Assembly (NCBI RefSeq): GCF_026341125.1
Contig: NZ_JAPEOR010000001.1
Span: 3,410,001-3,474,000, forward strand
Source: Streptomyces sp. NBC_01142
Lineage (GTDB): Bacteria; Actinomycetota; Actinomycetes; Streptomycetales; Streptomycetaceae
Direction of reading: 5' to 3'
Length of the DNA stretch: 64,000 nt
The stretch's first letter is position 1, and every line of letters starts with the position of its first letter. The position numbers were made by a program, and so were the translations under genes. Below are positions 1 through 64,000 of the stretch, piece after piece. The notes beneath the pieces are model-generated. The model did no database searches. It was not told where the DNA came from and was given only the letters and a program-made list of their open reading frames with translations.

Positions 1-2
1 GT

Positions 3-272
3 GGACAGCTCAGCGCCGTCATCGACTTCGGGTGCCTGGGCCTGGGCGATCCCGCCGTCGACTTGATCGCGGCGTGGTACCTGCTGCCCGCCGATGCGCG
101 CAGTGTCTTCCGTACCGCCCTGGGGGCCGATGACGCGAGCTGGGCGCGAGGCCGTGGCTGGGCGCTGTCGATCGCGCTCATGGAACTCCGGTACTACCGC
201 GACACGAACCCGGTGATGGCGTCCATCGCGCGACACGTCATCCATCAAGTCCTTGCTGAACGGCGATGCTGA
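3..272 (+). CDS. Aminoglycoside phosphotransferase-like protein, C-terminal part
   Basis: The reading frame is open from the first base and ends at the stop at 270-272, so the N-terminus lies outside the window. The visible 89 residues begin with VIDFGCLGLGDPAVDL, the magnesium-binding 'IDFG..GxGDPAxDL' motif of APH/choline-kinase-fold phosphotransferases. They continue with the usual helical C-terminal lobe (AAWYLL, then a region around RGWALSIALMEL). The catalytic HGD motif is not in view. Such proteins transfer phosphate from ATP or GTP to a small hydroxylated substrate; the substrate cannot be told from this fragment, and antibiotic resistance should not be assumed. A hairpin at 499-522 is the first terminator-like structure downstream. 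Confidence 0.8.
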   Translation, partial: GQLSAVIDFGCLGLGDPAVDLIAAWYLLPADARSVFRTALGADDASWARGRGWALSIALMELRYYRDTNPVMASIARHVIHQVLAERRC

Positions 273-940
273 GCACTCCGCGGACACGAACCACCTACGA
301 ACTTGTGAACATCACCCATGCGGGGGCCGAACCGGCGCTACTCAACCCGTTGTTCTGTGCCGTCGCAGATGTGAGCGTTGTCACCAGTGATTGATGCACC
401 TGACTGACCCACGTCCGGCCGACCGCTGAGTTCCTGGCTGTTCGAGGCAGGACAGTACGCCGCCGAGTGCCACACCGATAGCCGCACAAAGATCAGCAGG
501 CCCGGCGCGAGTGCGCCGGGCCCGATGTCGTATTGAGTGGGTTGTTGACACAACTCGCTGGCCTGCACGTATGACCTGGGCTGGGAGGCTCCTGCACAGG
601 CTAAGCAGTGCTGTGAGCACAGCGATTTGCCTGCCCTTGCGGACCGCCGGGATCGCGGCGCCGGATGTGAAAGCAGGCTGCACGAGACGGTGCAAGGCGG
701 CACGACCGTGGCGTCGCCCGGATGGGCCCCCACTCCGTCTCGCGTTCAGCCAAGCGCTCGGACCAGGCCCGCAGCTCGTCTGACCCGGATCGCGGCCCAG
801 CCGCCGCACCCAGAAAACACGCCATGCCCGCACAGATCAGCCCTTGAGAAGCCGCTTCAACACGCGCATTCAATAGAGAATTCATCGCCCTGGGGACCTG
901 ATGATCGGCTCCGGCAACACCCGCAACATGGCCCCCCCTC
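273..940. other. Stretch without a supported gene
   Basis: I see no reading frame here with normal Streptomyces codon bias. Several overlapping frames are open, but they are low-complexity Arg/Ser/Pro shadows with no recognisable motif. The only clear structure is the hairpin at 499-522. The region reads as decayed DNA between the phosphotransferase and the two gene remnants that follow. Confidence 0.5.
499..522. terminator. Hairpin, likely terminator
   Basis: A perfect 10-bp GC-only stem (ggcccggcgc / gcgccgggcc) with loop gagt. There is no U-run, as is common in Streptomyces terminators. It lies 227 bp after the phosphotransferase stop, so it may end that transcript, although some other gene may once have lain between. 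Confidence 0.45.
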
Positions 941-1204
941 GTCGCCGCCTGGAAGCAGGCCCTCCACCTGGCCACCAACAACTCCACCTCCTACGACAAG
1001 GGCCTCAACCTCCACCGCAACGGCGCCATCGCCCAGATCCACGCGCAACCCGGCCGCCTGGCCGCCGCCGCGAAGAAGGCCACCCACCGAGCCGTCCTGT
1101 TCCTTCCCGCACTGACCGACACCCAGTGGGACACCCTCGCCAGCCGCCTCGCCGGCAACCCCCAAGCCGTCGCCGACCTGCTGGCCAACAGGGTCCCCGC
1201 GGCC
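941..1204 (+). pseudogene. Fragment resembling the N-terminal part of a SWIM zinc-finger protein
   Basis: The frame beginning at 941 has no start codon but reads like real coding sequence: VAAWKQALHLAT, then SYDKGLNLHRNGAIAQI, QPGRLAAAAKK, LPALTDTQWDTLASRLA and AVADLLANRVP. This order (Trp-rich start, 'SxxxGxxxxRxGxV', 'PGxxxAxVxGS', 'LxDxQWxxxxxxLA', 'LLAGxxP') matches my memory of the N-terminal half of actinobacterial SWIM-domain proteins. The Cys/His SWIM motif itself is absent. Similarity stops near 1,204, exactly where a different coding fragment begins on the other strand, so this looks like a truncated remnant. The family call is a recollection rather than a search result. Confidence 0.35.
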
Positions 1205-1205
1205 A

Positions 1206-1430
1206 TCCGTGCTCCAGGACACGCCGCGCGACCTGAGGCAGCTCAGTCTCAGATACCTGCCGAAGGCTCTCGTCGATTCGTGTGCGCTTGCTCCCCGCCT
1301 CCGGGGGAACCGGCGGCATGCCCAACTGTGCGCAGACCGGGGTCAACTCACGGTGCGTCAGGGTGCCAAGACCCGCGACGACCTCGCCTACCAGTGTGCG
1401 CAGCGCCGAAACATCCCTGCCGTCCGCCAT
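1206..1430 (-). pseudogene. 5' fragment of an unrecognised gene
   Basis: On the minus strand an ATG at 1430-1428 opens a frame starting MADGRDVSALRTLVGEVV and continuing LTHRELTPVCAQLGMPPVP, GSKRTRIDESLRQV and ELPQVARRVLEHG. The helical, Leu-rich pattern and clean codon use suggest a true N-terminal domain of about 75 residues. After about 1,206 the frame runs into the reverse complement of the SWIM-like fragment and loses any protein character. The 'LTHREL..LGLP..GSKR' pattern recalls N-terminal domains found in some abortive-infection and HEPN-type proteins, but I cannot name the family. Confidence 0.35.
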
Positions 1431-1730
1431 GGGTGGATGGTCCCAGAAACCGGGGGAATCCTGCAGGGGAACTGGAGGCGGCGAGGCACATGGAGGATCC
1501 GAACGGCCGCCGGGCTTCGTGCCGCATCTGACGGAACGTGACCTGTGTGCAGGCGGACCGGGCAAAAGACTTCTCGCGCTGCGGCCCGGGCGGTGCCACA
1601 GCAGCTCTGACGCCCAAGCACTATTTCGTTACGACCACGCGTGGTGCCACACGGTGGTCGGCGCCTTCGCAACCAGCGGCTCTGGGCGGCCGGCACTGCG
1701 GTCCGCACGCAAGAGTGGGGGTGCCGAAGG
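1431..1730. other. Intergenic stretch, nothing recognised
   Basis: Three hundred bases between the 5' fragment and the stop of the XRE regulator. I find no supported gene, repeat or clear terminator hairpin here. Confidence 0.4.
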
Positions 1731-3143
1731 TCAGGTGAGTGCGCCGACGCGGTGAGCGAAGGACCGTACGCCGGGCAGGGTGCGGTCGTGGCGGAGCAGA
1801 CCGCCGGCCATGGTGCGTACCGCGCCGCGGCGTACTTCTTGCGGGGCGGCTTCCTCGGCGGCGAGGAGGGCGCGGTAGCAGTTGCCGGGTTTGTTCCACT
1901 GGTCGAAGGAGCGGGCGACGTCGATCCAGTACCGGGCCCGGCGCTCCGCTGTGGGCAGCTGGGCGGTGTTGACCTGGCGGGCGTGGTCGATGGCGGTTCC
2001 GGCGTCGCCGAGGAGGTGGCTGATGGAGATCTGGTGCAGCAGGACCTGGGAGGGGCCGAAGAACGCCGTCCCGGCCGGTGACTGGTCCGCGCCCAGCTGC
2101 TTCGCGGTGGCCTCCGCTTCGGCGATCAGGGTGTGCGCGGCCTGCCGGTCGCCTTGTTTCGCGGCGGTGTAGGCGGCGGTCACGTACAGGTTCCCCTGTA
2201 CCGAGAGGCGCTGGGGTTCGGGGGTAGTGCGGTTGGAGGCCAGGTGCTGGGCGGCGGTGACGGCGACGTCGGTGGCCCGCGCGTAGTGGCCCTGGCGGCG
2301 CCAGGAACTGGAGACCATGCGGTGTGCTTCGGCGACGGTGAGGGCGTCGGCTCCTGAGAGGGCGGCGGTCAGAGCGCGGTCGGCGGTGACGGCGGCCAGT
2401 CCGTCCTCGCCGAGTTTGATGCACAGCCGGGTCGCGATGCTGTAGAGCTCGGCGACCGCCGTCGCCGACTGCCCCTGCGCGTCGGCGTGTTCGCGGCCAA
2501 GCGCCTGGGCGAGGGCGATACGGGAGGGCAGGGCTCGGGCGAGGGCGTCGTAGCGGCAGGTCCCGAAGTCCCGGCGGGAGGCGTCCACCGCCGCGGTGAC
2601 CGCCGCGCGGGTCGGTTCGCCGACGGGTGTGCCGCCGCGGTGCAGGAGGAGGTCCTCCAGTCCGGTCAGCGCCGGACGGGCCGCCGCCGGGCCTGCGGAC
2701 GCGCCACCGAGGAGGGTGCCTGCGGTGGTGGCGGCCAGGCCGGCCAGGAGGTTGCGGCGTCGCACCGGGTCCTCACCCTCTCCCTCGTCACCGAACACGT
2801 CTCGTGCGTCTCGTCCGGCCACCCTAGTCCCACCGGCAGGCGGGTGGGCCACGACGCCGGGAGCGGGCGGGGGCGCGTGTCGGGCGGCCAGGCCCAGGAG
2901 TTGCGGCGGGATGCTGAGGACATCGGCGATCCGTTGGAGCAGCAGCATGTCGCGCATGGGCTGCTTGCCGCGTTCCATGCGGGAGATGGACGCGGCGGTG
3001 TACCCGGTCGCCGTTCCGAGCTGTGCCTGGGTGAGTTCGGCCGCGCGGCGGGCCAGGCGCACGACCGCCCCCGCCTCGCCGCGGGTGATGGCCTCGCGCA
3101 TTTCTGGGGTGTGCCAGATGGGGTGGGTGTCGTGTAGGGCCAC
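1731..3143 (-). CDS. XRE-family transcriptional regulator with TPR-like sensor region
   Basis: A 470-residue DNA-binding regulator. Residues about 27-85 form an XRE/Cro helix-turn-helix (VRLARRAAELTQAQLG, then TAASISRMERGKQPMRD). A linker leads to a twin-arginine-like stretch with a hydrophobic run near residues 125-150 (RRRNLLAGLAATTAGTLLGG), a common quirk of this Streptomyces family that probably is not a true export signal here. The remaining 300 residues are alanine-rich paired helices resembling TPR repeats. It is divergent from the glycosyltransferase operon starting at 3,344, sharing a 200-bp promoter region, and is the obvious candidate to control it. The ATG at 3141-3143 gives a normal family length. 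Confidence 0.85.
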   Translation of the reverse strand: MALHDTHPIWHTPEMREAITRGEAGAVVRLARRAAELTQAQLGTATGYTAASISRMERGKQPMRDMLLLQRIADVLSIPPQLLGLAARHAPPPAPGVVAHPPAGGTRVAGRDARDVFGDEGEGEDPVRRRNLLAGLAATTAGTLLGGASAGPAAARPALTGLEDLLLHRGGTPVGEPTRAAVTAAVDASRRDFGTCRYDALARALPSRIALAQALGREHADAQGQSATAVAELYSIATRLCIKLGEDGLAAVTADRALTAALSGADALTVAEAHRMVSSSWRRQGHYARATDVAVTAAQHLASNRTTPEPQRLSVQGNLYVTAAYTAAKQGDRQAAHTLIAEAEATAKQLGADQSPAGTAFFGPSQVLLHQISISHLLGDAGTAIDHARQVNTAQLPTAERRARYWIDVARSFDQWNKPGNCYRALLAAEEAAPQEVRRGAVRTMAGGLLRHDRTLPGVRSFAHRVGALT

Positions 3144-3343
3144 GGCCCGCTGCCTTCCGCCGGTGCTGCGGCAATCATCCCGCCAACACGGGTCAGCGTA
3201 CGGGTTTTTGTACGTCGCTCACACCCCGTGCACACCGTGTACGCGATGCGTGGTCGCCCCTGACCCCGGCCGGTGAGCGGCGGTTGTCTGCCTGAACGGA
3301 CGGTCCGAGACCCGGACCTCCGCACATGGGAGGCAGGGACATC
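3144..3343. promoter_or_regulatory. Divergent promoter region of XRE regulator and glycosyltransferase operon
   Basis: The 200-bp gap between two divergent genes holds an imperfect dyad around 3,199-3,216 (gtacgggtttttgtac, outer arms gtac/gtac) and a second gtgcacaccgtgtac near 3,230. These are plausible operators for the neighbouring XRE protein, but only weakly supported. A GGAGG ribosome site lies at 3,329-3,333. Confidence 0.3.
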
Positions 3344-4507
3344 ATGCGTGTGCTGTATCTGCTCAACATCTCCAACCCCGACCGGCTGGCCGCCGACTCG
3401 GGCTGGATCTTCGCCGACCTGTTGGCCCCGGCTCTGGCGGACGCCGGTGCCGAGGTGACGGTCGCATCCCCGGCGCCGGCCGGGGACACGCGGGCCGTGT
3501 TCCACCGTACGAGGGTGCACGGCACGAAGTACCGGGCCCGGTTCGGCGCCGACATCGGTGAACTGGCGTCGATGATCCGGGCCGCGAAGCCGGATGTGGT
3601 GGTGGCCAACCAGATCGAGGAAGCCCCCGCCGTGCGCGCGGCCCTGCTGGAAGCCGGGTCAGGCGCCCTGCTGGCGGGGTACTGCCACTACCTGCCCTTC
3701 TCCCTCACCGGCGGCGGACGGGTCGTGCTGGATCCGTCGCTGGACGACGGAGGGCTCGGGCGCAGTGTGCTGCTGGCGTTCGCCGCGGGCGTGTCCGCCT
3801 GCGACCGGGTGATGGTCCACTCCGCCACGGCCGCGTCCTGGGTATCGGCGGCCACCGCCCAGGTGGGCGTCGATGTCGCCGGCCGGATGCGGGTGGTTCC
3901 CCCGCCGCGCGACGGGCGCCTGGTCCGCGACCCCGCCACCGTCACCGCTGCGGACCGTACCGGTGCGGGGGCGATCGGGGTGTACAATCACCGGCTCTAC
4001 GCGCACTACGGCACCGGGCGGTTCGTGGACCTGGCCAGGGAGCTGACCGCGTCGGGGCTGGTGCGGGTGCGGGTGATGGACCTCTTCGGCACACGGCGGG
4101 CCGAGCGCTCAGGGCTGGACGACAGCCCCGAGCGGATGCGCGACCAACTGGCCGCGATGGCGCATGTCCAGGTGGTCTCCGACCGGGGCGACCGGATCCG
4201 CTACCGGCAGCTACTGGCCGGCGCCTGCTTCGGCATCGCCCCCTTCCGCCCCGGCTGCCCCTGGTCGATGTCGGTGATCGACTGCCAGGGCATGGGCCTG
4301 CCGGTGATATCCCCGCGCATGGGCTGGCTCGCCGAACACATCGCCCCCGCCCTGCACTTCACCACCACCGCTGAGGCGGTCGCCCTGGCCGAACGCCTGG
4401 CCACCGACGACGCCTTCCACGCCGAACACGCCCGGCGCGCGTTCGCCTCCACCACCCGCCTCACCCCGGCCTCCGTGGCGGCGTCCTACCTGGAGGCGGT
4501 CGCATGA
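3344..4507 (+). CDS. GT-B fold glycosyltransferase (GT4-like)
   Basis: A 387-residue predicted glycosyltransferase. The N-terminal Rossmann half starts MRVLYLLNISNP and contains a 'PDVVVANQ' strand; the C-terminal half carries the donor-site block FGIAPFRPGCPWSMSVIDCQ followed by MGLPVISPRMGW and a closing helix. This is the E/D-x7-E-like region of GT4 enzymes, with Asp in place of the last Glu. I chose the ATG at 3344 over the in-frame ATG at 3326 because GGAGG at 3329-3333 is well placed for it. It is the first gene of a coupled operon, ending in an ATGA overlap with the next gene. Donor and acceptor are unknown. Confidence 0.75.
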   Translation: MRVLYLLNISNPDRLAADSGWIFADLLAPALADAGAEVTVASPAPAGDTRAVFHRTRVHGTKYRARFGADIGELASMIRAAKPDVVVANQIEEAPAVRAALLEAGSGALLAGYCHYLPFSLTGGGRVVLDPSLDDGGLGRSVLLAFAAGVSACDRVMVHSATAASWVSAATAQVGVDVAGRMRVVPPPRDGRLVRDPATVTAADRTGAGAIGVYNHRLYAHYGTGRFVDLARELTASGLVRVRVMDLFGTRRAERSGLDDSPERMRDQLAAMAHVQVVSDRGDRIRYRQLLAGACFGIAPFRPGCPWSMSVIDCQGMGLPVISPRMGWLAEHIAPALHFTTTAEAVALAERLATDDAFHAEHARRAFASTTRLTPASVAASYLEAVA

Positions 4508-5211
4508 ACCAGTTTGACGCGGTGTTCCTCTCCTACGACGAGCCCTTCGCCCACCGCCTCCACACCCGCCTGGAGCGGGCGCTCGGCGTACCGGTGAAGC
4601 GCCTGCACGGCGTGCACGGAATGCGGCGCGCCTACCGGCTGTGCGCGGAGGTCGTGGACGCGGAGCAGTTCTTCCTCGCCGACGGCGACTTCGACATCCA
4701 CTCCGCCTTCAACATCTCGGTTATCGGGCCCTTGGAGGAGGGGGTGTCAATGCGGGTGTGGCGGGCCGTCAACCCGGTCACCGGCCACGCGTACGGGTAT
4801 GGCGGACTCAAGCTGGTGCGGCGTACCGCGCTGCGGCAGATGGGCGACGCGGTCGATGTGCTGGCCGCCCTGCCCGGCAAGACCGAATTCGCCCGGGAGA
4901 GTGCCGGGGTCACGCGGTTCAACCAGAGCCCGTTCCACGCGTGGAAGGCCGGGTTCCGTGAGTGCGCGATGCTCACGCGCGGCAGCGAGTACGGCATGAG
5001 CGCCGGACGTGCCACAGCACGGATCCGTGCCTGGACCAGTGCCCGGGAAGGCGAGTACGCGCCGTACGTCGCCTCCGGTGCCCGCCACGGCATCGTCTTC
5101 GCCCGCCAGGCCGCCGCCGACCGGAAGGCGTTCGAGCACCTCAACGACCCAGCCTGGCTTCGCGCACGGTTCACCGCCGTGCACGGGACACCCGAGGGGA
5201 TGAGGCCATGA
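4504..5211 (+). CDS. GT-A-like nucleotide-sugar transferase (unassigned family)
   Basis: A 235-residue protein opening FDAVFLSYDEPFAHR, followed by VKRLHGVHGMRRAYRLC and FFLADGDFDIHSAFNI. The acidic 'DGDFD' after a hydrophobic strand is the expected metal/nucleotide-binding DxD site of GT-A enzymes, and the opening 'FDAVFxSYxEPxA' is shared with a glycosyltransferase-like family that I recall also from phage genomes. A later GYGGLKLVRR fits the acceptor-side loop. It overlaps both neighbours by four bases (ATGA), so the three proteins are probably made together. Its chemistry is inferred from the fold only. Confidence 0.6.
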   Translation: MNQFDAVFLSYDEPFAHRLHTRLERALGVPVKRLHGVHGMRRAYRLCAEVVDAEQFFLADGDFDIHSAFNISVIGPLEEGVSMRVWRAVNPVTGHAYGYGGLKLVRRTALRQMGDAVDVLAALPGKTEFARESAGVTRFNQSPFHAWKAGFRECAMLTRGSEYGMSAGRATARIRAWTSAREGEYAPYVASGARHGIVFARQAAADRKAFEHLNDPAWLRARFTAVHGTPEGMRP

Positions 5212-6476
5212 ACAGCACCCCGAACCACCAAGATCCCCCACTCCACGGGCCCCTGGTGTTGATCGAGCCGTACGCGTACCGGCTGGGCGGACACCATCAG
5301 CACGCACTGCTCGCCCTCGCCCAGGCCTGCCCCGGCACACTGGTGATCGCTCCCAACGGCATCGCCCAGCAGACAGCCGCCGGACTCCGCGACACCGAGG
5401 CACAGCTGGTCACCGGAGCGAGCGGACCGTACGCGTGTCTCCTGCTGCGGATCTCGGGCCTGCTGGCCCGGCTCTCCTGGATCGCCCAACGGGTCTTCCG
5501 CTCCCACCGCTGGCCGCATGCGGTGCGGCGGAGCCCGCACCAGATCACCCTGATCGCACAGTGTCTGGTGGAGGCCGCCGCACTGCGGACCGCCCGCCGC
5601 CACGGCACGGGTGCGGGGACGGTGGTGATCCTGAGCGGCAGCGAGGCCCTCCACGGGGCCGCCGCGCTCCTGGGCGGACTGCCTCACCTGCGGTTCATCC
5701 ACGAAGTGCTCACCACCGAGGACCCGCCGCTGCACCTGCTCGGACGGCTCACCCGCGGCGGCGAGCGGCGGGTGGTCGCCCTGTGCCCGACCACCGCGGT
5801 CCGCGACCAGGTCGACCGGCTTTTCCCCGGCCTGGCGTCGGTGGTGCGGGCGTTCGCGGTCGACGACGGTTGCCGCCTCACCGACGGTGAACGCCATGGT
5901 GGCCGGGCCGCCTTCGCTATCCCCCCGGCGGAAGCAGCGGTGTGCCTGGTCGGAGGCTGGTGGCCGCACAAGGACATCGGGGTGATCGGCGCGGCGCTCG
6001 GCCGGCTGAAGGAACCGCTGCACCTGATCGTCGCGGGCCACCCGCTCGACGACACCGTGCTCGCCCGCTGGCAGGCCCTGCCGAACGTCCACCTCCACAC
6101 CGAACCGGGACCGCTCAGCGAACCCGTGCTCAGGCTGGTCTACGCGGCGGCCGATGCCGCCCTGGTGGCCCGCCACTCAGGGGTGGGCAAGGAGTCCGGG
6201 CTCGTGATGGACACGGCTCGCTACGGTGTGCCGCTGATTGTTTCCGACCATGACCCGGATCTCAGCCAACGGCTGCGGGACCAGTCCTGGGCCCGGATCT
6301 TCCCCGCCGGCGACGCCGCTTCGCTCGCCAGGGTTCTGGAGGACCTGGTGCGCCAGCCCTTCGACATGCCCGGTCCCGAAGCGCCGAAGGTCCTGGACCT
6401 GCGGAGTGCCGCCGAGCAGGCCCGGTACCTGACACAGTCCGCGCTCGGTCTGCGCGGGAAGGGGGCGGGATGCTGA
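5208..6476 (+). CDS. GT-B fold glycosyltransferase
   Basis: A 422-residue predicted transferase beginning MNSTPNHQDP. The frame is open further upstream, but the ATG at 5208 overlaps the previous stop (ATGA) and fits the operon. Features include EPYAYRLGGHHQHALLALA at the start of the first Rossmann domain, VCLVGGWWPHKDIGVI where the second domain begins, LHLIVAGHP, and a donor-site region ALVARHSGVGKESGLVMDTA with a Glu in the position typical of retaining GT-B enzymes, then YGVPLIVSDHD. It is soluble and lacks a signal peptide. It probably works on the same product as the two preceding proteins. Confidence 0.72.
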   Translation: MNSTPNHQDPPLHGPLVLIEPYAYRLGGHHQHALLALAQACPGTLVIAPNGIAQQTAAGLRDTEAQLVTGASGPYACLLLRISGLLARLSWIAQRVFRSHRWPHAVRRSPHQITLIAQCLVEAAALRTARRHGTGAGTVVILSGSEALHGAAALLGGLPHLRFIHEVLTTEDPPLHLLGRLTRGGERRVVALCPTTAVRDQVDRLFPGLASVVRAFAVDDGCRLTDGERHGGRAAFAIPPAEAAVCLVGGWWPHKDIGVIGAALGRLKEPLHLIVAGHPLDDTVLARWQALPNVHLHTEPGPLSEPVLRLVYAAADAALVARHSGVGKESGLVMDTARYGVPLIVSDHDPDLSQRLRDQSWARIFPAGDAASLARVLEDLVRQPFDMPGPEAPKVLDLRSAAEQARYLTQSALGLRGKGAGC

Positions 6477-7336
6477 CGCCGACGCTGATCGCCGTGATCG
6501 GGCCCGTCGAAGCAGCCTTGCTCACCACCTGGATCAAGCACTATCGCAGGCTGGGTGTCGAACGCTTCCTGCTCACCTTCCACTTCCCCGAGCACGTCCC
6601 CGACCAGCGCCGCCACGAACTGCATGCCGTGTGCCGCCAGGCGGGCATCGTGCCTGCCGGGACCAGTAGCGGACCGTGGCACGAGCACACCAACACCCAC
6701 ATCCGCGACGCCCTACGACACCAAGCGGGGCGGGGGTGGCGCCTGTTCGCCGACGCGGACGAGTTCCACCAGTACCCCACGCACCTGCGCGAAGTCGTCG
6801 CCCAGGCCGAGCGCAGCCGCAGGCGGGTGGTGGGCGGTCTGCTCCTCGACCGCGTCTCGGCCTGCGGGCACCTGACCGACTGGAACCAGCGCGACGGCCT
6901 CGATCTCGCCTATCCGCTCGGAGGGCACCTCACCCACCGGCTCCTGCACGGCGACCCGCGCAAGATCGTCCTCGCCCGCCACGACGTCCCACTCTCCTCC
7001 GGCAACCACCGCGCGCCCGGCCACCACCCCGACCCGGACCGGCTCTGCGCGGTCCACCACTTCAAATGGCGCACCGGGATCCTGGACGACCTGCGGCGCC
7101 GAGTCCATCACTTCTCCACCGGCCTGTGGCAGGAACAGAGCCCCGCCGTACGGGACGAGGCCGAGCGGCTCCTCGCTCATGTCGGCCGGTACCAGGGCAG
7201 GGTGAACATCGCTGACCCACGCTTCGCGTTCCGCCGGGTCAGCCTGGACCTCATGCCCCACAGCTGGCCCGCCGAAGCCCGGGCCGTCCACACCGCCTGG
7301 CGACCACCCGCCACAAGCCGGGAAAGGGGACAATGA
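6470..7336 (+). CDS. Glycosyltransferase family 2/92-like protein
   Basis: A 288-residue protein starting MLTPTLIAVIGPVEAALLTTWIKHYRRLGVERFLL. This is the usual opening of the GT92/'Glyco_tranf_2_4' group, which begins with a 'xxKNExxxLxxWxxHHxxLGxxxF' pattern. The metal site is WRLFADADEFHQYP at about residue 82-95, a textbook D-x-D-E-F. A His-rich middle (HHFKWRTGILDDL) is also typical. The start overlaps the preceding gene by seven bases. It is the fourth consecutive sugar-transfer gene and the last before the P-loop kinase. Confidence 0.75.
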   Translation: MLTPTLIAVIGPVEAALLTTWIKHYRRLGVERFLLTFHFPEHVPDQRRHELHAVCRQAGIVPAGTSSGPWHEHTNTHIRDALRHQAGRGWRLFADADEFHQYPTHLREVVAQAERSRRRVVGGLLLDRVSACGHLTDWNQRDGLDLAYPLGGHLTHRLLHGDPRKIVLARHDVPLSSGNHRAPGHHPDPDRLCAVHHFKWRTGILDDLRRRVHHFSTGLWQEQSPAVRDEAERLLAHVGRYQGRVNIADPRFAFRRVSLDLMPHSWPAEARAVHTAWRPPATSRERGQ

Positions 7337-7381
7337 CGAGGCTGACCGACTGACCGACCGCTGGTGAAGGACTGAACGACA

Positions 7382-7924
7382 TTGCCACCCCTCGCGGTTC
7401 TCCTCGCCGGCCTCACCGGCTCCGGGAAGACCACCCTCGCAAAGGCCCTGGCCGCACGCGGGTTCACCCGGCTGTCCGTGGACGAGGAAGTCCACCGCCT
7501 CCACGGCCGGTACGGCGTCGACTACCCCGAGGACACCTACTTCGCCCGCGAACGCCCCGTCCTCGCAGCCGTGCGGGGGCAGTTCACAACGAACCTACGC
7601 GCCGGGCACGACGTGGTCCTCGATCACGGCCTGTGGCAGCGCGCGGACCGCGAAGCATGGAAGGAGGCCGCCCGCACAGCGGGCGGCCTCCCTGTCCTGG
7701 TCCATCTGCCCGCCCACCGTGAGGAGTTGCTGCGCCGCCTCACCGAGCGGAACCTGCGGGCCGACGCGAACGCCCTCGCCGTCACCCCCGAAGCCCTCGA
7801 CGACTTTTTTGCCCGCTTCGAACCCCCGACCGCCGACGAGAACCCGATCGCATATCCCGGCGATGCCCAGGCACTGGCTGTGCTGCTGGAACGGGCACGC
7901 GGCACAGGCCAACCAGGCTCCTAG
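7382..7924 (+). CDS. P-loop kinase (AAA_33-type small-molecule kinase)
   Basis: A 180-residue nucleotide-binding protein with Walker A GLTGSGKTTLAKAL at residues 9-22 and VVLDHGLWQRADREAWKE at about 78-95, corresponding to the Walker B and substrate region of zeta-toxin/chloramphenicol-phosphotransferase-like kinases. A C-terminal lid is rich in Arg (RRLTERNLRADAN). The start is TTG at 7382, 10 bases after a GAAGGA site; there is no ATG. It follows the glycosyltransferase operon by 45 bases in the same direction. It may phosphorylate the sugar product or a precursor; that link is inference. Its stop directly abuts a truncated transposase-like gene. Confidence 0.7.
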   Translation: MPPLAVLLAGLTGSGKTTLAKALAARGFTRLSVDEEVHRLHGRYGVDYPEDTYFARERPVLAAVRGQFTTNLRAGHDVVLDHGLWQRADREAWKEAARTAGGLPVLVHLPAHREELLRRLTERNLRADANALAVTPEALDDFFARFEPPTADENPIAYPGDAQALAVLLERARGTGQPGS

Positions 7925-9221
7925 ACAAGGCGATCAGCGTCAGCGAGTTCGCCGGGCAGCTCCTGGACGCGTCCCTTCCCGACGGCTTCCCGCTCACCGG
8001 GGTGATGGCGATCGACTCCACCGACTACGAGACGTGGGCGCGGCGCCGGGCCTGGACCCCCCAGCCCGACGTCGCCACAGACAACCTCCCGGTCACGGAC
8101 ACATCGCCGCCGAGCCGCAAGCGTCCGCCGAACGAGCCCGGCTGGCTGTGCACCGGCGCCGACGGCCGACTCATGCACACCGTCGACCCCGACGCGCGCG
8201 AGGGATACCGCTCCGGCACCAACTCCGCACCCGGCAATGTCTTCTGCGGCTTCGATCTCCACCTCGCCGTCAACGCCCGCGCCCTCGGCGCACCCGAGGT
8301 GCCCTTCGTGATCACCGCCATGCACCTGGCAGCAGCCGGATCCCACAAAGGCGACGCCGGTGTTCACCTGATCGACCAGCACCTCAGCCGCCGTCCGCAC
8401 ACGGGCGAGGTCATCGCGGATCGCGGCTACTCCTTCTGCACCCCCGCCCGCTGGGCCTATCCCGTCCGCGCACGCGGCCTGGAGCCGGTCATCGACCTTC
8501 ACCCCCGGCAGCGCGGAACCCACCCCGGCCCTCTCCCCGGGACGGTCATCATCGACGGCACCCTGTTCACCGACGCCCTCCCGCACCCCCTGCGGGACCT
8601 GCCGGGCTTCCCGATCGGCATGCGCACGGACGAGAAGGGCAAGGTCCGTGACCGCTATGACCGACGCGCCGCTTACGCGTTCACCCCGCACAGCCGTCCC
8701 GACGCCGACGGCTACCAGCGCTTCAAAGGCCCCGCTGTCGCCGGACACCTGCGCTGCCCCAACCACCCCCGCTCCATGCGCCTGGCGCCACCCACCCCAC
8801 CAGCCCCTGCCGCCCCGGCACCGACTGCGCGTGTGGCAAGACCGTCACCCTGGGCCCGGACGTCATGGCGTGGACGCGCCAGCGCACCATCTGGGGCACC
8901 ACCGCCTGGGCCGCCGACTACGGACGCCGCTCCGCCGTCGAATCCGGAAACGCCGAGATCAAAACCCACCGCCTCCACATGGACCGCGGCTTCACCCGCG
9001 TCCTGGGCACCACCAAGAACAGCGTCCTCATCGCCTTCGCCCTCGCCGGCCTCAACCACACCCTCCTCCGCGCCTGGCACACCAAACGCGACCTCCCCGA
9101 CCCCTGGGCCAAACCCGCAGGCGAAGAAACGAACGACCGCACACTTCCCGGGCCACGCAAACGCGCCCGCCGCCGCGCAACCAGCCTCACCGCGCTCATC
9201 GAAGGCGCTCCACCCGGCTGA
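7925..9221 (+). pseudogene. DDE transposase-like gene, 5'-truncated and frameshifted
   Basis: The frame reads LDKAISVSEFAGQLLD directly after the kinase stop with no start codon. It then shows VMAIDSTDYETWARRRAW, a region GYRSGTNSAPGNVFCGFDLH, and VIADRGYSF. Near 8,790-8,815, in a C-rich run, the protein continues in the next frame (TDCACGKTVTL, then GTTAWAADYGRRSAVESGNAEIKTH) to a stop at 9219-9221. The three segments carry D, D and E in the order of a DDE nuclease and match an actinobacterial family I recall as annotated 'transposase' or 'hypothetical'. The missing N-terminus plus one indel make it a pseudogene. Confidence 0.7.
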
Positions 9222-9411
9222 CCCTCCCGAAACCCCACCACCCTGTACGTTCGCGCCCGAGCTGGCTGCGCCATGCCTCCGTACCCCCAGACCGGGTACC
9301 AACGGCCCGGGGAAAACCGATCATCCCGCCAACTGCAGTGGGATGAAAAGGTAGAAGGCGGGCGTCAGGCTCGTCAGCCCGACTCCGCCGAACAAGATCC
9401 CGAACACAGAA

Positions 9412-9449
9412 AGAACTCCTAGCCCGGACGAGTCCGGGCTAGGAGTTCT
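9412..9449 (-). terminator. Terminator of tRNA-fMet
   Basis: Two perfect 18-bp arms (9412-9429 and 9432-9449) with a two-base centre. Read on the minus strand the stem is followed by TTTCTG. It sits 38 bases after the 3' end of the minus-strand tRNA and is the strongest rho-independent terminator in this part of the window. Confidence 0.85.
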
Positions 9450-9487
9450 GTAAAGCCAAGTGGGGTATTTGTGTGAACTACCCAGAG

Positions 9488-9561
9488 TAGCGGGGACAGG
9501 ATTTGAACCTGCGACCTCTGGGTTATGAGCCCAGCGAGCTACCGAGCTGCTCCACCCCGCG
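9488..9561 (-). tRNA. Initiator tRNA-Met (CAT)
   Basis: A 74-nt cloverleaf on the minus strand. The acceptor is CGCGGGG paired with CCCCGCT, leaving a C1-T72 mismatch as expected for an initiator. The D arm is GAGCAGCTCGGTAGCTC, the anticodon stem CTGGG/CCCAG carries loop CTCATAA (anticodon CAT), and the T arm contains GGTTCAAATCC. Three consecutive G-C pairs at the base of the anticodon stem, an initiator hallmark, are present. CCA is not encoded. Accessory DNA lies on its 3' side. Confidence 0.95.
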
Positions 9562-9825
9562 TCGGTAAGGCCACTCTACGGCACAAGGGCGCACGAGCCG
9601 AATCGGCCGTCCCGCCCGGCCGGGGACTCCTGCACCAGCAGTCGGCCGAAGTGATCCGTCGGGGTTCTGGCGGGCCCGAGGGTGGCGCGGCCGCGGGATG
9701 CCCTGGAGCTGGGGTGGAGCAGCCCGCGAAAAAGTTCTTCAGCTTCTCCCGCAGGCCCTGACATCATCAACGGGCCGGAATGGCATCCGATGAGTGCAAC
9801 AAGGCGCTCTCCCGACCAGGGAAGA

Positions 9826-10542
9826 GTGTCCGTGCACAGCGCCGTACGACGCGTCCTGATGTCCATTGTCCGGTCAGCCGCCGCCGCGGCCACCGCAGCG
9901 TGCAGCTCGGCGGCCACCCCCGTCACCGCAGAGTCCCAGCGCGCCCCCGGCCAGAAACCTCTGACCGCAGCGGAACTGACGGACGCTCTGCCCGTGGACG
10001 CCGACTTCCCCGGCTTCACTGCCGAACCACAGAGCATGTCTCTGCTGGAGGCAGAGGAGGTCGTCACGGTCGACAATGCCGCCTGCCGGCCGATCGCCGA
10101 CATGATGAGTGTGCATCCCAAGCGCCCCCGTGAGGCGATGGCCTGGGCCACGCTCAAGGCCAATGACGCGCCTCTCCGGGCAGCCCCCGGCAGCGTGACG
10201 CTCACCAGCCATGCCGACGACGACGCCCAGGTGTGGATGCGGGAGCTCGAGGACGCCTTGGCCAAGTGCAACAGGTTCACCGCCTCCTCCGAGCGGGGCT
10301 GGACGCACCGGTTCCAGGTAAAGCCACTGCCTTCGGTGACGGTGGGGGACGACTCCGTCGCCTACATCCTCACGAGCGTCCTCGCTCCTGGTGGGAAGGG
10401 CAATGTCATCACTGTCGTACGTACCGGAGGCACTTTCGCCACGTACCTCATGAACCAGGACGCAGATCGGCCCAGCGCCATACCGGCATCCATCGCGGGC
10501 CGTCAGCACAAGAAACTGCAACTCGCCGCGGCCGAGCACTGA
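9826..10542 (+). CDS. Predicted secreted protein or lipoprotein of unknown function
   Basis: A GTG at 9826 preceded by GGGAAGA gives a 238-residue protein. It starts with a basic stretch and a short hydrophobic Ala-rich run that ends at a cysteine (residue about 25, context TAACSS). This resembles a lipoprotein signal, but the usual Leu at -3 is missing, so anchoring is uncertain. The mature part has two further cysteines (NAACRP, ALAKCNRF) that could form a disulfide, and a beta-rich pattern (FQVKPLPSVTVGDDSVAYIL, VITVVRTGGTFATYL) like PknH/LpqN-type sensor or lipoprotein domains. The GTG at 9832 and an upstream ATG at 9790 are alternatives. No partner gene is evident. Confidence 0.6.
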   Translation: MSVHSAVRRVLMSIVRSAAAAATAACSSAATPVTAESQRAPGQKPLTAAELTDALPVDADFPGFTAEPQSMSLLEAEEVVTVDNAACRPIADMMSVHPKRPREAMAWATLKANDAPLRAAPGSVTLTSHADDDAQVWMRELEDALAKCNRFTASSERGWTHRFQVKPLPSVTVGDDSVAYILTSVLAPGGKGNVITVVRTGGTFATYLMNQDADRPSAIPASIAGRQHKKLQLAAAEH

Positions 10543-10679
10543 TCCGGCGGGCTCAGCCGGCCGGAAGCGGAGCGCGGCGGGGCAAGGCGAACCTTCACGG
10601 CACTGCATGCCGTTGGGTTCGGCAGCAGGGAATCCTGTCATGCCAACACCAGGTGTGCTCACGCCGAGGCTTCGCGCGA

Positions 10680-10945
10680 CGGACACCGGCGGGACTGGGA
10701 ACGCGATCCGGCCGCAACACTGGCTTCGCAAAGCCGCCTTTGAGGTCCTGCTCGACGTCTACGCTGACGGTGCCGTCCGCTGCCGCCTGGACATGGGCGG
10801 TGAGGTCGAGGTTCACCACCTTGCGCTTCGCTTCCCACTGCGACGTCCATTCACCGGGTGAGGCCGAGGAACTCGGAATCCGGCGTGAGGGCGGAGGAGC
10901 CGTCGTAGGAGAACTCGACCTCGGGTCCGGCTGCACATAACCCCC
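10680..10945 (-). pseudogene. Decayed unidentified gene with one frameshift
   Basis: On the minus strand one frame reads EVEFSYDGSSALTPDSEFL and meets a stop at 10853-10851. Dropping a single T there lets it continue in the next frame as EWTSQWEAKRKVVNLDLTAHV and ADGTVSVDVEQDLKGGF. The two pieces together have clear protein character, while each frame alone turns to Arg/Pro-rich noise. I do not recognise the family. It lies between the secreted protein and the IS1182 insertion, and the original terminator hairpin now split by the IS may have belonged to it or to a lost neighbour. Confidence 0.3.
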
Positions 10946-11087
10946 GACCGACGCCCCACTCCCGGCCGACGCCCCGGGATCGATCCGCAGGGGGCGAGTG
11001 GTCCAGCGCGACAACACAGGTGCAGGCCTGGCACACGGCTCCGGCGCCGTCGCCTGACGTCCCGCAACGGGAACCGAGCGCCCCCGC

Positions 11088-11098
11088 CCGGAAACCGG
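11088..11098. repeat. Target-site copy flanking the IS1182 element
   Basis: The 11-bp sequence ccggaaaccgg occurs immediately left of the element (11088-11098) and again immediately right of it (14418-14428). Removing the element and one copy restores a long hairpin (11078-11098 joined to 14429-14437) with a gcgcccccgc-type stem and an aaa loop, that is, a terminator. Insertion into palindromes is known for IS1182-family elements. Confidence 0.75.
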
Positions 11099-11127
11099 AC
11101 GCTGTTGGTAAATCCGGGGCCTGCGTG

Positions 11128-11170
11128 ACGACGGCCTGTACGACCCCGTTGGGGTGGTACAGGCCGTCGT
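11128..11170. terminator. Hairpin inside the left end of the IS1182 element
   Basis: Arms at 11128-11141 and 11157-11170 (acgacggcctgtac and its complement) form a perfect 14-bp stem around a smaller ccccgttgggg hairpin. It lies between the element end and the transposase GTG, where it would stop transcription entering from outside. Confidence 0.6.
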
Positions 11171-11190
11171 CGTGTTTCTGGGGTGGGTTC

Positions 11191-12632
11191 GTGTCGTTGC
11201 ATGGGGTGGAGTTGGCGGAGATTCCGGAGGAGACCGCGCGGGTGGCGCGTGCGGTGTTCCCGAAGGGCTGTCTGGCGATGCGGATGCGGGATGTGCTCGG
11301 GCCAGTCTTCGCTGATGCCCAGTTCGAGGGGTTGTTCCCGGTGCGGGGGCGTCCGGCGGTGTCGCCGGCCCGGCTGGCGCTGGTGTCGGTGTTGCAGTTC
11401 GCGGAGGGGCTGACCGACCGGCAGGCCGCGCACGCGGTCCGCTCGCGTCTGGACTGGAAGTACGCCCTGTCTCTGGAGCTCGCCGATACCGGGTTCGACT
11501 TCTCCGTGCTCAGCGAGTTCCGGGCCCGGCTGGCCGAGTCGGATGCGGACCGGGTGGTGTTCGACGCGGTGCTTCGGGCCGCTGGGGAGGCCGGGCTGGT
11601 CAAGGCGGGCAAGCGGCAGCGTACGGACGCCACCCATGTGCTGGCCGTGACCAGGGACCTGAGCCGGCTGGAGTTCGTGGTCGAGACGCTGCGAGCGGTG
11701 CTGAACCAGGTTGCTGAGGTGGCCGGGGAATGGCTGGTGACGGTGGCGGCGCCGGAGTGGTTCGACCGCTACTCGGCCCGGCCGGAGGACAGCCGTTTCC
11801 CGTCCCGATGGGCGGCACGTGTCGAGCACGGAGACCAGTGCGGGGCCGATGGCATGGTGCTGCTTAAGGCTGTCTGGTCGGTGTCGGCGCCGCCCAGCCT
11901 GCGGGCCCTCCCGGCCGTGGAGTTGCTGCGCCAGACCTGGGTGCAGCAGTTTTACCAGGCCGACGACGCCGTGCGCTGGCGGGAGCCGAAGAACACCCCG
12001 CCGGGCCTGATCCGCTTACGCACCCCGCACGAACCCGGGGCAAGGACCGGATCCAAGCGGGATCTGGGCTGGTCCGGCTACAAGGTCCACCTCAGCGAGA
12101 CCTGCGAGCCCGACGCACCGCACCTGATCACCCACATCCACACCACCCCGGCACCGGTCAGTGACATCGCTGTCCTGGAGGACATCCACACCGCGCTGGC
12201 CGAGCGTGAGCTCTTGCCGGACGAGCACCTGGTGGACGCCGGATACGTGGACGCCGAGCAGATCCACCACGCTCGCCGCGACCACGGCATTGACCTCGTC
12301 GGCCCTGTCGGGAAGGTGACCAACCGGAAACAGGCGGCCGGGGACTTCTTCGACAACACTCGCTTCACCATCGACTGGGACCAGCACACGGTCACCTGTC
12401 CCGGAGGCAAACAGAGCACTGTCTGGCGAGCGACCACCAGCCACCGGGGCACCCCCGTGACCCGGGTCAAGTTCCCGGCCAGAGAGTGCGGCCCCTGCGA
12501 GCTGAGGACGTCGTGCACCGACTCGCCCAAGGGACGCGCACTCACCTTCCGCCCCCAGGCCGAGCACGAGATCCTCCAACAGGCCCGGATCGAACAGGAC
12601 ACCGCGCTATGGCGACGACGCTACGGGCACCG
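11191..12632 (+). pseudogene. IS1182 transposase, 5' part
   Basis: A GTG at 11191 (after a G-rich site) starts the transposase VSLHGVELAEIPEETARVA. The N-terminal domain shows the IS1182 pattern FEGLFPVRGRPAVSPARLAL and LSEFRARLAE. The catalytic region includes KRQRTDATHVLA with the first Asp, DEHLVDAGYVDA with the second, and the zinc-type cluster ECGPCELRTSC downstream. About 480 residues are intact up to RRRYGHR, where the IS3-like element begins; the frame then reads a few foreign codons to a stop at 12669. The missing end is found at 14174-14386. Confidence 0.85.
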
Positions 12633-12704
12633 AGGTGTGTCTGAGTCTTTGAGCCAAGGTCAGGGTTAAATACCCAACCAGGACGTGACGGATATTGAGG
12701 ATTC

Positions 12705-13763
12705 TCAGTTCTGTTTCCGACGGTAGGCGATGCGGTGTTCGCGTGCCTGCTGGAGACCGTGGGCGCGGGCCGTTCGGATGGCGTCGGCGCGTCCGGTGTG
12801 CTCGTCGTCGGGGGTGACGTAGCCGAGCCCGGCGTGCAGGCGCACGGTGTTGTACTCGGTGTGGACCGCGTCGAGTTCGGCCTCGAGTTCGAAGGGGTCG
12901 CGGATCTTGGTCAGGTGTGGCCACTCGCCCTTGACGTGGCTGAACAGTGATTCGATCCAGGCCTGGTCGTTGGGGGTGTGAGGGCGTCCGAAGTGCTGGC
13001 CGATCAGGCAGGCGGCCATGAAGGTGCGGGTATCCGCGGAGCGCATCTGGGGGCCGTTGTCCGAGACCGCCAGCAGGACGGGCTGTTCGTCGGGCGGTGG
13101 CCCGGGGGCGGTGAGTTCGGCACGCATCCGGCGCTCGGCGAGGTGCCCGAGGTCCTCGGAATGCAGCGCGGACAGGAACGCGGTCTCGACCTGGAGGGAG
13201 GACTCCTGGGCGGAGACCAACGTGGTGATCCACTTGCGGCTCACCAGGTCCATGATTGCGAGAGCGCACCTGCGTGCTGCCGTGAAGTGCGTGAAGTCGT
13301 AGATCCAGATTGATCTCGGGCGCCAGAGCGCCCAGTCGGGAAACGGTTTCTTCTCGCGGTGTTCGCGTACCGGGCCGCCGGGCAGGCGGATGCCCTGGTC
13401 GTCCAGGACCCGCAGCACGGTGGATTCCGAGACGTGGACCCAGCCCAGGCGGGAGCCGCGGTGGGCGAGTTTGCGGTGCGAGCGGTCCGTGCCGCCCCAC
13501 TCCTCGGCGAGTTTGACGATTGCCTCGCGCTCGAAGTCCAGCAGCGCGTGCACCGCAACGTTCGGGCCGGCCGGGCTGTCCTCGAGCCGTCCCGCCACGC
13601 GGCGCTGCTGCCAGCGCAGCACCCGCATATGGTCGACGCCCAGTGTGTCGGCGGCATGGCGCACCGACCAGCCGGCCCGCCCTGCATGGTCGACCAGCTC
13701 CAGAAGCCCGGCCTTGATCTCCGCGTGCACGCGTGGCGCGACGGGGCCGGCGCTCAGGCCCAT
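12705..13763 (-). CDS. IS3-family transposase OrfB (rve integrase core)
   Basis: A 352-residue DDE integrase-core protein starting MGLSAGPVAP. It has the three catalytic acids in context: WIYDFTHF (first Asp), LLAVSDNGPQM (second Asp) and QAWIESLFSHVKGEWP (Glu 35 residues on). A winged N-terminal HTH precedes the core (AADTLGVDHMRVLRWQQRR). The ATG overlaps the orfA stop by ten bases. Upstream of it GGGAAAAGC would allow a -1 frameshift joining OrfA to OrfB into the active fusion, as is usual in IS3 elements. The gene looks intact. Confidence 0.85.
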   Translation of the reverse strand: MGLSAGPVAPRVHAEIKAGLLELVDHAGRAGWSVRHAADTLGVDHMRVLRWQQRRVAGRLEDSPAGPNVAVHALLDFEREAIVKLAEEWGGTDRSHRKLAHRGSRLGWVHVSESTVLRVLDDQGIRLPGGPVREHREKKPFPDWALWRPRSIWIYDFTHFTAARRCALAIMDLVSRKWITTLVSAQESSLQVETAFLSALHSEDLGHLAERRMRAELTAPGPPPDEQPVLLAVSDNGPQMRSADTRTFMAACLIGQHFGRPHTPNDQAWIESLFSHVKGEWPHLTKIRDPFELEAELDAVHTEYNTVRLHAGLGYVTPDDEHTGRADAIRTARAHGLQQAREHRIAYRRKQN

Positions 13764-14083
13764 CGTGCTTTTCCCTGCTGCAGATGGAGCGCGACTGCCT
13801 GCTCCGTGATGGTGGCCCGCAGCCGTTCCACCTCCGCGCGGGCCTCGGCCAGCGCGGCTTGCTCGACGGTCATGCCGGGCCGGCCCGGCACCGCGGCGGC
13901 GAACCCGTCGAGCACGCTCTGCTTCGCACACCGCAGCACTGCGATCACGGTGGAGCGGTCCACGCCCCAGCGTTCCGCGGCCTCGCGCTGCGTGTGCTGA
14001 CCGGTGAGCACCGCCACGAACATCTCGTACTTCTCCGACGGGGCCAGCCGCTTACGCGGCTTCCGGGGAGTAACTCCTGCCAT
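13754..14083 (-). CDS. IS3-family transposase OrfA (DNA-binding subunit)
   Basis: A 109-residue protein, MAGVTPRKPRKRLAPSEKYEMF, with a helix-turn-helix at residues about 20-55 (GQHTQREAAERWGVDRSTVIAVL) and a C-terminal coiled-coil/leucine-zipper stretch (AALAEARAEVERLRATITEQ). This is the standard layout of IS3/IS911 OrfA, which binds the element ends. It ends within the slippery region shared with orfB. Confidence 0.85.
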   Translation of the reverse strand: MAGVTPRKPRKRLAPSEKYEMFVAVLTGQHTQREAAERWGVDRSTVIAVLRCAKQSVLDGFAAAVPGRPGMTVEQAALAEARAEVERLRATITEQAVALHLQQGKARWA

Positions 14084-14173
14084 GATCGAAAACCTTCCAG
14101 ATCAAGGCCCGAAGGCCAGAGACCTGGCTGGGTGTTTCCTCACGATCTTGGCTCATTCACTCAGACGCATACC

Positions 14174-14386
14174 GGGCACCGTGCTGGGGTCGAGGGCACC
14201 ATCTCCCAAGGCGTCCAGGCGTTCGGCCTGCGCAGATCCCGCTACCGCGGCCTCGCCAAAACCCGGCTGCAACACCACTTCACCGGAGCCGCCATCAACC
14301 TCGCCCGCCTCGACGCCTGGCTCACCGGCAGACCCCTCGCCCGCACCCGTATCTCACCCTTCGCAGCACTCCGCCCCGCTGGATGA
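14174..14386 (+). pseudogene. IS1182 transposase, 3' part
   Basis: Immediately after the nested IS3-like element the frame resumes as GHRAGVEGTISQGVQAFGLR, then RYRGLAKTRLQHHF and ARLDAWLTGRPLARTR, ending in a stop at 14384-14386. This is the conserved C-terminus of IS1182 transposases, including the catalytic Glu in GVEGT. It joins in frame with the 5' part when one copy of the 9-bp repeat is removed. Confidence 0.85.
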
Positions 14387-14401
14387 GATCCAGCGGGGCG
14401 G
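14371..14401. terminator. Terminator at the right end of the IS1182 element
   Basis: Perfect 14-bp arms (14371-14384 and 14388-14401) with loop gag; the transposase stop codon lies in the stem and loop. It would end the transposase transcript and insulate the element. Confidence 0.75.
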
Positions 14402-14664
14402 AATTAACCAACAGCGTCCGGAAACCGGCGGGGGCGCTTGCGGCTCGTGGAACCGGAAGCTGATCACCGTGCTGACCCTGGTGCGAGAGGCCGAGACCTC
14501 GCCGGGGCGCCTGTCACGCATCGTGTCCAGGACGGGACACTCCGCACGCGCAACGTCGCCGTGATGTCCGAATAGTGAATGACAGGCAGAATTGCTAGGG
14601 AACTCGTCTGCCGTCGTGCGGACGGACTCAGCCGCCGCGTGTCTCGGGTGGAAGGGGACATCTG

Positions 14665-16749
14665 GTGCCATCGGTTCGGCCGGGGGGCGAGAAGGCTTCT
14701 GGTCCGCTCTGGTCCGAGCCAGGGACGCTGCTGGAGCACGTGGCCGTGGCAGTGTTCGGCATGGACGACGATGACCGGATCTGCTACTGGGGGCCCGGGG
14801 CGCAGAGCCTCTTCGGATACGAATCCGCGGTGGTGCTGTCCCAGCCGGCCGCGGCCCTTTTCCCCGATCCGCCCCGGGGTGCCCCGGAGGCGGCCCCGTG
14901 GCTGGCGGAGCAAGGCCGGACCCTGGGGTACTGGCGCGGCCGGCTGCCGGCGCGGCATCAAGACGGCACGGTCTTCGAATGCGGTTTCCGGGTTTTTCCC
15001 GTTACCGGCGCCAGGGGCGGTTCCGTGGTCATGGGCCTGGCGAGCAGGGGCGACGAGCTCGACCGGGTGAAATCCAACCTTGCCTTCCTCGACGCCCTCT
15101 TCGAGACCTGCCCCATCGGCCTGGTCATGCTCGACGAGGACTTGCGGTACGTCCACCTCAACCAGGCGCTCGCCGACATGGACGGCCTCCCGATCGAGGA
15201 TCACATCGGGCGGCACATGGAAGAATTCATGATCACGTCCGATGGCGGCGAGTACCAGCGCATGCTGCGAGGTGTGGCGGAGGGGGGCCGGCCCGTTGTG
15301 AGCACGCTGGTGGGCCTGCGCACGCCCGGTCATCCGGATCGTGACCAGGTGCGGTCGGTGAGTTTCTTCCCGCTGAGTCAGGCGGGCGACACGCGCCCCG
15401 GGCTGGGCGGGCTGCTGGTGGACGTGACCGACCGGGAGCAGGCCATTGTGGAAGCAACGGCCGGCCGGCAGCGGCTGGCTCTGCTGCACCGGGCAGCGGC
15501 CCGGATCGGCACCACCTTGGATGTGAACGTCACGGCCCGGGAGCTGGTCGACACCGCGGTTCCGGAATTCTCCGACGCGTCCGTCGTGGAGATCGTGGAG
15601 TGGATGGACGAGCCCGAGGTGTTCAACCCGGAACTGCCGCTGGTCACCCGCCGGATCGCCTCCGGTACGACACTGCCCCCGCCCGCCTTCGAACTCGTCA
15701 GCGGACTGGAGAGCGTGACGTATCCACCAGGTTCCAGCATCCACCAGATGCTGCGAACGGGCCGCCCGGTCTCCGTCCCCGTGAACGAGGAGTTCGTGAC
15801 CCGGACAGTACTGCACCAGGCTCGCGCCCAGCTATTGGTCGAAAGCGGTCTGTCGTGCATTCTCATCGCTCCGCTCATCGCCCGGGGCACGGTCCAGGGA
15901 ATCACCATGTTCGGCCGCTCCGCCGCCCGCCCGGCCTTCACCGAGCAGGACCTCAGCCTCGCCAGTGAACTCGCCTCCCGTGCTGCTCTGTGTCTGGACA
16001 ACGCACGTCTCTACAGCCAGGTCCAGACCATTGCGCTCACCCTCCAACGCGCGCTGCTCCCCAGCGCCCTGGCGACCAGCCCCTACGTGGACATCGCCCA
16101 CCGTTACCTCCCCGGCAGCCACATCACCGAGGTCGGCGGCGACTGGTACGACGTGATCAACCTGCCCGGCGACCAGGTGGCGATCGTCGTCGGCGACGTG
16201 ATGGGACATGGTGTGCTGGCCGCCGCAGCCATGGGCAGGCTGCGCATCACCACCAAGGCACTGGCTCGCCACAACCGGGAACCCGACGACCTGCTCACGG
16301 AGCTCGACGCCTGTGCACAGGAAGCGGGCATCGAACTGGCAACCTGCCTCTACATCCTCTACGACCCCACGACAGGCCGCGCTCGCATTGCCAACGCCGG
16401 TCACCCTCCACCCCTCGTACGCCATCCGGACGGCACGGTCGAAACCATCGGCGACGTACTGGGAGTCCCTCTCGGGGTCGGCGGTTTCCCGTTCCGTACG
16501 ACCGAGATCGACCTCCGCGAGGGCGCCACCCTTGCCATGTACACCGACGGTCTCATCGAAGCGCGCGGCCAGGACATCGAAGAAGGCATGGACGAGCTCC
16601 GCGCCCAACTGCACGGGACTTCAGGTCCGTTGGAAGCGACAGCGGACCGCATTCTTTCGAGCCTGTTGCCTGACCCGCCGACCGACGACACGGTGCTCGT
16701 CCTCGCCCGCGTCCGCCGCGCGCCTCCGCCTGGCCGACGCCAGGGGTGA
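14665..16749 (+). CDS. PAS-PAS-GAF-SpoIIE serine phosphatase
   Basis: A 694-residue cytoplasmic sensor phosphatase. The order is a PAS domain (about 25-125, FGMDDDDRICYWGPGAQSLFGY), a second PAS (about 140-255, LDALFETCPIGLVMLDEDLRY), a GAF domain (about 280-450) and a C-terminal PP2C/SpoIIE domain (about 460-680). The phosphatase motifs are visible: EVGGDWYDVI, VVGDVMGHGVLAAAAMGRLR, NAGHPPPLVR, AMYTDGLIEAR and TDDTVLVLAR. The metal-binding aspartates are all kept. Such proteins dephosphorylate anti-sigma-factor antagonists and are abundant in Streptomyces. There is no anti-sigma kinase domain and no partner gene beside it. The GTG at 14665 follows GGAAGGGG. Confidence 0.9.
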   Translation: MPSVRPGGEKASGPLWSEPGTLLEHVAVAVFGMDDDDRICYWGPGAQSLFGYESAVVLSQPAAALFPDPPRGAPEAAPWLAEQGRTLGYWRGRLPARHQDGTVFECGFRVFPVTGARGGSVVMGLASRGDELDRVKSNLAFLDALFETCPIGLVMLDEDLRYVHLNQALADMDGLPIEDHIGRHMEEFMITSDGGEYQRMLRGVAEGGRPVVSTLVGLRTPGHPDRDQVRSVSFFPLSQAGDTRPGLGGLLVDVTDREQAIVEATAGRQRLALLHRAAARIGTTLDVNVTARELVDTAVPEFSDASVVEIVEWMDEPEVFNPELPLVTRRIASGTTLPPPAFELVSGLESVTYPPGSSIHQMLRTGRPVSVPVNEEFVTRTVLHQARAQLLVESGLSCILIAPLIARGTVQGITMFGRSAARPAFTEQDLSLASELASRAALCLDNARLYSQVQTIALTLQRALLPSALATSPYVDIAHRYLPGSHITEVGGDWYDVINLPGDQVAIVVGDVMGHGVLAAAAMGRLRITTKALARHNREPDDLLTELDACAQEAGIELATCLYILYDPTTGRARIANAGHPPPLVRHPDGTVETIGDVLGVPLGVGGFPFRTTEIDLREGATLAMYTDGLIEARGQDIEEGMDELRAQLHGTSGPLEATADRILSSLLPDPPTDDTVLVLARVRRAPPPGRRQG

Positions 16750-16817
16750 CCGCGGCTCGATGCCCGTGCGACCTGCCTCGACGGGCCCGGCCCTCGACCT
16801 CCCGGGGCGAGCTGGAA

Positions 16818-17759
16818 TCACACCGGAACGGGAAGGGCGGAGGCCGTACGGAGCGGCGTGTTCGGGAAGCTGAGAGTCCGGTAGACCGCCACATTGCCCG
16901 CCAGCTCCGAGCATGCCCGAGCCGCCGCTGTGGCGCGGTGCGTGTACGCGGGGTCCGCGGTGTCCAGTAGTACGCCCAGGGTCGTGCCGCTGTGCCCGAC
17001 GGCCACTCCCAGTCCGCCGACCTCACGACAGATCTCACGCATGGGCTCCAAGGACCACTTGTGCCGGAGGGACTGGTTCATCAACGCACTCCGGGTAGCG
17101 ATGCTGCCCACCTCTGCAAGGTCACTCCTGCATACGGCGACGGTGAGTCGATCCAGCAGACGTGCGTACTCGTGTCGGTCGGCTGTTGTGAACGGTTTGG
17201 GGATGCGGTTGAAGTCGACCGTGTCGACGGCTCCGCCTTCGTCGATCCCCACAACGGCCATGGACGGCAGGGATCCGAGGACCGCGCGTAGGCGCACGCT
17301 GCGGTGGTGGAAGGCGACGATCGCCGGGTAAAGCACCCCGTCCGTGGGCTCGATGCGCGCCAGGAACCGCTCGATGCAGGAGGCCGGCATCTTGATGTTC
17401 AGTGCTTGGCCCACCGCGCGTGCGGTTGCGACCAGATCGGCCGAGGAACTGGCCAGTCCCTTGCCCTCCGGGATCACGCTGGTGACGGTCAGGACCCCTC
17501 CAGCCGGCTGCAGGGCCTCCTCGGTGATCATGCGTGCCAGTTGAAGGGCCTTCTTCTTGTGGGATGGCTGGACCACCAGGTCACTGGAGTCTGGATCCTG
17601 CCGGAAGGTAGCCATCGTCCAACGGGCAACGGGCAGCGTCACCAGGAAGTCCCCGTCGTTCTCCGGGAGTACGCCCTGGAGCAATTCGCCGAAGGTCCCA
17701 AAGGCGGTGCCCACTCCGGTCGGCCCCCGTGGCGGCGCGAACTGTTGGGACAGCTTCAC
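16818..17759 (-). CDS. GHMP-family kinase, L-threonine kinase (PduX)-like
   Basis: A 313-residue small-molecule kinase. The opening FGTFGELLQGVLPENDGDFLVT corresponds to the 'GTCGELxQG' start of L-threonine kinases, and PEGKGLASSSADLVATARAV is the ATP-binding GHMP motif 2. A C-terminal motif (GLGVAVGHSGTTLGVLLD) matches GHMP motif 3. I place the start at GTG 17759, six bases after GAGAGG, instead of upstream in-frame ATGs lying in a tandem repeat. It is divergent from the PLP/DUF364/transport operon, and a Zur/Fur-like box lies 125 bp upstream. Family knowledge suggests O-phospho-L-threonine as product, which could feed the neighbouring PLP enzyme. The substrate is inferred. Confidence 0.78.
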   Translation of the reverse strand: MKLSQQFAPPRGPTGVGTAFGTFGELLQGVLPENDGDFLVTLPVARWTMATFRQDPDSSDLVVQPSHKKKALQLARMITEEALQPAGGVLTVTSVIPEGKGLASSSADLVATARAVGQALNIKMPASCIERFLARIEPTDGVLYPAIVAFHHRSVRLRAVLGSLPSMAVVGIDEGGAVDTVDFNRIPKPFTTADRHEYARLLDRLTVAVCRSDLAEVGSIATRSALMNQSLRHKWSLEPMREICREVGGLGVAVGHSGTTLGVLLDTADPAYTHRATAAARACSELAGNVAVYRTLSFPNTPLRTASALPVPV

Positions 17760-17884
17760 AGAAGTCCTCTCCTCGTCTTGCCTGCATGCCTGCATGCCTG
17801 CGTGTTGGCTCGCCTCACACAGAACCGGGCAGGGCGCCGCCTGTCCTCGCAGACCAGGGGGTGGCGGAGAACACTAGATGAAAG

Positions 17885-17899
17885 TGATAATCGTTTTAA
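17885..17899. promoter_or_regulatory. Zur/Fur-like operator A, kinase side
   Basis: The sequence tgataatcgttttaa matches the actinobacterial Zur box as I remember it (tgaaaatcattttca) at 12 of 15 positions and sits in a strikingly AT-rich island. It lies 125 bp before the kinase start. Fur-family regulators with bound metal would repress here. Fur cannot be excluded from sequence alone. Confidence 0.55.
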
Positions 17900-18020
17900 C
17901 GTACGGGGATGCCTGAAGGCAAGTCGTCGACAGGGTGCAGCGGCGTCCGGGGGGACTGTCGCCCCCACTTGGCGCCCCGGCGGCGCCGCGCGGCGGTGAT
18001 CCAGTGCTGGCAATCGGTGT

Positions 18021-18035
18021 TGACAATCATTTTCA
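18021..18035. promoter_or_regulatory. Zur/Fur-like operator B overlapping a TTGACA promoter
   Basis: The sequence tgacaatcattttca matches the recalled Zur box consensus at 14 of 15 positions. It overlaps a consensus -35 hexamer, ttgaca (18020-18025), and an AT-rich stretch ttaatgt follows, so a bound repressor would cover the promoter. It faces the PLP/DUF364/MFS/ABC operon, with about 370 bases of leader before the PLP gene. A half-site-like gatcgttttca recurs near 18,289. Confidence 0.62.
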
Positions 18036-18279
18036 TTTAATGTGATGCTCTGCGACGTCGTCCCGGGCTCCTGTGCTCGTCGTGACCAACGAAGCGGCGC
18101 GTGGGGAGCGATGGACGGAGCCGAGAACGCACTGCGCCGCGCCTTCCGGGCGGCAGGCAGGCCGATCCAGGCCGGCCCCCGGTCAGCAGGAAGAAGTCGG
18201 CAGGAGGAAGTCAGCAGGGGCGAGGCGTCAGAGGGGCCACCGGCGAGCAGAACCGCACGCGTTGCCGGCCGGTGGCGGG

Positions 18280-18390
18280 GTGTATCTGATCGTTTTCAAC
18301 ACCACAGAATTGCGGGACATCATCAAGTACGCCATTGAGACAACGTTCAGGCGTTTCCTGTTCAAGCTGCGCCGGCGTATAGCCGCTTAA
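18280..18390 (+). CDS. Possible 36-residue peptide in the leader of the metallophore operon
   Basis: A GTG at 18280 after GGTGGCGG opens a short frame: VYLIVFNTTELRDII, then KYAIETTFRRFLFKLRRRIAA, stop at 18388-18390. It ends 14 bases before the PLP enzyme start and uses more AT than its surroundings. The hydrophobic start and basic amphipathic end look peptide-like. The frame is open further upstream, but that part is low-complexity. I do not recognise it; it may be a real small protein, a leader peptide or chance. Confidence 0.3.
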   Translation: MYLIVFNTTELRDIIKYAIETTFRRFLFKLRRRIAA

Positions 18391-18404
18391 CAGGAAGACA
18401 GGTC

Positions 18405-19445
18405 ATGCACGTACACATTGCAGAAGCAGTCAAGAAACCCGATCTCATATCCCTTCAGCCGGACATGGTCTGTCTTCGGTTCGAGACGATGAAGATCTAT
18501 TCGGCCCTGGGAGCGGTCCGCCACCTCCTGGAGTCAGGTGTCGTCAAACCCGGTGACACGCTCATCGACAGCTCGAGTGGAATCTACGCACAGGCGCTGG
18601 CACTTGCCTGTCACCGCTATGGAATGAAGTGCCACATCGTGGGCTCCACGACGGTCGACCGGACGCTGCGCGTGCAGCTGGAAATACTCGGCGCCACACT
18701 GGAACAGGTCAAGCCGTCGAAGAACCTGCGCCTCGACCAGGAGCTGCGGGTGCGGCGGATCGCCGAGATCCTCGAGGCGAACCCGTCCTACCACTGGATG
18801 CGGCAGTACCACGACAGCATCCACTACTACGGCTACCGCGACGTGGCCGGAGCGATCGATCGGGAGATTCCCTCCGGACCGCTGGCGCTGGTGGGCGGAG
18901 TGGGCTCGGGTGCGTCGACCGGGGCCATCGCCACCTGTCTGCGGGACGCGGGCAGGGATGTGTCCCTCGTCGGCGTACAGCCCTTCGGCAGCGTCACCTT
19001 CGGCTCGGAGCACGTGTCGGACCCGGACATGATCATTGCCGGGATAGGCAGCGCCATCGAATTCAAGAACGTCCGGCGTGAGCTGTACGACAGGCTGCAC
19101 TGGGTGAACTTCGACTGCGCCATGTCCGGCGCGGTCAATCTCCTCCGGAACAGCGGAATCTTCGCCGGCCTTTCGACCGGAGCGGCCTATCTGGCCACCC
19201 TCTGGGAACGCCGAAGGGACGACAACTCCCGCACCTACGTCTTCATCGCGGCCGACACGGGCCATCGCTATGTCGAAAGCGCCTATGCCAGGCACGCGGA
19301 AGCCCACGACATCGACGCACTGAAGCCGCACGAAATCACCTCTCTGGATGAGCTGAGACACCCCTGGTCGACGACTTCCTGGTCCGGCCTCTGCGCAATG
19401 GGTGAGATCAGTGCTGCCGCTCCGGGAACTCCGCTCCAGGGATGA
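18405..19445 (+). CDS. PLP-dependent cysteine-synthase-like enzyme (SbnA-related)
   Basis: A 346-residue fold-type II PLP enzyme. The cofactor lysine lies in CLRFETMKIYSALGAVRHLL near residue 30, the substrate loop is DSSSGIYAQALALACHRYG where cysteine synthases have 'SSGNTGIALA', and the phosphate-binding loop is GGVGSGASTGAIATCLR. Relatives catalyse beta-replacement on activated serine or threonine, for example SbnA making a 2,3-diaminopropionate precursor. Here the divergent threonine-type kinase suggests O-phosphothreonine as substrate and a beta-substituted aminobutyrate as product; this is inference. The ATG at 18405 follows AGGAAGACAGG. It is the first large gene of the operon. Confidence 0.78.
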   Translation: MHVHIAEAVKKPDLISLQPDMVCLRFETMKIYSALGAVRHLLESGVVKPGDTLIDSSSGIYAQALALACHRYGMKCHIVGSTTVDRTLRVQLEILGATLEQVKPSKNLRLDQELRVRRIAEILEANPSYHWMRQYHDSIHYYGYRDVAGAIDREIPSGPLALVGGVGSGASTGAIATCLRDAGRDVSLVGVQPFGSVTFGSEHVSDPDMIIAGIGSAIEFKNVRRELYDRLHWVNFDCAMSGAVNLLRNSGIFAGLSTGAAYLATLWERRRDDNSRTYVFIAADTGHRYVESAYARHAEAHDIDALKPHEITSLDELRHPWSTTSWSGLCAMGEISAAAPGTPLQG

Positions 19446-19463
19446 GAGGTTGACCGATCTCCC

Positions 19464-20345
19464 ATGACTGCACCGACAACGCCGACGAGAGAACAGAAGA
19501 TGTCACATCCCAAGCCGCAGACAGTCGCCGAACTGACCGACGCCGTACTGTCCGGCGCCTACGGCCCCGATCCGAAGGACCTGGCCGTCACGAGCGCGTT
19601 CTGGCTCTACAACACCACCCGGCTGACCGGGAGCCAGGTCACCTACCACAACCACTACCTCCTGCTCCGTGTCGGGCAGTCCTTCGGCGCCTGTTCCTTC
19701 GAGGCCGGTGAACTCGCCCCCGACTTCTGCGAGAACGCCTCCGGCTACACCCTGGACAAACTGCTGCGCCATGAGTCGGTCCCGGTCCGTATCGCAGCCC
19801 TCGACGCCTACCTCGCACAGGTGCAGCCGCACCGGGACGCGACGGACGCCGAGCCCGTCACACTGCCCGTCGGAACCCCGGAGGTCCGTGCACGCGCCCG
19901 CGACGCCGCCATCGCCGGCCTGCTCGACATGGAGCAGGGAGCGAAGGTGGCACTGATCGGCGTGGTCAACCCTCTGGTCGCAGCGATACGCGACCGGGGC
20001 GGGGTCTGCCTGCCCTGTGATCTGAACCTGCGCACCACCCAGTGGGGAGAACAGGTCACCGATGACATGACCGAAGTCCTCAAGGAAGCCGATGCCGTGG
20101 TGGCCACCGGCATGACGCTCAGCAACGGCACCTTCGACCTCATCCTCGAGCACTGCCGGGAACACGACGTGCCGCTGGTCGTCTACGCACAGTCCGGCAG
20201 CGCCGTCGCCCGCGCGTTCCTGCCCGCCGGGGTCACCGCACTGTCCGCCGAGCCGTTCCCGTTCTCGCAATTCAGCGCTGATCCGACATGCCTGTACCGC
20301 TACCGAGCCGACAAGCCGGTGCTCGCCAACCAGGAGGGAGCGTGA
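19464..20345 (+). CDS. DUF364/DUF4213 Rossmann-like protein (putative heavy-metal chelation family)
   Basis: A 293-residue soluble protein. The N-terminal part (TSAFWLYNTTRLTGSQVTYHNHYLLLRVG) precedes a Rossmann-like half with GAKVALIGVVNPLVAAIR, ADAVVATGMTLSNGTFDLIL and VPLVVYAQSGSAV, which is the pattern of the DUF364 family. Pfam labels that family a putative heavy-metal chelation domain; its biochemistry is largely unknown. The start is ATG 19464 or, in frame, ATG 19500 after AGAGAACAGAAG. It lies between the PLP enzyme and an MFS exporter, overlapping the latter by four bases, so it probably helps to assemble or handle the metal ligand. Confidence 0.7.
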   Translation: MTAPTTPTREQKMSHPKPQTVAELTDAVLSGAYGPDPKDLAVTSAFWLYNTTRLTGSQVTYHNHYLLLRVGQSFGACSFEAGELAPDFCENASGYTLDKLLRHESVPVRIAALDAYLAQVQPHRDATDAEPVTLPVGTPEVRARARDAAIAGLLDMEQGAKVALIGVVNPLVAAIRDRGGVCLPCDLNLRTTQWGEQVTDDMTEVLKEADAVVATGMTLSNGTFDLILEHCREHDVPLVVYAQSGSAVARAFLPAGVTALSAEPFPFSQFSADPTCLYRYRADKPVLANQEGA

Positions 20346-21625
20346 GCACCGACGCCAAGGAAGCCGCGGCGGATCGCCGGACGCCGGAGACGGCCGAGCC
20401 GCTGCCGGGCGACCTGCGGATGGCCCGTACCCTGTGGCCGGTCCTGGCGGCCTCCGCGGTCGGTCTGCTGCCGTTCACCATTTTCAGCACCTACCTGGTG
20501 CCCATAGCCGATGAGGCCGGGACCAGTGTGGCCGCAATGGGCGGACTCCGTGGACTGGGCGGCCTGGCAGCCCTGTTGGTGGGCACGGCGCTCGCTCCGC
20601 TGATCGACCGCGTGCCCAAGGAGCGGGCCGCCGCGGGCGGACTCATCGCTCTCGGCGCCTCGGCGGCCCTGGGCGCCGGCGGGGACTTCATCATGCTCGC
20701 CGTGTTCTGCCTGCTGGTCGGCGCCAGTACATCCGTACTGAACCCGGCCCTCACCGCGGCGGCCGCCGACCGCTTCGGCTCCGGGAAGGCAGCGGGCCGC
20801 GCGGCGACCCTGGTGACGGCGACGCAGTCGATGACCGCGATGCTCGCGGCACCTGTGGTGGCCCTGCCCGCGCTGTTGTGGGGCTGGCAGGGAGACCTCG
20901 TCGCTGTAACCGCGGCCTCGCTCCTGCTGGCTGTGGTCTTCCTGGCGCGGGGCAGGAGCAAGGGTGACGAGGAGACCGGCAGCGGCCCGCGCCTGAGCTA
21001 CCTCGCGTCGTTCAAGGCCCTGGGAGCGATTCGCGGGGTGGCGCCGCTGCTCCTCATCGCCCTGCTGCGCACGGCGGTGTTCATGGGGTACCTCTCCTAC
21101 CTGGCAGCCTTCTACGACGATCGCTTCGAGCTCGATCCCGGACTCTTCGCGCTCGTCTGGACGCTGAGCGGCGCGTCGTTCTTCGTGAGCAACCTCCTCA
21201 CGGGGCGGATCACGAACTCCGACGAGCCCCGGATCGGTACTGAGCGCATGCTGGCCATCGGCCTGGTCGCAGCACTGGCTTCCGTCGTGGGGTTCTACTT
21301 CACGCACTGGCTTCCGCTTGCCCTCGCGCTGACGTCGCTTCATGCGGCCAGCCACGCTGTCGTTGCCGCGTGTGTGGTCAGCCTCCTCGTCCGGCGTTGC
21401 GGAACGCTGCGCGGCTCGGCCTTGAGCATCAATGCCGCCGGAATGAGCCTCGGAGTGTTCGTGGGCGCGGCCCTGGGCGGCGCCGGCCTCGGACTGGCCG
21501 GTTACCCGGGCACGGCCCTGGTCTTCGGTGCTCTCACCGTCGCAGCGCTGGTGGCCGCCGTCCTGGTGCTCCGGGCGGGCCCGGCGAGCGAGGAGGAGGC
21601 GGGCGACGTGCCTGCTTCCGCGTAG
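20342..21625 (+). CDS. MFS transporter, likely exporter of the cluster product
   Basis: A 427-residue membrane protein with about 12 predicted hydrophobic segments. A soluble N-terminal 35 residues is followed by LWPVLAASAVGLLPFTIFSTYLV, and the loop between segments 2 and 3 holds LIDRVPKERAAAGGL, the degenerate 'GxLaDrxGrr' motif. The GTG start overlaps the DUF364 stop (GTGA), so translation is coupled. Small metallophores are commonly exported by MFS proteins encoded with the biosynthetic enzymes, which fits this position; the substrate is inferred. Confidence 0.8.
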   Translation: MSTDAKEAAADRRTPETAEPLPGDLRMARTLWPVLAASAVGLLPFTIFSTYLVPIADEAGTSVAAMGGLRGLGGLAALLVGTALAPLIDRVPKERAAAGGLIALGASAALGAGGDFIMLAVFCLLVGASTSVLNPALTAAAADRFGSGKAAGRAATLVTATQSMTAMLAAPVVALPALLWGWQGDLVAVTAASLLLAVVFLARGRSKGDEETGSGPRLSYLASFKALGAIRGVAPLLLIALLRTAVFMGYLSYLAAFYDDRFELDPGLFALVWTLSGASFFVSNLLTGRITNSDEPRIGTERMLAIGLVAALASVVGFYFTHWLPLALALTSLHAASHAVVAACVVSLLVRRCGTLRGSALSINAAGMSLGVFVGAALGGAGLGLAGYPGTALVFGALTVAALVAAVLVLRAGPASEEEAGDVPASA

Positions 21626-21741
21626 CCGACGCGCCGAGCCTGCGTCCGCGCAGCAGACGCGGACGTGCCGTCCGCCCGGGCCGCGGGCGGACGCCGCGCC
21701 TTGATCCGAACGCTCCACTTCGACCCGGAAGGCCGACCTCT

Positions 21742-22896
21742 ATGTCCCCGCCCGCGACCTCTGCTCCGTCAGCGAGCACCGGCGCCGATACGTCGGTCGA
21801 CGTGTCACCCGCCGACGTATCACCCATCGAACCGGCAGAGGTCGTGAAGGACCGGCTTGCCTCCCGCAAGGGCTTGGCCGTGACATGCGTCGTTCTGCTC
21901 GTCGTCCTCCTTGCCTCCGCTGTCGTGGCCATCGGTCTGGGATCCGCCGTGATCTCACCGGCTGACACCGCCCGTTACCTGTGGGCAGCTCTCAGCGGCG
22001 GGCGCATCGAAGCGGAAGAGGCGACGATGTACCAGATCATCTGGGAGATCCGTACACCGCGGGTGGTGCTGGCGGCGCTCGTTGGGGCCGGGCTGAGTGC
22101 GATCGGTGTCGCCATCCAGGCAATGGTGCGCAACGCGCTCGCAGACCCCTTCGTCCTGGGTGTCTCTTCGGGCGCGTCGGTCGGTGCCGTCGGCGTCACG
22201 GTCACGGGAGGACTGGCGGCGCTGGGCATCTACGCGGTGTCCGCCGGCGCCTTCATCGGCGCACTGGTGGCGTCGTTCCTGGTGTACGTCGCCTCCTCCA
22301 GCCGGGGTGCGCTCTCTCCGCTGCGTCTCGTCCTGACGGGCGTGGCCATGTCCCTCGGGTTCCAGGCGGTGATGAGCGTGATCATCTACTTCGCGCCGGA
22401 CAGCGAGGCGACCAGCATGGTCCTGTACTGGACGATGGGCAGTTTCGGCGCTGCCACGTGGGGCGCGCTTCCCGTTGTGTCCGTGGCCGTGCTGCTCGGT
22501 GTGGCAGTGCTGTACCGGTACGGCAGGGCGCTGGACGTCATGGCGCTCGGTGACGAGACGGCCGCGAGCCTGGGCATCAGTCCCGACCGGCATCGCAAGG
22601 GCCTTCTCGTGCTCGTCTCGCTCGTCACCGGGGTCATGGTCGCCGTGAGCGGTGCCATCAGCTTCGTCGGACTGGTCATGCCGCACGTGGTGCGCATGGT
22701 GGCCGGTGCCACCCACGCCCGGGTACTGGCCGTCACTCCGCTGGTCGGGGCGATCTTCATGGTGTGGGTCGATCTGGTGTCCCGGACTCTGGTGGCACCG
22801 CGCGAGCTGCCCCTCGGCGTCATCACGGCACTCGTGGGCGTCCCTGTGTTCATCACCATGATGCGCCGCAAGGCCTACATGTTCGGAGGCCGCTGA
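21742..22896 (+). CDS. FecCD-type ABC transporter permease
   Basis: A 384-residue inner-membrane permease of the iron-siderophore/vitamin B12 class. After a polar N-terminal 45 residues it shows the family markers IIWEIRTPRVVLAALVGAGL, ALADPFVLGVSSGAS, MALGDETAASLGI (the ATPase-coupling helix), GAISFVGLVMPHVVRM and LGVITALVGVPVFITMM. Only one permease gene is present, so a homodimer is expected. The ATG at 21742 is chosen because the upstream part of the frame reads as the previous gene's shadow. It precedes the ATPase gene by one base. Confidence 0.92.
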   Translation: MSPPATSAPSASTGADTSVDVSPADVSPIEPAEVVKDRLASRKGLAVTCVVLLVVLLASAVVAIGLGSAVISPADTARYLWAALSGGRIEAEEATMYQIIWEIRTPRVVLAALVGAGLSAIGVAIQAMVRNALADPFVLGVSSGASVGAVGVTVTGGLAALGIYAVSAGAFIGALVASFLVYVASSSRGALSPLRLVLTGVAMSLGFQAVMSVIIYFAPDSEATSMVLYWTMGSFGAATWGALPVVSVAVLLGVAVLYRYGRALDVMALGDETAASLGISPDRHRKGLLVLVSLVTGVMVAVSGAISFVGLVMPHVVRMVAGATHARVLAVTPLVGAIFMVWVDLVSRTLVAPRELPLGVITALVGVPVFITMMRRKAYMFGGR

Positions 22897-22897
22897 G

Positions 22898-23671
22898 ATG
22901 GATCTGAGGCTCGAGGGACTCTCGGTGGTGACCGATGGCAAGAGTCTGGTGCGTGACCTGTCCCTGGCAGTGGACAGCGGCCGGATCGTGGGCCTGGTCG
23001 GCCCGAACGGCAGTGGGAAATCCACCGCCCTCAGGTGTGTGTACCGCGCGCTGCGCCCCAGTTCCGGCACCGTCCGGGTGGGCGACGAGGACCTCTCCCG
23101 ACTGACGATGCGTAGAAGTGCGCAAGTCATCGCGGCCATGACCCAGGACGGTGCCGTCGACCTCGACTTCACGGTCGAAGAGGTCATCGCGCTGGGACGC
23201 ACGCCCCACCTGCAAGGCAACCAGGTGCTCAGCCGGCGGGAGCGGGACCTGTGTGAGCGGGTCATGGGCCGGCTCGACATCCGGCACCTCGCCCGGCGTG
23301 GCGCTCTCACGTTGTCGGGCGGGGAGCGCCAGCGCGTTCTGCTGGCCCGGGCCCTCGTCCAGGAACCGAAGATCCTGGTGCTGGACGAGCCGACCAACCA
23401 CCTCGACGTGCGCCACCAGATCGAGTTGCTCTCGCTCCTGCGGGGCTCGGGGCTCACCGTCCTCGTCGTACTGCACGATCTCAATCTCGCCGCCGCTGCC
23501 TGTGACCGGCTCGGCGTGCTCTCCGGAGGGCGCCTGGTGGCCACCGGCACGCCCGAGGACGTTCTGACCACCCAACTGGTCGACGAGGTATTCGGAGTCA
23601 AGGCCAGCATCATTTCCCACCCGCTGACCGGTGACCCGCAGTTGTTGTATTCGCTGAACCCCTCCCTTTGA
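22898..23671 (+). CDS. ABC transporter ATP-binding protein (FecE/BtuD type)
   Basis: A 257-residue ATPase. Walker A is GLVGPNGSGKSTALRC (about 32-47), the Q-loop AAMTQDG, the signature TLSGGERQRVLLARAL (about 139-154), Walker B ILVLDEPTNHLD and the switch His in VVLHDLNLAA. All catalytic residues are present. It pairs with the permease one base upstream and the lipoprotein 16 bases downstream to form a complete importer. Confidence 0.95.
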   Translation: MDLRLEGLSVVTDGKSLVRDLSLAVDSGRIVGLVGPNGSGKSTALRCVYRALRPSSGTVRVGDEDLSRLTMRRSAQVIAAMTQDGAVDLDFTVEEVIALGRTPHLQGNQVLSRRERDLCERVMGRLDIRHLARRGALTLSGGERQRVLLARALVQEPKILVLDEPTNHLDVRHQIELLSLLRGSGLTVLVVLHDLNLAAAACDRLGVLSGGRLVATGTPEDVLTTQLVDEVFGVKASIISHPLTGDPQLLYSLNPSL

Positions 23672-23687
23672 AAGGCGTCATCACGTC

Positions 23688-24698
23688 ATGTCCATAAATC
23701 GATTTCCCGGCTCGGTCCGGCAGCGCACGGCCCTCGGATCCGCACTCGCGGCCACGCTGCTGATCAGCGGCTGCGGCGCCGACGTCGAACCGGACGCCAC
23801 GGCGTCTGAGAAGGTCACTGTCAAGAGGTGCGGTGAGCCGGTCGAATACACGACACCGAAGCGAGCAGTGGCGTATGAAGGCGGCAGCGCGGACAAGCTC
23901 TTCAGCCTGGGCCTGACCGAGCACGTACACGGATATGTGATGCCCCCTGCGAACCCGCCGGTGAGTGAGTCCCCGTGGGCGTCCGAGTACGCCAAGGTGA
24001 AGATGCTCAGCGAAGACCTCCTCAACAAGGAACTCGTCGTGGACGCCAAGTCCGACTTCGTTGTAGCGGGCTGGAATTCGGGCTTCAGTGATCAGCGGGG
24101 CATCACCCCGGAGATCCTGGACAAGCTCGGCATCCAGAGCTTCATGCACACCGAAAGCTGCTTCAACTACCCCAAGTTCCCTGAGAAGGCAGCCCCGTTC
24201 GAGGCCCTGTACACCGACCTTGAGCGGCTCGGCAGGATATTCAAGGCCGAGGACAAGGCGGACGAAGTCGTCGGTGGCCTGAAGAAGCGCGTCGAGGCCG
24301 TCACGGCAAAGACCCCCAAGCGTGGTCCGGTGCCGGTCTTCCTCTATGACTCGGGCACGGACCAGCCGTTCACGGCGGGCAGCCAGGTTCCGCCCAACGA
24401 CATCATCAGGACCGCCGGAGGCAGGAACATCTTCGACGGCCTCGACCAGCGGTGGACTCAGGTGAACTGGGAGGCCGTCACCAAGGCCGAGCCGGAGGTC
24501 GTCATCATCCTCGACTACGGCGACCAGCCTGCCAAGAAGAAGATCGACTTCCTCAGGAAGTCACCGCACACGCGGGAACTGCCCGCCGTCAAGAAGAACA
24601 ATTTCTTCATTCTCGACTACAACGAGGGAATCAGCGGGCCCCGCAACATCGACGGCCTCGAGAAGTTCGCGAAGTACCTGCGTACCCTCGAACGCTGA
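23688..24698 (+). CDS. Metal-chelate-binding lipoprotein of the ABC importer
   Basis: A 336-residue substrate-binding protein with a lipoprotein signal (ALGSALAATLLISGC, lipobox ISGC with the cysteine near residue 28). The mature part has the two-lobed 'helical backbone metal receptor' layout of BtuF/FepB proteins: RAVAYEGGSADKLFSLGLTEHV at the start, DAKSDFVVAGW, and APFEALYTDLERLGRIF, which begins the long backbone helix. Cysteines at TVKRCGEP and TESCFNYP might form a disulfide. It is the last gene of the operon, followed by a strong hairpin. The ligand is probably the metal-loaded cluster product. Confidence 0.85.
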   Translation: MSINRFPGSVRQRTALGSALAATLLISGCGADVEPDATASEKVTVKRCGEPVEYTTPKRAVAYEGGSADKLFSLGLTEHVHGYVMPPANPPVSESPWASEYAKVKMLSEDLLNKELVVDAKSDFVVAGWNSGFSDQRGITPEILDKLGIQSFMHTESCFNYPKFPEKAAPFEALYTDLERLGRIFKAEDKADEVVGGLKKRVEAVTAKTPKRGPVPVFLYDSGTDQPFTAGSQVPPNDIIRTAGGRNIFDGLDQRWTQVNWEAVTKAEPEVVIILDYGDQPAKKKIDFLRKSPHTRELPAVKKNNFFILDYNEGISGPRNIDGLEKFAKYLRTLER

Positions 24699-24807
24699 CG
24701 TACGGCACCGGCGCCAGGACCGATGTCCGCCCGGAACGGCCCTGGCTGTCGACGCGGGGCCGGCCGGTCGGCAGGCCCTCACGCCTCCGCCCGATGACAG
24801 ATAGGGA

Positions 24808-24837
24808 AGGGCCGCAGCCCCCGTGTGCTGCGGCCCT
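24808..24837. terminator. Bidirectional terminator after the metallophore operon
   Basis: A perfect 10-bp GC-rich stem (agggccgcag / ctgcggccct, arms 24808-24817 and 24828-24837) sits between the convergent binding-protein gene and the small gene at 24,862, ending transcripts from both sides. Confidence 0.75.
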
Positions 24838-24861
24838 CCGGATCGTGGTCGAGCTGCGGAT

Positions 24862-25032
24862 CTACCAGGTGGGGCCGGAGTGCGGCTCCTCGGCGGATCG
24901 GCGCGCCTGCTCCTCCGCCGCCCGGGCCTGGCGCTCGGCCTCCTGCTGGGCCATGTACTCCTGGTGCTCCCGGGCGCGCCTCTCCTGCTCCTGGAAGGCG
25001 ATCTGAGTGATCTCGTCGTCGCTGAATGCCAT
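24862..25032 (-). CDS. Small charged conserved protein
   Basis: A 56-residue protein, MAFSDDEITQIAFQEQERRA, followed by an almost entirely helical Glu/Arg/Gln-rich stretch (YMAQQEAERQARAAEEQARR). It is very likely a single long helix or coiled coil. The second of two close ATGs is chosen, seven bases after AAGGAG. Similar short proteins are widespread in Streptomyces without known function. It stands alone between the metallophore terminator and the secreted phosphatase-fold gene. Confidence 0.6.
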   Translation of the reverse strand: MAFSDDEITQIAFQEQERRAREHQEYMAQQEAERQARAAEEQARRSAEEPHSGPTW

Positions 25033-25090
25033 GATCATTCTCCTTGTGGTGAACGGTTGTTGTCTCGGTCGTACGGTCGCGAACACGGGG

Positions 25091-26056
25091 TCAGAAGACC
25101 ACTCCTGCCCACAGGGGCACATGGTCGGAGTGGCTCGCCGAGGTGGCGTCGCTCCACTTCACCTCCACCCACGGAGAGACGAACAAGTGGTCGATCTTGC
25201 CGCCGCTGTTGTGGGTGGACTCACCCATGCGGCACGGCAGCGCGTAGTAGCTGAAAACGGGAGTGATGTCGTTGCCGCACGGGCTGTCCGTCTCCTTGAG
25301 CTCGCCCCTGGCGCCGAATCCGTACCCCGAGTGGTAGAACTGATCGGCCGTCGCGGACAGCGGATCGTCGTTCAGGTCTCCGCCCACGAGCTTCGTGTAT
25401 CCGGCGTACTCCTGCTCCAGAACCCGCCGTGCCTCCACCGCCTCCTCGATGCGCAACTTACGGTCGTTATGCGTCAGATGTACTGAGCAGGCCACCAGCC
25501 GACGCGTCGGGGCGGTCACGCACAGCATTTCCCGCTGCTCCTTGCCCAGGTGCTCCGTCTCCCGCCCCCGGCCGGTGTTCTTCGTCAGCTCGTGGCCGCG
25601 GTACGTGCTGGTGTCGAAGCCGAGGTCCTTGCGCAGGAGCAGAGAGTTGCCGAAACCGAGCGAATTCATGTGGCCGCACTCGGCGTTCGGCCCGTCGGCA
25701 CGTTGGAGCACGGGGTCCAGGATGACGTCGTACTGCTGTTCCCTCAGCTTGTTCCAGAGCGCGATGCTCCAGTCCCCGCAGCCCTCCTGGACGGCGACGA
25801 CGGCGGGCATGCGCTTCCGCACGCTCCGCGCCACGGCTTCGGGTGCCTCGTCGCCCTTCGGGCCGTGTTCGGCGTTGCCGCCCGCCATGTTGAACGTGCC
25901 GATCTGGTACTCGGCGGGCGCGGCGGAGCCCGTCAACGGTGTGGGCGGGCCGGCGGTGGCGGTCGCCGTGAGCGCGGTGGCGAGCAGGACCATCGCCCCG
26001 CCCAGAGCCAGGGCGGCCTCGCGAAGGCGCGGCCTGAGACGTAAGGAAACCGTCAT
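25091..26056 (-). CDS. Secreted endonuclease/exonuclease/phosphatase-family protein
   Basis: A 321-residue exported enzyme. The signal peptide is RPRLREAALALGG with a hydrophobic core (VLLATALTATATAGPP). The catalytic domain has the fold's motifs in order: IGTFNMAGG (metal Asn), VVAVQEGCG (metal Glu), the LVACSVHLTH region, VGGDLNDDPLSA (Asp/Asn) and SHSDHVPLWA (catalytic Asp-His). These enzymes cut phosphodiesters; the target may be DNA or another phosphoester. The ATG at 26056 follows GGAAGGAT. It is divergent from an HTH-membrane gene, with GTTGTCC-type repeats between them. Confidence 0.82.
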   Translation of the reverse strand: MTVSLRLRPRLREAALALGGAMVLLATALTATATAGPPTPLTGSAAPAEYQIGTFNMAGGNAEHGPKGDEAPEAVARSVRKRMPAVVAVQEGCGDWSIALWNKLREQQYDVILDPVLQRADGPNAECGHMNSLGFGNSLLLRKDLGFDTSTYRGHELTKNTGRGRETEHLGKEQREMLCVTAPTRRLVACSVHLTHNDRKLRIEEAVEARRVLEQEYAGYTKLVGGDLNDDPLSATADQFYHSGYGFGARGELKETDSPCGNDITPVFSYYALPCRMGESTHNSGGKIDHLFVSPWVEVKWSDATSASHSDHVPLWAGVVF

Positions 26057-26173
26057 GGAGATCCTTCCGGTGGTGGAGTGTGCGGGGCAGCGGCCCGACA
26101 CCTCCCAGGCTGGCAAGCGCAGCGGTTGTCCGGGCGATTCGGCGAGAAACCGCTGGTGAAGTGCGGACAATGA

Positions 26174-26189
26174 GTTGTCCGCGGACAAC
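26174..26189. promoter_or_regulatory. Palindromic operator candidate gttgtccgcggacaac
   Basis: A perfect 16-bp palindrome in the 208-bp divergent region. Additional half-sites gttgtcc (26125-26131) and ggacaa (26165-26170) occur nearby. The cluster of related half-sites between two divergent promoters suggests a regulator-binding site, perhaps for the HTH protein encoded at 26,265. Confidence 0.45.
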
Positions 26190-26264
26190 CGGCCTGCTGG
26201 GATGAACAGTTGTTGCGCGGGGGCGGGACGACGGAACAGGCGGAACGGGACGGAGGCGGCTGCG

Positions 26265-27713
26265 ATGGGCAGGGCGGGCAGACCTCAGGGCGAGCCGAGG
26301 GGGCGTAGCGAACAGGCGAACGCGCTGGCACGTTTTGCACTGGAACTCACGCGCGGTGCGACGGTCCGTGAGCTTGCCGAGCGGTACCACATCAGCAAGA
26401 CGGTCTGGGGGGAGTACCGATCCGGCCAGAAGGTCATCCCCTTGGACTTGCTCGAGCGACTGGTGGATGACCGCACGAGGGACGAGCGAACCCGCCAGTC
26501 CTACAAGGAGACCGCCGCGCGCCTGCACCGTGCCGCCGTGGAAGCAGACCCGGGCACCGGACCGGTTCCGTCCGCCGGGGCGAGGACACCGGAGGCAGCC
26601 CCGGCCCATGACCCGGCGCCAGTGCCGGTGCCAGTGCCAGTGCCGGATCCGGCCCCGGATCCGGTGGAGGGCAGGGCCCCGGTGAAGGTCCACGTCCCCG
26701 TAGAAACCGCGCCTCGGCGGACGGCTGTGCTCCGTCGCTCGCCGCGGCTTTGGGCCGTCGTGGCAGTGGTGGTCACCGTTCTGCTGGCGGTCGCACTGCT
26801 CGCGGCGAACCAGGACAGCTCCCCGGGCACAGACGTCTCGGGCGCACCGGGTGCCCCGCCGGGTGCTACGTCCGCCTCCCGAGCCCCTGAAAGCGCCGCG
26901 CCGCCGGCCGCCGGCAGTGTGTTCACCATTGGGCCCGGCGGACGCGGTATCTATCAGTGGGACGGACAGGGGGCGGCCTGGACCCGGATCGGTGACACCG
27001 CCGAACGGCTCTGGGCCGGGCCCGCAGGCCTGTTCGCCACCGGGACGCGGGACCGGCGCCTCCATGTGTACGGCGGCCGGCCAGGCGTCTGGTACCCCAT
27101 CGCCGAGCCGGGGCGCGACTTCGCCGTCAGCGGATCGCACGTCTACCGGCTGGCCAAGGACGGCAGTGCCGTCTTCGTGTGGGACGGGGAAGGCACATCG
27201 TGGACCCGGATCGGCGGCCCGGCCGCCCGCCTGTACGGGGGAGGGCCCGGACTGTTCGCCACCGACCCGGGGGACGGCCGCATCTTCAAGTACCGGGGCA
27301 GGCCCGGTGACTGGGAGTACGCGGGTACGGCGGGCGCGGCCTTCGCACTCACCGACCGGCACTTGTACGGCCTCACTCTCGAGCGCGACGCGGTCAACCG
27401 ATGGCTGGGCAGCCGGAGGAAGGAGACCGAATACCGCTGGACCCGCGCGGCGGGACCGGCCGGGGCGCTGTACGGAGGCGCGGCCGGACTGTTCTCCACC
27501 GACCCGCGGGGCGAGCGCCTACGCCGGTACGACGAGGGCGCCGGCGAATGGCGGGACATCGGCCCTGCGGGTGCGGAGGTCTCTGTCGGCGACCGGGAGG
27601 TGTACCGGCTGGCCGCCAACCGCGCGGCGGTGTTCCGATGGGACCGGAACAGCGGGACCTGGCGCCGGATCGGTGGCCCGGCACAGACTCTGACGGCGGC
27701 CCTTACCCACTGA
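26265..27713 (+). CDS. HTH-transmembrane-beta-propeller protein
   Basis: A 482-residue three-part protein. Residues about 10-100 are cytoplasmic and contain an HTH-like region (GATVRELAERYHISKTVWGEYRSG). A Pro/Val/Asp linker of 'PVPVPDPAP' type leads to one membrane helix near 170-190 (LWAVVAVVVTVLLAVALLAA). The outside part, about 230-480, has repeated blade-like units such as YQWDGQGAAWTRIGDTAERL, WAGPAGLFAT, VFVWDGEGTSWTRIGGPAARL and LYGGGPGLFAT, resembling a tachylectin or RCC-like propeller. The layout suggests an extracellular ligand sensor linked to a DNA-binding domain. The ATG at 26265 follows GGAGGCGG. Confidence 0.75.
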   Translation: MGRAGRPQGEPRGRSEQANALARFALELTRGATVRELAERYHISKTVWGEYRSGQKVIPLDLLERLVDDRTRDERTRQSYKETAARLHRAAVEADPGTGPVPSAGARTPEAAPAHDPAPVPVPVPVPDPAPDPVEGRAPVKVHVPVETAPRRTAVLRRSPRLWAVVAVVVTVLLAVALLAANQDSSPGTDVSGAPGAPPGATSASRAPESAAPPAAGSVFTIGPGGRGIYQWDGQGAAWTRIGDTAERLWAGPAGLFATGTRDRRLHVYGGRPGVWYPIAEPGRDFAVSGSHVYRLAKDGSAVFVWDGEGTSWTRIGGPAARLYGGGPGLFATDPGDGRIFKYRGRPGDWEYAGTAGAAFALTDRHLYGLTLERDAVNRWLGSRRKETEYRWTRAAGPAGALYGGAAGLFSTDPRGERLRRYDEGAGEWRDIGPAGAEVSVGDREVYRLAANRAAVFRWDRNSGTWRRIGGPAQTLTAALTH

Positions 27714-27756
27714 ACTGGACTGATCGTGTCGGTGCACCTTCGCGTCTCCGGTCGTA

Positions 27757-27787
27757 CGTGAGGCCCGCTGCTGGGCGCGGCCTCACG
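27757..27787. terminator. Terminator after the HTH-propeller gene
   Basis: A 9-bp stem (cgtgaggcc / ggcctcacg, arms 27757-27765 and 27779-27787) 44 bases past the stop codon. Confidence 0.6.
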
Positions 27788-27986
27788 AGTTCAGCGGTTC
27801 GCGGCCCTGGTGGTCACCACGCCGTCGGCCTCGGGCTACGGAGCAGAGCTCGAATGCGCCGGTTGCGCCTGTCGGCGTAGCCCACGTCTCGGTTCACCGC
27901 GTCGACGGACACCGGCGCCGGTGTTTGCCCGGCTTCCAGCGGGCCCCTGCCCGGGCCGGCGGCTCGCCATCTGCGAGCATCGGGGA

Positions 27987-28403
27987 ATGACGGCCACCCA
28001 CCTGGACATCAAGGACCTCATCATCGACTGCGACGACCCGGAGCGACTCGCCTCGTTCTGGTCCCAGCTCCTCGGGAGACCGATCACCGCGAGGACGGGC
28101 CCGTATGTCTGGCTCGCACGTGGCGATGGTCCAGGGGTGGGCTTCCAGAAGGTCACCGAGCCAAGAGTCGGTAAGAACCGCATCCACTTCGACGTCGGCT
28201 CGCCGGACCCGGCCGCAGAGCAGGAACGGGTCGAGGCGTTGGGCGGCCGGCTGCTCCAGCAGTATGCGGCGGGAGGCTTTCTGGTCATGGCCGACCCCGA
28301 GGGGAACGAGTTCTGCATCATCCCTCAGGAGCCGTTCGAGCTCGACGACGACGGGCGAGCGAGCTATCTCAACGACAGCTGCACCTCTCCCCAGTCGGCC
28401 TGA
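27987..28403 (+). CDS. VOC/glyoxalase-like domain protein
   Basis: A 138-residue single-domain protein starting MTATHLDIKDLIIDCDDPERLASFWSQLLGR, the standard opening of the 'glyoxalase_6' type of the vicinal-oxygen-chelate superfamily. The metal-site positions are recognisable in RIHFDVGSPDP (His) and MADPEGNEFCI (Glu). The substrate is unknown; many such Streptomyces proteins are resistance- or metabolism-related, but nothing nearby says which. The ATG at 27987 is preceded by GGGGA. Confidence 0.8.
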   Translation: MTATHLDIKDLIIDCDDPERLASFWSQLLGRPITARTGPYVWLARGDGPGVGFQKVTEPRVGKNRIHFDVGSPDPAAEQERVEALGGRLLQQYAAGGFLVMADPEGNEFCIIPQEPFELDDDGRASYLNDSCTSPQSA

Positions 28404-28657
28404 GCTTCATCTCCCGGGGTCGGAACGCCACTTGAACGTCGGGGTCGGCGCAGTCCGCCAGTTGCGCATCCGACCGCGACGTCTACGCCCCACTCGGCCG
28501 TCGATCCGCTCGCGCAGGAAGTCGGGTGCGTACGCCTCGTCACCCCGCAGGGACCTTCGGCCGAGGCGCGTCAGACGCTTGTCTCAAGCGGCTGACTGGT
28601 CGGCTGCTCGGCTGGTGGCCAAGCCGTGGCGGTCGGTCTCTGCCGGAGGATGGCGCG

Positions 28658-29485
28658 TCAACTGTTGATGAAGGCAAGGAGATCGGTGTTGAAGGCGTCC
28701 TTGTGGGAGCCGACCATCGAAAGCCCGTGCGGGGCTCCCGGGTAGATCTTGAGCGTGGCCTGCTGCACGAGTTGCGCCGACTTCTGCGCGGAGGCGCTGA
28801 TGGGCACGATCTGGTCGTCGTCCCCGTGAACGATGAGGGTGGGGATGTCGAATCCCTTGAGATCTTCGGTGAAGTCGGTTTCGGAAAAGGCCTTGATGCA
28901 GTCGAGTGCCGCCTTGAGCCCCACCTGCATGCCCCACAGCCAGAACGAGTCGCGGACTCCCTGGGAGACGGTTGAGCCGGGCCGGTTGGCGCCGTAGAAG
29001 CTCTCGCTCAGATCCTTGTAGAACTGCGACCGGTCGGCGGCGACGCCGGCGCGGATGCCGTCGAAGACATCGATCGGCAGCCCTTCCGGATTGGCGTCCG
29101 TCTTCAGCATCAGCGGAGGAACAGCGCCGAGGAGGACGGCCTTGGCAACGCGGGCGGTGCCGTGACGGCCGATGTAGCGGGTCACTTCACCCCCGCCGGT
29201 GGAGTGGCCGACCAGGATCGCCTCACGTAGGTCCAGGGTCTCGATCAGCTGAGCGAGGTCGTCGGCGTACGTGTCCATGTCGTGGCCGTCCCACGGCTGG
29301 CTGGAGCGGCCGTGTCCACGACGGTCGTGGGCGATCGCGCGGAAACCGTTGGCGGCGACCAGTTGGAGCTGGTCGTCCCACGCGTCGGCGTTGAGAGGCC
29401 AGCCATGACTGAAGACGACAGGACGGCCGTTCCCTCAGTCTTTGTAGAAGATCTCGGTGCTGTCAGTGGTGGTGACCATGCCCAT
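28658..29485 (-). pseudogene. Alpha/beta hydrolase (non-haem chloroperoxidase-like) with internal TGA
   Basis: The ATG at 29485 (after AGGAAGGG) starts MGMVTTTDSTEIFYKD. A TGA at 29437-29435 follows, exactly where relatives have Trp in '[15 protein letters not shown]'. The frame then goes on cleanly as [19 protein letters not shown] to the stop at 28658. The catalytic residues are all intact: Ser in [10 protein letters not shown], Asp in [11 protein letters not shown] and His in GAPHGLSM. The nearest in-frame restart codon is ATG 29278, which would lose the oxyanion-hole region. A single G-to-A change (TGG to TGA) explains it. It is a recent pseudogene unless TGA is read through. Confidence 0.8.
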
Positions 29486-29864
29486 GACGCTGCCCTTCCT
29501 GTTGCTTTCGGCGCTGGTGAGGTGTTCTGCTCAGCTGTGCCGGACGGCGTTCAGTCGGACGACATGCGCCGAGCGTATTGCGGGTGCAGCGGCACGGCAT
29601 CCTCAGGTCGGAGGGTCGTGACGAGCCTGCCGGTCACCGATTGCGCCGCGGCCTGCCGGTGACGGCTCCGGAGGCGACACCGCTGGTCGCGACGGTGGCG
29701 GCGACGCCCTCCTTCCCCCGCCACAGATCATCCGCCCGCTCCGCAGCACTTTAATCGAACACATATATGATAATTGCGGCACGTGCGAGGTGCCGTACGT
29801 GTCGAGCGTGGTCATCATGGAATTGCCCGGGCCAAAAGGAGCGCCGGACTGAAAGGGAAACGCG
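29486..29864. other. Divergent intergenic region
   Basis: A 379-bp gap between the hydrolase pseudogene and the DUF5996 gene. I find no gene. An AT-rich island near 29,750-29,780 (aacacatatatgataattg) is probably a promoter for the DUF5996 gene. Confidence 0.5.
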
Positions 29865-30809
29865 ATGGAGCTGTTCCCGCCGTTGCCGCTCGCGGAGTGG
29901 CAGGACACCAAAGAAACGCTGCACCGATTCGCGCAAGTCGTCGGGAAGATCCGCCTCGCCGCGAGTGCCCGGCGCAATCACTGGTGGAATGTGCCATTCC
30001 ATGTCACCGGGCGCGGCATCACGACACGTCCCATGGGCCAGGTCGACGGCAATCCGGTCTTCACGATCGACTTCGATTTCGTCGACCATCAACTGGTCGT
30101 CACGACATTGGACGGCAGAGCGATGTCGGTCCCGCTCTTGGGTCAGTCCGTGGCGTCCTTCCACAACAGCGCCTTGGCGGCTCTGGCCGCGCTGGACGTC
30201 CGGGTGAACATCGGTAATCCCAGGCCGTTCGACCTGCCCGATGCCGCCCGGCCGTTCGCCGAGGACACCGAGCATGCGACCTACGATCCCGTACAGGCCA
30301 ACCGTTACTGGCAGGTCCTCAGTCAAGTGGCTCTGGTGCTGGAGGAATTCGCCGCCGGCTTTTCGGGAAAAGCCAGCCCCGTACACCACTTCTGGCACAC
30401 CTTCGACATCGCCTACAGTCGGTTCTCCGAGCGTCACATGGACCAGCCGCCGCAGGTCGACCCGGTCACCCGGGAGGCCTACTCCCGGGAACTGGTCAGC
30501 TTCGGGTTCTGGTTCGGTGACGACGCCTTTGCCGAGCCGGCTTTCTACTCCTATACCGCCCCTGAACCTGCCGCGCTGGCCGGGGAGCCGCTCAGACCCG
30601 CGTCGGCCCACTGGGTCACGCGCAACAACAGCCACCTGGCCGTGCTGCCCTACGGCGCGGCCCGCGCCGAGAGTGATCCTCGTGCCGTCGTGCTGGACTT
30701 CTACGAGAGCGCTTACGAGGCCGGAGCCGCACGCGCGGGCTGGGACATCGCCGGGTTCGGCTGCCCCGGCGGGATCACGGACCCGCAACTGGCAGTCCCA
30801 CGCGTCTGA
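29865..30809 (+). CDS. DUF5996 family protein
   Basis: A 314-residue soluble protein beginning MELFPPLPLAEWQDTKETLH, then LHRFAQVVGKIRLAASARRNHWWNVPFHV and TGRGITTRPM, TIDFDFVDHQLVV. These match the DUF5996 family as I know it, which has no established biochemical function. A later HHFWHTFDIAYSRFSER and a Trp/Phe-rich FGFWFGDDAFAEPAFYSY complete the domain. AAAGGGAA lies seven bases before the ATG. It stands alone; no neighbouring gene suggests a role. Confidence 0.8.
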   Translation: MELFPPLPLAEWQDTKETLHRFAQVVGKIRLAASARRNHWWNVPFHVTGRGITTRPMGQVDGNPVFTIDFDFVDHQLVVTTLDGRAMSVPLLGQSVASFHNSALAALAALDVRVNIGNPRPFDLPDAARPFAEDTEHATYDPVQANRYWQVLSQVALVLEEFAAGFSGKASPVHHFWHTFDIAYSRFSERHMDQPPQVDPVTREAYSRELVSFGFWFGDDAFAEPAFYSYTAPEPAALAGEPLRPASAHWVTRNNSHLAVLPYGAARAESDPRAVVLDFYESAYEAGAARAGWDIAGFGCPGGITDPQLAVPRV

Positions 30810-31008
30810 TTCGCACCCCGGCGACCTCAACAGAAGCGCCGGTGCAGGTGACGCTGCCAGTTCGCCGGGATGCCCGCAATGGATGCCCGCGAGGAGCGCG
30901 CCCTTGGCGACTCGGCCCCACGAGAGGCAGGGGTACGGAGCAGCCGGTTCCCGCCGTGGAAGTCTGTCGGCGGGTGTTCCTGCCGGTGATGGGGGCAACT
31001 GGCAAAGT

Positions 31009-31863
31009 ATGGGTATTCAAGCAGCATCACTCCGCAGACGTGGACGCGGCGAGGCCAGGCGTGCGGCGAACAGCTCGGCCGTTGCGGCAGGGGCGCGTGC
31101 TGGGTTCGTTGCCCGTGGGGTGATCTATGCACTGGTCGGCGTGCTGGCACTCCGTATCGCCTTCTCCGACAGCGGAGGGCAGCAGGCTGACCGTGGAGGC
31201 GCCGTCGCCGAGATTGCCCACAAGCCCTTCGGCAACGTCATGCTGTGGTTGCTTGGCGCAGCCCTGGCAGGGATGGCTCTGTGGCGGCTGTCCGAAGCGT
31301 TGTTCGGGCAGGCCGGCCCGGACGGTGGCAAGGCAGGTAAGCGCGCCATGGCGGCCGGGCGTTTCGTCTTCTACGGATTCGTGTCGTTCTCCGTGCTGTC
31401 GTACGCGGCGGGCGACGAGAGCAGTGGCAGCGGCAGCGGATCGACCGACAAGCAGTCGGACGATGTGACAGCCAGGGCGCTGGAGTGGCCCGCCGGGGAG
31501 TGGATAGTCGGAGTCGCGGGAGTCGCTGTGGTCTGCGGCGGTTTGTGGATTGCCGCGCGCGCCGTCATGCGCAAGTATCGCAAGCATCTGAAGATGTCCG
31601 AGATGTCACAGCGGGTACGCCGGGGAGTTGACTTCCTTGGACTGTTCGGCGGTATCGCACGAGGCAGCCTCTTCGCTACCGCGGGCGGGTTCGCCGTGGC
31701 GGCGGCCGTGCAGCACGATCCCGGCCTGGCCAAGGGGATGGACGACACCCTGCGTTCTTTCACCGAGACCCCCGCCGGCCCTTGGCTGCTGACACTGATC
31801 GCGCTCGGCCTGGTCGCCTTCGGCGTGTTCTCCTGGGCAAACGCCCGTTGGCGCAAGGTCTGA
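31009..31863 (+). CDS. DUF1206 integral membrane protein
   Basis: A 284-residue membrane protein with three repeats of a two-helix unit: ARAGFVARGVIYALVGVLAL, then GRFVFYGFVSFSVLSYAAG, then GIARGSLFATAGGFAVAAAV. The repeats carry the recurrent R/G-x-x-Y/A pattern of DUF1206. A Ser/Gly-rich hydrophilic loop (DESSGSGSGSTDKQSDD) separates the second and third units. The function of the family is unknown. The ATG at 31009 has only a weak ribosome site, so the exact start is uncertain. Confidence 0.85.
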   Translation: MGIQAASLRRRGRGEARRAANSSAVAAGARAGFVARGVIYALVGVLALRIAFSDSGGQQADRGGAVAEIAHKPFGNVMLWLLGAALAGMALWRLSEALFGQAGPDGGKAGKRAMAAGRFVFYGFVSFSVLSYAAGDESSGSGSGSTDKQSDDVTARALEWPAGEWIVGVAGVAVVCGGLWIAARAVMRKYRKHLKMSEMSQRVRRGVDFLGLFGGIARGSLFATAGGFAVAAAVQHDPGLAKGMDDTLRSFTETPAGPWLLTLIALGLVAFGVFSWANARWRKV

Positions 31864-32128
31864 GGGACCAGCTGACGACCGGGCTCCGGCGCCGGTGTAC
31901 TGACCGTGAAGGGACGTTGCAGCCGTCACCGCCGGCCTGACCTGCCCTGGAGCTCGCGTGCTGAACCGATCAGGCAACTGAGTCGGCTCCTTGAGGAGCA
32001 GGAAGCCGGGTTGTCGGGCCCAGGCCCTGAGGTACTCTGCGGCGCCGTACGCGGCCGGCGCCGGCCAGACCGTACCCGGCTTTGATCATCCCTTGGGGCC
32101 GGAGGCACACGCGAGAGGAACAGTGCCC

Positions 32129-32962
32129 GTGAACGAATGGCAGTTGACCAAGACATTCCGCAGCACGTCCGGTGACGTCTGCTGGGACACCCTGGGGCCA
32201 GGCGGCCAGGATCCGGTCGTCCTCCTCCACGGCACACCCTTCTCCTCGTATGTCTGGCGCGCCGTCGCCCGCTCACTCGCACGCCATCACCAGGTGTTCG
32301 TCTGGGACATGCCCGGTTACGGGGCGTCGGAGAAGTCCGCTGGCCAGGATGTCTCCCTGGCTGCCCAGGGCAGGGTCTTCACCGAGCTCCTGGCGCACTG
32401 GGGTCTGAGGGAACCGCTGGTAGTCGCCCACGACTTCGGCGGAGCCGTCTCCTTGCGAGCGCACTTGCTGCATGGCGCCCGCTACCGCGCCCTCGCTTTG
32501 GTCGACCCGGTCGCGCTGGCGCCGTGGGGGTCCCCGTTCTTCCGGCTTGTCGGCGAGCACTCCGAGGTCTTCGAGCAGTTGCCGCCCGCGTTGCACCACG
32601 CTCTGGTGCGCGAGTACGTAAGTTCGGCCAGCAGTCCCGGCCTGCACCCGGCCGTCCTCGACCGGCTTGTCCGGCCCTGGCTCGGCGATATCGGCCAGGC
32701 GGCCTTCTACCGGCAGATCGCCCAGGCCGACCAGCTGTACACGGACGAGGTGCAGGGCCGGTACGGCGAGATCAGTATCCCGACGCTGGTGTGCTGGGGC
32801 GAGGACGACACCTGGATTCCCGTGGCGAAAGGACGGGAGCTCGCAGCCCGCATCTCGGGCGCGCAACTTGAACCGATCGCCGGCGCGGGCCACCTCGTCC
32901 AGGAAGACGCACCCGCCGAACTCACAGCCGCCCTCATCGCTTTTCTCCAGCTCTCCCGCTAG
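32129..32962 (+). CDS. Alpha/beta hydrolase
   Basis: A 277-residue hydrolase resembling haloalkane dehalogenase/epoxide hydrolase relatives. It has VVLLHGTPFSSYVWRAVA (oxyanion hole HGTP), VVAHDFGGAVSLRAHLL with Asp as the nucleophile in HDFGG, WGEDDTWIPVAKG with the acid and AGHLVQEDAP with the His. An aspartate nucleophile instead of serine fits dehalogenases and epoxide hydrolases. I chose GTG 32129, nine bases after AGAGGA; GTG 32123 is an in-frame alternative. The substrate is unknown. Confidence 0.8.
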   Translation: MNEWQLTKTFRSTSGDVCWDTLGPGGQDPVVLLHGTPFSSYVWRAVARSLARHHQVFVWDMPGYGASEKSAGQDVSLAAQGRVFTELLAHWGLREPLVVAHDFGGAVSLRAHLLHGARYRALALVDPVALAPWGSPFFRLVGEHSEVFEQLPPALHHALVREYVSSASSPGLHPAVLDRLVRPWLGDIGQAAFYRQIAQADQLYTDEVQGRYGEISIPTLVCWGEDDTWIPVAKGRELAARISGAQLEPIAGAGHLVQEDAPAELTAALIAFLQLSR

Positions 32963-33285
32963 CTCCCCAGGTGCGGCTGCCGCGCTGACGATCGTGCCTC
33001 CGTCTCGCAGGCACCGATGCTTCGCCCTCCTCATGGGGCGGACCGGATCCTACGGCTCCGAGGCAGTCGCGCAGTGACGCAAGGGCCCCGGATCTTCTGT
33101 TGCACCCCGGCCGTCGGTGCGGCGCGCGAGTCTGCGGCCGGCAACCGCTGGCGCGGCTTGACCTGCTGTCGACTCCTGCGATCGCGCTGCCGTCGCTCCG
33201 CCATGGTTCCGGCTTTTCTCGCGGAGCTAGAAACTGGTAGTAATAGGTAGAAGCTGGATAAATTTCTGTTGAGGAGAGGGTTGAG
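32963..33285. other. Intergenic region with the bL37 promoter
   Basis: A 323-bp gap without a supported gene. Its last 70 bases turn AT-rich (gctagaaactggtagtaatagg), and GAGGAGAGG lies just before the bL37 start, so promoter and ribosome site of that small gene are here. Confidence 0.5.
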
Positions 33286-33363
33286 ATGTCATCGAAGCGA
33301 CGTCGTAAGAAGAGGGCACGTCGTAAGCACGGGGCCAATCACGGCAAGCGGCCTCAGTGCTGA
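33286..33363 (+). CDS. Ribosomal protein bL37-like (AURKAIP1/COX24 domain) mini-protein
   Basis: A 25-residue, extremely basic protein, MSSKRRRKKRARRKHGANHG followed by KRPQC. It matches the actinobacterial bL37 family, a short Arg/Lys-rich protein of the large ribosomal subunit ending in a conserved 'ANHGKRP' motif. GAGGAGAGG ends six bases before the ATG. It ends in Cys, where I remember Ser or Ala in relatives. It is alone, next to an IS remnant. I cannot tell whether it is the genome's only copy. Confidence 0.75.
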   Translation: MSSKRRRKKRARRKHGANHGKRPQC

Positions 33364-33439
33364 GTCGAGTCCTGGCCACTTTGCGCGTCCCGTAATGATC
33401 TCCGGGTGAGTGCGGGAACGGTCCGTCGTGCGGCTGCCG

Positions 33440-33960
33440 ACCTTTCCAGCGAGGGCGAGATTGTGCTGCCGGGCGATACCGGGCATGACGTGGTGGACGC
33501 CGTCGCTCCCGGGACGACAGTCGCGAAGGATTCTCCGCTTCTTCATCCGGGCGAAGTCATGCCCGACTCGGGCGCGGACCTGCTTGTGGGATCTGTTGTG
33601 AGCCTCCTTCCCGCAGGGCAACTGCTCGCCCGCGCGGCGGCGGTGTGGCGTTACGGGGCCGGGCCTGCGCTGGGACAGCCGCCGTCGGCGATGGTGTTTG
33701 CCGACGGCGGCCTTGGCTCCGGATTCCTCCCATGCCTTGCAGTTGTTGCGGTGGTCTGGCAGCGGCTCGCCGACTACGACGGTCAAGCGGGACCGGCGTC
33801 GATGACGGCTTGGAGGTTGGTGGATACCGGTAGTTCTCAGACTTCGAGACGCCGAACGGCGGGGCCGGCCGGCGCATCGTCAAGGTCGTGCGCCAACTGA
33901 CCGCGACCAGGCAGCACGTGATCCTCCAGGGGCGGCTCCCATGGCCGGTCCCGACGTGAG
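33440..33960 (-). pseudogene. IS5-type (DDE_Tnp_4) transposase remnant
   Basis: Across two frames on the minus strand I read VVVGEPLPDHRNNCKAWEES and GAKAAVGK, then after a shift the C-terminus KQVRARVGHDFARMKKRRIL, RDCRPGSDGVHHVMPGIAR and QHNLALAG. This is the conserved end of an IS5-group transposase ('KVRARVEHxFARMKxWKILRDCR..GDGVHHAMxGIARLHNLxLAG'). The N-terminus is missing and frameshifts interrupt the rest, so it is inactive. I cannot define the element's ends. Confidence 0.6.
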
Positions 33961-34203
33961 GGCGTGACCCTGAACCGGAACGTGGGCACGGCGTGCAGCT
34001 CCTGCGTGACGTCGTCCGCCAAGTGGGCGGACAACCAGGACAACGCGCCTGACGTGCACTGGTTCGCTTCCCTTGGAGGTGTTCTTGAGCAGGCCCGCGT
34101 TCACCGTGCGCGCGAACGGCCCTCACTGTCGGCGCAACCCCGGTGTCGCACTCCGAAGGCGCTGCCCGGGCAGGAGGCGGCGCCTTCGCGGTGCGGCGAT
34201 CGG

Positions 34204-36171
34204 TCAGCGCATACGCACCCGTCGCCCGTACTCCTCCGTCGGGATTGCCGAAGCCGTCGACGCTGTCGAGTCCGTGTAGTCCGTGTAGTCCACGGGGCCC
34301 TCCGCCGGAGTCGGGTCGAGGTAGAACCACTGCGCCGCCGGCCCGGGCACGTGCGTCGGACTGCCGTCCGGTGTCGGCTTCGGCTCGGATGTCGACGGGC
34401 CGGGCGGAGTCGGCGCGTTCGGTGTGTTCGGACGCAGCAGTTCCACGCGTACATCCGCCCCTCGGTGCTGTGTCACGAACTCGTCCACCTGGCTGCGACA
34501 AGCGTGGTCCCAGTGCGCCACACCCGTCAGATCGAGCCGCATCCTCGGCATCCCGGCAGCGGCGACCGTGTCCAGCGCGTCGATCAGCTTCGGCAGCCGC
34601 AGGAAGGTCGCGTTGCCGGTCATGACCAGCTTCGCGGTGTCGCCCTCCACACTGGTGCGGACCGATGTCTGCGACATCCGCAGTGCGGCAAGCACGATGC
34701 CCGCGGCGAGGCCCACGAGGACGCCTTCGAGCAGGGCGGTGGCGACGATCGCGACGGTGGTGACGGTCATGACCACGAACTCGCCGCGGTCCTGCCGCCA
34801 CATCTTCGGGAACTCCTCCGGCGCGAACAACTTCCAGCCGCTGTGCACCAGCACACCCGCCAGTACGGAGATCGGGATGAGGGCGAGCACGCCCGGCAGC
34901 AGCAGGGCGAACGCGAGCAGCCACAGGCCGTGCAGCGTGCGGGACAGCCGGGTCCTGGCCCCCGCCTGCACATTGGCCGAACTGCGGGCGACGACCGCGG
35001 TCATCGGCAGCGCGCCGAGGAATCCGCAGAGGGTGTTGCCTGCGCCCTGGGCGATCAACTCGGAGTTGTAGCGGGTGCGTTCGCCGGTGTGCATACGGTC
35101 CACTGCGGCGGCGGTGAACAGGCTCTCCGCCGAGGCGATGACGGTGAAGGTGACCACGGTGGTCAGTACCGAGCCGCTGGCCAGCGCCGCGAACTGGGTC
35201 GGCCCGGGAATCTGTACGGATGCCAGCAGATTGCCGACCTGAAGCGTGGTGACCTGGACCCCCGGCAGTGAGGCCACCGCCATACCGCCCGCCACCGCAA
35301 CCAGGGCCGCCGGAACCCTCGCTACCGGACCCGGCATCTTCTTCCACACGAAGCTCAGCACGACGGTGGTGATGCCGAGCCCTGCCGCGATTGCCTTCTG
35401 CGGATCGCCCAGCGTGCTGGTGACCAACTCGGGGATGCCCAGGATGTTCTCGATGGGCTTGCCGAGGGCCTTGGCGTCGGCCAGCGGGTACGCCTGGCTG
35501 AACATCAGCGGCAGCCCGATCCCGGCCAGCATGCCCTGCACCACGGCGATGGAGATCGCCTGGAACATCCGGCCCAGCCGGATCAGCCCGAGCCCGATCT
35601 GCAACACCCCGGACGCCAGCACGATTACCCCGAGGGTGGCCAGGCCGTGCTCCAGCACGGCCTCCGCGACCAGCGCCGCCAGCCCTGCAGCGGGGCCGCT
35701 CACCTGGAGAGTGCTGCCGCGCGCCATGCCGACCACCAGGCCGCCGACAACCCCGGAGATGATGCCCAGTTCGGGCGGCGCGCCAGAGGCCACGGCCACG
35801 CCGATACACAGGGGGAGAGCGACGAGGAAGACGACGAAGGAGGCGGTGATCTCGGTGGCGAGATTCACCTTCTCGGGCATTCCTCCCTTCTTACCGCCCG
35901 GCGGCTGCGGTCGTCGTGACGGCCGTGGTGGTTGCGGCGGTGGTGTTCCGTTCGAGGGGGGCACGTTGCCGGACGAGTCGTACGAACCGGCAGCGCCGTA
36001 CGAGGACGGCTCTGCCCTGTCCGGCGAGGAGGCCGTCGTCTGCGTACGACTCCGTCCGCGTCCGGAGCGCCGGGCGCGGTGCCGACCGCCTCCGGCCTTG
36101 CTCTTGCGCCCCTGGGCGCCACCGGATTCCGGGGCGTATCCGTAGGCCTGCTCCTGACCGGGGCTCAGCAT
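34204..36171 (-). CDS. SulP-family anion transporter with STAS domain
   Basis: A 655-residue membrane transporter. A long Pro/Gly/Ser-rich cytoplasmic N-terminus (about 95 residues) precedes ten or more membrane segments starting ATEITASFVVFLVALPLCIGVAVASG. SulP hallmarks follow: GIISGVVGGLVVGMARGST, VSGPAAGLAALVAE, and NTLCGFLGALPMTAVVARSSAN. A C-terminal STAS-like domain lies at about 540-610 (MRLDLTGVAHWDHACRSQVD). It shares a 7-bp overlap with the carbonic anhydrase upstream, which points to bicarbonate as substrate, as in BicA-like SulP proteins. Sulfate is the alternative. Confidence 0.9.
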   Translation of the reverse strand: MLSPGQEQAYGYAPESGGAQGRKSKAGGGRHRARRSGRGRSRTQTTASSPDRAEPSSYGAAGSYDSSGNVPPSNGTPPPQPPRPSRRPQPPGGKKGGMPEKVNLATEITASFVVFLVALPLCIGVAVASGAPPELGIISGVVGGLVVGMARGSTLQVSGPAAGLAALVAEAVLEHGLATLGVIVLASGVLQIGLGLIRLGRMFQAISIAVVQGMLAGIGLPLMFSQAYPLADAKALGKPIENILGIPELVTSTLGDPQKAIAAGLGITTVVLSFVWKKMPGPVARVPAALVAVAGGMAVASLPGVQVTTLQVGNLLASVQIPGPTQFAALASGSVLTTVVTFTVIASAESLFTAAAVDRMHTGERTRYNSELIAQGAGNTLCGFLGALPMTAVVARSSANVQAGARTRLSRTLHGLWLLAFALLLPGVLALIPISVLAGVLVHSGWKLFAPEEFPKMWRQDRGEFVVMTVTTVAIVATALLEGVLVGLAAGIVLAALRMSQTSVRTSVEGDTAKLVMTGNATFLRLPKLIDALDTVAAAGMPRMRLDLTGVAHWDHACRSQVDEFVTQHRGADVRVELLRPNTPNAPTPPGPSTSEPKPTPDGSPTHVPGPAAQWFYLDPTPAEGPVDYTDYTDSTASTASAIPTEEYGRRVRMR

Positions 36172-36803
36172 GCGTGCACCCGGAAGGCGTCGCCGTCCTC
36201 GCCCAGTTCCCAGAGCTCGCCCGTGTCCACCTCGTAGTACCAGCCATGCAGCCGCAGCAGGCCCTCCGCCAGCCGCCGCCGGGCCGCGGGGTACTGCCGC
36301 AGTGCAGCCAGCTGTACACGCACGTTGAGCTGCGCCAGCTCTGTTATCCGTGCGCCGTCGCTCTCGGCGGTGGAGTCGGCCGAGCCGGCCGGCTCGCGGT
36401 CCAGCACGGGAGCCAGCCCGGGCCTGGCGACCTCCAGCCAGGCCCCTACCCGAGGCAGGCCGGAGAGGTCCTTGCCGGAGGACAGCGCGCCCATGGCGCC
36501 GCAGTGCGAGTGCCCGCAGACGACGATGTCACGGACGTCCAGCACCTCCAGTGCGTACTCGACCGTGGCGGCCTCCCCGGACACCAGGTGCGGCCGATAC
36601 GGCGGCACGATGTTGCCCGCGTTACGTATTTCGAAGATGTCCCCGGGTCGGGCACCCGTGATCAATGCGGGTATGACGCGGGAATCGGAACAGGCGATGA
36701 AGAGTGCCTGCGGGAATTGTCCGTCGGCGAGTTTCCGATATGTGTGGCTTTCGAAATCTACCCGGCGCCGGAACGAGCGAGCGCGTGCGAGCAGTGCCTT
36801 CAT
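36165..36803 (-). CDS. Beta-type carbonic anhydrase
   Basis: A 212-residue zinc enzyme interconverting CO2 and bicarbonate. The zinc ligands are visible in LFIACSDSRVIP (Cys, with the catalytic Asp-Arg dyad) and VVCGHSHCGAMGAL (His and Cys). DIFEIRNAGNIVPPY is the usual third motif. The stop overlaps the SulP start (ATGCTGA), so the two are translated together and likely form a CO2/bicarbonate-handling unit. The family is normally cytoplasmic, and no signal peptide is seen. Confidence 0.93.
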   Translation of the reverse strand: MKALLARARSFRRRVDFESHTYRKLADGQFPQALFIACSDSRVIPALITGARPGDIFEIRNAGNIVPPYRPHLVSGEAATVEYALEVLDVRDIVVCGHSHCGAMGALSSGKDLSGLPRVGAWLEVARPGLAPVLDREPAGSADSTAESDGARITELAQLNVRVQLAALRQYPAARRRLAEGLLRLHGWYYEVDTGELWELGEDGDAFRVHAC

Positions 36804-37015
36804 GGTGCCTCCTCAGCGGGTGGTTGTGGCCTGGACCTGGCTCAACACCGTAGGGAGAGCGATGCAAGGCGAAGGTTAGAGCAACGCTAGCGGCGCGTCA
36901 GAATTGGGCGTGGGGCTGTGATGTGGCTCCCAATGTCCGGGGACCCGGGTGCCGTTGATTCAATCAATGTACGGTGATCATCCCGGGTGTGAACCATCGG
37001 GAATTCGTGCTGCGA

Positions 37016-37048
37016 GGATTTACTCAGGATTTACTTTGGATTCACGGG
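37016..37048 (+). promoter_or_regulatory. Three 11-bp direct repeats before the response-regulator gene
   Basis: The sequence contains ggatttactca, ggatttacttt and ggattcacggg in tandem, starting at 37016, 37027 and 37038. Spacing of one helical turn is what OmpR/PhoB-type regulators recognise. The repeats end 14 bases before the ATG at 37062, so they likely serve autoregulation. A companion site for the divergent carbonic-anhydrase operon was not found. Confidence 0.6.
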
Positions 37049-37061
37049 AAGACGGAACTCA

Positions 37062-37988
37062 ATGACCCTGCGGGCCTTGCTCATCGAGGACGACGAGACG
37101 ATCGCCGAACCCCTTGTGGAGGGCCTCGGCCGCTACGGCCTGACGGTGGGTCATGTGTCCACCGGCGCCGCCGGGCTGCAAGGCCCGTACGGCGACATCG
37201 TCCTGCTCGATCTGGGACTGCCCGACATGGACGGCATCGACGTCTGCCGTGGCATCCGCCAGGTCTCCGACGTGCCGGTCATCATGCTCACCGCGCGAGG
37301 TGCGGAGGCCGACCGGGTGCTGGGCCTGGAGCTGGGCGCCGACGACTACTTGGCGAAACCATTCAGCATCCGGGAGCTGATCGCACGTATCCGGGCCGTG
37401 ACCCGCCGCTCTGCCGCATGGTCGGGCGCCGCCCCGGTCGCCGCAGCAGGGGAGTCCGCCGGCGGTCCCGGGGCCTTCGCCCGTGCGGCTGTGGCGGCTC
37501 CCCTCGCCAGACCACGCGGCCGGGGGTATGGGGCACCGACGTTGCAGGACTCCGCGCCGTCGTCCCTGTCCGCACCCCTGCCCGGCCGGTCGGCAGAACC
37601 GTCACACCTGCAGCCCGCGCCGACACTCCCGCCCGAACCCGGACGCGTAGCGCCACGGTCTTCCCCCGATACGGCGGCACTGATCGTCGACCGCCGCACC
37701 CGCCAGGTCTGGATCGGGGAGAACCCGATCACGCTCACCCCCAAGGAGTTCGACCTGCTGGCCCTCCTGGCGGAGGACCCCGGGGCTGTCTACTCCCGCC
37801 AGGAGATCCTCGACCGAGTCTGGGATCCCCACTTCCACGGCCCCACCAAGACACTTGATGTCCATGTCGCCACCCTGCGGCGCAAGTTGGGCGACCCGGC
37901 CTGGATCCGGACCTTGCGCGGGGTGGGTCTGCGCCTCGCCGTACGTCCCCACAGCGACACCGTCCACCCGGAGTCACCGACCCGATGA
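37062..37988 (+). CDS. OmpR-family response regulator with long linker
   Basis: A 308-residue regulator. The receiver domain (1-115) has LLIEDDETIAEP (acidic pair), VLLDLGLPDMDG (phospho-acceptor Asp), IMLTARG (Thr) and YLAKPFS (Lys). The winged-helix DNA-binding domain (about 215-295) shows ENPITLTPKEFDLLALLAED and KTLDVHVATLRRKLGD. The two are joined by an Ala/Pro/Gly-rich linker of about 90 residues, much longer than the usual 10-20; family proteins are normally 220-240 residues. It overlaps the kinase gene by four bases (ATGA). Confidence 0.9.
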   Translation: MTLRALLIEDDETIAEPLVEGLGRYGLTVGHVSTGAAGLQGPYGDIVLLDLGLPDMDGIDVCRGIRQVSDVPVIMLTARGAEADRVLGLELGADDYLAKPFSIRELIARIRAVTRRSAAWSGAAPVAAAGESAGGPGAFARAAVAAPLARPRGRGYGAPTLQDSAPSSLSAPLPGRSAEPSHLQPAPTLPPEPGRVAPRSSPDTAALIVDRRTRQVWIGENPITLTPKEFDLLALLAEDPGAVYSRQEILDRVWDPHFHGPTKTLDVHVATLRRKLGDPAWIRTLRGVGLRLAVRPHSDTVHPESPTR

Positions 37989-39445
37989 CACGTCGACTGC
38001 TGCTCAGTTACCTGACGCTCGCCGCCCTCGTCCTCATCTGCCTGGAGATCCCACTCGGCTACGTCTACACCCGTGCCGAGCGTGAGCGCGCCACCAACGC
38101 CGCCACGGAAGAAGCGGAGTTTGTTGCCGACTACGCTGCCCTCTCCCTGACCTACGGCCGCTACGAGGAACTCGCCCAACGGGTCAGCGCCTGCGCGGAC
38201 CGCATCGGTGGCCGCGTTCTGGTCGTGGACAGCAACGGCGACCTGCTCGCCACCTCCCACTCGCTCGGCCCCGACCAGCAGGCCGGCCTCGCCCGGCGCC
38301 CGGAGATCTCTGCCGCGCTCCGCGGCGGTGACGGAGCCAACGTACGTACGTCGACCATCGGTGGCGTCCAGTGGCTCTCCGTCGCCGTTCCGGTACGGCA
38401 TGGTGCGAGGCTCCACGGCGCCGTACGCCTCACCGTGCCCACCGACGCGATCGCGAAGGACGTCCACCGGGTGTGGCTGGTGCTGGGACTCGGCGGGCTT
38501 GCGGTGCTGACCGCCGTCGCCATGGCCGCCTTCGCGCTGGCCCGCTGGATCGGCCGCCCGATCCGTGAACTCGAGCGCGCCGCCCAGACCTTGGGCGGCG
38601 GCAGTCTGTCCACCCCGGCCTCCGTCACCACAGGACCGCCCGAAGTGCGCAGCCTGGCCGTGACCTTCAACCGTACGGCTGCCCTGCTGGAGCATCTGCT
38701 TGCTTCACAGAGCGCCTTCGCGGGCGAGGCGTCCCACCAGTTGAAGACCCCGCTTGCCGCGCTGCGGCTGCGTCTGGACAACATGGAACCCACCATCCTG
38801 CCCCATATGCGCGGCAACCTGGACGCGGCGATGGCCGAGACGGACAGGCTGGCAAGAATGGTGGAAGGTCTCCTCGCGCTCGCCCGGATGGAGGAGACCG
38901 CGCTCACCCCCGAACCCGTCGATCTGGACGAGGTGCTGGGCGAGCGTGCCCTCGTCTGGTCCGGGTTGTATGCGCGGCAGGGCGTACTCCTCCTGCTCAC
39001 CGGCAGACCGGTCGGCGCCGTCCTCGCAGTGCCCGGGGCCGTCGAACAGATTCTGGACAATCTGCTCTCCAACGCCCTGCGGGTCGCTCCCAAGGGGAGC
39101 CTGGTGACCCTCTCCCGGCGGCTTTCCGCCACCGGGGCGGAGCTGTACGTCGAAGACCAGGGCCCGGGTATGACTGCCGAACAGCGCGGTCGCGCGTTCG
39201 ACCGCTTCTGGCGCGCCCCCGACGCCGCCAAAGGCGGCACCGGCCTCGGTCTCGCTCTCGTCCAGCGCCTCACCCTGGCCAGTGGCGGCGAAGCCCTGCT
39301 TCTCCCCGCCCCGGGCGGCGGCCTCAAGGCCGTCATCCGTCTCCAGCCTGCGATGTCCCGACGCTCCCCTCGTGGCTTGCCGGGCCTCCCACGCCCCCGC
39401 CACCGGCCGGTGGCCGGCGCGTGCACCGGGGCGAAGGAGCACTGA
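37985..39445 (+). CDS. Sensor histidine kinase
   Basis: A 486-residue membrane kinase. Membrane helix 1 is LSYLTLAALVLICLEIPLGYVY; an extracytoplasmic sensor of about 115 residues follows; helix 2 is VWLVLGLGGLAVLTAVAMAAF; then a HAMP domain. The phosphorylated His is in AGEASHQLKTPLAALRLRLD, the N box is QILDNLLSNALR, and the G boxes are DQGPGM and GGTGLGLALVQR. The sensor has one cysteine (RVSACADR) and no known fold I can name. It forms a coupled pair with the preceding regulator and lies near the SulP/carbonic anhydrase genes. Confidence 0.92.
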   Translation: MTRRLLLSYLTLAALVLICLEIPLGYVYTRAERERATNAATEEAEFVADYAALSLTYGRYEELAQRVSACADRIGGRVLVVDSNGDLLATSHSLGPDQQAGLARRPEISAALRGGDGANVRTSTIGGVQWLSVAVPVRHGARLHGAVRLTVPTDAIAKDVHRVWLVLGLGGLAVLTAVAMAAFALARWIGRPIRELERAAQTLGGGSLSTPASVTTGPPEVRSLAVTFNRTAALLEHLLASQSAFAGEASHQLKTPLAALRLRLDNMEPTILPHMRGNLDAAMAETDRLARMVEGLLALARMEETALTPEPVDLDEVLGERALVWSGLYARQGVLLLLTGRPVGAVLAVPGAVEQILDNLLSNALRVAPKGSLVTLSRRLSATGAELYVEDQGPGMTAEQRGRAFDRFWRAPDAAKGGTGLGLALVQRLTLASGGEALLLPAPGGGLKAVIRLQPAMSRRSPRGLPGLPRPRHRPVAGACTGAKEH

Positions 39446-39452
39446 CGGAAAT

Positions 39453-39481
39453 CGCTCCCACCTGCCCGACAGGCGGGAGCG
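39453..39481. terminator. Terminator between kinase and MarR genes
   Basis: A 12-bp stem with one mismatch (cgctcccacctg / caggcgggagcg, loop cccga) eight bases after the kinase stop. It separates two convergent genes. Confidence 0.65.
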
Positions 39482-39544
39482 CATCCGCTGCATGGTGGCC
39501 CGGCCGACCCTCGCCCGTGACCGTCGGCGGCGAGCACTCGCGGG

Positions 39545-40072
39545 TCAGGCGTCGCCCGGTGAGGGACGGGCGCCTGGGCGGCGCTGTTGGTATTCGTCCG
39601 TGAGCAGCGCATCCATGGTCTCGCGGAGATGGCCGATGAAGTCCTCGAACTGCTGTAGCCGTTCGGGGGTGTACCGCGACATTTCCGCGGCCATGCGCGC
39701 GGCGTAGGGGCCGAAGAACTCCTCGGCCCGCGGCCTGATGTCGGGGCTGCTGCGCAGTGTCACGATCCTGCCGTCGGTGTGCTCGCGGGTGCGGACGATG
39801 TGCCCGGCCAGTTCGAGGCGGTTCAGCAGGATGGTCGTCGCGCCGGACGACAGGGAGATGCGCTCGCTCAGCCGGGCGGGAGACAAGGGAGAGCCCTTGT
39901 CCTCGGCGTACAGGATCTCGGTCAGGGCAGCGGCGTCGGTGGAGTGCAGTCCCAGCCAGGTCGCGAAGCGCTGGGTGAACTCGGTGTAGTTGGCGCCGAA
40001 CGCTCGCAGCCCCTCCATGAGGCGGTCGCGCTGAACCTCAAGGTTGCCGAACTCCGGTGTCTCCATCGGCAT
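39545..40072 (-). CDS. MarR-family transcriptional regulator
   Basis: A 175-residue winged-helix repressor. The DNA-binding part is around 50-115: AALTEILYAEDKGSPLSPARLSERISLSSGATTILLNRLELAGHIVRTREHTDGRI, here with the wing DGR. I take ATG 40072, after GGAAGGTGGAG, in place of an upstream start that would add 22 residues of operator sequence. It is divergent from a 14-helix MFS pump, with two nearly identical palindromes between them, so it very probably represses itself and the pump until a toxic ligand binds. Confidence 0.87.
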   Translation of the reverse strand: MPMETPEFGNLEVQRDRLMEGLRAFGANYTEFTQRFATWLGLHSTDAAALTEILYAEDKGSPLSPARLSERISLSSGATTILLNRLELAGHIVRTREHTDGRIVTLRSSPDIRPRAEEFFGPYAARMAAEMSRYTPERLQQFEDFIGHLRETMDALLTDEYQQRRPGARPSPGDA

Positions 40073-40140
40073 GCTCCACCTTCCGATCTGCGCAGACGAC
40101 GCGCTCCACCACTTCGTTTGACAACCTACCCTGATCAATC

Positions 40141-40180
40141 TACCTTTGCCGCAAAGGTAGTTACCTTTACGGCAAAGGTA
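40141..40180. promoter_or_regulatory. Twin MarR operators
   Basis: Two palindromes of 19 bp, tacctttgccgcaaaggta (40141-40159) and tacctttacggcaaaggta (40162-40180), lie 21 bp apart centre to centre, that is, two helical turns on the same DNA face. They occupy the promoter between MarR and the MFS gene. The near identity and spacing argue for cooperative binding. Confidence 0.85.
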
Positions 40181-40198
40181 TATCAGAGTGGAGTCATC

Positions 40199-41812
40199 TT
40201 GAACGGCAAAGCGGGATCCCCTCCCATGCGCCAGTGGTTAGGCCTCATCGCCGTATCTCTGGGTGTGGCCCTGATCGTCGTGGACATCACCATCGTCAAC
40301 GTGATCCTCGCCCCGATCATCGAGGACCTCTCGATCGACTCGGTCGAGGCCCAGTGGGTCCAGGAGTCCTACGCGATCGTCTTCGCCGCGCTGCTCCTGC
40401 TCACTGGACGCCTGTCCGACCTGTACGGCGCCCGAAGGATCTTCCTCATCGGTCTCGTCGTGTTCGGCGTGACGAGCGTGGTGGCCGCTGTCGCGCCGAA
40501 CGGTGGCCTGCTGATCCTGGCGCGGTTCCTGCAGGGCATCGGCGGCGCCATGATCCTGCCGACGTCGTTGGCCCTGGTGAACGCGACGTTCACCGGCAAG
40601 GCCAGAGGTCAGGCATTCGCGGTCTGGGGATCGACCATCGGCGCCGCCGCGGCCGTCGGCCCGTTGCTGGGCGGCTGGCTCGCGGATTTCTCCTGGCGCT
40701 GGGCCTTCGGCATCAACATCCCGCTCGTGGCGGTGATCATCGCAGGTGTTCTGTTCTACCTGCCCGCCTCACCTCGCACTCAGGGGCGTATCGACGGCCT
40801 CGGCGGCGTCCTCTCGGCGATCGGGCTCGGCTTTCTGGCATTCGCCATGATCGAAGGACGCACCTACGGCTGGTTGATCACCACCCAGCCGCTGACCATC
40901 GGCGGGTTCTCGTGGAGCGGTGGTCCCTCTCCCGTTTTCGCCGCGTTCGTCGTGTCGGCTCTGGTCCTGTTCGCGTTCTGGCGCCGACAGACAGCGCTCG
41001 GCCGCAACGACGACGAGCCGCTGATGGATGTGCGGTTGTTCTCCATCTCCTCATTCCGCAACGGCAACGTCGTCACGCTGGTCGTCGGCCTCGGCGAGTT
41101 CGGCATCATCGCGGTGATGCCGCTGTGGTTGCAGTTCGCTCTGGACTACAGCGCATTCCAAGCGGGGCTCGCGCTCGTCGCTCTCGCCGTGGGCAGTTTC
41201 TGCGCAAGCGGTGCGAGCTTCGCCATGGCCGCTTCGGCGCTGGCCCAGGTGCGGATCGGTCTGCTCCTGGAGGCCGCAGGTCTGGTGATGCTGGGGCTGA
41301 TCGCCGCCCCCGACAGCGCCTGGTGGTTGATCGCGATCGCGCTGTTCACCTACGGCATCGGCGTCGGGTTCGCTACTGCGCAAGTCACCAACGTCGTCCT
41401 CGTGGACGTGCCCGTCGAGAGCTCCGGACAGGGTTCGGGCATCCAGAGCGCGGCACGCGAACTGGGCTCCGCGCTCGGCATCGCTGTACTCACTACGCTG
41501 TTCTTCAGCACGCTCACCTCCAGCCTGCGCGACCGCCTCACCAGCACCGGGCTCTCGGATCAGGACGCCGAACAGCTCAGCGGAGTCGTCACAAAGAGCG
41601 CGGGATCGGTGATTCCCTCACTCTCGGCCGACCCGCAGACGGCAGCGGTCGCGGACGCTGCGCGCGCGGCAATGACCAGCGGGCTTGAGCTCTCCAGCTA
41701 CGTCTGCGCCGGGCTGCTGGTGCTGGCGCTCGCGGCCACGCTGTTCATCGCCCCGAGGGGCGCGACGACCGCGGAGCGGGAGCCTTCGCAGCAGGAGCCG
41801 AGCCCGCACTAG
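40199..41812 (+). CDS. DHA2-type MFS multidrug efflux pump
   Basis: A 537-residue transporter with about 14 membrane helices. It has MRQWLGLIAVSLGVALIVVDITIVNVIL, with the DHA2 'DxTIVNVAL' motif in helix 1, LTGRLSDLYGARRIFLIGL (motif A) and GGAMILPTSLALV (motif C region). A large loop lies between helices 9 and 10. The start is a TTG at 40199, five bases after GTGGAG; ATG 40228 is a shorter option. The divergent MarR gene and twin operators make it an inducible drug-efflux system. Confidence 0.85.
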   Translation: MNGKAGSPPMRQWLGLIAVSLGVALIVVDITIVNVILAPIIEDLSIDSVEAQWVQESYAIVFAALLLLTGRLSDLYGARRIFLIGLVVFGVTSVVAAVAPNGGLLILARFLQGIGGAMILPTSLALVNATFTGKARGQAFAVWGSTIGAAAAVGPLLGGWLADFSWRWAFGINIPLVAVIIAGVLFYLPASPRTQGRIDGLGGVLSAIGLGFLAFAMIEGRTYGWLITTQPLTIGGFSWSGGPSPVFAAFVVSALVLFAFWRRQTALGRNDDEPLMDVRLFSISSFRNGNVVTLVVGLGEFGIIAVMPLWLQFALDYSAFQAGLALVALAVGSFCASGASFAMAASALAQVRIGLLLEAAGLVMLGLIAAPDSAWWLIAIALFTYGIGVGFATAQVTNVVLVDVPVESSGQGSGIQSAARELGSALGIAVLTTLFFSTLTSSLRDRLTSTGLSDQDAEQLSGVVTKSAGSVIPSLSADPQTAAVADAARAAMTSGLELSSYVCAGLLVLALAATLFIAPRGATTAEREPSQQEPSPH

Positions 41813-42135
41813 CCCTCCGTGCGAACCCCGGTGGAGCGCGACCGCTTACGGCGGCCCCTTGCCGATGGCCCAAATCCCTTTCATCCGCGGGTGACTGGGA
41901 CGTTCACGCCAGAATCTGACACAGCCAACCTCCCACGAAGGACCGAGTCGATGCCCGGGGCGCGTTGGGGAACTGGTTCCGTTGCGCGTTGGGAAAAGGT
42001 CTGTTGCTGCATCCCACGGCAGGACAGCACCCTCTTCAACACGCCCCAGCCGCCCAGCCATCCAGAAGCACGACGCCCGGCCCCCGCCCTCGGCGCGCAC
42101 ATCTGCGCCGGGGGCGGGTCTACGGCAGGGATGCC
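41813..42135. other. Convergent intergenic region
   Basis: A 323-bp gap between the MFS stop and the double hydrolase stop. No gene is supported. It contains the terminator at 42,081-42,120. Confidence 0.5.
42081..42120. terminator. Shared terminator of MFS and double-hydrolase genes
   Basis: A GC-rich stem of about 16 bp with a few mismatches (arms 42081-42096 and 42105-42120) around a short loop, 15 bases from the hydrolase stop and placed between convergent genes. Confidence 0.6.
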
Positions 42136-43644
42136 TCAGCTCCGCAGGTGCCCCAGCACGGATCGGACCGCGCGGTCCACTGCGTGGCGTGCCTGCTCGG
42201 TGTGATCGATCGTCTCGAACCCGTGGTGGCCGAGCGGTACGTCGATCACCTCGATACTGGCCCCGCAGTCCTTGGCGGCGGTCAGGAATTCCTCGACCGT
42301 CGCAGCGATTTCGGCGCGCTCCAGCTCCACTCGGGTCAACACGATCGGCAACTGCCCCGCAGCACGCACCGCAGCCGCAGGGCGAAACCGGGAATCGGTG
42401 AGCCCCCAGTTCGGCAGCGGCGCGAGCACGGGATAGGTAGCCGCCACACACCGCAACCATGACGGAGGCGCCGCGAGCCAGTCTGCCGACAACAGCCCGC
42501 CACCGGAGAAGCACCACAGCGCGACGCGTTCCCCGTCGACGCGCGGATCAGCTCGTACGAGCTCGACCGCTTCGGCGACATCCTCGGCAGCACGCCCGTA
42601 GTGTCCGACATCGTGGAGCCTGTGATCCAGTGTCACGCCGACCACTCCAAGACTCGCCACGTACTGGCCGTAGCCGACAAAGCCCGGCCAGTCGCGCGGC
42701 GTCGGCTGCACACCGCGGGGAACCGGGCCGCCATGGACGAACACCACCGCCGGCCGAGGGCCGTCGGCATCGGGCAGGTAGAGGTCGACCTTCCCCACCC
42801 GCTTGCGAGGCCGCTCCGCTACGTCCATGAGGAAGGGCCGCAGATGGGCAGGCTGCTCGCTCACCGTCCGGCTCACTCGGTGTCCTTCTCCTGCGGCGGC
42901 CCGGAGCAGTACGTCGGCCAGCTCGTCGGGGGTGGAGAGCATCGGCCAGTGCCCGGTGTCGAGTTCGAAGAAGCTCACCCGGGAGTCGGTGAGCGCCTGG
43001 AGGCGAGGATCCCCGAGTCCCACCAAAGCCTCGACCATGGCGATGCTCGACCCATTGCCGGTGCAGAGGACCCCGGTCGCCGGTAGCCCGGAGACCGCAT
43101 CCGACAGCCGGAGCGGCTGAGTGAGCGTGCCCGCCGGCTGCGGCGCGGCAAGACGGGCCACACGCGCCAGTGCGTCTGCGGGAATGCCGTCGACGCTGCC
43201 CCAGCGCTGCCACTCGTCGCGCGGCGGCGGGGGGATCCGCCAGTCGTCCTCGGCCTGCTCAGCTCGGTGCAGCAGCCGCTCGCGGACCGCCTGATCGGGC
43301 ACCAGCTCGAGGGCCGGGGCACCGTCCTGGGGCATGCCGACATCCAGGTACACGATCCGGGCGATCCGCTCCGGGCGCCGGCCGGCAGCGCCGAGCACCG
43401 GGTGGATGCCGTAACAGTGACCGACCATCACCACCTCCGGGGCATCGACATGGTCGATCAGCTGCACCAGATCCTGGACATGCCTCTCCAGGTCCGTCTC
43501 GGGTCCCGCCAGATGGCTGCGGTCACCCATGCCGGTGAGCGTCACCGGATGCACTTCCGCCCCCGAGTCCCGTAGCCGAGCGGCCACCTCCCGCCAGATC
43601 CAGCCACCGGTGAAAGTGCCCGGCACCAGGATGAACGCTGTCAT
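42136..43644 (-). CDS. Two-domain alpha/beta-hydrolase fusion
   Basis: A 502-residue protein made of two hydrolase domains. The first (1-235) is of the pyrethroid-hydrolase/salicylate-esterase type: ILVPGTFTGGWIWREVAARL, then VVMVGHCYGIHPVLG, where the nucleophile position of 'GHSYGG' holds Cys, and DTGHWPMLSTPDEL with the catalytic His. The second (about 265-500) is of the dienelactone/BAAT type: PAVVFVHGGPVPRG, LWCFSGGGLLSADWL (Ser nucleophile) and LGHHGFETID (His). It is divergent from a MerR regulator. The fusion and the Cys are unusual; the substrate is unknown. Confidence 0.82.
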   Translation of the reverse strand: MTAFILVPGTFTGGWIWREVAARLRDSGAEVHPVTLTGMGDRSHLAGPETDLERHVQDLVQLIDHVDAPEVVMVGHCYGIHPVLGAAGRRPERIARIVYLDVGMPQDGAPALELVPDQAVRERLLHRAEQAEDDWRIPPPPRDEWQRWGSVDGIPADALARVARLAAPQPAGTLTQPLRLSDAVSGLPATGVLCTGNGSSIAMVEALVGLGDPRLQALTDSRVSFFELDTGHWPMLSTPDELADVLLRAAAGEGHRVSRTVSEQPAHLRPFLMDVAERPRKRVGKVDLYLPDADGPRPAVVFVHGGPVPRGVQPTPRDWPGFVGYGQYVASLGVVGVTLDHRLHDVGHYGRAAEDVAEAVELVRADPRVDGERVALWCFSGGGLLSADWLAAPPSWLRCVAATYPVLAPLPNWGLTDSRFRPAAAVRAAGQLPIVLTRVELERAEIAATVEEFLTAAKDCGASIEVIDVPLGHHGFETIDHTEQARHAVDRAVRSVLGHLRS

Positions 43645-43714
43645 GGACTTCTCCTTCTACGCCGTGGTCCGCGGGGCCGGCCGTACAGGCCGCCCGCGCT
43701 CGCCGGTACGGTAG

Positions 43715-43736
43715 GAACTCCCCCTGAGGGAGGTTC
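43715..43736. promoter_or_regulatory. MerR-type operator dyad overlapping the ribosome site
   Basis: The dyad gaactccccctgagggaggttc lies just before the GTG of the MerR gene. Its right arm contains GGGAGG, which also serves as the ribosome site. It is a natural autoregulatory site and lies 70 bp from the divergent hydrolase start. Confidence 0.55.
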
Positions 43737-43741
43737 AAGCC

Positions 43742-44659
43742 GTGCCCCCTGAGAGCACTTGGAGCATCGGAGAGCTCGCCGAGCACGCGGGCGTCACCGT
43801 CAAGACCGTCCGCTTCTACTCGGACCGCGGTCTGCTGCCCGAAGCCGCCCGCAGCACCGGAGGCCACCGTCGGTACGGCCCCGAGGCGCTCGACCGGCTC
43901 CGCCTGATCCGCTCCCTGCGCAACCTCGACCTGCCGGTCCCGCACGTCGGCCGGATCCTCGACCAGGAAGACGCGATGGAGGACGTCATCGCGTGGCAGC
44001 TGCGGGAGATCGGCTCGCAACTGGCCGCCCTGCGCTGGCGGGAGGCCGCCCTCCAACTGCTCCAGGACTGCGCTCCCGAGGAACGAGCCGACCGGCTGCG
44101 CCTGATCGGCGCCGTCTCCGCACCGCCCAGCACGGCCGCGCTGGCGCGCTTCTGGCGGCACTGGCTGCCGCCGCGACTCCCCGCACACCTCGTCTCCGCC
44201 ATCATCGAACAGGCAGTTCCACAGCTCCCCGAGGGACCGACTCCGGCCCAGGCACTGGCCTTCGCCCGGCTGCACGCCCTGGTCTCCGCCCCCTGCGTCG
44301 GTGCCGATCGCGGCCAGCCCGCGGCACACCGGCCCGACAAGGGCTACCGGCCGGCCGTGCTCTACGACGGTCTCGGCGAGGCGTACGCGCTGGCAACGCC
44401 GGAACTGCGGGCACAGCGGCCACCGAGCCGGGGGGAGGCACTCGACTGCTTCGTCTCCGCCTATGCCCACTCACTCGGCACGCGCGACACGCCCGCCTTC
44501 CGCCACCAGCTCAGCCTCCAGCTCGCCGCGGATCCCCGTATCGACCGCTACTGGCAACTCACCGCTGAACTGTCCGGCCCGTCGCAACCGACCCCCGGCG
44601 CCGCCCACGACTGGCTCTGCGCTGCCCTGGACACCCAGATCGCCCGTCCAGCCGCCTGA
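43742..44659 (+). CDS. MerR-family transcriptional regulator
   Basis: A 305-residue regulator. The N-terminal winged helix is standard: WSIGELAEHAGVTVKTVRFYSDRGLLPEAARSTGGHRRYGPEALDRLRLI. A dimerisation helix with a QLREIGSQLAALRW stretch follows. The C-terminal 170 residues form a larger, mainly helical domain not seen in metal sensors, suggesting an organic ligand. The GTG at 43742 sits eight bases from GGGAGG. It probably controls the divergent double-hydrolase gene. Confidence 0.88.
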   Translation: MPPESTWSIGELAEHAGVTVKTVRFYSDRGLLPEAARSTGGHRRYGPEALDRLRLIRSLRNLDLPVPHVGRILDQEDAMEDVIAWQLREIGSQLAALRWREAALQLLQDCAPEERADRLRLIGAVSAPPSTAALARFWRHWLPPRLPAHLVSAIIEQAVPQLPEGPTPAQALAFARLHALVSAPCVGADRGQPAAHRPDKGYRPAVLYDGLGEAYALATPELRAQRPPSRGEALDCFVSAYAHSLGTRDTPAFRHQLSLQLAADPRIDRYWQLTAELSGPSQPTPGAAHDWLCAALDTQIARPAA

Positions 44660-44846
44660 ACAGGGCAGCTTCACGTGATGAACTCGGTGGTGGGCGTGGG
44701 GATCTCTCGGGTGGCCCGGGGGCAGTACGGGAACCGTTGTTGCCGGTCGCGGGGTGGGCAGGGCCGTCAGCGCGTCGGCGGAAGTCGACCCGATGGATGA
44801 GGTGGCGGGATCGTCCGCCGCGACACCACCCGCCGCGAGTACGAGG

Positions 44847-46292
44847 TCATTCGGCCAACTCCGCCCAGGCAGCGGACAGTCGGCGTACCAGTTCGTCGAG
44901 ACGGTCGGCGGGGAGGGCGAACGGCACGCGGATGTGGTCGTTGTGCGCGCCGCTCGGGTCGGTCGCGGAGCCAGGGACCACCTCGACGCCGTGCCGTAGC
45001 GCGACCTGGGCGAAGACGTCGGCGTCGGTGGCGTGCGGGAGGCGGGTCCACAGTGCCGCGCCGCCGGTGGGGGAGTGCCAGGTCCAGTCGGGGAGTCGGT
45101 CGGCGAGCAGGGATTCGAGGCGGGTAAGTCCGGCCCGCAGGGTGTGGGCCCGGGCGTGTTTGATGTCGTCGAGGCGTGGCAGCAAGCGGGCAGCGAGCGC
45201 TTGGTCGAGCACCGGGGTGCCCATGTCCGCGAGCGCCTTGAGGCGGGCGAGCCGCTCCACTGTGCCGGCCGGACCTCGTAGCCAGCCGATGCGCAGGCCG
45301 CTCCAGACTGCTTTGGTGAGAGACCCGATGGTGAGCGAATCGGTGCCGGGCGGGGCGAAGGCCGCGACCGGTGGGGGTTCCGGGGCGTCGGTGAGTCTGG
45401 TGTCGTAGGCCATGTCCTCGACGAGGGGAACTCCGTGCCGGCAAGCGAGCTCGGCGAGGCGCCGGCGCCGGGACGCGGACATCAGGGTGCCGGTCGGATT
45501 GTGGAAGGTCGGGGTGACATGGAGCAGCGCGGCCCCGGGAAGGGCCTCGGCGAGCCCGTCGAGCCGGATGCCGTCCTCGTCGAGCGGTACCCGGCGCGGT
45601 CGGGCTCCCGCTGCCAGGAAGGCGTCGAGACAACCGGGCCAGCTCGGAGTCTCCACGACGATGGGTGAGCCTCGGCGTACATACAACTGCGCGGTGAGGG
45701 CCAGTGCCTGGGTGGCGCCGGTGGTGATGAGGATCTGTCCGGGTGTGGTGGGCAGGCCCTGTGCACTGTAGTGATCCGCGACGGTCTCGCGCAGCAGGGG
45801 CAATCCACGCGGATGGTAACCCGTGTCGGTGAGGAGCGATTCGAGGCCGATGCGGGTCACGTGGTCGAGGGCTTCGCGGACTTGGGGCGCAGCGCCGAAG
45901 GATGCCATCGCCAGTGAGATCATGTCGCTGGGACCGTCGACCAGTCGCTGTACGAGAGCGGTTGCCGACCCGCCCGGAACCCTTCCGTCGGCGCCCCGCA
46001 CAGGCCCGGGCCGCACGGCGATCCGGGTTCCGCTCCCGCGGCGGCTGTCCACGGCTCCCGCGCTGCGCAGGTCGTCGTAGGCGGAAACCACGGTGGCCCG
46101 GCTGACGGACAGGGCGGTGGCGAGGGCTCGCTCGGACGGCAGGCGGTCGCCGGGTGCCAGGTCACCGGAGTGGATCCGGTGGTCAAGGGCGGCCGCCAGC
46201 CTGCCGTACAGGGGGCCGGGGCCGGTCATCCAGCTGCCGAGGATCGCGGTCAGCTCGGCCGGCTGCCAAGAACGGTCCACTTTCCCCTCCAA
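44847..46292 (-). CDS. MocR/GntR-type PLP-dependent transcriptional regulator
   Basis: A 481-residue fusion. The GntR winged helix (about 25-95) reads PLYGRLAAALDHRIHSGDLAPGDRLPSERALATALSVSRATVV. An aminotransferase-like domain follows with FHNPTGTLMSASRRRRLAEL, VPLVEDMAYDTRL (PLP-ring Asp) and IGSLTKAVWSGLRIGWLRG with the PLP-binding Lys. MocR proteins sense PLP or amino-acid adducts. It is divergent from the DUF885-LysE operon, with 84 bases between starts, and is the likely controller of that pair. Confidence 0.92.
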   Translation of the reverse strand: MEGKVDRSWQPAELTAILGSWMTGPGPLYGRLAAALDHRIHSGDLAPGDRLPSERALATALSVSRATVVSAYDDLRSAGAVDSRRGSGTRIAVRPGPVRGADGRVPGGSATALVQRLVDGPSDMISLAMASFGAAPQVREALDHVTRIGLESLLTDTGYHPRGLPLLRETVADHYSAQGLPTTPGQILITTGATQALALTAQLYVRRGSPIVVETPSWPGCLDAFLAAGARPRRVPLDEDGIRLDGLAEALPGAALLHVTPTFHNPTGTLMSASRRRRLAELACRHGVPLVEDMAYDTRLTDAPEPPPVAAFAPPGTDSLTIGSLTKAVWSGLRIGWLRGPAGTVERLARLKALADMGTPVLDQALAARLLPRLDDIKHARAHTLRAGLTRLESLLADRLPDWTWHSPTGGAALWTRLPHATDADVFAQVALRHGVEVVPGSATDPSGAHNDHIRVPFALPADRLDELVRRLSAAWAELAE

Positions 46293-46376
46293 TGGCCCGG
46301 TTGCTCTCGTCCGGGTGCCGACAGGCTAGGTCACATGGCCGACAGCCGGCCCGAGCCATGAGGAGTGACCCAGCCG

Positions 46377-47873
46377 ATGGACAGCAGACTGCGCGCGATC
46401 ACCGCCCTCTCGGTGCCTCGCACCCGTGAACTGGCCGGACTCCACGACGCGTACGACGGACGCGTCCAGGACCTCTCGCCCGACGGCGTACGCAGCGCGC
46501 TGTCCGCGCTGGAGGGAACCGGCGGTGCCGAGCCGTACCCGGATCCGCACGACGAGGCGCACGCCCGCGCCTCGGAAACTGCGGCAAGAGTGCACTTTGA
46601 GCAGCTGGAGCAGCACCGCAGCAACCCCTTCCTCCATATCGCCAACCTCGACACGGCCTGCTACCACCGCGCCTACGCCCCGGCCGAGGAGCGCCTGGCG
46701 GCGAAAGCCGCACACCTGCGCCAGTGGCCCGAAGCGGTGGACGCGGCGGTCTCGTCACTGGACCGAGTCAGCTCACCGGTGGCGCGGGCCACACTGCCCG
46801 CGGCCCGCGCGCTGGCCGACTGTGCCGACGGGGATGAACGCGCCCTGGCCGCACTCACCCGTCTCGTCGACCACCTCGAGCACGCCGCGGGCCACGGCGA
46901 TCCCTCGGCGGCTCTCGGGGGCGAGGCGCTGCGACTGCTGATGTCCTCGGCCGAGGCCTGCGAGGTGGATCTGTCCGAACTCGCCGACAGCGCCGACGCG
47001 GAGCGCGTACAACTGCTCGGAGTACTCCGCGAGGCCAGGGCTCCGGGGGAGTCGGTGGCGGAGACCGTACGCAAGGCACAGGCCGACCATCCGCCCGCCG
47101 ATGACCTGCTCGAGGAGGCGCGTGCACTGGCCGCAGAGGCGGCAGCATGGGCGGCGGAGCGCAATCTCGTCCCGTACAGCGACGGCGAATGCCTGGTGCT
47201 CCCGGCCCCCGCATCCCGCCGGCATGTGATGGCAGGTCTGCAGCCCGCAGCACCGGGAGAGGCCGACGCCGCCAGCCTTTTCCACATCACCACGCCGGAT
47301 CCGGCCTGGCCCCAAGGTGAACAGGAGCAGTGGCTCTCGGTCCTCAACCGCTCCTTCCTCGCCGCGTTCGTACTGCACGAGGTGGCTCCGGGACACTTCT
47401 CGCACGGCCGGGCGCTGCGCCGGGCCGAAGGCGACGTGCGCCGCATCCTGATGTCCGAAGCCTTCACCGAGGGCTGGGCGGTCTACGCGGAGCACCTTGC
47501 GCTGGAGGAGGGCTTCAGGGCGCACGACCCCCGTACCGCGGTCGGGATCGCCCTCTCCGGTCTGCAGCGGGCCACCAGACTGTCCTGCGCGATCGGTCTG
47601 CACACGGGCGCCATGACGGTCCAGGACGCGGAACGCCGCTTCACCGAGGACGCGTTCCTTGAAGGGCCCGCGGCACGGGCCGAGGCGCGGCGAGGGCTGT
47701 GGGACCCTCAGTACGGGCACTACACCTGGGGAAAGACTGCCATCTTTCAGGTACGCGAACGGGCCAGGGCCGCCTGGGGCGCGGCCTATTCGCCCGCTCG
47801 TTTCCACTCCGCGCTGCTCGCGCTCGGAGCGCCGCCACTCGGTCTGCTCGACACGGCAGTGGAGCGCGGCTGA
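46377..47873 (+). CDS. DUF885 family protein (peptidase-like)
   Basis: A 498-residue, mostly helical protein. The zinc-peptidase-like motif is FVLHEVAPGHFSHGRAL (H-E-x3-H, as in the DUF885 'HExxPGHH' signature), with SEAFTEGWAVYAEHLALEEGF downstream, giving a further Glu and His. It lacks a signal peptide. The family is thought to contain metallopeptidases or carboxypeptidase-like enzymes, but activity is mostly untested. The ATG at 46377 is preceded by GAGGAG; GTG 46365 is an alternative. The stop overlaps the LysE start (TGATG), suggesting that released amino acids are exported. Confidence 0.8.
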   Translation: MDSRLRAITALSVPRTRELAGLHDAYDGRVQDLSPDGVRSALSALEGTGGAEPYPDPHDEAHARASETAARVHFEQLEQHRSNPFLHIANLDTACYHRAYAPAEERLAAKAAHLRQWPEAVDAAVSSLDRVSSPVARATLPAARALADCADGDERALAALTRLVDHLEHAAGHGDPSAALGGEALRLLMSSAEACEVDLSELADSADAERVQLLGVLREARAPGESVAETVRKAQADHPPADDLLEEARALAAEAAAWAAERNLVPYSDGECLVLPAPASRRHVMAGLQPAAPGEADAASLFHITTPDPAWPQGEQEQWLSVLNRSFLAAFVLHEVAPGHFSHGRALRRAEGDVRRILMSEAFTEGWAVYAEHLALEEGFRAHDPRTAVGIALSGLQRATRLSCAIGLHTGAMTVQDAERRFTEDAFLEGPAARAEARRGLWDPQYGHYTWGKTAIFQVRERARAAWGAAYSPARFHSALLALGAPPLGLLDTAVERG

Positions 47874-48496
47874 TGCCTTCCGCCGCGCAATTGCTCGTGT
47901 TCGCCGGGGCCTCGTTGATGCTGGTCCTGGTGCCCGGCCCCAATCTCGTCTACATCCTGACCCGCAGTGTGGGTCAGGGCCGCCGGGCAGGGCTTGTCTC
48001 CGCAGCCGGAGTCGAGGCAGCAACGCTGGTGCACATCACGGCGGCCGCGCTGGGTGTTGCTCAGCTGGTAGCGCGCTCCGAAGCGGCCTTCCTGGTGCTG
48101 AAGTACGCGGGAGCCGTCTACCTGGCATATCTGGGGATCAAGACGCTGAGGGGGTCCGCTGGGCTGGATCAGCAGGTTCCTGCGCGCCCGGTCTCGCTGT
48201 GGCGGACATTCGGCGACGGAGCTCTGGTGAACCTGTTCAACCCGAAGGTCACACTGTTCTTCCTCGCGTTCCTGCCGCAGTTCGTCACCCCGGGACCGGC
48301 CGCGCGTACACACATGCTCGTGCTGGGCGGGGTGTTCTTCGGGATCGCCCTCGCACTGGATGTGATGTACGCGCTCGCCGGCGGCGCGGTGAGTGCATGG
48401 CTGCGTCGGCGACCGCGCGTACAGGCCGGACAGCACCATGTGGTCGGCTGCGTCTATCTCGCACTCGGGGTTGTCGCGGCTCTGCCGGTGTTGTAG
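47873..48496 (+). CDS. LysE/RhtB-family amino-acid exporter
   Basis: A 207-residue membrane protein with six predicted helices. It has LLVFAGASLMLVLVPGPNLVYILTRSVGQGRRAGLVSAAGV, the family's opening 'PGPNxxxVxxxxxxxGrraG' motif, then FLVLKYAGAVYLAYLGIKTLR and LVNLFNPKVTLFFLAFLPQF. Members export basic or neutral amino acids. It is coupled to the DUF885 gene by a one-base overlap. Confidence 0.93.
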   Translation: MPSAAQLLVFAGASLMLVLVPGPNLVYILTRSVGQGRRAGLVSAAGVEAATLVHITAAALGVAQLVARSEAAFLVLKYAGAVYLAYLGIKTLRGSAGLDQQVPARPVSLWRTFGDGALVNLFNPKVTLFFLAFLPQFVTPGPAARTHMLVLGGVFFGIALALDVMYALAGGAVSAWLRRRPRVQAGQHHVVGCVYLALGVVAALPVL

Positions 48497-48546
48497 CGCC
48501 GGAGGGCGGCTGTGGCCAGCGCGAGCCGGGACACAGTTTCCACTGG

Positions 48547-49428
48547 TCAGGTGGTGTGTGTCAGGGGCCGAGGAGGAGTCATGGCCCATCGGATCGTCCT
48601 GGTCAGCCCTTGTCCGGCCAGTCGTACGCACGTTTCCTCGATCCCTGGCAGGCGGGGCAGCCTCAGCTGCTCGCGGGCCCACAGCGGAAGCGTGGATACG
48701 GCGTTCGCGGTGAGGACGGCGTACGGGACACGGGCGATCCAGGGCAGGGGCGGCTGGAGGAGTATGAAGCGCGCTGCCTCGCGGGCCTCTTGGGTTGCGC
48801 GCAGCTCCGGGCGGTAGGCAGCGAGCCGGTCGGCCAGCCCTGCCTGGTCGCGCGGAGGGTCGGTCACACCGAGCGCGACTGCGACTCGTGCAGTGTCGGC
48901 GATGTATGCGTCGCACCCGGCGGCATCCAGGGGATGTGCACCGTAGCGCTGGTGGGCGCGGAGGAAGCTGTCGACCTCGGCGATGTGCACCCAGGCGAGG
49001 AGATGCGGGTCGGCGGCGTGGTACAGCTGACCGGCGGCGGTGGTCCCTTTCACGCGGTCGTGCACCGACCGGACGCGGTCGACCGCTTGCTGAGCGTCAG
49101 CGGCGGTGCCGTAGGTCGTCATGGCGAGGAATGTGCTGGTGCGCTGCAGCCGCCCCCACGGGTCACCCTGATAGCCGGAGTGCGCTGCCACCGCGGCCAT
49201 GGCCAGCGGGTGCAGAGACTGCAGCAGCAAGGCTCTCAGTCCGCCGATGAACATCGAGGCGTCGCCGTGGACGGTACGGATGGGCCGGTCCGGGCCGAAC
49301 CAGCGAGGTCCCGGCGTGTCGTGAATGCGGGCACGGTTGTCCGGGCCCGCGAGGCCTGCGACGCGGGTGAACAGGCTGCTGCCAAGTCGCTCCCGCAGGT
49401 AGAGGACCCCGGGCACTGACAAGTTCAC
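48547..49428 (-). CDS. Oxygenase MpaB family (DUF2236) protein
   Basis: A 293-residue protein with WFGPDRPIRTVHGDASMFIGGLRALLLQSLHPLAMAAVAAHSGYQGDPWGRLQRTSTFL, the conserved N-terminal region of DUF2236 with the proposed haem/metal-region histidines, and YHAADPHLLAWVHIAEVDSFLRAHQRYG downstream. The fungal relative MpaB cleaves a terpene side chain and the bacterial latex-clearing protein Lcp cleaves rubber, but most bacterial members are uncharacterised. It stands alone, convergent with LysE. Confidence 0.87.
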   Translation of the reverse strand: MNLSVPGVLYLRERLGSSLFTRVAGLAGPDNRARIHDTPGPRWFGPDRPIRTVHGDASMFIGGLRALLLQSLHPLAMAAVAAHSGYQGDPWGRLQRTSTFLAMTTYGTAADAQQAVDRVRSVHDRVKGTTAAGQLYHAADPHLLAWVHIAEVDSFLRAHQRYGAHPLDAAGCDAYIADTARVAVALGVTDPPRDQAGLADRLAAYRPELRATQEAREAARFILLQPPLPWIARVPYAVLTANAVSTLPLWAREQLRLPRLPGIEETCVRLAGQGLTRTIRWAMTPPRPLTHTT

Positions 49429-49548
49429 CCATCAAGTATCCGCCTGGACACGCGGCAGGTCAGCAGGATTCGACGGATCCGGACGTGAGAGCGGCCGGCG
49501 TGGGACCGTCGCGGGGCGTGCTGGGGCTTCGGGCCGCCGGTATCCGGT

Positions 49549-49600
49549 CATGCGTGTGGGGGTGGCCAGAGCAGATGCTCTGGCCACCCCCACACGCATG
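49549..49600 (-). terminator. Very strong terminator hairpin
   Basis: Two perfect 25-base arms (49549-49573 and 49576-49600) with a two-base centre. It starts eight bases after the stop of the minus-strand PRC-barrel gene. No mismatch is present. Confidence 0.85.
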
Positions 49601-49608
49601 TGTCCGTG

Positions 49609-49956
49609 TCAGGCGCGGTGGCTGCCGTAGTAGCCACCGACCTGCTCGTGGTAGCCGGCGTCACCGAGGTGCTTGTCCTTGTCGAACTCGGGCGCGTCCT
49701 TGATCTGCGCCTTGGTTCGCTCGACGTAGATCTTCTCCTCGGCTGCGTCGATGCGCGTGACGACGCCTGCGGGCAGCAGCACGTGCTTGCCGAAGATCCA
49801 TACTCCGGTGTCGACGACCAGGTACGAGGATCCGACGTCGTCGGAGTGCTTGTCGACCTTGCCGATACGTCCGTCGGTCGCCTCGACCGTGAACCCGACC
49901 AGGGTTGTGCCTGTGGTGTGGCCGGTCGTCGGCTGGTAGCCCCAAATGTTGCTCAT
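49609..49956 (-). CDS. PRC-barrel domain protein
   Basis: A 115-residue protein. The PRC-barrel fold is indicated by VGFTVEATDGRIGKVDKHSDD, SSYLVVDTGVWIFGKHVLLPAGVV and TRIDAAEEKIYVERTKAQIKDAPEF. Streptomyces stand-alone copies are often part of osmotic or envelope stress responses. Here it neighbours DUF6131-like and CsbD genes. A ggaat-type -10 (complement of attccc at 50,021) lies upstream. AGGAG precedes the ATG. Confidence 0.85.
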   Translation of the reverse strand: MSNIWGYQPTTGHTTGTTLVGFTVEATDGRIGKVDKHSDDVGSSYLVVDTGVWIFGKHVLLPAGVVTRIDAAEEKIYVERTKAQIKDAPEFDKDKHLGDAGYHEQVGGYYGSHRA

Positions 49957-50195
49957 ACAACGGCTCCTTCTTCGACTGTTGATGGCCTGGAAAAGCTGTT
50001 CACGTCAGCTGAGGTGAATGATTCCCATAGCCTGCGCTTGCCCAACGTTCCTGACCGTACACATCGCTCGAGGAATGCGTACGAAAGCACGGTTCTGCGG
50101 TGGGCTGCCGTGATGGAGTAAAAGGTTTCCGGTGCTGCATGGAAAACATCTCACTCACACTTCTGTCTGCTCCGTCTGCAGGGCTGTGCACCCAC

Positions 50196-50366
50196 CTACC
50201 AGCGGTACCAGCGGCCACGCTTGCCGCCGCCGGTAGCAGGACGGATCACGAAACCGAGCAGCCACACGACCAGAATAATGATTGCGATCCACCAGAGGGC
50301 CTTGAGTGCGAAGCCCGCACCGAAAAGGACCAGGGCGAGCAGAAGAACGAGTAGCAGGGGAATCAT
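50196..50366 (-). CDS. Small hydrophobic membrane protein, DUF6131-like
   Basis: A 56-residue protein beginning MIPLLLVLLLALVLFGAGFA and continuing with a second hydrophobic half (KALWWIAIIILVVWLLGFV) and a short basic tail ending in RWYRW. Two adjacent membrane helices are likely. TGGAGG lies nine bases before the ATG. The pattern matches what I know as DUF6131; the family has no known function. It shares a promoter-like element with the PRC-barrel gene and lies divergent from CsbD. Confidence 0.75.
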   Translation of the reverse strand: MIPLLLVLLLALVLFGAGFALKALWWIAIIILVVWLLGFVIRPATGGGKRGRWYRW

Positions 50367-50400
50367 GGCTATCAACCTCCAGGAGCCGTGTGCCCCGAGG

Positions 50401-50424
50401 ATTCCCCGTCATGCACTCGAATCC
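50401..50424 (-). promoter_or_regulatory. Candidate sigma-B-type promoter of the DUF6131-like gene
   Basis: On the minus strand GGAT (50424-50421), 14 bases, then GGGAAT (50406-50401) fits the Streptomyces sigma-B consensus GNNT-N14-16-GGGTAY except for one base. It lies 35 bases before the ATG. Confidence 0.4.
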
Positions 50425-50535
50425 TGCATGGCCCTTTTCTTCTCCCCGGGTGCTGTCCTGCTGTGTTTGAACGACTCATTTGCGGTGAGACGGAAGTCTG
50501 TTCACTGGTTCCGAGTCAGGCAGGACGTGAGAGAT

Positions 50536-50715
50536 ATGACCGACAAGAAGAGCGAGAAGACCCAGGCCAAGGGTGAGCAGGCCAAGGGCAAGGTCAAGGA
50601 GACCGTCGGCCGCGCCGTGGGCAACGAGAAGATGACGGCCGAAGGCCGTGGCGAGCAGGCCAAGGGGGATGCGCGCCAGGCGAAGGAGAAGGCCAAGGAC
50701 GTCTTCAAGCACTGA
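50536..50715 (+). CDS. CsbD family stress protein
   Basis: A 59-residue, highly charged helical protein: MTDKKSEKTQAKGEQAKGKV, with the CsbD repeats 'KGxxKExxGxxxGNxxxxxxGxxxQxxG' (KVKETVGRAVGNEKMTAEGRGEQ). CsbD proteins are induced by general stress; their molecular role is unknown. The start is the ATG at 50536. A hairpin at 50,785 ends the transcript after a set of short tandem repeats. Confidence 0.9.
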   Translation: MTDKKSEKTQAKGEQAKGKVKETVGRAVGNEKMTAEGRGEQAKGDARQAKEKAKDVFKH

Positions 50716-50716
50716 C

Positions 50717-50771
50717 TGCCCCCGACCGAGCACTGACCTTGACCAAACACTGACCCTGACCAAGCACTGAG
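50717..50771. repeat. 17-bp tandem repeats after csbD
   Basis: The unit 'gaccaagcactga' with four linker bases (period 17) occurs three times, as gaccgagcactga, gaccaaacactga and gaccaagcactga, followed by a partial copy. The repeats lie directly between the CsbD stop and its terminator. Confidence 0.6.
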
Positions 50772-50784
50772 CCCGACGTGCCGG

Positions 50785-50821
50785 CTTTGGGCCCGACAGG
50801 CCACATCTGTCGGGCCCAAAG
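50785..50821 (+). terminator. Terminator of the CsbD gene
   Basis: A perfect 15-bp stem (ctttgggcccgacag and complement; arms 50785-50799 and 50807-50821) with loop gccacat. Confidence 0.8.
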
Positions 50822-50962
50822 CTGTCTCGGGCGGGCGTACAGAACGCTGTGCGCGAGTGCGCCCTGCCGGAAGTCCGTGACGAAGGCGCGGCACATCGGG
50901 CGTGGCGACTGCGCGGACGGCAGCGGCGCGGAAGGCGGACTCCACGCCCTGTCCGTCATCCG

Positions 50963-51487
50963 TCAGGTTTTCGTGCCGCGGGGCACAACCATCTCGGTCA
51001 GCCGGGCGGCACCGGGCGCGAGGGACGACCAGGAGCCCGGCACGTGCAGCACGGCGATCGCGGATGTCGGAAACTTCGTACGGGTCTGCTCCAGCGCGTA
51101 GCCGTCCGCCTCACCGGCAAGCATCATTACCAGTTCCTGCACGCCGGGGTTGTGTCCGATCAGCAGGAGCGTCCTGACGTGCACGGGGGCTTCCCGTACG
51201 ACGCCGAGCAACTCCCCGGCGCTCGCCCGGTAAATGCGTGCGTCGTGCATCACCGGCGTGATGACGCCGAACTCGACCGAGACGAGGTCCCACGTCTGGC
51301 GGGTGCGAAGCGCCGGGGAGCACACGACGAGCTCGGGAAGGCAGTCTGCCTCGCGCAGCCAGCGGCCCGCGGCCGGCGCGTCGCGGCGGCCGCGCGGAGC
51401 GAGCGGCCGCTCGTGGTCGGCCACGTCCGGCCATGCCGACTTGGCGTGCCGCAGGACGACGAGGCGCCGGACGTTGCCCGATGTCAT
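50963..51487 (-). CDS. SixA-type histidine phosphatase
   Basis: A 174-residue phosphatase of the histidine-phosphatase superfamily. It has VVLRHAKSAWPDVADHERPLAPRG, with the catalytic RHxKS, VCSPALRTRQTW and LLLIGHNPGVQELVMMLA with the second His. Members remove phosphate from phosphohistidine or small molecules. The ATG overlaps the stop of the CysRS-like gene (ATGA), so both are expressed together. The substrate is unknown. Confidence 0.9.
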   Translation of the reverse strand: MTSGNVRRLVVLRHAKSAWPDVADHERPLAPRGRRDAPAAGRWLREADCLPELVVCSPALRTRQTWDLVSVEFGVITPVMHDARIYRASAGELLGVVREAPVHVRTLLLIGHNPGVQELVMMLAGEADGYALEQTRTKFPTSAIAVLHVPGSWSSLAPGAARLTEMVVPRGTKT

Positions 51488-52293
51488 GGCGTCGCCGGGT
51501 GCTGGTGGCCGACCTCGCGTGCGAGGTCCAGCCCGAGGACGCGGTCGAGGTGGGCGAAGGTCTCGAACTTGGCGCCGGCCGGTACATCGGCGCGACTTTC
51601 CATGCCGCGCAGCATGTCCATCACCGCGGGGACGCCGAGATTGTCGGCAAGCGCGGCATGAGCCTGTCGCATCAGGTCGGCGGGGATCGGCCCGGACGGC
51701 TCCTGCGCCCAGTCGGCGACCTGCTGACGCCAGTGCCGCAGTGTCCGCCAGGCCTCGGCGAGCGCGGCGCGGGTGATGGTGACCGGCGTGCCGTAGGCGT
51801 GGCCGAGCAACAGCATCCTCACAGCCAGCGGATCGATTCCTTCTGGCGCGAGGGCCTCCAGCAGACCCGGGACGCCCTCGTCCGGGGGCGCCGAGCTGAC
51901 CCGGCCCACGTCGATCAGGACCCCGTCAACGGCGTCCGGTGTGTCGGTGCCGTGAGCGAGCAGGTGCACGTCGGCAGGGGCGCCGAGGGTCTCGGCCGAA
52001 TGGTGAGCACCGACGGTGGCGGGCGGGTGGATCCCGAGACCGGCCATGGCTCGGTCGAGCGCCTGGGCCTGCTCGCGCGGCAGGTCCGGTGTGGTGAGGA
52101 CCGTAAGGCTCTGTACGCCGTGCAGCTCCGCGGTGCGCGCCAGTACGTCACCGACCAGGGGCACGCGCAGGTGGTGCACTGTGGCGATCCCGGTGTCGAT
52201 GGCCGGCAGGTGGGCGCAGATGCGCAGGAGATGGCGGCGTGCGGAGGGAATCTCCATGAGGCGGCCGGTGGGGGTGTCGGCGATACGCAGCAT
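51484..52293 (-). CDS. Cysteinyl-tRNA-synthetase-like protein without catalytic motifs
   Basis: A 269-residue protein starting MLRIADTPTGRLMEI, like CysRS and MshC, which open 'LRLYDTxTGxxEE'. Where those enzymes have the HIGH motif this protein reads IATVHHLRVPLVGDVLARTAEL, and no KMSKS or zinc-ligand set is visible. The C-terminal half (MLLLGHAYGTPVTITRAALAEAWRTLRHW, then HAALADNLGVPAVMDML) does match the anticodon-side helical region of CysRS. At about half normal length it cannot be a working synthetase. The ATG has no clear ribosome site and may be leaderless. It is coupled to the SixA-type gene. Confidence 0.65.
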   Translation of the reverse strand: MLRIADTPTGRLMEIPSARRHLLRICAHLPAIDTGIATVHHLRVPLVGDVLARTAELHGVQSLTVLTTPDLPREQAQALDRAMAGLGIHPPATVGAHHSAETLGAPADVHLLAHGTDTPDAVDGVLIDVGRVSSAPPDEGVPGLLEALAPEGIDPLAVRMLLLGHAYGTPVTITRAALAEAWRTLRHWRQQVADWAQEPSGPIPADLMRQAHAALADNLGVPAVMDMLRGMESRADVPAGAKFETFAHLDRVLGLDLAREVGHQHPATP

Positions 52294-52578
52294 GCTGTGG
52301 AGGCTAGTCGTGGGTGCCTCCGAAGAGCGGGAGGACCTGATCAGGGCGTCGAGGTTGCGAAAATGCGGCGCCGCGCGCGACAGGCGGCATGCGAGGCCAT
52401 GCGGCCGGGCCGCGGGCGTGTGGACCTCCCCTCGGCAAGAGCGAGGCGCGCAGGGGACGCGGACTGCAGCACGGTGCGACGGGGGCCACGTCGATGTCTG
52501 TTCCCTCTGTCGGAATGCTTCCTCCGGCGTAGCATTGATTTCGGGTTGGTGCACTCTCACGTGCACGGCCCGGAAGGG

Positions 52579-52606
52579 CGGCCCCGGTGTGTAACTGCCG
52601 GGGCCG
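52579..52606. terminator. Hairpin after the small gene at 52,610
   Basis: A 9-bp stem (cggccccgg / ccggggccg) four bases past the stop of the minus-strand gene at 52,610. It supports that gene being transcribed. Confidence 0.55.
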
Positions 52607-52609
52607 TTG

Positions 52610-52873
52610 TCACAGCCGCAGACGGACCACAGTGGCTCCGGAGCGGGCACCGAGGCGGCGGGTCTCAGCCTGTGCCGCCCCCGCGCTCACGAGGACCGCG
52701 GGGGCCCTGTGGGGATCCGGCAGCGGTAAGTGGTCACCTGGCACCCGGAAGTGAGCAGGGCGGCCCGGAACGGTGCGCGGCGCAACCACGACGGTGTCGA
52801 CCCGAGGGGGCACAAGGTCGTCGTGCGCGAAGCGATCTGTGGTATGGACACACTGGCTGAAAGTTGTACCCAT
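52610..52873 (-). CDS. Small hypothetical protein
   Basis: An 87-residue frame beginning MGTTFSQCVHTTDRFAHDDL, then PPRVDTVVVAPRTVPGRPAHF and a C-terminus ETRRLGARSGATVVRLRL. The codon bias is acceptable and a terminator hairpin lies immediately downstream. I do not recognise the family. It is divergent from the response-regulator gene of the lanthipeptide locus. Confidence 0.4.
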   Translation of the reverse strand: MGTTFSQCVHTTDRFAHDDLVPPRVDTVVVAPRTVPGRPAHFRVPGDHLPLPDPHRAPAVLVSAGAAQAETRRLGARSGATVVRLRL

Positions 52874-52949
52874 CGCTCTGTCCGGACTGGGTAGGCATGG
52901 GTCTGCGCGCAGCACGGGTTTCGGTATCTCTCGTAGAAGTGGGGCGAAC

Positions 52950-53537
52950 GTGATCCGGGTGTTATTGGTGCACGACACATGGCTCATGCGGTCGGCTCTT
53001 ACCGCGCTGTTGGAATCCGCGGAGGGCATCGAGGCGTCAGCCGCCTGTTGGGAAAAGGCCCCGAGCCAGGCGCGCTCGTTACGGCCCGATCTCTGTGTTG
53101 TGGACACGGACTGTCCGGGGTCTTCGCGGTTACCGGACCATCCAACGGGGCAACGATGCGAACTGCTCGTGCTGGCCACCTCTTGCCGGCCCGGCGTTCT
53201 GCGCCGCGCCGTTCAGGCGAAGGCTCTGGGCTTCGTGAACAAGGACGCGTCGCCGGCCCTGTTGCTGAACGCGATCAGGCTTGTCGCGGCCGGGAAGCGG
53301 TACGTCGACGCCTCGCTTGCTCTGGACCTCGTCCAGGCGGCCGACATGCCGCTGACCCCCCGTGAGTTGAGCGTGCTGGCGCTCGCTTCGGACGGCGCGT
53401 CCGTTCCTGAGACCGCCCGCACTCTGCAACTGAGTAAAGGGACCGTGCGGAACTACATGTCCGCGATCACTCGCAAGACCAACGCCCGCAACTGGAGCGA
53501 CGCCGTCCGCATCTCGCAAGGAGCGGGCTGGGTATAG
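52950..53537 (+). CDS. ramR: RamR/AmfR-like orphan response regulator (NarL type)
   Basis: A 195-residue regulator. The receiver-like domain starts VIRVLLVHDTWLMRSALTALLE; the usual acidic pair is His-Asp here. The phosphorylation-site position is CVVDTDCPG. The C-terminal LuxR/NarL helix-turn-helix is clear: PLTPRELSVLALASDGASVPETARTLQLSKGTVRNYMSAI. SapB/AmfS clusters carry such an orphan regulator (RamR/AmfR) that activates the operon without a paired kinase, and the altered pocket fits phosphate-independent action. It is convergent with the transporter genes, 10 bases from their end. The GTG at 52950 is the chosen start. Confidence 0.8.
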   Translation: MIRVLLVHDTWLMRSALTALLESAEGIEASAACWEKAPSQARSLRPDLCVVDTDCPGSSRLPDHPTGQRCELLVLATSCRPGVLRRAVQAKALGFVNKDASPALLLNAIRLVAAGKRYVDASLALDLVQAADMPLTPRELSVLALASDGASVPETARTLQLSKGTVRNYMSAITRKTNARNWSDAVRISQGAGWV

Positions 53538-53547
53538 GCGGGCCGGC

Positions 53548-55305
53548 TCAGTTTCGCTCCGCGTGCCAGCGTCCGACCAGGTCGCGGTAGAGCGGCGAGT
53601 GGTCGAGCAGCTCCTGATGGCCCCCACACGCGGCGTTGAGGCCGTCGAGCACCAGTATCCGATCGGCACGCAGGGCCGAACTGATCCGGTGGGCAACCAC
53701 GATCAGCGTTCCGGGCCGCTGCGCGAAGGCCCGTTCGGCCCGGGCCTCGGCCGCCGGATCGAGGTGGCAGGTGGCCTCGTCCAGGATGACGAGCGGCGCG
53801 GGGGAGAGATACGACCGGCCGAGCGCGATGAGCTGTCTTTCGCCCTGCGACAGGGTCGCGGGATCGACGTGCGCGTCGATCCCGCCGAGCCTGTGCACCA
53901 GGGGGCCGAGGCCGACCGCTTCCGACGCGGCATCCACCGCTGACCGCGACGCTCCGTCCGGGCAGAGGTAGAGCAGGTTCTGGTAGAGGCTGCCGGTGAA
54001 GACGTAGGCCTGCTGCGGGATGAGCACGCGCAGCCGGGAGAGGTCGGCTCCACGACCGGCTTGCGCATGCGCCGGCCGGTCGTGGAGCCGTACCTCACCC
54101 TTGTCCGGTTCGAGCAGGCCGGCGAGCAGACAGGTCAGCGTGGACTTGCCGATGCCGCTGGGTCCCACCACGGTGAGGTGCTCGCCGGGCTCGATCGTCA
54201 GGTCGAGCCCGCGCAGCACGGGCTGCGCCCCAGGGCCGTAGGCGAACGTCACTCCACGCAGTTCGACCCGCGGTACGCCGGGGCGTCGCGGAGCGTGCCC
54301 CGGCTGCTCGGGGGTGCCCCCGGGCTCCGGGGCGGCCGGGCCGGGGTCCGGCCCGGGGGACAGTCGGCCGAGGACCACGAGCAGTCGGGTGCCGGCCGCG
54401 CCCAGTGCGTTCATCAGGTTGTGCAGAGCAGGCAGCAGTGCCTGGGTCAGAAACGTCAGCGCGCCGAGCAGAGCGCCCGCCGTGACGCCGTGACGCAGCA
54501 GCCAGGGGGCGGCGACCAGCAGCAGGACCACCGGAAGGTGTCCGGCGACGCCGAGTGACAGGGAGCGGGCACCCGCCCACCGGGCCAGGGACCGTGCCGC
54601 CCGGGCCTCCTGCTCGATCAGCGCGTGCGTCTGCGCCGCCATGGGTGCGCCTGCGCCGCAGGCCACCACATCGCGCAGGCCCTGCGCCATCGAGCCGAAC
54701 TGCGCGGACAGAGCTTCGTCGGCACGGAGGAAGTCGCGTTGTCGGGCAGCCATCGGTGCCAGCGTGGCCAGAAAGAGCAGCAGCCCCGTGAGCAGCGGTG
54801 GGACCACGACGACCAGCAGAGCAGGAGCGAGCGCCGCGAGACCGACAAGTGCCCCGACCGCGGTGAAGACGAAGGACCGCGCCACGAGCACCAGCCCCGC
54901 GAAACTGTCCCGTGCGATCTCCGTCTGGTTGGTCAGCCGGGAGACCACCGAGCTGTCAGCGGCCTGCGCCGGTTCGGCCAACGCCTGGTCCAGAGACCGT
55001 CTCACCACCCGGCGGACCAGACCGTCCCGCAGTGGTTCGACAAGGTCGGCGAGTCCTCGGAAGACACCGCCGGTGGCCAGGCCGCCGATGACGACGGCCA
55101 GCGCGGCCACCGCCAGCCACGCCAGGCCGGTGCCGGTACGGCCGGCGAGAAAACCGCGGTCCAGCGCCATCGCCACGCCGTAACCGCCGAGAAAGGTGTG
55201 GGCCGATTCCAGCAGGGACCAGCCACCCAGCTTCAGCAGTACGCGTTTGCGGTGGCCGAGGAAGCGCAGGGCCTGAGGCAGGAGCTGTGAGCGCGTCGTC
55301 GTCAT
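53548..55305 (-). CDS. ramB: ABC transporter half-molecule of the lanthipeptide locus (RamB-like)
   Basis: A 585-residue exporter with an N-terminal membrane domain of about six helices (residues 20-330) and an ATPase domain. It has Walker A VVGPSGIGKSTLTCLL, signature TLSQGERQLIALGRS, Walker B LVILDEATCHLD with the catalytic Glu, and VVAHRIS with the switch His. No C39 leader-peptidase domain is present, as in other class III lanthipeptide exporters. The start overlaps the preceding stop (TGATG). It probably forms a heterodimer with the next half-transporter and exports the surfactant peptide. Confidence 0.88.
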   Translation of the reverse strand: MTTTRSQLLPQALRFLGHRKRVLLKLGGWSLLESAHTFLGGYGVAMALDRGFLAGRTGTGLAWLAVAALAVVIGGLATGGVFRGLADLVEPLRDGLVRRVVRRSLDQALAEPAQAADSSVVSRLTNQTEIARDSFAGLVLVARSFVFTAVGALVGLAALAPALLVVVVPPLLTGLLLFLATLAPMAARQRDFLRADEALSAQFGSMAQGLRDVVACGAGAPMAAQTHALIEQEARAARSLARWAGARSLSLGVAGHLPVVLLLVAAPWLLRHGVTAGALLGALTFLTQALLPALHNLMNALGAAGTRLLVVLGRLSPGPDPGPAAPEPGGTPEQPGHAPRRPGVPRVELRGVTFAYGPGAQPVLRGLDLTIEPGEHLTVVGPSGIGKSTLTCLLAGLLEPDKGEVRLHDRPAHAQAGRGADLSRLRVLIPQQAYVFTGSLYQNLLYLCPDGASRSAVDAASEAVGLGPLVHRLGGIDAHVDPATLSQGERQLIALGRSYLSPAPLVILDEATCHLDPAAEARAERAFAQRPGTLIVVAHRISSALRADRILVLDGLNAACGGHQELLDHSPLYRDLVGRWHAERN

Positions 55306-57068
55306 CAGCTCCCCTCCGTGTCCTGACCCGTAGCTGCGAACACGGCCCGGTAGTCGGGCTCTTCCCACAGGCGTTCGTGCGGGCCCACGCGGCGGACGCG
55401 GCCGTCCTCGACCCATGCGACCAGGTCGGCACGTGCCGCTGAGGAAACGCGGTGGGCGATCAGCAGCCGGGTACCCTTCCGGACGTCGCGTACGAGTGCC
55501 CGGCCGACGTGGAGTTCGGTGACGCTGTCCAGGCTTGAGGTGGCGTCGTCCAGGATCAGCAATCGGCCGGCGTGGGCGAACGCCCGTGCCAGCCCGAGGC
55601 GTTGCAGTTCCCCGCCAGACAGGGGGGCGTCGGCGAGCGGCGTCGCGTACCCGCCGGGCAGGAGCTGGACGAAGGTGTCTGCCCCTGCCGCCCGGGCCGC
55701 CGCCCCGATCTCACCGACGGTGGGCGTGTACGGTCCGAATCCGATGGCTGCGCCGACCGTTTCACCGAACAGGACCGGCCGTTCGAAGGCGTAGCCGACC
55801 TCCCGGCGCAGCTCCGACGGATCGGCCTCGGTCAGCGGTACGCCGTCCAGCAGCACCAGCCCGCTGTCGGGGTCGGCCAGCCGCCCGGCGACGGCAGCGA
55901 GAGTGGACTTGCCCGAGCCGGAGCGCCCCACGACGGCCATCGTCATGCCCTCGGGCACGACGAGATCGACTCCGCGCAGCACCGGAGCGCCGCCGCGGCT
56001 GACGCTGACCGACAGCAGCTCGACGCGCCCGGGACCGTCGGCGGGCAGTGGGCGCGTCCCGTGGCGTACGGCGGGAAGGGTGAGCACTTCGCCAAGGCGA
56101 CGGGCCGCGGCGCGGCTGCGCAGGAGGGAGTTGAGCTGTCCGACCACCGCACCCAGGCCGGCGGCGAGGGCGGCATAGCGGGAGGCCGCCAGCAGGTCTC
56201 CCACGGAAAGGCTTCCACTCACCAGTCGCACCCCGCCGACAGCCAGGACGGCCGTGGTCAGCAGGGGCACCAGAATCCCGCTGCCCACCGACGCGCGTCC
56301 GTAGACCTGCCACATGCGCCGCCCCTGGGCGCCCAGTTCGGAGAGCGGAGCCAGTACGCGGGCGAGTTCGCGCTCGGCGGTCCCCGCTGCGGCGACGGTA
56401 CGGGCACCGCCGAGGGCCTCGAGGAGGCGGCCGGCGATGTCCGCCTGCACGCGCTGGTACTGGGAGATGCTGTCGGAGGACCCGCGGGCGAAGGCCCGCA
56501 GCAGCAGGGCCAGCAGGGGGATCCCCGCGAGGAAGACAACGGCCAGCCAAACGTCGATGAGTGCCAGGCAGACCAGACCGCCGACCGGGACGAGGAGTGA
56601 GGCCAGGCCGATGGCCGCCGTGGTGGGCGCGGTGCCCGCCTCTGCGGCGTTGCCGGTCAGCCGGGTCACCAGGTCGCCCGGGGTGAAGCGGTCGGCGGCG
56701 CGGTGCGGCGCGAGGGAGAGCAGGTGGTCGGCTCCGCAGCGGCGCAGCCAGGCGGTACTGCGGGCGCTGATCGCACCGCCGGCCAGTGCCTCCAAGGCGT
56801 CGAAGAGGACTTCGGCGGCGACAAGCACGGCGCACAGCACGACGGCCCGTTGTACCCCCGCGGCATCTTCGAGCAGCAGGTCGAGCGTGTGCCCGAGAGC
56901 GGCGGGCAGTGCGACGGCCGCGGCGGCAGATGCCGTGCTGAACAGGAAGAGGGCGAATGTGCGGCTCGCACTGTGCCGTGCCGCACCGAGCAGGACGCCG
57001 GAAGCACCGGCGAGGGGCGCGAGTTCGGCTGGGTTGCGGGGCGGGGCGGGCCGGGGCGTGGGGGCCAT
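55305..57068 (-). CDS. ramA: ABC transporter half-molecule of the lanthipeptide locus (RamA-like)
   Basis: A 587-residue partner exporter. The membrane domain covers about 30-320; the ATPase has Walker A VVGRSGSGKSTLAAVAG, signature PLSGGELQRLGLARAF and Walker B LLILDDATSSLD, where the catalytic Glu is replaced by Asp. Heterodimeric ABC exporters often have one such degenerate site, with the partner keeping Glu, as here. The ATG at 57068 gives a typical length; an upstream GTG at 57167 would add 33 residues without a ribosome site. It lies 128 bases after the precursor gene. Confidence 0.87.
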   Translation of the reverse strand: MAPTPRPAPPRNPAELAPLAGASGVLLGAARHSASRTFALFLFSTASAAAAVALPAALGHTLDLLLEDAAGVQRAVVLCAVLVAAEVLFDALEALAGGAISARSTAWLRRCGADHLLSLAPHRAADRFTPGDLVTRLTGNAAEAGTAPTTAAIGLASLLVPVGGLVCLALIDVWLAVVFLAGIPLLALLLRAFARGSSDSISQYQRVQADIAGRLLEALGGARTVAAAGTAERELARVLAPLSELGAQGRRMWQVYGRASVGSGILVPLLTTAVLAVGGVRLVSGSLSVGDLLAASRYAALAAGLGAVVGQLNSLLRSRAAARRLGEVLTLPAVRHGTRPLPADGPGRVELLSVSVSRGGAPVLRGVDLVVPEGMTMAVVGRSGSGKSTLAAVAGRLADPDSGLVLLDGVPLTEADPSELRREVGYAFERPVLFGETVGAAIGFGPYTPTVGEIGAAARAAGADTFVQLLPGGYATPLADAPLSGGELQRLGLARAFAHAGRLLILDDATSSLDSVTELHVGRALVRDVRKGTRLLIAHRVSSAARADLVAWVEDGRVRRVGPHERLWEEPDYRAVFAATGQDTEGS

Positions 57069-57195
57069 GGGGGTGCAGTCCTCGCCTCCGTCGGTGAGAT
57101 GCGGGCCGGTCACGCCGCGGTCCCGGGCGAAGTTGCTCGCCCGGGACCGCTGCGCGCGTGTCACCACAGAGCCGAAGTCCCGTGGTGACCACGCG

Positions 57196-57327
57196 TCAGT
57201 TACAGGTGGTGACGCTCAGGCTGCTGTTACCGCAGAGCAGCAGGCTCGCACGGCTGCCGCCGGTCGCGAGCTCGCCGGTGTCCTCGGACTCGGGGATCTC
57301 CATCGTCTGCAGGTCGAGAAGTGTCAT
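57196..57327 (-). CDS. ramS: SapB/AmfS-like class III lanthipeptide precursor
   Basis: A 43-residue precursor: leader MTLLDLQTMEIPESEDTGEL, then a core that contains GSRASLLLCGNSSLSVTTCN. The leader carries the conserved hydrophobic 'LxDLQ' recognition motif of class III peptides. The core has two Ser/Cys ring modules (SLLLC and SSLSVTTC) as in SapB, from which it differs, as far as I recall, by Asn for Asp, Val for Ile and one extra Gly near the core start. GGAGAGG precedes the ATG. The mature product would be a surfactant peptide aiding aerial growth. Confidence 0.92.
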   Translation of the reverse strand: MTLLDLQTMEIPESEDTGELATGGSRASLLLCGNSSLSVTTCN

Positions 57328-57391
57328 GGTGGTGTTCCTCTCCTATTGGGGACGGATCTTGCTCAGGTCCCCCCGTGCAGGGGGACCGGCT

Positions 57392-59986
57392 TCAGGGCCG
57401 CGGTGGCGGCGGGAGGAAGGGCAGATGCACGGGCTGGTCGTGCAGCGCGCTGCCCAGCGCGAGCAGGCAGCCGGCTGTGCCGGTACTGAGGTCCATGGAC
57501 AGGCGCATCATCTGCTCGCCGGCGAAGGCGAGATGCCCCTGGTAGGGGACCGCGCCCCACGAGAGCGAGTCGATCTGACGGTGCAGATCGGCGGCGTGGG
57601 TGCCCGGGCCTCCGGTCGTGGTGCGGCTCAGGTGCAGCACCATGCCCGCAGCGCCGCGGAACAGGCCGGGCTGGGCATAGAACTTGGCCTGCGCCGCCTG
57701 CACGATTTCGCCCCTGGCCTTCTCGAACTCCTCGTCGGCGCGGTGGACGAGGTAGTCGTCGAGCACCATGCCGATGCCGACGCTGCCGGCGCCCAGGTAG
57801 GGCATGGTCCGCCAGCCCTCATTGACCTGGAGGGCTCCTCCCACGCCTCGTACACAACGGGCCAGGTCGCGGCGTAGTGCGTCGGCGGCCAGGTCCAGCA
57901 GGGCGTCGTCGCCGGTCGCCTCGTACAGGCGCAGGTGGAGCAGCGCCGTTCCGGTGGCTCCGTGGAGGAGTCCGGCACGCGGGGCCCGGGCGCCGACTGG
58001 CCCGGACGGGGGAGCGCCGGCCTTGTCGGCCGTGAGCCGGGCGCATTGGAGCGCCTTGTCGCGCAGCGCGCTCTCGCCCGTGGAGGTGGCCAGGGAATCG
58101 AGGGCCAGGCCGAGTCCGGCCAGTCCGCTGTGCAGGTCGGGGGCGATGTCCTCCCAGCTCTGGGAGGTGATCGTGTCGACGAGGTCCAGGGCGCGTTCGC
58201 GGTGTCCGAGCCGGTCCAGGACCCAGGCGATGCCCGACAGGCCGTCGTAGAAGCCGAGTGGGCTGCCGGAGGCAGGGGTTCTCGCGGCCCTCAGCAGCCA
58301 CTGTTCCGCTTCCGGAGCCGGTTCGGCGCCGGTCTCGGCCAGCGCGTAGAGGACGCCGGCCGCTCCGTAGGCGAAGCATGCGCCGCCGACCGTACCGAAC
58401 TGGGCTATGTCTCCGGGAAAGAAACGATCCTGCCGCTCCGGAGAGGCGGAGGCCAGGATCGCCCGGGCCATGGAGTCGCGGCTGCGCGGCCAGTCGGCCG
58501 GCTCCACGGGTAAGTAGGGGTTCGCCGCCCCTTGGATCCGACGCTCCGGTATGTCCGTACGGTGACCGCGCAGGATCTCGTCGACGGCTTCCTGCAGGAA
58601 ATCGCGCGGCACCGGGAACTGCTCGGCGGCGATCTCCGCCAGATGCGCGGCTTTCGCCCGGTCGATGGCGAACAGACTGGTGAGGGGCAGGAACAAGGCC
58701 AGCCGCAGGCACGCCAGGGCGTACCGGTCGACGTCGAAGCCCCTGCGGTCGGCAGGTGCGACGAACCCCGGATTGGCGATCACCTGACGACGGTTCACGT
58801 CGTCGACCGCGGCTGCCTCGAAGTCCAGCAGCACCACCGAGCGTTCGTCCTCGGACAGCATGATGTTGAAAAGGTGCAGGTCGTTGAAAGCCACGCCCCG
58901 CGCATGGATCGCCGATACGGCGTCCTCCACCAGGCGGTGCACCCGCATCGCCCACTGGGTGTACTCGGCGAGCCGCTCCGCGCTGGGATCCGCTTCGATC
59001 AGCGGGTGCCGGTGTGCGAAGAAGCTGTTGAGCGGACGGCCCTCGATGAATTCCAGTACGAGGAAGGAGTGGTCGCCCAGGGTGAACCAGTCGCGCACCT
59101 CGGGTGTGCAGCCGAGCCCGGACAGCCGCTGCAGTGCGTCTCTCTCCCGCTCCAGCCGGGTCACCGCGTCGGCTTCGTCCGCGGCCAGGCCGGCGTGTGG
59201 CCGGGCCTCCTTCAGGACCACCTGCTCATCGGTACGCAGGTCCCGTCCGACGAACACGCCGCCGCCGTTGGAGAAATGCAGCGCGCGCTCGAACCGGTAC
59301 GGGATGTCGGTGAGCGTCGTGGCAGAGCGGGCGGCCAGATGCGGTTCGAGGAAGGCGGGGAGGGTGACCCATTCGGGGACGTGGAACGTCGGGTCCCTGC
59401 GGTCGGGAACAAGTCGTCCATGGTTGTCTTCGACCGCGGGGCACAGCTCGCCCCGGTCGTCGTAACAGTGCCGTTCCGTGAAGCTGCCGTAGCGCACATG
59501 GACCGGTCCCGCGCCCCAGCGTAAGTCGGTGAGGATGTACGGGCCGGGCTCGCCTCCGAGCAGACCGTCCAGGTCTTCGGCGATGGTGCGGCACTGATCG
59601 TCGTCGGCGGGGTAGATGGTGAGGAACTTCCCGCTGGCGGCGCGGTCGGCGTACTTGGCGTTGCGGGTGTGCAGCAGATACCGGCTCGGCATGCACTTGA
59701 AGGCGATGGATCGAGGGACGCAGTAGTCCCAGACCTGGGCGAGCACCTTCTCTGCGTTGTCCAGGCAGGCGGATATATGGATCTTCCATCCCTGACTGGG
59801 CAGTGCACTGTCGAGCGGTCGGAACGCCAGCCAGTCGCCCGACCGGTGGCGCTGCCAGCCGGCCGGGAGCTCGCGCCGCACGGTCTCGTAGAGAGCGGCG
59901 GAACCACTGCCTTCCTCGTACGACCGGTGCGGAGCGTCGTAGAACTGCCGGTTCGCGTCGCAGAAGACGGCGTACCCCTTGTTCAT
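57392..59986 (-). CDS. ramC: Class III lanthipeptide synthetase LanKC (RamC-like)
   Basis: An 864-residue three-domain enzyme. Residues about 1-210 form the phosphoSer/Thr lyase domain (FKCMPSRYLLHTRNAKYADR). About 220-500 is a Ser/Thr-kinase-like domain with VVLKEARPHAG (Lys), AFNDLHLFNIML (catalytic Asp-Asn) and VVLLDFEAA. About 550-864 is a LanC-like cyclase (SGLAGLGLALDSL, GLLHGATGTALL, MPYLGAGSVGIGMVLDD) lacking the zinc ligands of LanC, as expected for class III. It dehydrates Ser residues of the precursor and forms the thioether rings. The precursor gene follows 64 bases later. Confidence 0.95.
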   Translation of the reverse strand: MNKGYAVFCDANRQFYDAPHRSYEEGSGSAALYETVRRELPAGWQRHRSGDWLAFRPLDSALPSQGWKIHISACLDNAEKVLAQVWDYCVPRSIAFKCMPSRYLLHTRNAKYADRAASGKFLTIYPADDDQCRTIAEDLDGLLGGEPGPYILTDLRWGAGPVHVRYGSFTERHCYDDRGELCPAVEDNHGRLVPDRRDPTFHVPEWVTLPAFLEPHLAARSATTLTDIPYRFERALHFSNGGGVFVGRDLRTDEQVVLKEARPHAGLAADEADAVTRLERERDALQRLSGLGCTPEVRDWFTLGDHSFLVLEFIEGRPLNSFFAHRHPLIEADPSAERLAEYTQWAMRVHRLVEDAVSAIHARGVAFNDLHLFNIMLSEDERSVVLLDFEAAAVDDVNRRQVIANPGFVAPADRRGFDVDRYALACLRLALFLPLTSLFAIDRAKAAHLAEIAAEQFPVPRDFLQEAVDEILRGHRTDIPERRIQGAANPYLPVEPADWPRSRDSMARAILASASPERQDRFFPGDIAQFGTVGGACFAYGAAGVLYALAETGAEPAPEAEQWLLRAARTPASGSPLGFYDGLSGIAWVLDRLGHRERALDLVDTITSQSWEDIAPDLHSGLAGLGLALDSLATSTGESALRDKALQCARLTADKAGAPPSGPVGARAPRAGLLHGATGTALLHLRLYEATGDDALLDLAADALRRDLARCVRGVGGALQVNEGWRTMPYLGAGSVGIGMVLDDYLVHRADEEFEKARGEIVQAAQAKFYAQPGLFRGAAGMVLHLSRTTTGGPGTHAADLHRQIDSLSWGAVPYQGHLAFAGEQMMRLSMDLSTGTAGCLLALGSALHDQPVHLPFLPPPPRP

Positions 59987-60275
59987 CGCACTCCCTCGGC
60001 CGGTGTCGTTGAGACGTTTTCACGCCGCCAGGGCATTCAACAGTTGCGATTGTCATGAACCACCCATGAAGAAATGCATGGGTGGCAGAGAGGCGCAGCC
60101 GGGGCATCCCCGCCCGGCGGCGCCGTCGGTTCGCCCGCCATCAGGTTGCGGCCCGTACCGTCACTGTCGATGTCCCCATCGGATGTGCCGGTCCTTCGGG
60201 AACGATGGCGCGTCACCGCCGTTTACGGGCGGTGCCGGCCCGGCCTGCCCGATCCCCGGTGGATGGCCTTTCCGG

Positions 60276-61466
60276 TCATCTGCTGAGCTGTCCGAGCTCG
60301 GCCCGGTAGTCGGGGAGGGCGATGGTGCTGACCTCCTGTCCTTTCTTGAGCATCCAGTTCAGGAGGGACTGCCTGCTGAGCAGACTGTTGCGGATACGGA
60401 GACCGGTCGCCGTGGCGGGGGCGAGGAATTTTCCTGTGCGGTCGCCGCCCTTCTGGCAGCCCAGGGCGTAGCTGCGAAGCCTGTTCTCGTATCGAGTGAA
60501 GGCCGTACGGTGGTCGCCGTTGGCCAGTGCGAGTTCACCGGCCAGCACGTAGGCGGCCACCACGCCGGTTCCTGTGCCCATGCCGCCGATGGTCGCGCCA
60601 CAGGCGGCGTCCCCGACGAGGCCGATCCGCCCCTTGGACCAGGTGTCCAGGTCCGCCCGGCTGATCGAGTCGAAGTACATCTCCGGAGCGTTCCGCAGGG
60701 AGTCGAGGAGTCGTGGCACCTCCCAGCCCAGCCCGGCGAACGCCTGGGCGATCGATGCCTTCTGCTGCTCCGGGTCGTGGCGGTCGTACGAGAGCCGGGG
60801 GGCGGCGAAGACGAAGAAGGCGCCGGCCTTCGTCGCGTCCCGGTGGTCGCCGCCGACGCTGGCGAGCCGGCCCGGTGCGTTGTAGCCGACCGAGCCGCGT
60901 CCGAGCCCCAGATAGTTGGGCAACTGCCAGGTGGCGGCGTAGTAGCCGAGATGGCGGACGAACGTCTCCTCGGGCCCGAAGGCGAGCCGACGTACGTTGG
61001 AGTGCAGCCCGTCCGCACCGATCACGAGGTCGAACTCGCGGGGAGCGCTGTGCCGGAAGCTCACCTGTACGCCTGTGGCTGTCTCGGTGAGGCTCGTGAT
61101 GGAATCGCCGAAGAGGTACTCGGTGTGCGGGAGGCTGTGCTCGTAGAGCGCCTGCGCCAGGTCGCCGCGGAGCACCTCCACGTCGCCGCCCGCGAAGTCG
61201 GCCGGCAGGTGCAGCAGTTGTCGGTCGTGTGCGTCGACAAAGCGAATCGGGCTGCCACCGGTCTGGATCCCGCGCAACCGCCCGAGTACGCCCATGCGTT
61301 CCAGGACGGTCAGGTGCGTCTCGCCGCGGAAGTCGACTGCCTGCCCGCCGCCGCGCAGAGCCGGCGCCAGCTCTACCACCGTGGGCTCGAACCCGTACCG
61401 CCCCAGCCAGTAGGCCAGAGCCGGACCGGCGATGCTCGCACCGGAGATGAGGACGTTCTTGCTCAT
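60276..61466 (-). CDS. FAD-dependent monooxygenase (PHBH type)
   Basis: A 396-residue flavoprotein. It has VLISGASIAGPALAYWLGRYGFEPTVVE (FAD-binding GxGxxG variant GASIAG), DLVIGADGLHSNVR ('DG' motif) and RIGLVGDAACGATIGGMGTG ('GD' motif). Relatives hydroxylate aromatics or inactivate antibiotics such as tetracycline and rifampicin. The ATG at 61466 is preceded by GAGGAGT. It is divergent from a TetR gene, with two matching operators between them, so it is probably induced by its substrate. Confidence 0.88.
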   Translation of the reverse strand: MSKNVLISGASIAGPALAYWLGRYGFEPTVVELAPALRGGGQAVDFRGETHLTVLERMGVLGRLRGIQTGGSPIRFVDAHDRQLLHLPADFAGGDVEVLRGDLAQALYEHSLPHTEYLFGDSITSLTETATGVQVSFRHSAPREFDLVIGADGLHSNVRRLAFGPEETFVRHLGYYAATWQLPNYLGLGRGSVGYNAPGRLASVGGDHRDATKAGAFFVFAAPRLSYDRHDPEQQKASIAQAFAGLGWEVPRLLDSLRNAPEMYFDSISRADLDTWSKGRIGLVGDAACGATIGGMGTGTGVVAAYVLAGELALANGDHRTAFTRYENRLRSYALGCQKGGDRTGKFLAPATATGLRIRNSLLSRQSLLNWMLKKGQEVSTIALPDYRAELGQLSR

Positions 61467-61486
61467 GAACCACTCCTCGGACAACT

Positions 61487-61527
61487 GTGTCCAATGGACA
61501 CTGATTATTGATGTGTACGGTAGACAC
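61487..61527. promoter_or_regulatory. Two TetR operator candidates
   Basis: gtgtccaatggacac (61487-61501, a perfect palindrome) and gtgtacggtagacac (61513-61527) share the form GTGT-N7-ACAC and lie 26 bp apart. They occupy the 104-bp divergent promoter between the monooxygenase and TetR genes. Confidence 0.7.
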
Positions 61528-61570
61528 AGTTTCGGGGACTGGCAAGACCGTTGAGGTGAGGAGTGGAGAG

Positions 61571-62287
61571 ATGTGTGCCGACTGGAGTGCGAGCGTGCGG
61601 TTGCTCTGGGGCCCGCACCCACAGCCCTCGCGGGGCCCCAGGCCGGCGCTCAGCCTGGATCGCATCGCGCGGGCCGGTGCCGAGATCGCCGACGCGGAGG
61701 GGCTGGCTGCCGTGTCCATGCAGCGGGTCACTGGGCTGCTCGGCGTCACCAAGATGGCCATCTACCGGTACGTGCCCGGCAAGGCCGAGCTGGTTGCGTT
61801 GATGGTGGAGAGTGCGATCGGCGAGGCCCCGCCGCCGAAGGGGTCACCCTGCGGCTGGCGAGAACAACTCGGCGACTGGGCCCACCAACTGGCCACCGTC
61901 TTCCACCGGCACCCATGGCTGCTGGACGCAACCGTCGGCCCGAGGGTCATGGGCCCCAGGGAGCTTGCCTGGATGGAGCAGGCCGTCGCCGCACTGGACG
62001 GCACCGGTCTGTCCGGCGCCGAGCGGATGGACGCGGTCGTCCTGGTCGCCGGCCACGTGCGGGGGATCGCCCAGCAGGCCCGCGCAGCGGATCCGTCGGG
62101 CGACCCCGAAGAGCAGTTCATGGTCATTCTCGGGGAGCTGATGCAGGCGCACGGCGAGCACTACCCCGCCATCGCTGCCGCAGTGGCCTCGTCGATCCAG
62201 CACGGCGGGCAGGGGCAGGCACTGGAGTTCGGCCTGCAACGCATCCTCGACGGCTTGGGCCTGCTCATCGCCCAGCGCTCTGGTTGA
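61571..62287 (+). CDS. TetR-family transcriptional regulator
   Basis: A 238-residue repressor. The helix-turn-helix is LDRIARAGAEIADAEGLAAVSMQRVTGLLGVTKMAIYRYVPGKAELVALMV, the usual TetR N-terminal domain with an extra 25 residues before it (CADWSASVRLLWGPHP). The C-terminal domain is of the TetR_C type with WREQLGDWAHQLATVFHRHPWLLD. The ATG at 61571 follows GAGGAGTGGAG. It very likely represses the divergent monooxygenase and itself. Confidence 0.9.
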   Translation: MCADWSASVRLLWGPHPQPSRGPRPALSLDRIARAGAEIADAEGLAAVSMQRVTGLLGVTKMAIYRYVPGKAELVALMVESAIGEAPPPKGSPCGWREQLGDWAHQLATVFHRHPWLLDATVGPRVMGPRELAWMEQAVAALDGTGLSGAERMDAVVLVAGHVRGIAQQARAADPSGDPEEQFMVILGELMQAHGEHYPAIAAAVASSIQHGGQGQALEFGLQRILDGLGLLIAQRSG

Positions 62288-62586
62288 CCCCGCCCGGCCC
62301 GGGATCACATCCCCGCCGCCGCCGGCGGTACGGCACCGTCGGCCCGGCCGGCTCCGCCAGGCGTGCGTGATGTGGTGTCCGAACACCGGGGGAGCGTACT
62401 CACCTGCCGCCGGCCGTCTCTGCCGCCAGCCGTCCCTGGCGCCGGATGCGGCTGTGCTGCTCCGACTGGCCGCGCACCGCGCGGCCTGACCGAGTGCCAG
62501 CCGGTATTCAGGAGGCCCAAGCGCTGCCCGGCGTGCCTGACCAGGAGACCGGGCACCATGACGATTCATGCCGACGCAGAGAGCAG

Positions 62587-62829
62587 TCAGCAGGAAGGCG
62601 TGTCTCCGGAGGGGCCCGCGCGGCGCCGGGTCTCGAGCGACCACATGTGGGTGCAGCGGGGGCACTGGAGGTGGACGAGGGTGCCCTTGTTGGAGATCAG
62701 ATAGCGCCAGTGTTCACGGCAGTTGCGCATGTCGGCGCACGTGGCGCAGTCCCGTGCGTCGTCGCAGCCGGGGCAGGGCACCCACGCACGGCGGGCAATG
62801 TCCGCCTGCGGATCAATGGGCAGCCGCAT
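62587..62829 (-). CDS. Small putative zinc-binding protein
   Basis: An 80-residue protein rich in Cys and His: WVPCPGCDDARDCATCADMRNCREHW, then GTLVHLQCPRCTHMWSLETR. Two CxxC pairs plus further Cys/His suggest a structural zinc ribbon, perhaps two. The start overlaps the stop of the upstream small gene by 17 bases in another frame, so they form a two-gene unit. I do not recognise a named family. Confidence 0.6.
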   Translation of the reverse strand: MRLPIDPQADIARRAWVPCPGCDDARDCATCADMRNCREHWRYLISNKGTLVHLQCPRCTHMWSLETRRRAGPSGDTPSC

Positions 62830-63064
62830 GGCCTGCGTCCCCTCCGGGAAGTATGCCGGCCCTCACGAGCACGTCGTACGTGCGTTGCTGGTCGGCGTCG
62901 AGCCCGGAGTAGAGCAGTGTGTGGGCCTCGTCCTCGCTGCGCAGGGCGGCCACCGGGTCCCAGTCCGGCCCGAGTGCGGCGACGACCTCGGCGCGTCGTC
63001 GGGCTTCTTCGAAGGTGAGGTCGATCGAGAAGGGGATGAGGTCGGGGGCGACGTCGTGATCCAT
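62813..63064 (-). CDS. Small conserved protein (DUF6400-like)
   Basis: An 83-residue protein, MDHDVAPDLIPFSIDLTFEE, then RRRAEVVAALGPDWDPVAAL and DEAHTLLYSGLDADQQRTYD. The pattern 'LGxxWDPxAxLxxExEAxxLLYSxLDxxQQxxYxxLVxAGxLP' is one I associate with DUF6400, a Streptomyces family without known function. It precedes the Cys-rich gene. Confidence 0.6.
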   Translation of the reverse strand: MDHDVAPDLIPFSIDLTFEEARRRAEVVAALGPDWDPVAALRSEDEAHTLLYSGLDADQQRTYDVLVRAGILPGGDAGHAAAH

Positions 63065-63662
63065 GGGGCGACTTCCGGTGGTGCCGACGGGGTGCACTCA
63101 CACATACCAGCGACCGCATCGTGCGTGAAGGGATGCGGAAGGCAGAGTTCCGCCCTGGTGATCACCTGCCGGGGAGGTCGATTTCCGGCAAATATGCCCA
63201 TCGCCTATCGAATTCTGCCATTGTTTTGCCCGATTTTGATGCGATGTGCCTTCTGAGTTCCATTCGTGCGGCTGTGACGTACTTCATGGCTCTCGGATTC
63301 CCCTGGAAGCAGTGTTTGCTCGGAGGACGCGCTTGTCGAGGTCACCGACCACTACTGCGAGGGCGCCGAGCAGGTCATCGCGGCGAAGGCTGAGGGCAGC
63401 GGCCTCCGCAGCCCGAGAGGGCGCAGGAACCGGCCGGCCGGGTCGTCGACGGGCGGTGGCTGTCCGTCGGCCTGAGGTGCCCCGTCGACGGTGCGTTGCG
63501 CCTGTACATCGACAACGCGCGTGTGTGGTGCCGAGGGGGGGCTGACGCTGACCGGCGGGCGAGGCCGCCGGACGGCGGTGAGATACCGGGCTCGTCAACT
63601 CGCTCAACCCACTCATTCACGAGTCGACGAGCCGTAGACCCCTCTGACGCCAGAGCCGACCT
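63065..63662. other. Stretch without a confident gene
   Basis: About 600 bp with no well-supported gene. A start-less plus-strand frame around 63,320-63,400 reads EDALVEVTDHYCEGAEQVIA, which has some protein character and may be a remnant. The rest is Arg-rich noise. Confidence 0.4.
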
Positions 63663-64000
63663 TCACACACCCACGTGCGGACGGCCGCGGCGCGCAGCCC
63701 ATTCTCGGTCCAGAAAGGACATCCGGATGGAGTCGACCCACTCGCCTTCGTGCAGCAGCGTTTCGCGCTCAGTGCCCTCGGCGACGAACCCGACCTTCTC
63801 GTAAACACGGTGGGCCCGGGGGTTGAAGGTGAAAATATGGAGGGAGATGCGGTGGAGACCGAGTTGCTCGAAGCCATAGTCGACAGTCAGTTGGGCAGCC
63901 TCAGTGCCACAGCCGCGGCCGCGGCCTTTCGGGCCGATCAGAGTGCGAAAGTTGCAGCTCCGATTGGGCTCGTCCCACTCGTTGAGGACGACCTCACCCA
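63663..64000 (-). CDS. GNAT-family N-acetyltransferase, C-terminal part
   Basis: The minus-strand frame enters from the right window edge and ends at the stop 63665-63663, giving 111 residues. It reads GEVVLNEWDEPNRSCNFRTL, then LIGPKGRGRGCGTEAAQLTVDYGFEQLGLHRI, the acetyl-CoA-binding 'RGxGxGTEA' loop of RimJ/RimL-type acetyltransferases, and FNPRAHRVYEKVGFVAEGTERE, the C-terminal motif. The N-terminal third is outside. The substrate cannot be inferred. Confidence 0.9.
   Translation of the reverse strand, partial: GEVVLNEWDEPNRSCNFRTLIGPKGRGRGCGTEAAQLTVDYGFEQLGLHRISLHIFTFNPRAHRVYEKVGFVAEGTERETLLHEGEWVDSIRMSFLDREWAARRGRPHVGV

Follow-up and report, generated by a model that had tools for sequence, protein, structure and literature searches.

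Gene content and organization of the locus

The locus lies in a 64,000-nucleotide window of the Streptomyces sp. NBC_01142 genome and comprises seven genes, i.e. a GHMP-type kinase gene transcribed divergently from an operon encoding, in this order, a PLP enzyme, a DUF364 protein, an MFS transporter, a FecCD permease, an ATPase and a lipoprotein (Table 1). The order, strands and families given for these genes by a first-pass annotation were borne out by the open reading frames (ORFs) and by Pfam, with E-values of 1.1e-9 (GHMP_kinases_N), 2.6e-32 (PALP), 2.6e-11 (DUF364) and 3.9e-28 (MFS_1), and of 3.6e-87 (FecCD), 4.8e-32 (ABC_tran) and 4.8e-27 (Peripla_BP_2) for the importer. The lengths of close homologues suggest starts at 17759 for the kinase and 19500 for the DUF364 protein, shorter than the respective ORFs, and a GTG overlapping the DUF364 stop is a possible start of the MFS gene.

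Table 1. Features of the locus, in coordinates of the window
Feature	Position	Strand	Remarks
GHMP-superfamily kinase	16818..17759	-	ORF extends to 17795; proposed free amino-acid (serine) kinase
Weak second Zur-like site	17885..17899	.	TGATAATCGTTTTAA; 2 mismatches
Zur box and overlapping hexamer	18020..18035	+	TGACAATCATTTTCA at 18021-18035, TTGACA at 18020-18025; read as operator over a -35 element
N6AMT1/HemK-like methyltransferase remnant (family F6)	18256..18390	+	Decayed C-terminal part; profile match 18256-18360, stop at 18390
PLP-dependent beta-substituting enzyme	18405..19445	+	SbnA/cysteine-synthase fold; PF00291
DUF364 protein	19500..20345	+	ORF from 19464
MFS transporter	20342..21625	+	PF07690; proposed ligand exporter
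FecCD-type permease	21742..22896	+	PF01032; start inferred, ORF open from 21370
Importer ABC ATPase	22898..23671	+	PF00005
Importer substrate-binding lipoprotein	23688..24698	+	PF01497; lipobox LISGC seen in sequence

Between the Zur box and the PLP gene, the decayed remnant ties the locus, which has layout A, to a sister layout, F6 being the methyltransferase-like gene of layouts B and C. When all six frames of the window were searched with a profile built from 14 F6 proteins, chosen out of 28 genes called as F6, the remnant scored 19.2 bits (E 3.4e-5), and of 300 two-base-block shuffles of this stretch none scored above 6.1 bits. No F6 match was obtained elsewhere in the genome, in a search run without a positive control, and no remnant was detected in eight of the nine other layout-A loci (L013 lying outside this set; best score 0.3 bits; L002 represented by 132 bases only). 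An assignment of F6 as a staphylopine-type CntL was dropped, its best solved relatives being PH1948 and N6AMT1/HemK methyltransferases, with weak scores (E ~3e-4).

Conservation of the gene neighbourhood

Conservation of synteny across Actinobacteria had been proposed as a check of the first-pass annotation, and in the 80 loci and 197 genomes surveyed the enzymes stay with the exporter and importer genes. Of the 80 actinobacterial loci, 79 carry a PLP gene no more than 5 kb from DUF364, and the same distance included the substrate-binding protein in 57 loci, FecCD in 55 and a GHMP kinase in 55. Strong DUF364 matches (E<1e-9) numbered 34, in 33 of the 197 sampled genomes of the order, all of them (34/34, read by eye) with a PLP gene within 2 kb. 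As 25 loci combine PLP and DUF364 genes without a nearby GHMP kinase match (among them L002, whose contig begins at the PLP gene), the pathway does not depend on the kinase. Conversely, 22 relatives of the PLP enzyme at 59-65% identity (counted by eye) had no adjoining DUF364, and several of the 12 that were inspected lay in clusters with ATP-grasp ligases. No earlier description of the locus was found in open-access full texts.

A predicted Zur operator upstream of the operon

The first-pass annotation had placed two Zur/Fur-like boxes between the divergent arms. One stands as an exact match to the motif tGaNNatSatNNtCa published for S. coelicolor Zur (PMC5472717), a motif that occurs exactly at one other place in the 10.1 Mb genome; the other, with two mismatches, is only weak. 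Of 310 control stretches of equal length from the window, 23 contained an equally good site, so that this second box alone is not beyond chance and was dropped as strong evidence; a similar sequence lies at the same place in L003, L013 and L029.

The first box recurs in relatives: eight of nine layout-A intergenic regions hold a TTGACA-associated Zur box (seven exact, one with one mismatch). Over the 80 loci (1.56 Mb), the exact motif was matched 32 times against none in a reversed-sequence control, and 81 times against one when one mismatch was allowed. Counted by eye, an exact site occurred in 26 of the 80 loci and a site with at most one mismatch in 54, a few of these sites lying inside coding sequence or distant from the operon; the 26 loci lacking even a one-mismatch site count against the Zur reading. 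Within the genome itself, weaker copies (one or two mismatches) precede a ZnuA gene and an L32 gene, which are known kinds of Zur target (PMC5472717). Since the motif with up to two mismatches occurred at 15 sites against 14 in the control, these copies are credited by their genes and not by their number.

No DmdR/IdeR-like box (up to three mismatches) was found in any of the 80 loci, on which ground iron control was discarded. Given the exact Zur box, the 32 matches against none and the absence of such iron boxes, zinc is more likely than iron as the metal, and Zur more likely than Fur as the regulator. The Zur/Fur-like control first proposed is thereby narrowed to a predicted Zur-type operator, conserved in relatives. 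Among 20 context loci, one DmdR/IdeR-like site (up to three mismatches) was seen (L102:852), at a locus without DUF364.

Predicted enzymes of the proposed pathway

The PLP enzyme had been regarded as metallophore-type, and its profile search agrees, with SbnA (5d87, 1.3e-47) as best match and no SbnB at the locus; its chemistry is predicted. Against the SbnA family model TIGR03945 it scored 130.7 bits, under the cut-off of 349.95. In an alignment of a chosen subset of 20 proteins (including P0121-set homologues and proteins of the loci; the tree comprised 62 proteins), Lys30 is invariant, and R115, Q134 and Y135 align with SbnA R132, Q151 and Y152. R132, Y152 and S185 are key SbnA residues for O-phosphoserine (PMC12414870); the enzyme keeps two of the three, R115 and Y135 being invariant in 20/20 aligned sequences, and differs at position 185, which aligns with G167.

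The kinase carries the PF00288/PF08544 domains, and its homologues are named kinase, L-threonine kinase or Threonine kinase in B12 biosynthesis. The top Foldseek hits of its model (pLDDT 85.8) were mevalonate kinase (6mdf, 1.9e-13) and homoserine kinase (4p52, 4.8e-13). With mevalonate kinase scoring equally well, the fold gives no specific pointer to an amino-acid kinase. The kinase alignment comprised a chosen subset of 24 kinases.

The DUF364 protein scored 43.8 bits against PF04016 (cut-off 23) and has a two-domain fold, enolase-N-like plus Rossmann-like. A crystal structure of DUF364 has been available since 2010, and the fold is common to the structures 3l5o and 3npg. In our reading of the alignment (a chosen subset of 22 proteins), strand 2 is followed by an acidic residue that is Asp in this protein and Glu in 3npg.

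Proposed pathway and alternative explanations

A small zinc-binding molecule is probably synthesised, exported and taken up again by the products of the cluster, through a route using DUF364. The production, export and re-import of a non-NRPS metal ligand, as first proposed, gains from the conserved synteny, the Zur-type operator and the SbnA-like enzyme; from the computed gene content, conservation, motif, fold and key residues, we infer the in vivo regulation, metal, substrates, product, enzyme activities and transport direction as follows. Under zinc shortage, Zur would leave the box over the TTGACA element and the operon would be transcribed. The GHMP kinase would convert free L-serine to O-phospho-L-serine, a compound made by SbnI in a known precedent (PMC12414870). 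The PLP enzyme would eliminate the phosphate and add an amine nucleophile, which might be aspartate, glutamate or a diamino acid. One such addition, or several in succession, would yield an N-(2-amino-2-carboxyethyl) amino acid, i.e. an aminopolycarboxylate; AMA synthase offers a one-enzyme precedent in adding O-phosphoserine successively to aspartate (PMC8319579). DUF364, in place of the SbnB of Dap pathways, may then modify or join the PLP product by a further reaction in its two-domain cleft. The resulting aminopolycarboxylate-type zincophore would be exported by the MFS transporter and its zinc complex re-imported by the lipoprotein, FecCD permease and ATPase. We put the probability that the locus is a Zur-controlled, non-NRPS, non-NIS zincophore system with this pathway at about two in three.

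We consider it unlikely that the locus belongs to the EDDS/EDHA-type (aes) aminopolycarboxylate clusters, or is their direct homologue, with a product class already known. The structure of EDDS seems to need decarboxylase and fumarase-superfamily steps, and Pfam detected neither domain in the seven proteins. In favour of such an identity, EDDS is a Zur-controlled zincophore of Amycolatopsis made by neither NRPS nor NIS enzymes (PMC4993170, PMC6103462), Amycolatopsis carries relatives of the locus, and aspartate has been described as a precursor of EDDS (PMC9252823).

A diaminopropionate-type iron siderophore under Fur-like control would fit with FecCD importers, which often serve iron, and the box at 18021 is similar to the Fur-type boxes known from other bacteria. 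SbnA itself serves the iron siderophore staphyloferrin B (PMC12414870); nevertheless, the motif agrees with the Zur consensus of Streptomyces and the 80 loci hold no DmdR/IdeR-like box, which makes iron quite improbable. A role in the uptake and salvage of corrinoids or similar cofactors, combining a PduX-like threonine kinase with a BtuCDF-like importer, would fit with the B12-related names of some kinase homologues and the scores of the importer subunits with BtuC/BtuF and F420-0 transporter models. These scores are nonetheless under the curated cut-offs (for the F420-0 models TIGR03868/03869/03873, 155, 262 and 271 bits against 392, 437 and 372), and the importer was not assigned to F420 or cobalamin transport; with no cobalamin-synthesis domain found by Pfam in the seven proteins, a Zur box and an SbnA-like enzyme, such a role appears very improbable.

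Beyond the locus itself, a wider reading, which we put forward tentatively and at somewhat less than even odds, is that DUF364 and an O-phosphoserine-using PLP enzyme form a two-enzyme core shared throughout a large and so far unrecognised family of actinobacterial metallophores, DUF364 being a new metallophore-building enzyme that replaces SbnB or opine dehydrogenase. Around this constant core the other parts would differ: for tailoring, a GHMP kinase, an N6AMT1-like methyltransferase, a PhyH or TauD oxygenase or an ATP-grasp ligase, and for transport, a FecCD or an Opp importer. If so, DUF364 would perhaps act by dinucleotide- or adenosyl-dependent condensation, and the DUF364 genes that adjoin metal transporters in archaea and anaerobes might also serve to make ligands. 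In this short pathway, where DUF364 is accompanied by a PLP enzyme whose chemistry can be assigned, by a predicted zinc operator and by genes for export and import, there is a concrete place to learn the role of the family, and both reaction and product could be tested directly in a soil bacterium. Zinc chelators of the aminopolycarboxylate class also attract interest for their biodegradability (PMC9252823) and as inhibitors of metallo-beta-lactamases (PMC8319579).

Comparison with known metallophore systems

The absence of NRPS, NIS synthetase and SbnB genes from the window, as first noted, was upheld by profile searches of the whole genome, whose matches all lie outside it: 27 for the NRPS condensation domain, five for IucA/IucC and five for the SbnB family (two over the cut-off). 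A staphylopine-type opine dehydrogenase gave no match in the genome, with a search that gave none in control genomes either.

SbnI of staphyloferrin B is of ParB-like type. Both the SbnI-SbnA-SbnB route and the present locus pair a serine kinase (here proposed) with a PLP enzyme of SbnA type to make a metal ligand (here inferred); in contrast, the locus has a GHMP-type kinase, a Zur box and DUF364, and its window holds no SbnB or NIS synthetase. The fungal aspergillomarasmine A synthase is a PLP enzyme, likened here by chemistry. Starting from O-phosphoserine and aspartate, it can by itself build a zinc chelator of the aminopolycarboxylate class (PMC8319579). [S,S]-EDDS/EDHA (aes) are, like the proposed ligand, non-NRPS, non-NIS aminopolycarboxylates, EDDS being Zur-controlled in an actinomycete (PMC4993170), whereas Pfam showed no lyase or decarboxylase domain at the present locus. 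DUF364 genes adjoin metal ABC transporters (PMC2954201), and the available excerpts of PMC4046660 and PMC2954201 give the family no reaction and no tie to a PLP enzyme; unlike the 3l5o and 3npg proteins, the one described here is tied to a defined enzyme partner, the PLP beta-substituting enzyme. Finally, opine zincophores (staphylopine, pseudopaline) resemble the proposed system in being small zinc ligands with dedicated export and import, and their actinobacterial clusters encode FecCD importers (PMC7438024).

Gene content and order of the locus

The gene listing and Pfam matches bore out the order and strands proposed in the first-pass annotation, i.e. a GHMP kinase gene on the reverse strand and, on the forward strand, genes for a PLP enzyme, a DUF364 protein, an MFS protein, a FecCD protein, an ATPase and a lipoprotein (the substrate-binding protein, SBP). 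Adjacent genes are tightly packed or overlapping: the DUF364 stop is overlapped by the MFS start codon, and only a single base lies between the end of the FecCD gene and the beginning of the ATPase gene. The closest relatives of the locus are from Streptomyces. Its DUF364 gene was the single PF04016 match (E ≤ 0.001) in the genome of the strain (10.1 Mb in 15 contigs, window included). Beside the cluster, at 12607-14083 of the window, ORFs read from the sequence resemble an integrase-type transposase and a helix-turn-helix partner.

Conservation of DUF364 with the PLP enzyme

A pattern scan for the DUF364 protein, with one genome per species, yielded 250 confirmed relatives. The 80 best were retained; among these, Streptomyces are in the majority, together with Amycolatopsis, Prauserella, Kribbella, Actinopolymorpha, Actinophytocola, Thermocrispum and Kitasatospora. 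The conserved synteny that the first-pass annotation had proposed to look for was found: within 5 kb of DUF364, these 80 loci carried a PLP gene in 79 cases, an SBP gene in 57, FecCD and GHMP kinase genes in 55 each, and an MFS gene close to that of the window in 34. The available sequence of the sole locus devoid of a PLP match (L037) stops within or just past the GHMP gene.

In an even sample of the order (197 genomes), DUF364 was present in 73 genomes (76 matches) and the PLP enzyme, at E ≤ 1e-30, in 62. Assessed by eye, all 34 DUF364 matches at E < 1e-9 (33 genomes) lay within 2 kb of a PLP gene, as did 1 of the 42 weaker matches with the PLP threshold of E ≤ 1e-30. Three further weak loci (L112, L114 and L115) were inspected, in which a PLP relative (29-31 %) adjoins DUF364 (40-43 %). 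From the proximity at strong matches and these three loci, a PALP-type enzyme is near DUF364 at every locus inspected in these genomes, L037 excepted, which takes in 4 of the 42 weaker matches.

In these three loci, DUF364 is of a second subfamily (40-43 % identity), and the PALP enzyme next to it is divergent. Clustering indicated ATP-grasp, MFS and Opp-type SBP families common to all three; in L112, Pfam bore out the ATP-grasp, MFS and PALP genes, and a Zur-like site with one mismatch lies 89 bases upstream of the ligase gene. No Zur-like site was found in L114 and L115.

Since members of the PLP family are also present at loci devoid of DUF364, e.g. in L101 and L102 with a GHMP kinase, an ATP-grasp ligase, an MFS protein, a methyltransferase and a FecCD importer, this enzyme is a shared module, and what marks the locus family is DUF364. 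Four loci that lack DUF364 (L098, L101, L102 and L107) combine genes for a GHMP kinase, a PLP enzyme, an MFS protein and a methyltransferase, and some of them also encode an ATP-grasp L-amino-acid ligase, a ferric-reductase-like protein and a FecCD importer (Pfam in L101 only); these clusters are possibly another metallophore family. In two other loci, the PLP relative shows about 46 % identity; its neighbours in L110 are ATP-grasp, glutathione-synthetase-like, AMP-binding and thioesterase genes, and clustering placed the same families in L111.

Layouts of the locus family and a methyltransferase remnant

Layouts of the DUF364 loci
Layout	Loci	Gene arrangement
A	window + 8 loci, plus L002 (contig begins at PLP gene)	divergent kinase; PLP-DUF364-MFS-FecCD-ATPase-SBP
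B	46	DUF364-GHMP-PLP; importer upstream or downstream
C	24	PLP upstream of DUF364, MFS usually downstream; no kinase match; PhyH oxygenase in some; FecCD or Opp-type importers near many

In a tree of 62 PLP proteins, layout A formed one clade (98/94), nested in a clade with layout C (100/97). Two strains carry two such loci each (pairs listed: L011/L024 and L027/L032), i.e. Streptomyces sp. CC228A, both of layout C, and S. aurantiacus JA 4570, one of layout C and one of layout B.

A methyltransferase-like gene (family F6), whose nearest, weak matches are PH1948 and the N6AMT1/HemK methyltransferases, was called in 15 of the 46 layout B loci and 13 of the 24 layout C loci, counts that are lower bounds because the gene caller missed genes. 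Searching all six frames of the window, we detected a decayed C-terminal piece of F6 at 18256..18390, between the Zur box and the PLP gene (19.2 bits, E 3.4e-5; top score among 300 shuffles, 6.1 bits), whose frame stops 14 bases upstream of the PLP start. A search of the strain's genome, run without a positive control, retrieved no intact F6. We read the remnant as a putative lost tailoring methylation, which would leave a three-enzyme pathway.

Zur box and a possible zinc regulon

Two Zur/Fur-like boxes had been claimed between the divergent arms. The one nearer the PLP gene (18021-18035) matches exactly the S. coelicolor Zur motif tGaNNatSatNNtCa (PMC5472717); the other (17885-17899) is weak. 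Across the 80 loci (1,556,879 bases), there were 32 exact occurrences of the motif, and 81 when up to one mismatch was allowed; the reversed sequences gave 0 and 1, respectively. Of the nine layout A intergenic regions, seven carry an exact site, whereas that of L026 deviates at one position and that of L013 at two; in eight of the nine (the seven exact ones and L026) the preceding base completes TTGACA, the simplest reading being a putative repressor site over a -35 element. A scan of the 80 loci for a DmdR/IdeR-like box (≤ 3 mismatches) retrieved none.

The strain's genome has one other exact motif, overlapping the start of a gene that we take, from its sequence, to encode ribosomal protein L9. 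With up to two mismatches, 15 sites were retrieved versus 14 in the control, but they include a pair upstream of a ZnuA gene and one site upstream of an L32 gene, consistent with a working Zur regulon. A possible second zinc-responsive locus was noticed in the same genome (L117, C1:1796001-1816000, at about 8532-15881), where an SbnB/ornithine-cyclodeaminase-like gene and a TauD-like oxygenase gene diverge from an Opp-type importer; the region between the arms holds a Zur-like site (two mismatches).

Likely product and comparison with known systems

The best profile match of the PLP enzyme was the staphyloferrin B protein SbnA (5d87, 1.3e-47), followed by 9k2p (a PLP protein of unstated function) and CmnB, a capreomycin enzyme; the score is under the SbnA family cut-off. 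Among the SbnA residues key for O-phosphoserine, i.e. R132, Y152 and S185 (PMC12414870), the first two correspond in the alignment to R115 and Y135, which do not vary among the 20 aligned sequences (lowest identity 27 %), and S185 corresponds to G167. The kinase belongs to the GHMP superfamily, and its homologues are named L-threonine kinase in some source databases; its fold matches mevalonate and homoserine kinases alike. SbnI offers a precedent for a dedicated kinase whose O-phosphoserine feeds a PLP enzyme of this type (PMC12414870), and the zinc chelator aspergillomarasmine A is made by one synthase from O-phosphoserine and aspartate (PMC8319579). From the SbnA-like residues and these two precedents, we infer that the product would be an aminopolycarboxylate ligand. 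Elsewhere in the genome, two genes score above the SbnB family cut-off (C3:393284 and C1:749266); both lie within 5 kb of a gene resembling an SbnA-type enzyme, as judged by eye from the first part of its translation.

Among the papers retrieved by searches of an open-access library, none connected DUF364 with such a locus in its title or abstract. EDDS is described as under Zur control and neither NRPS- nor NIS-made (PMC4993170), and the EDHA operon as comprising four genes, AesA-D (PMC10702961); the chief risk to novelty is that the EDDS/EDHA genes may belong to the same set as this locus family.
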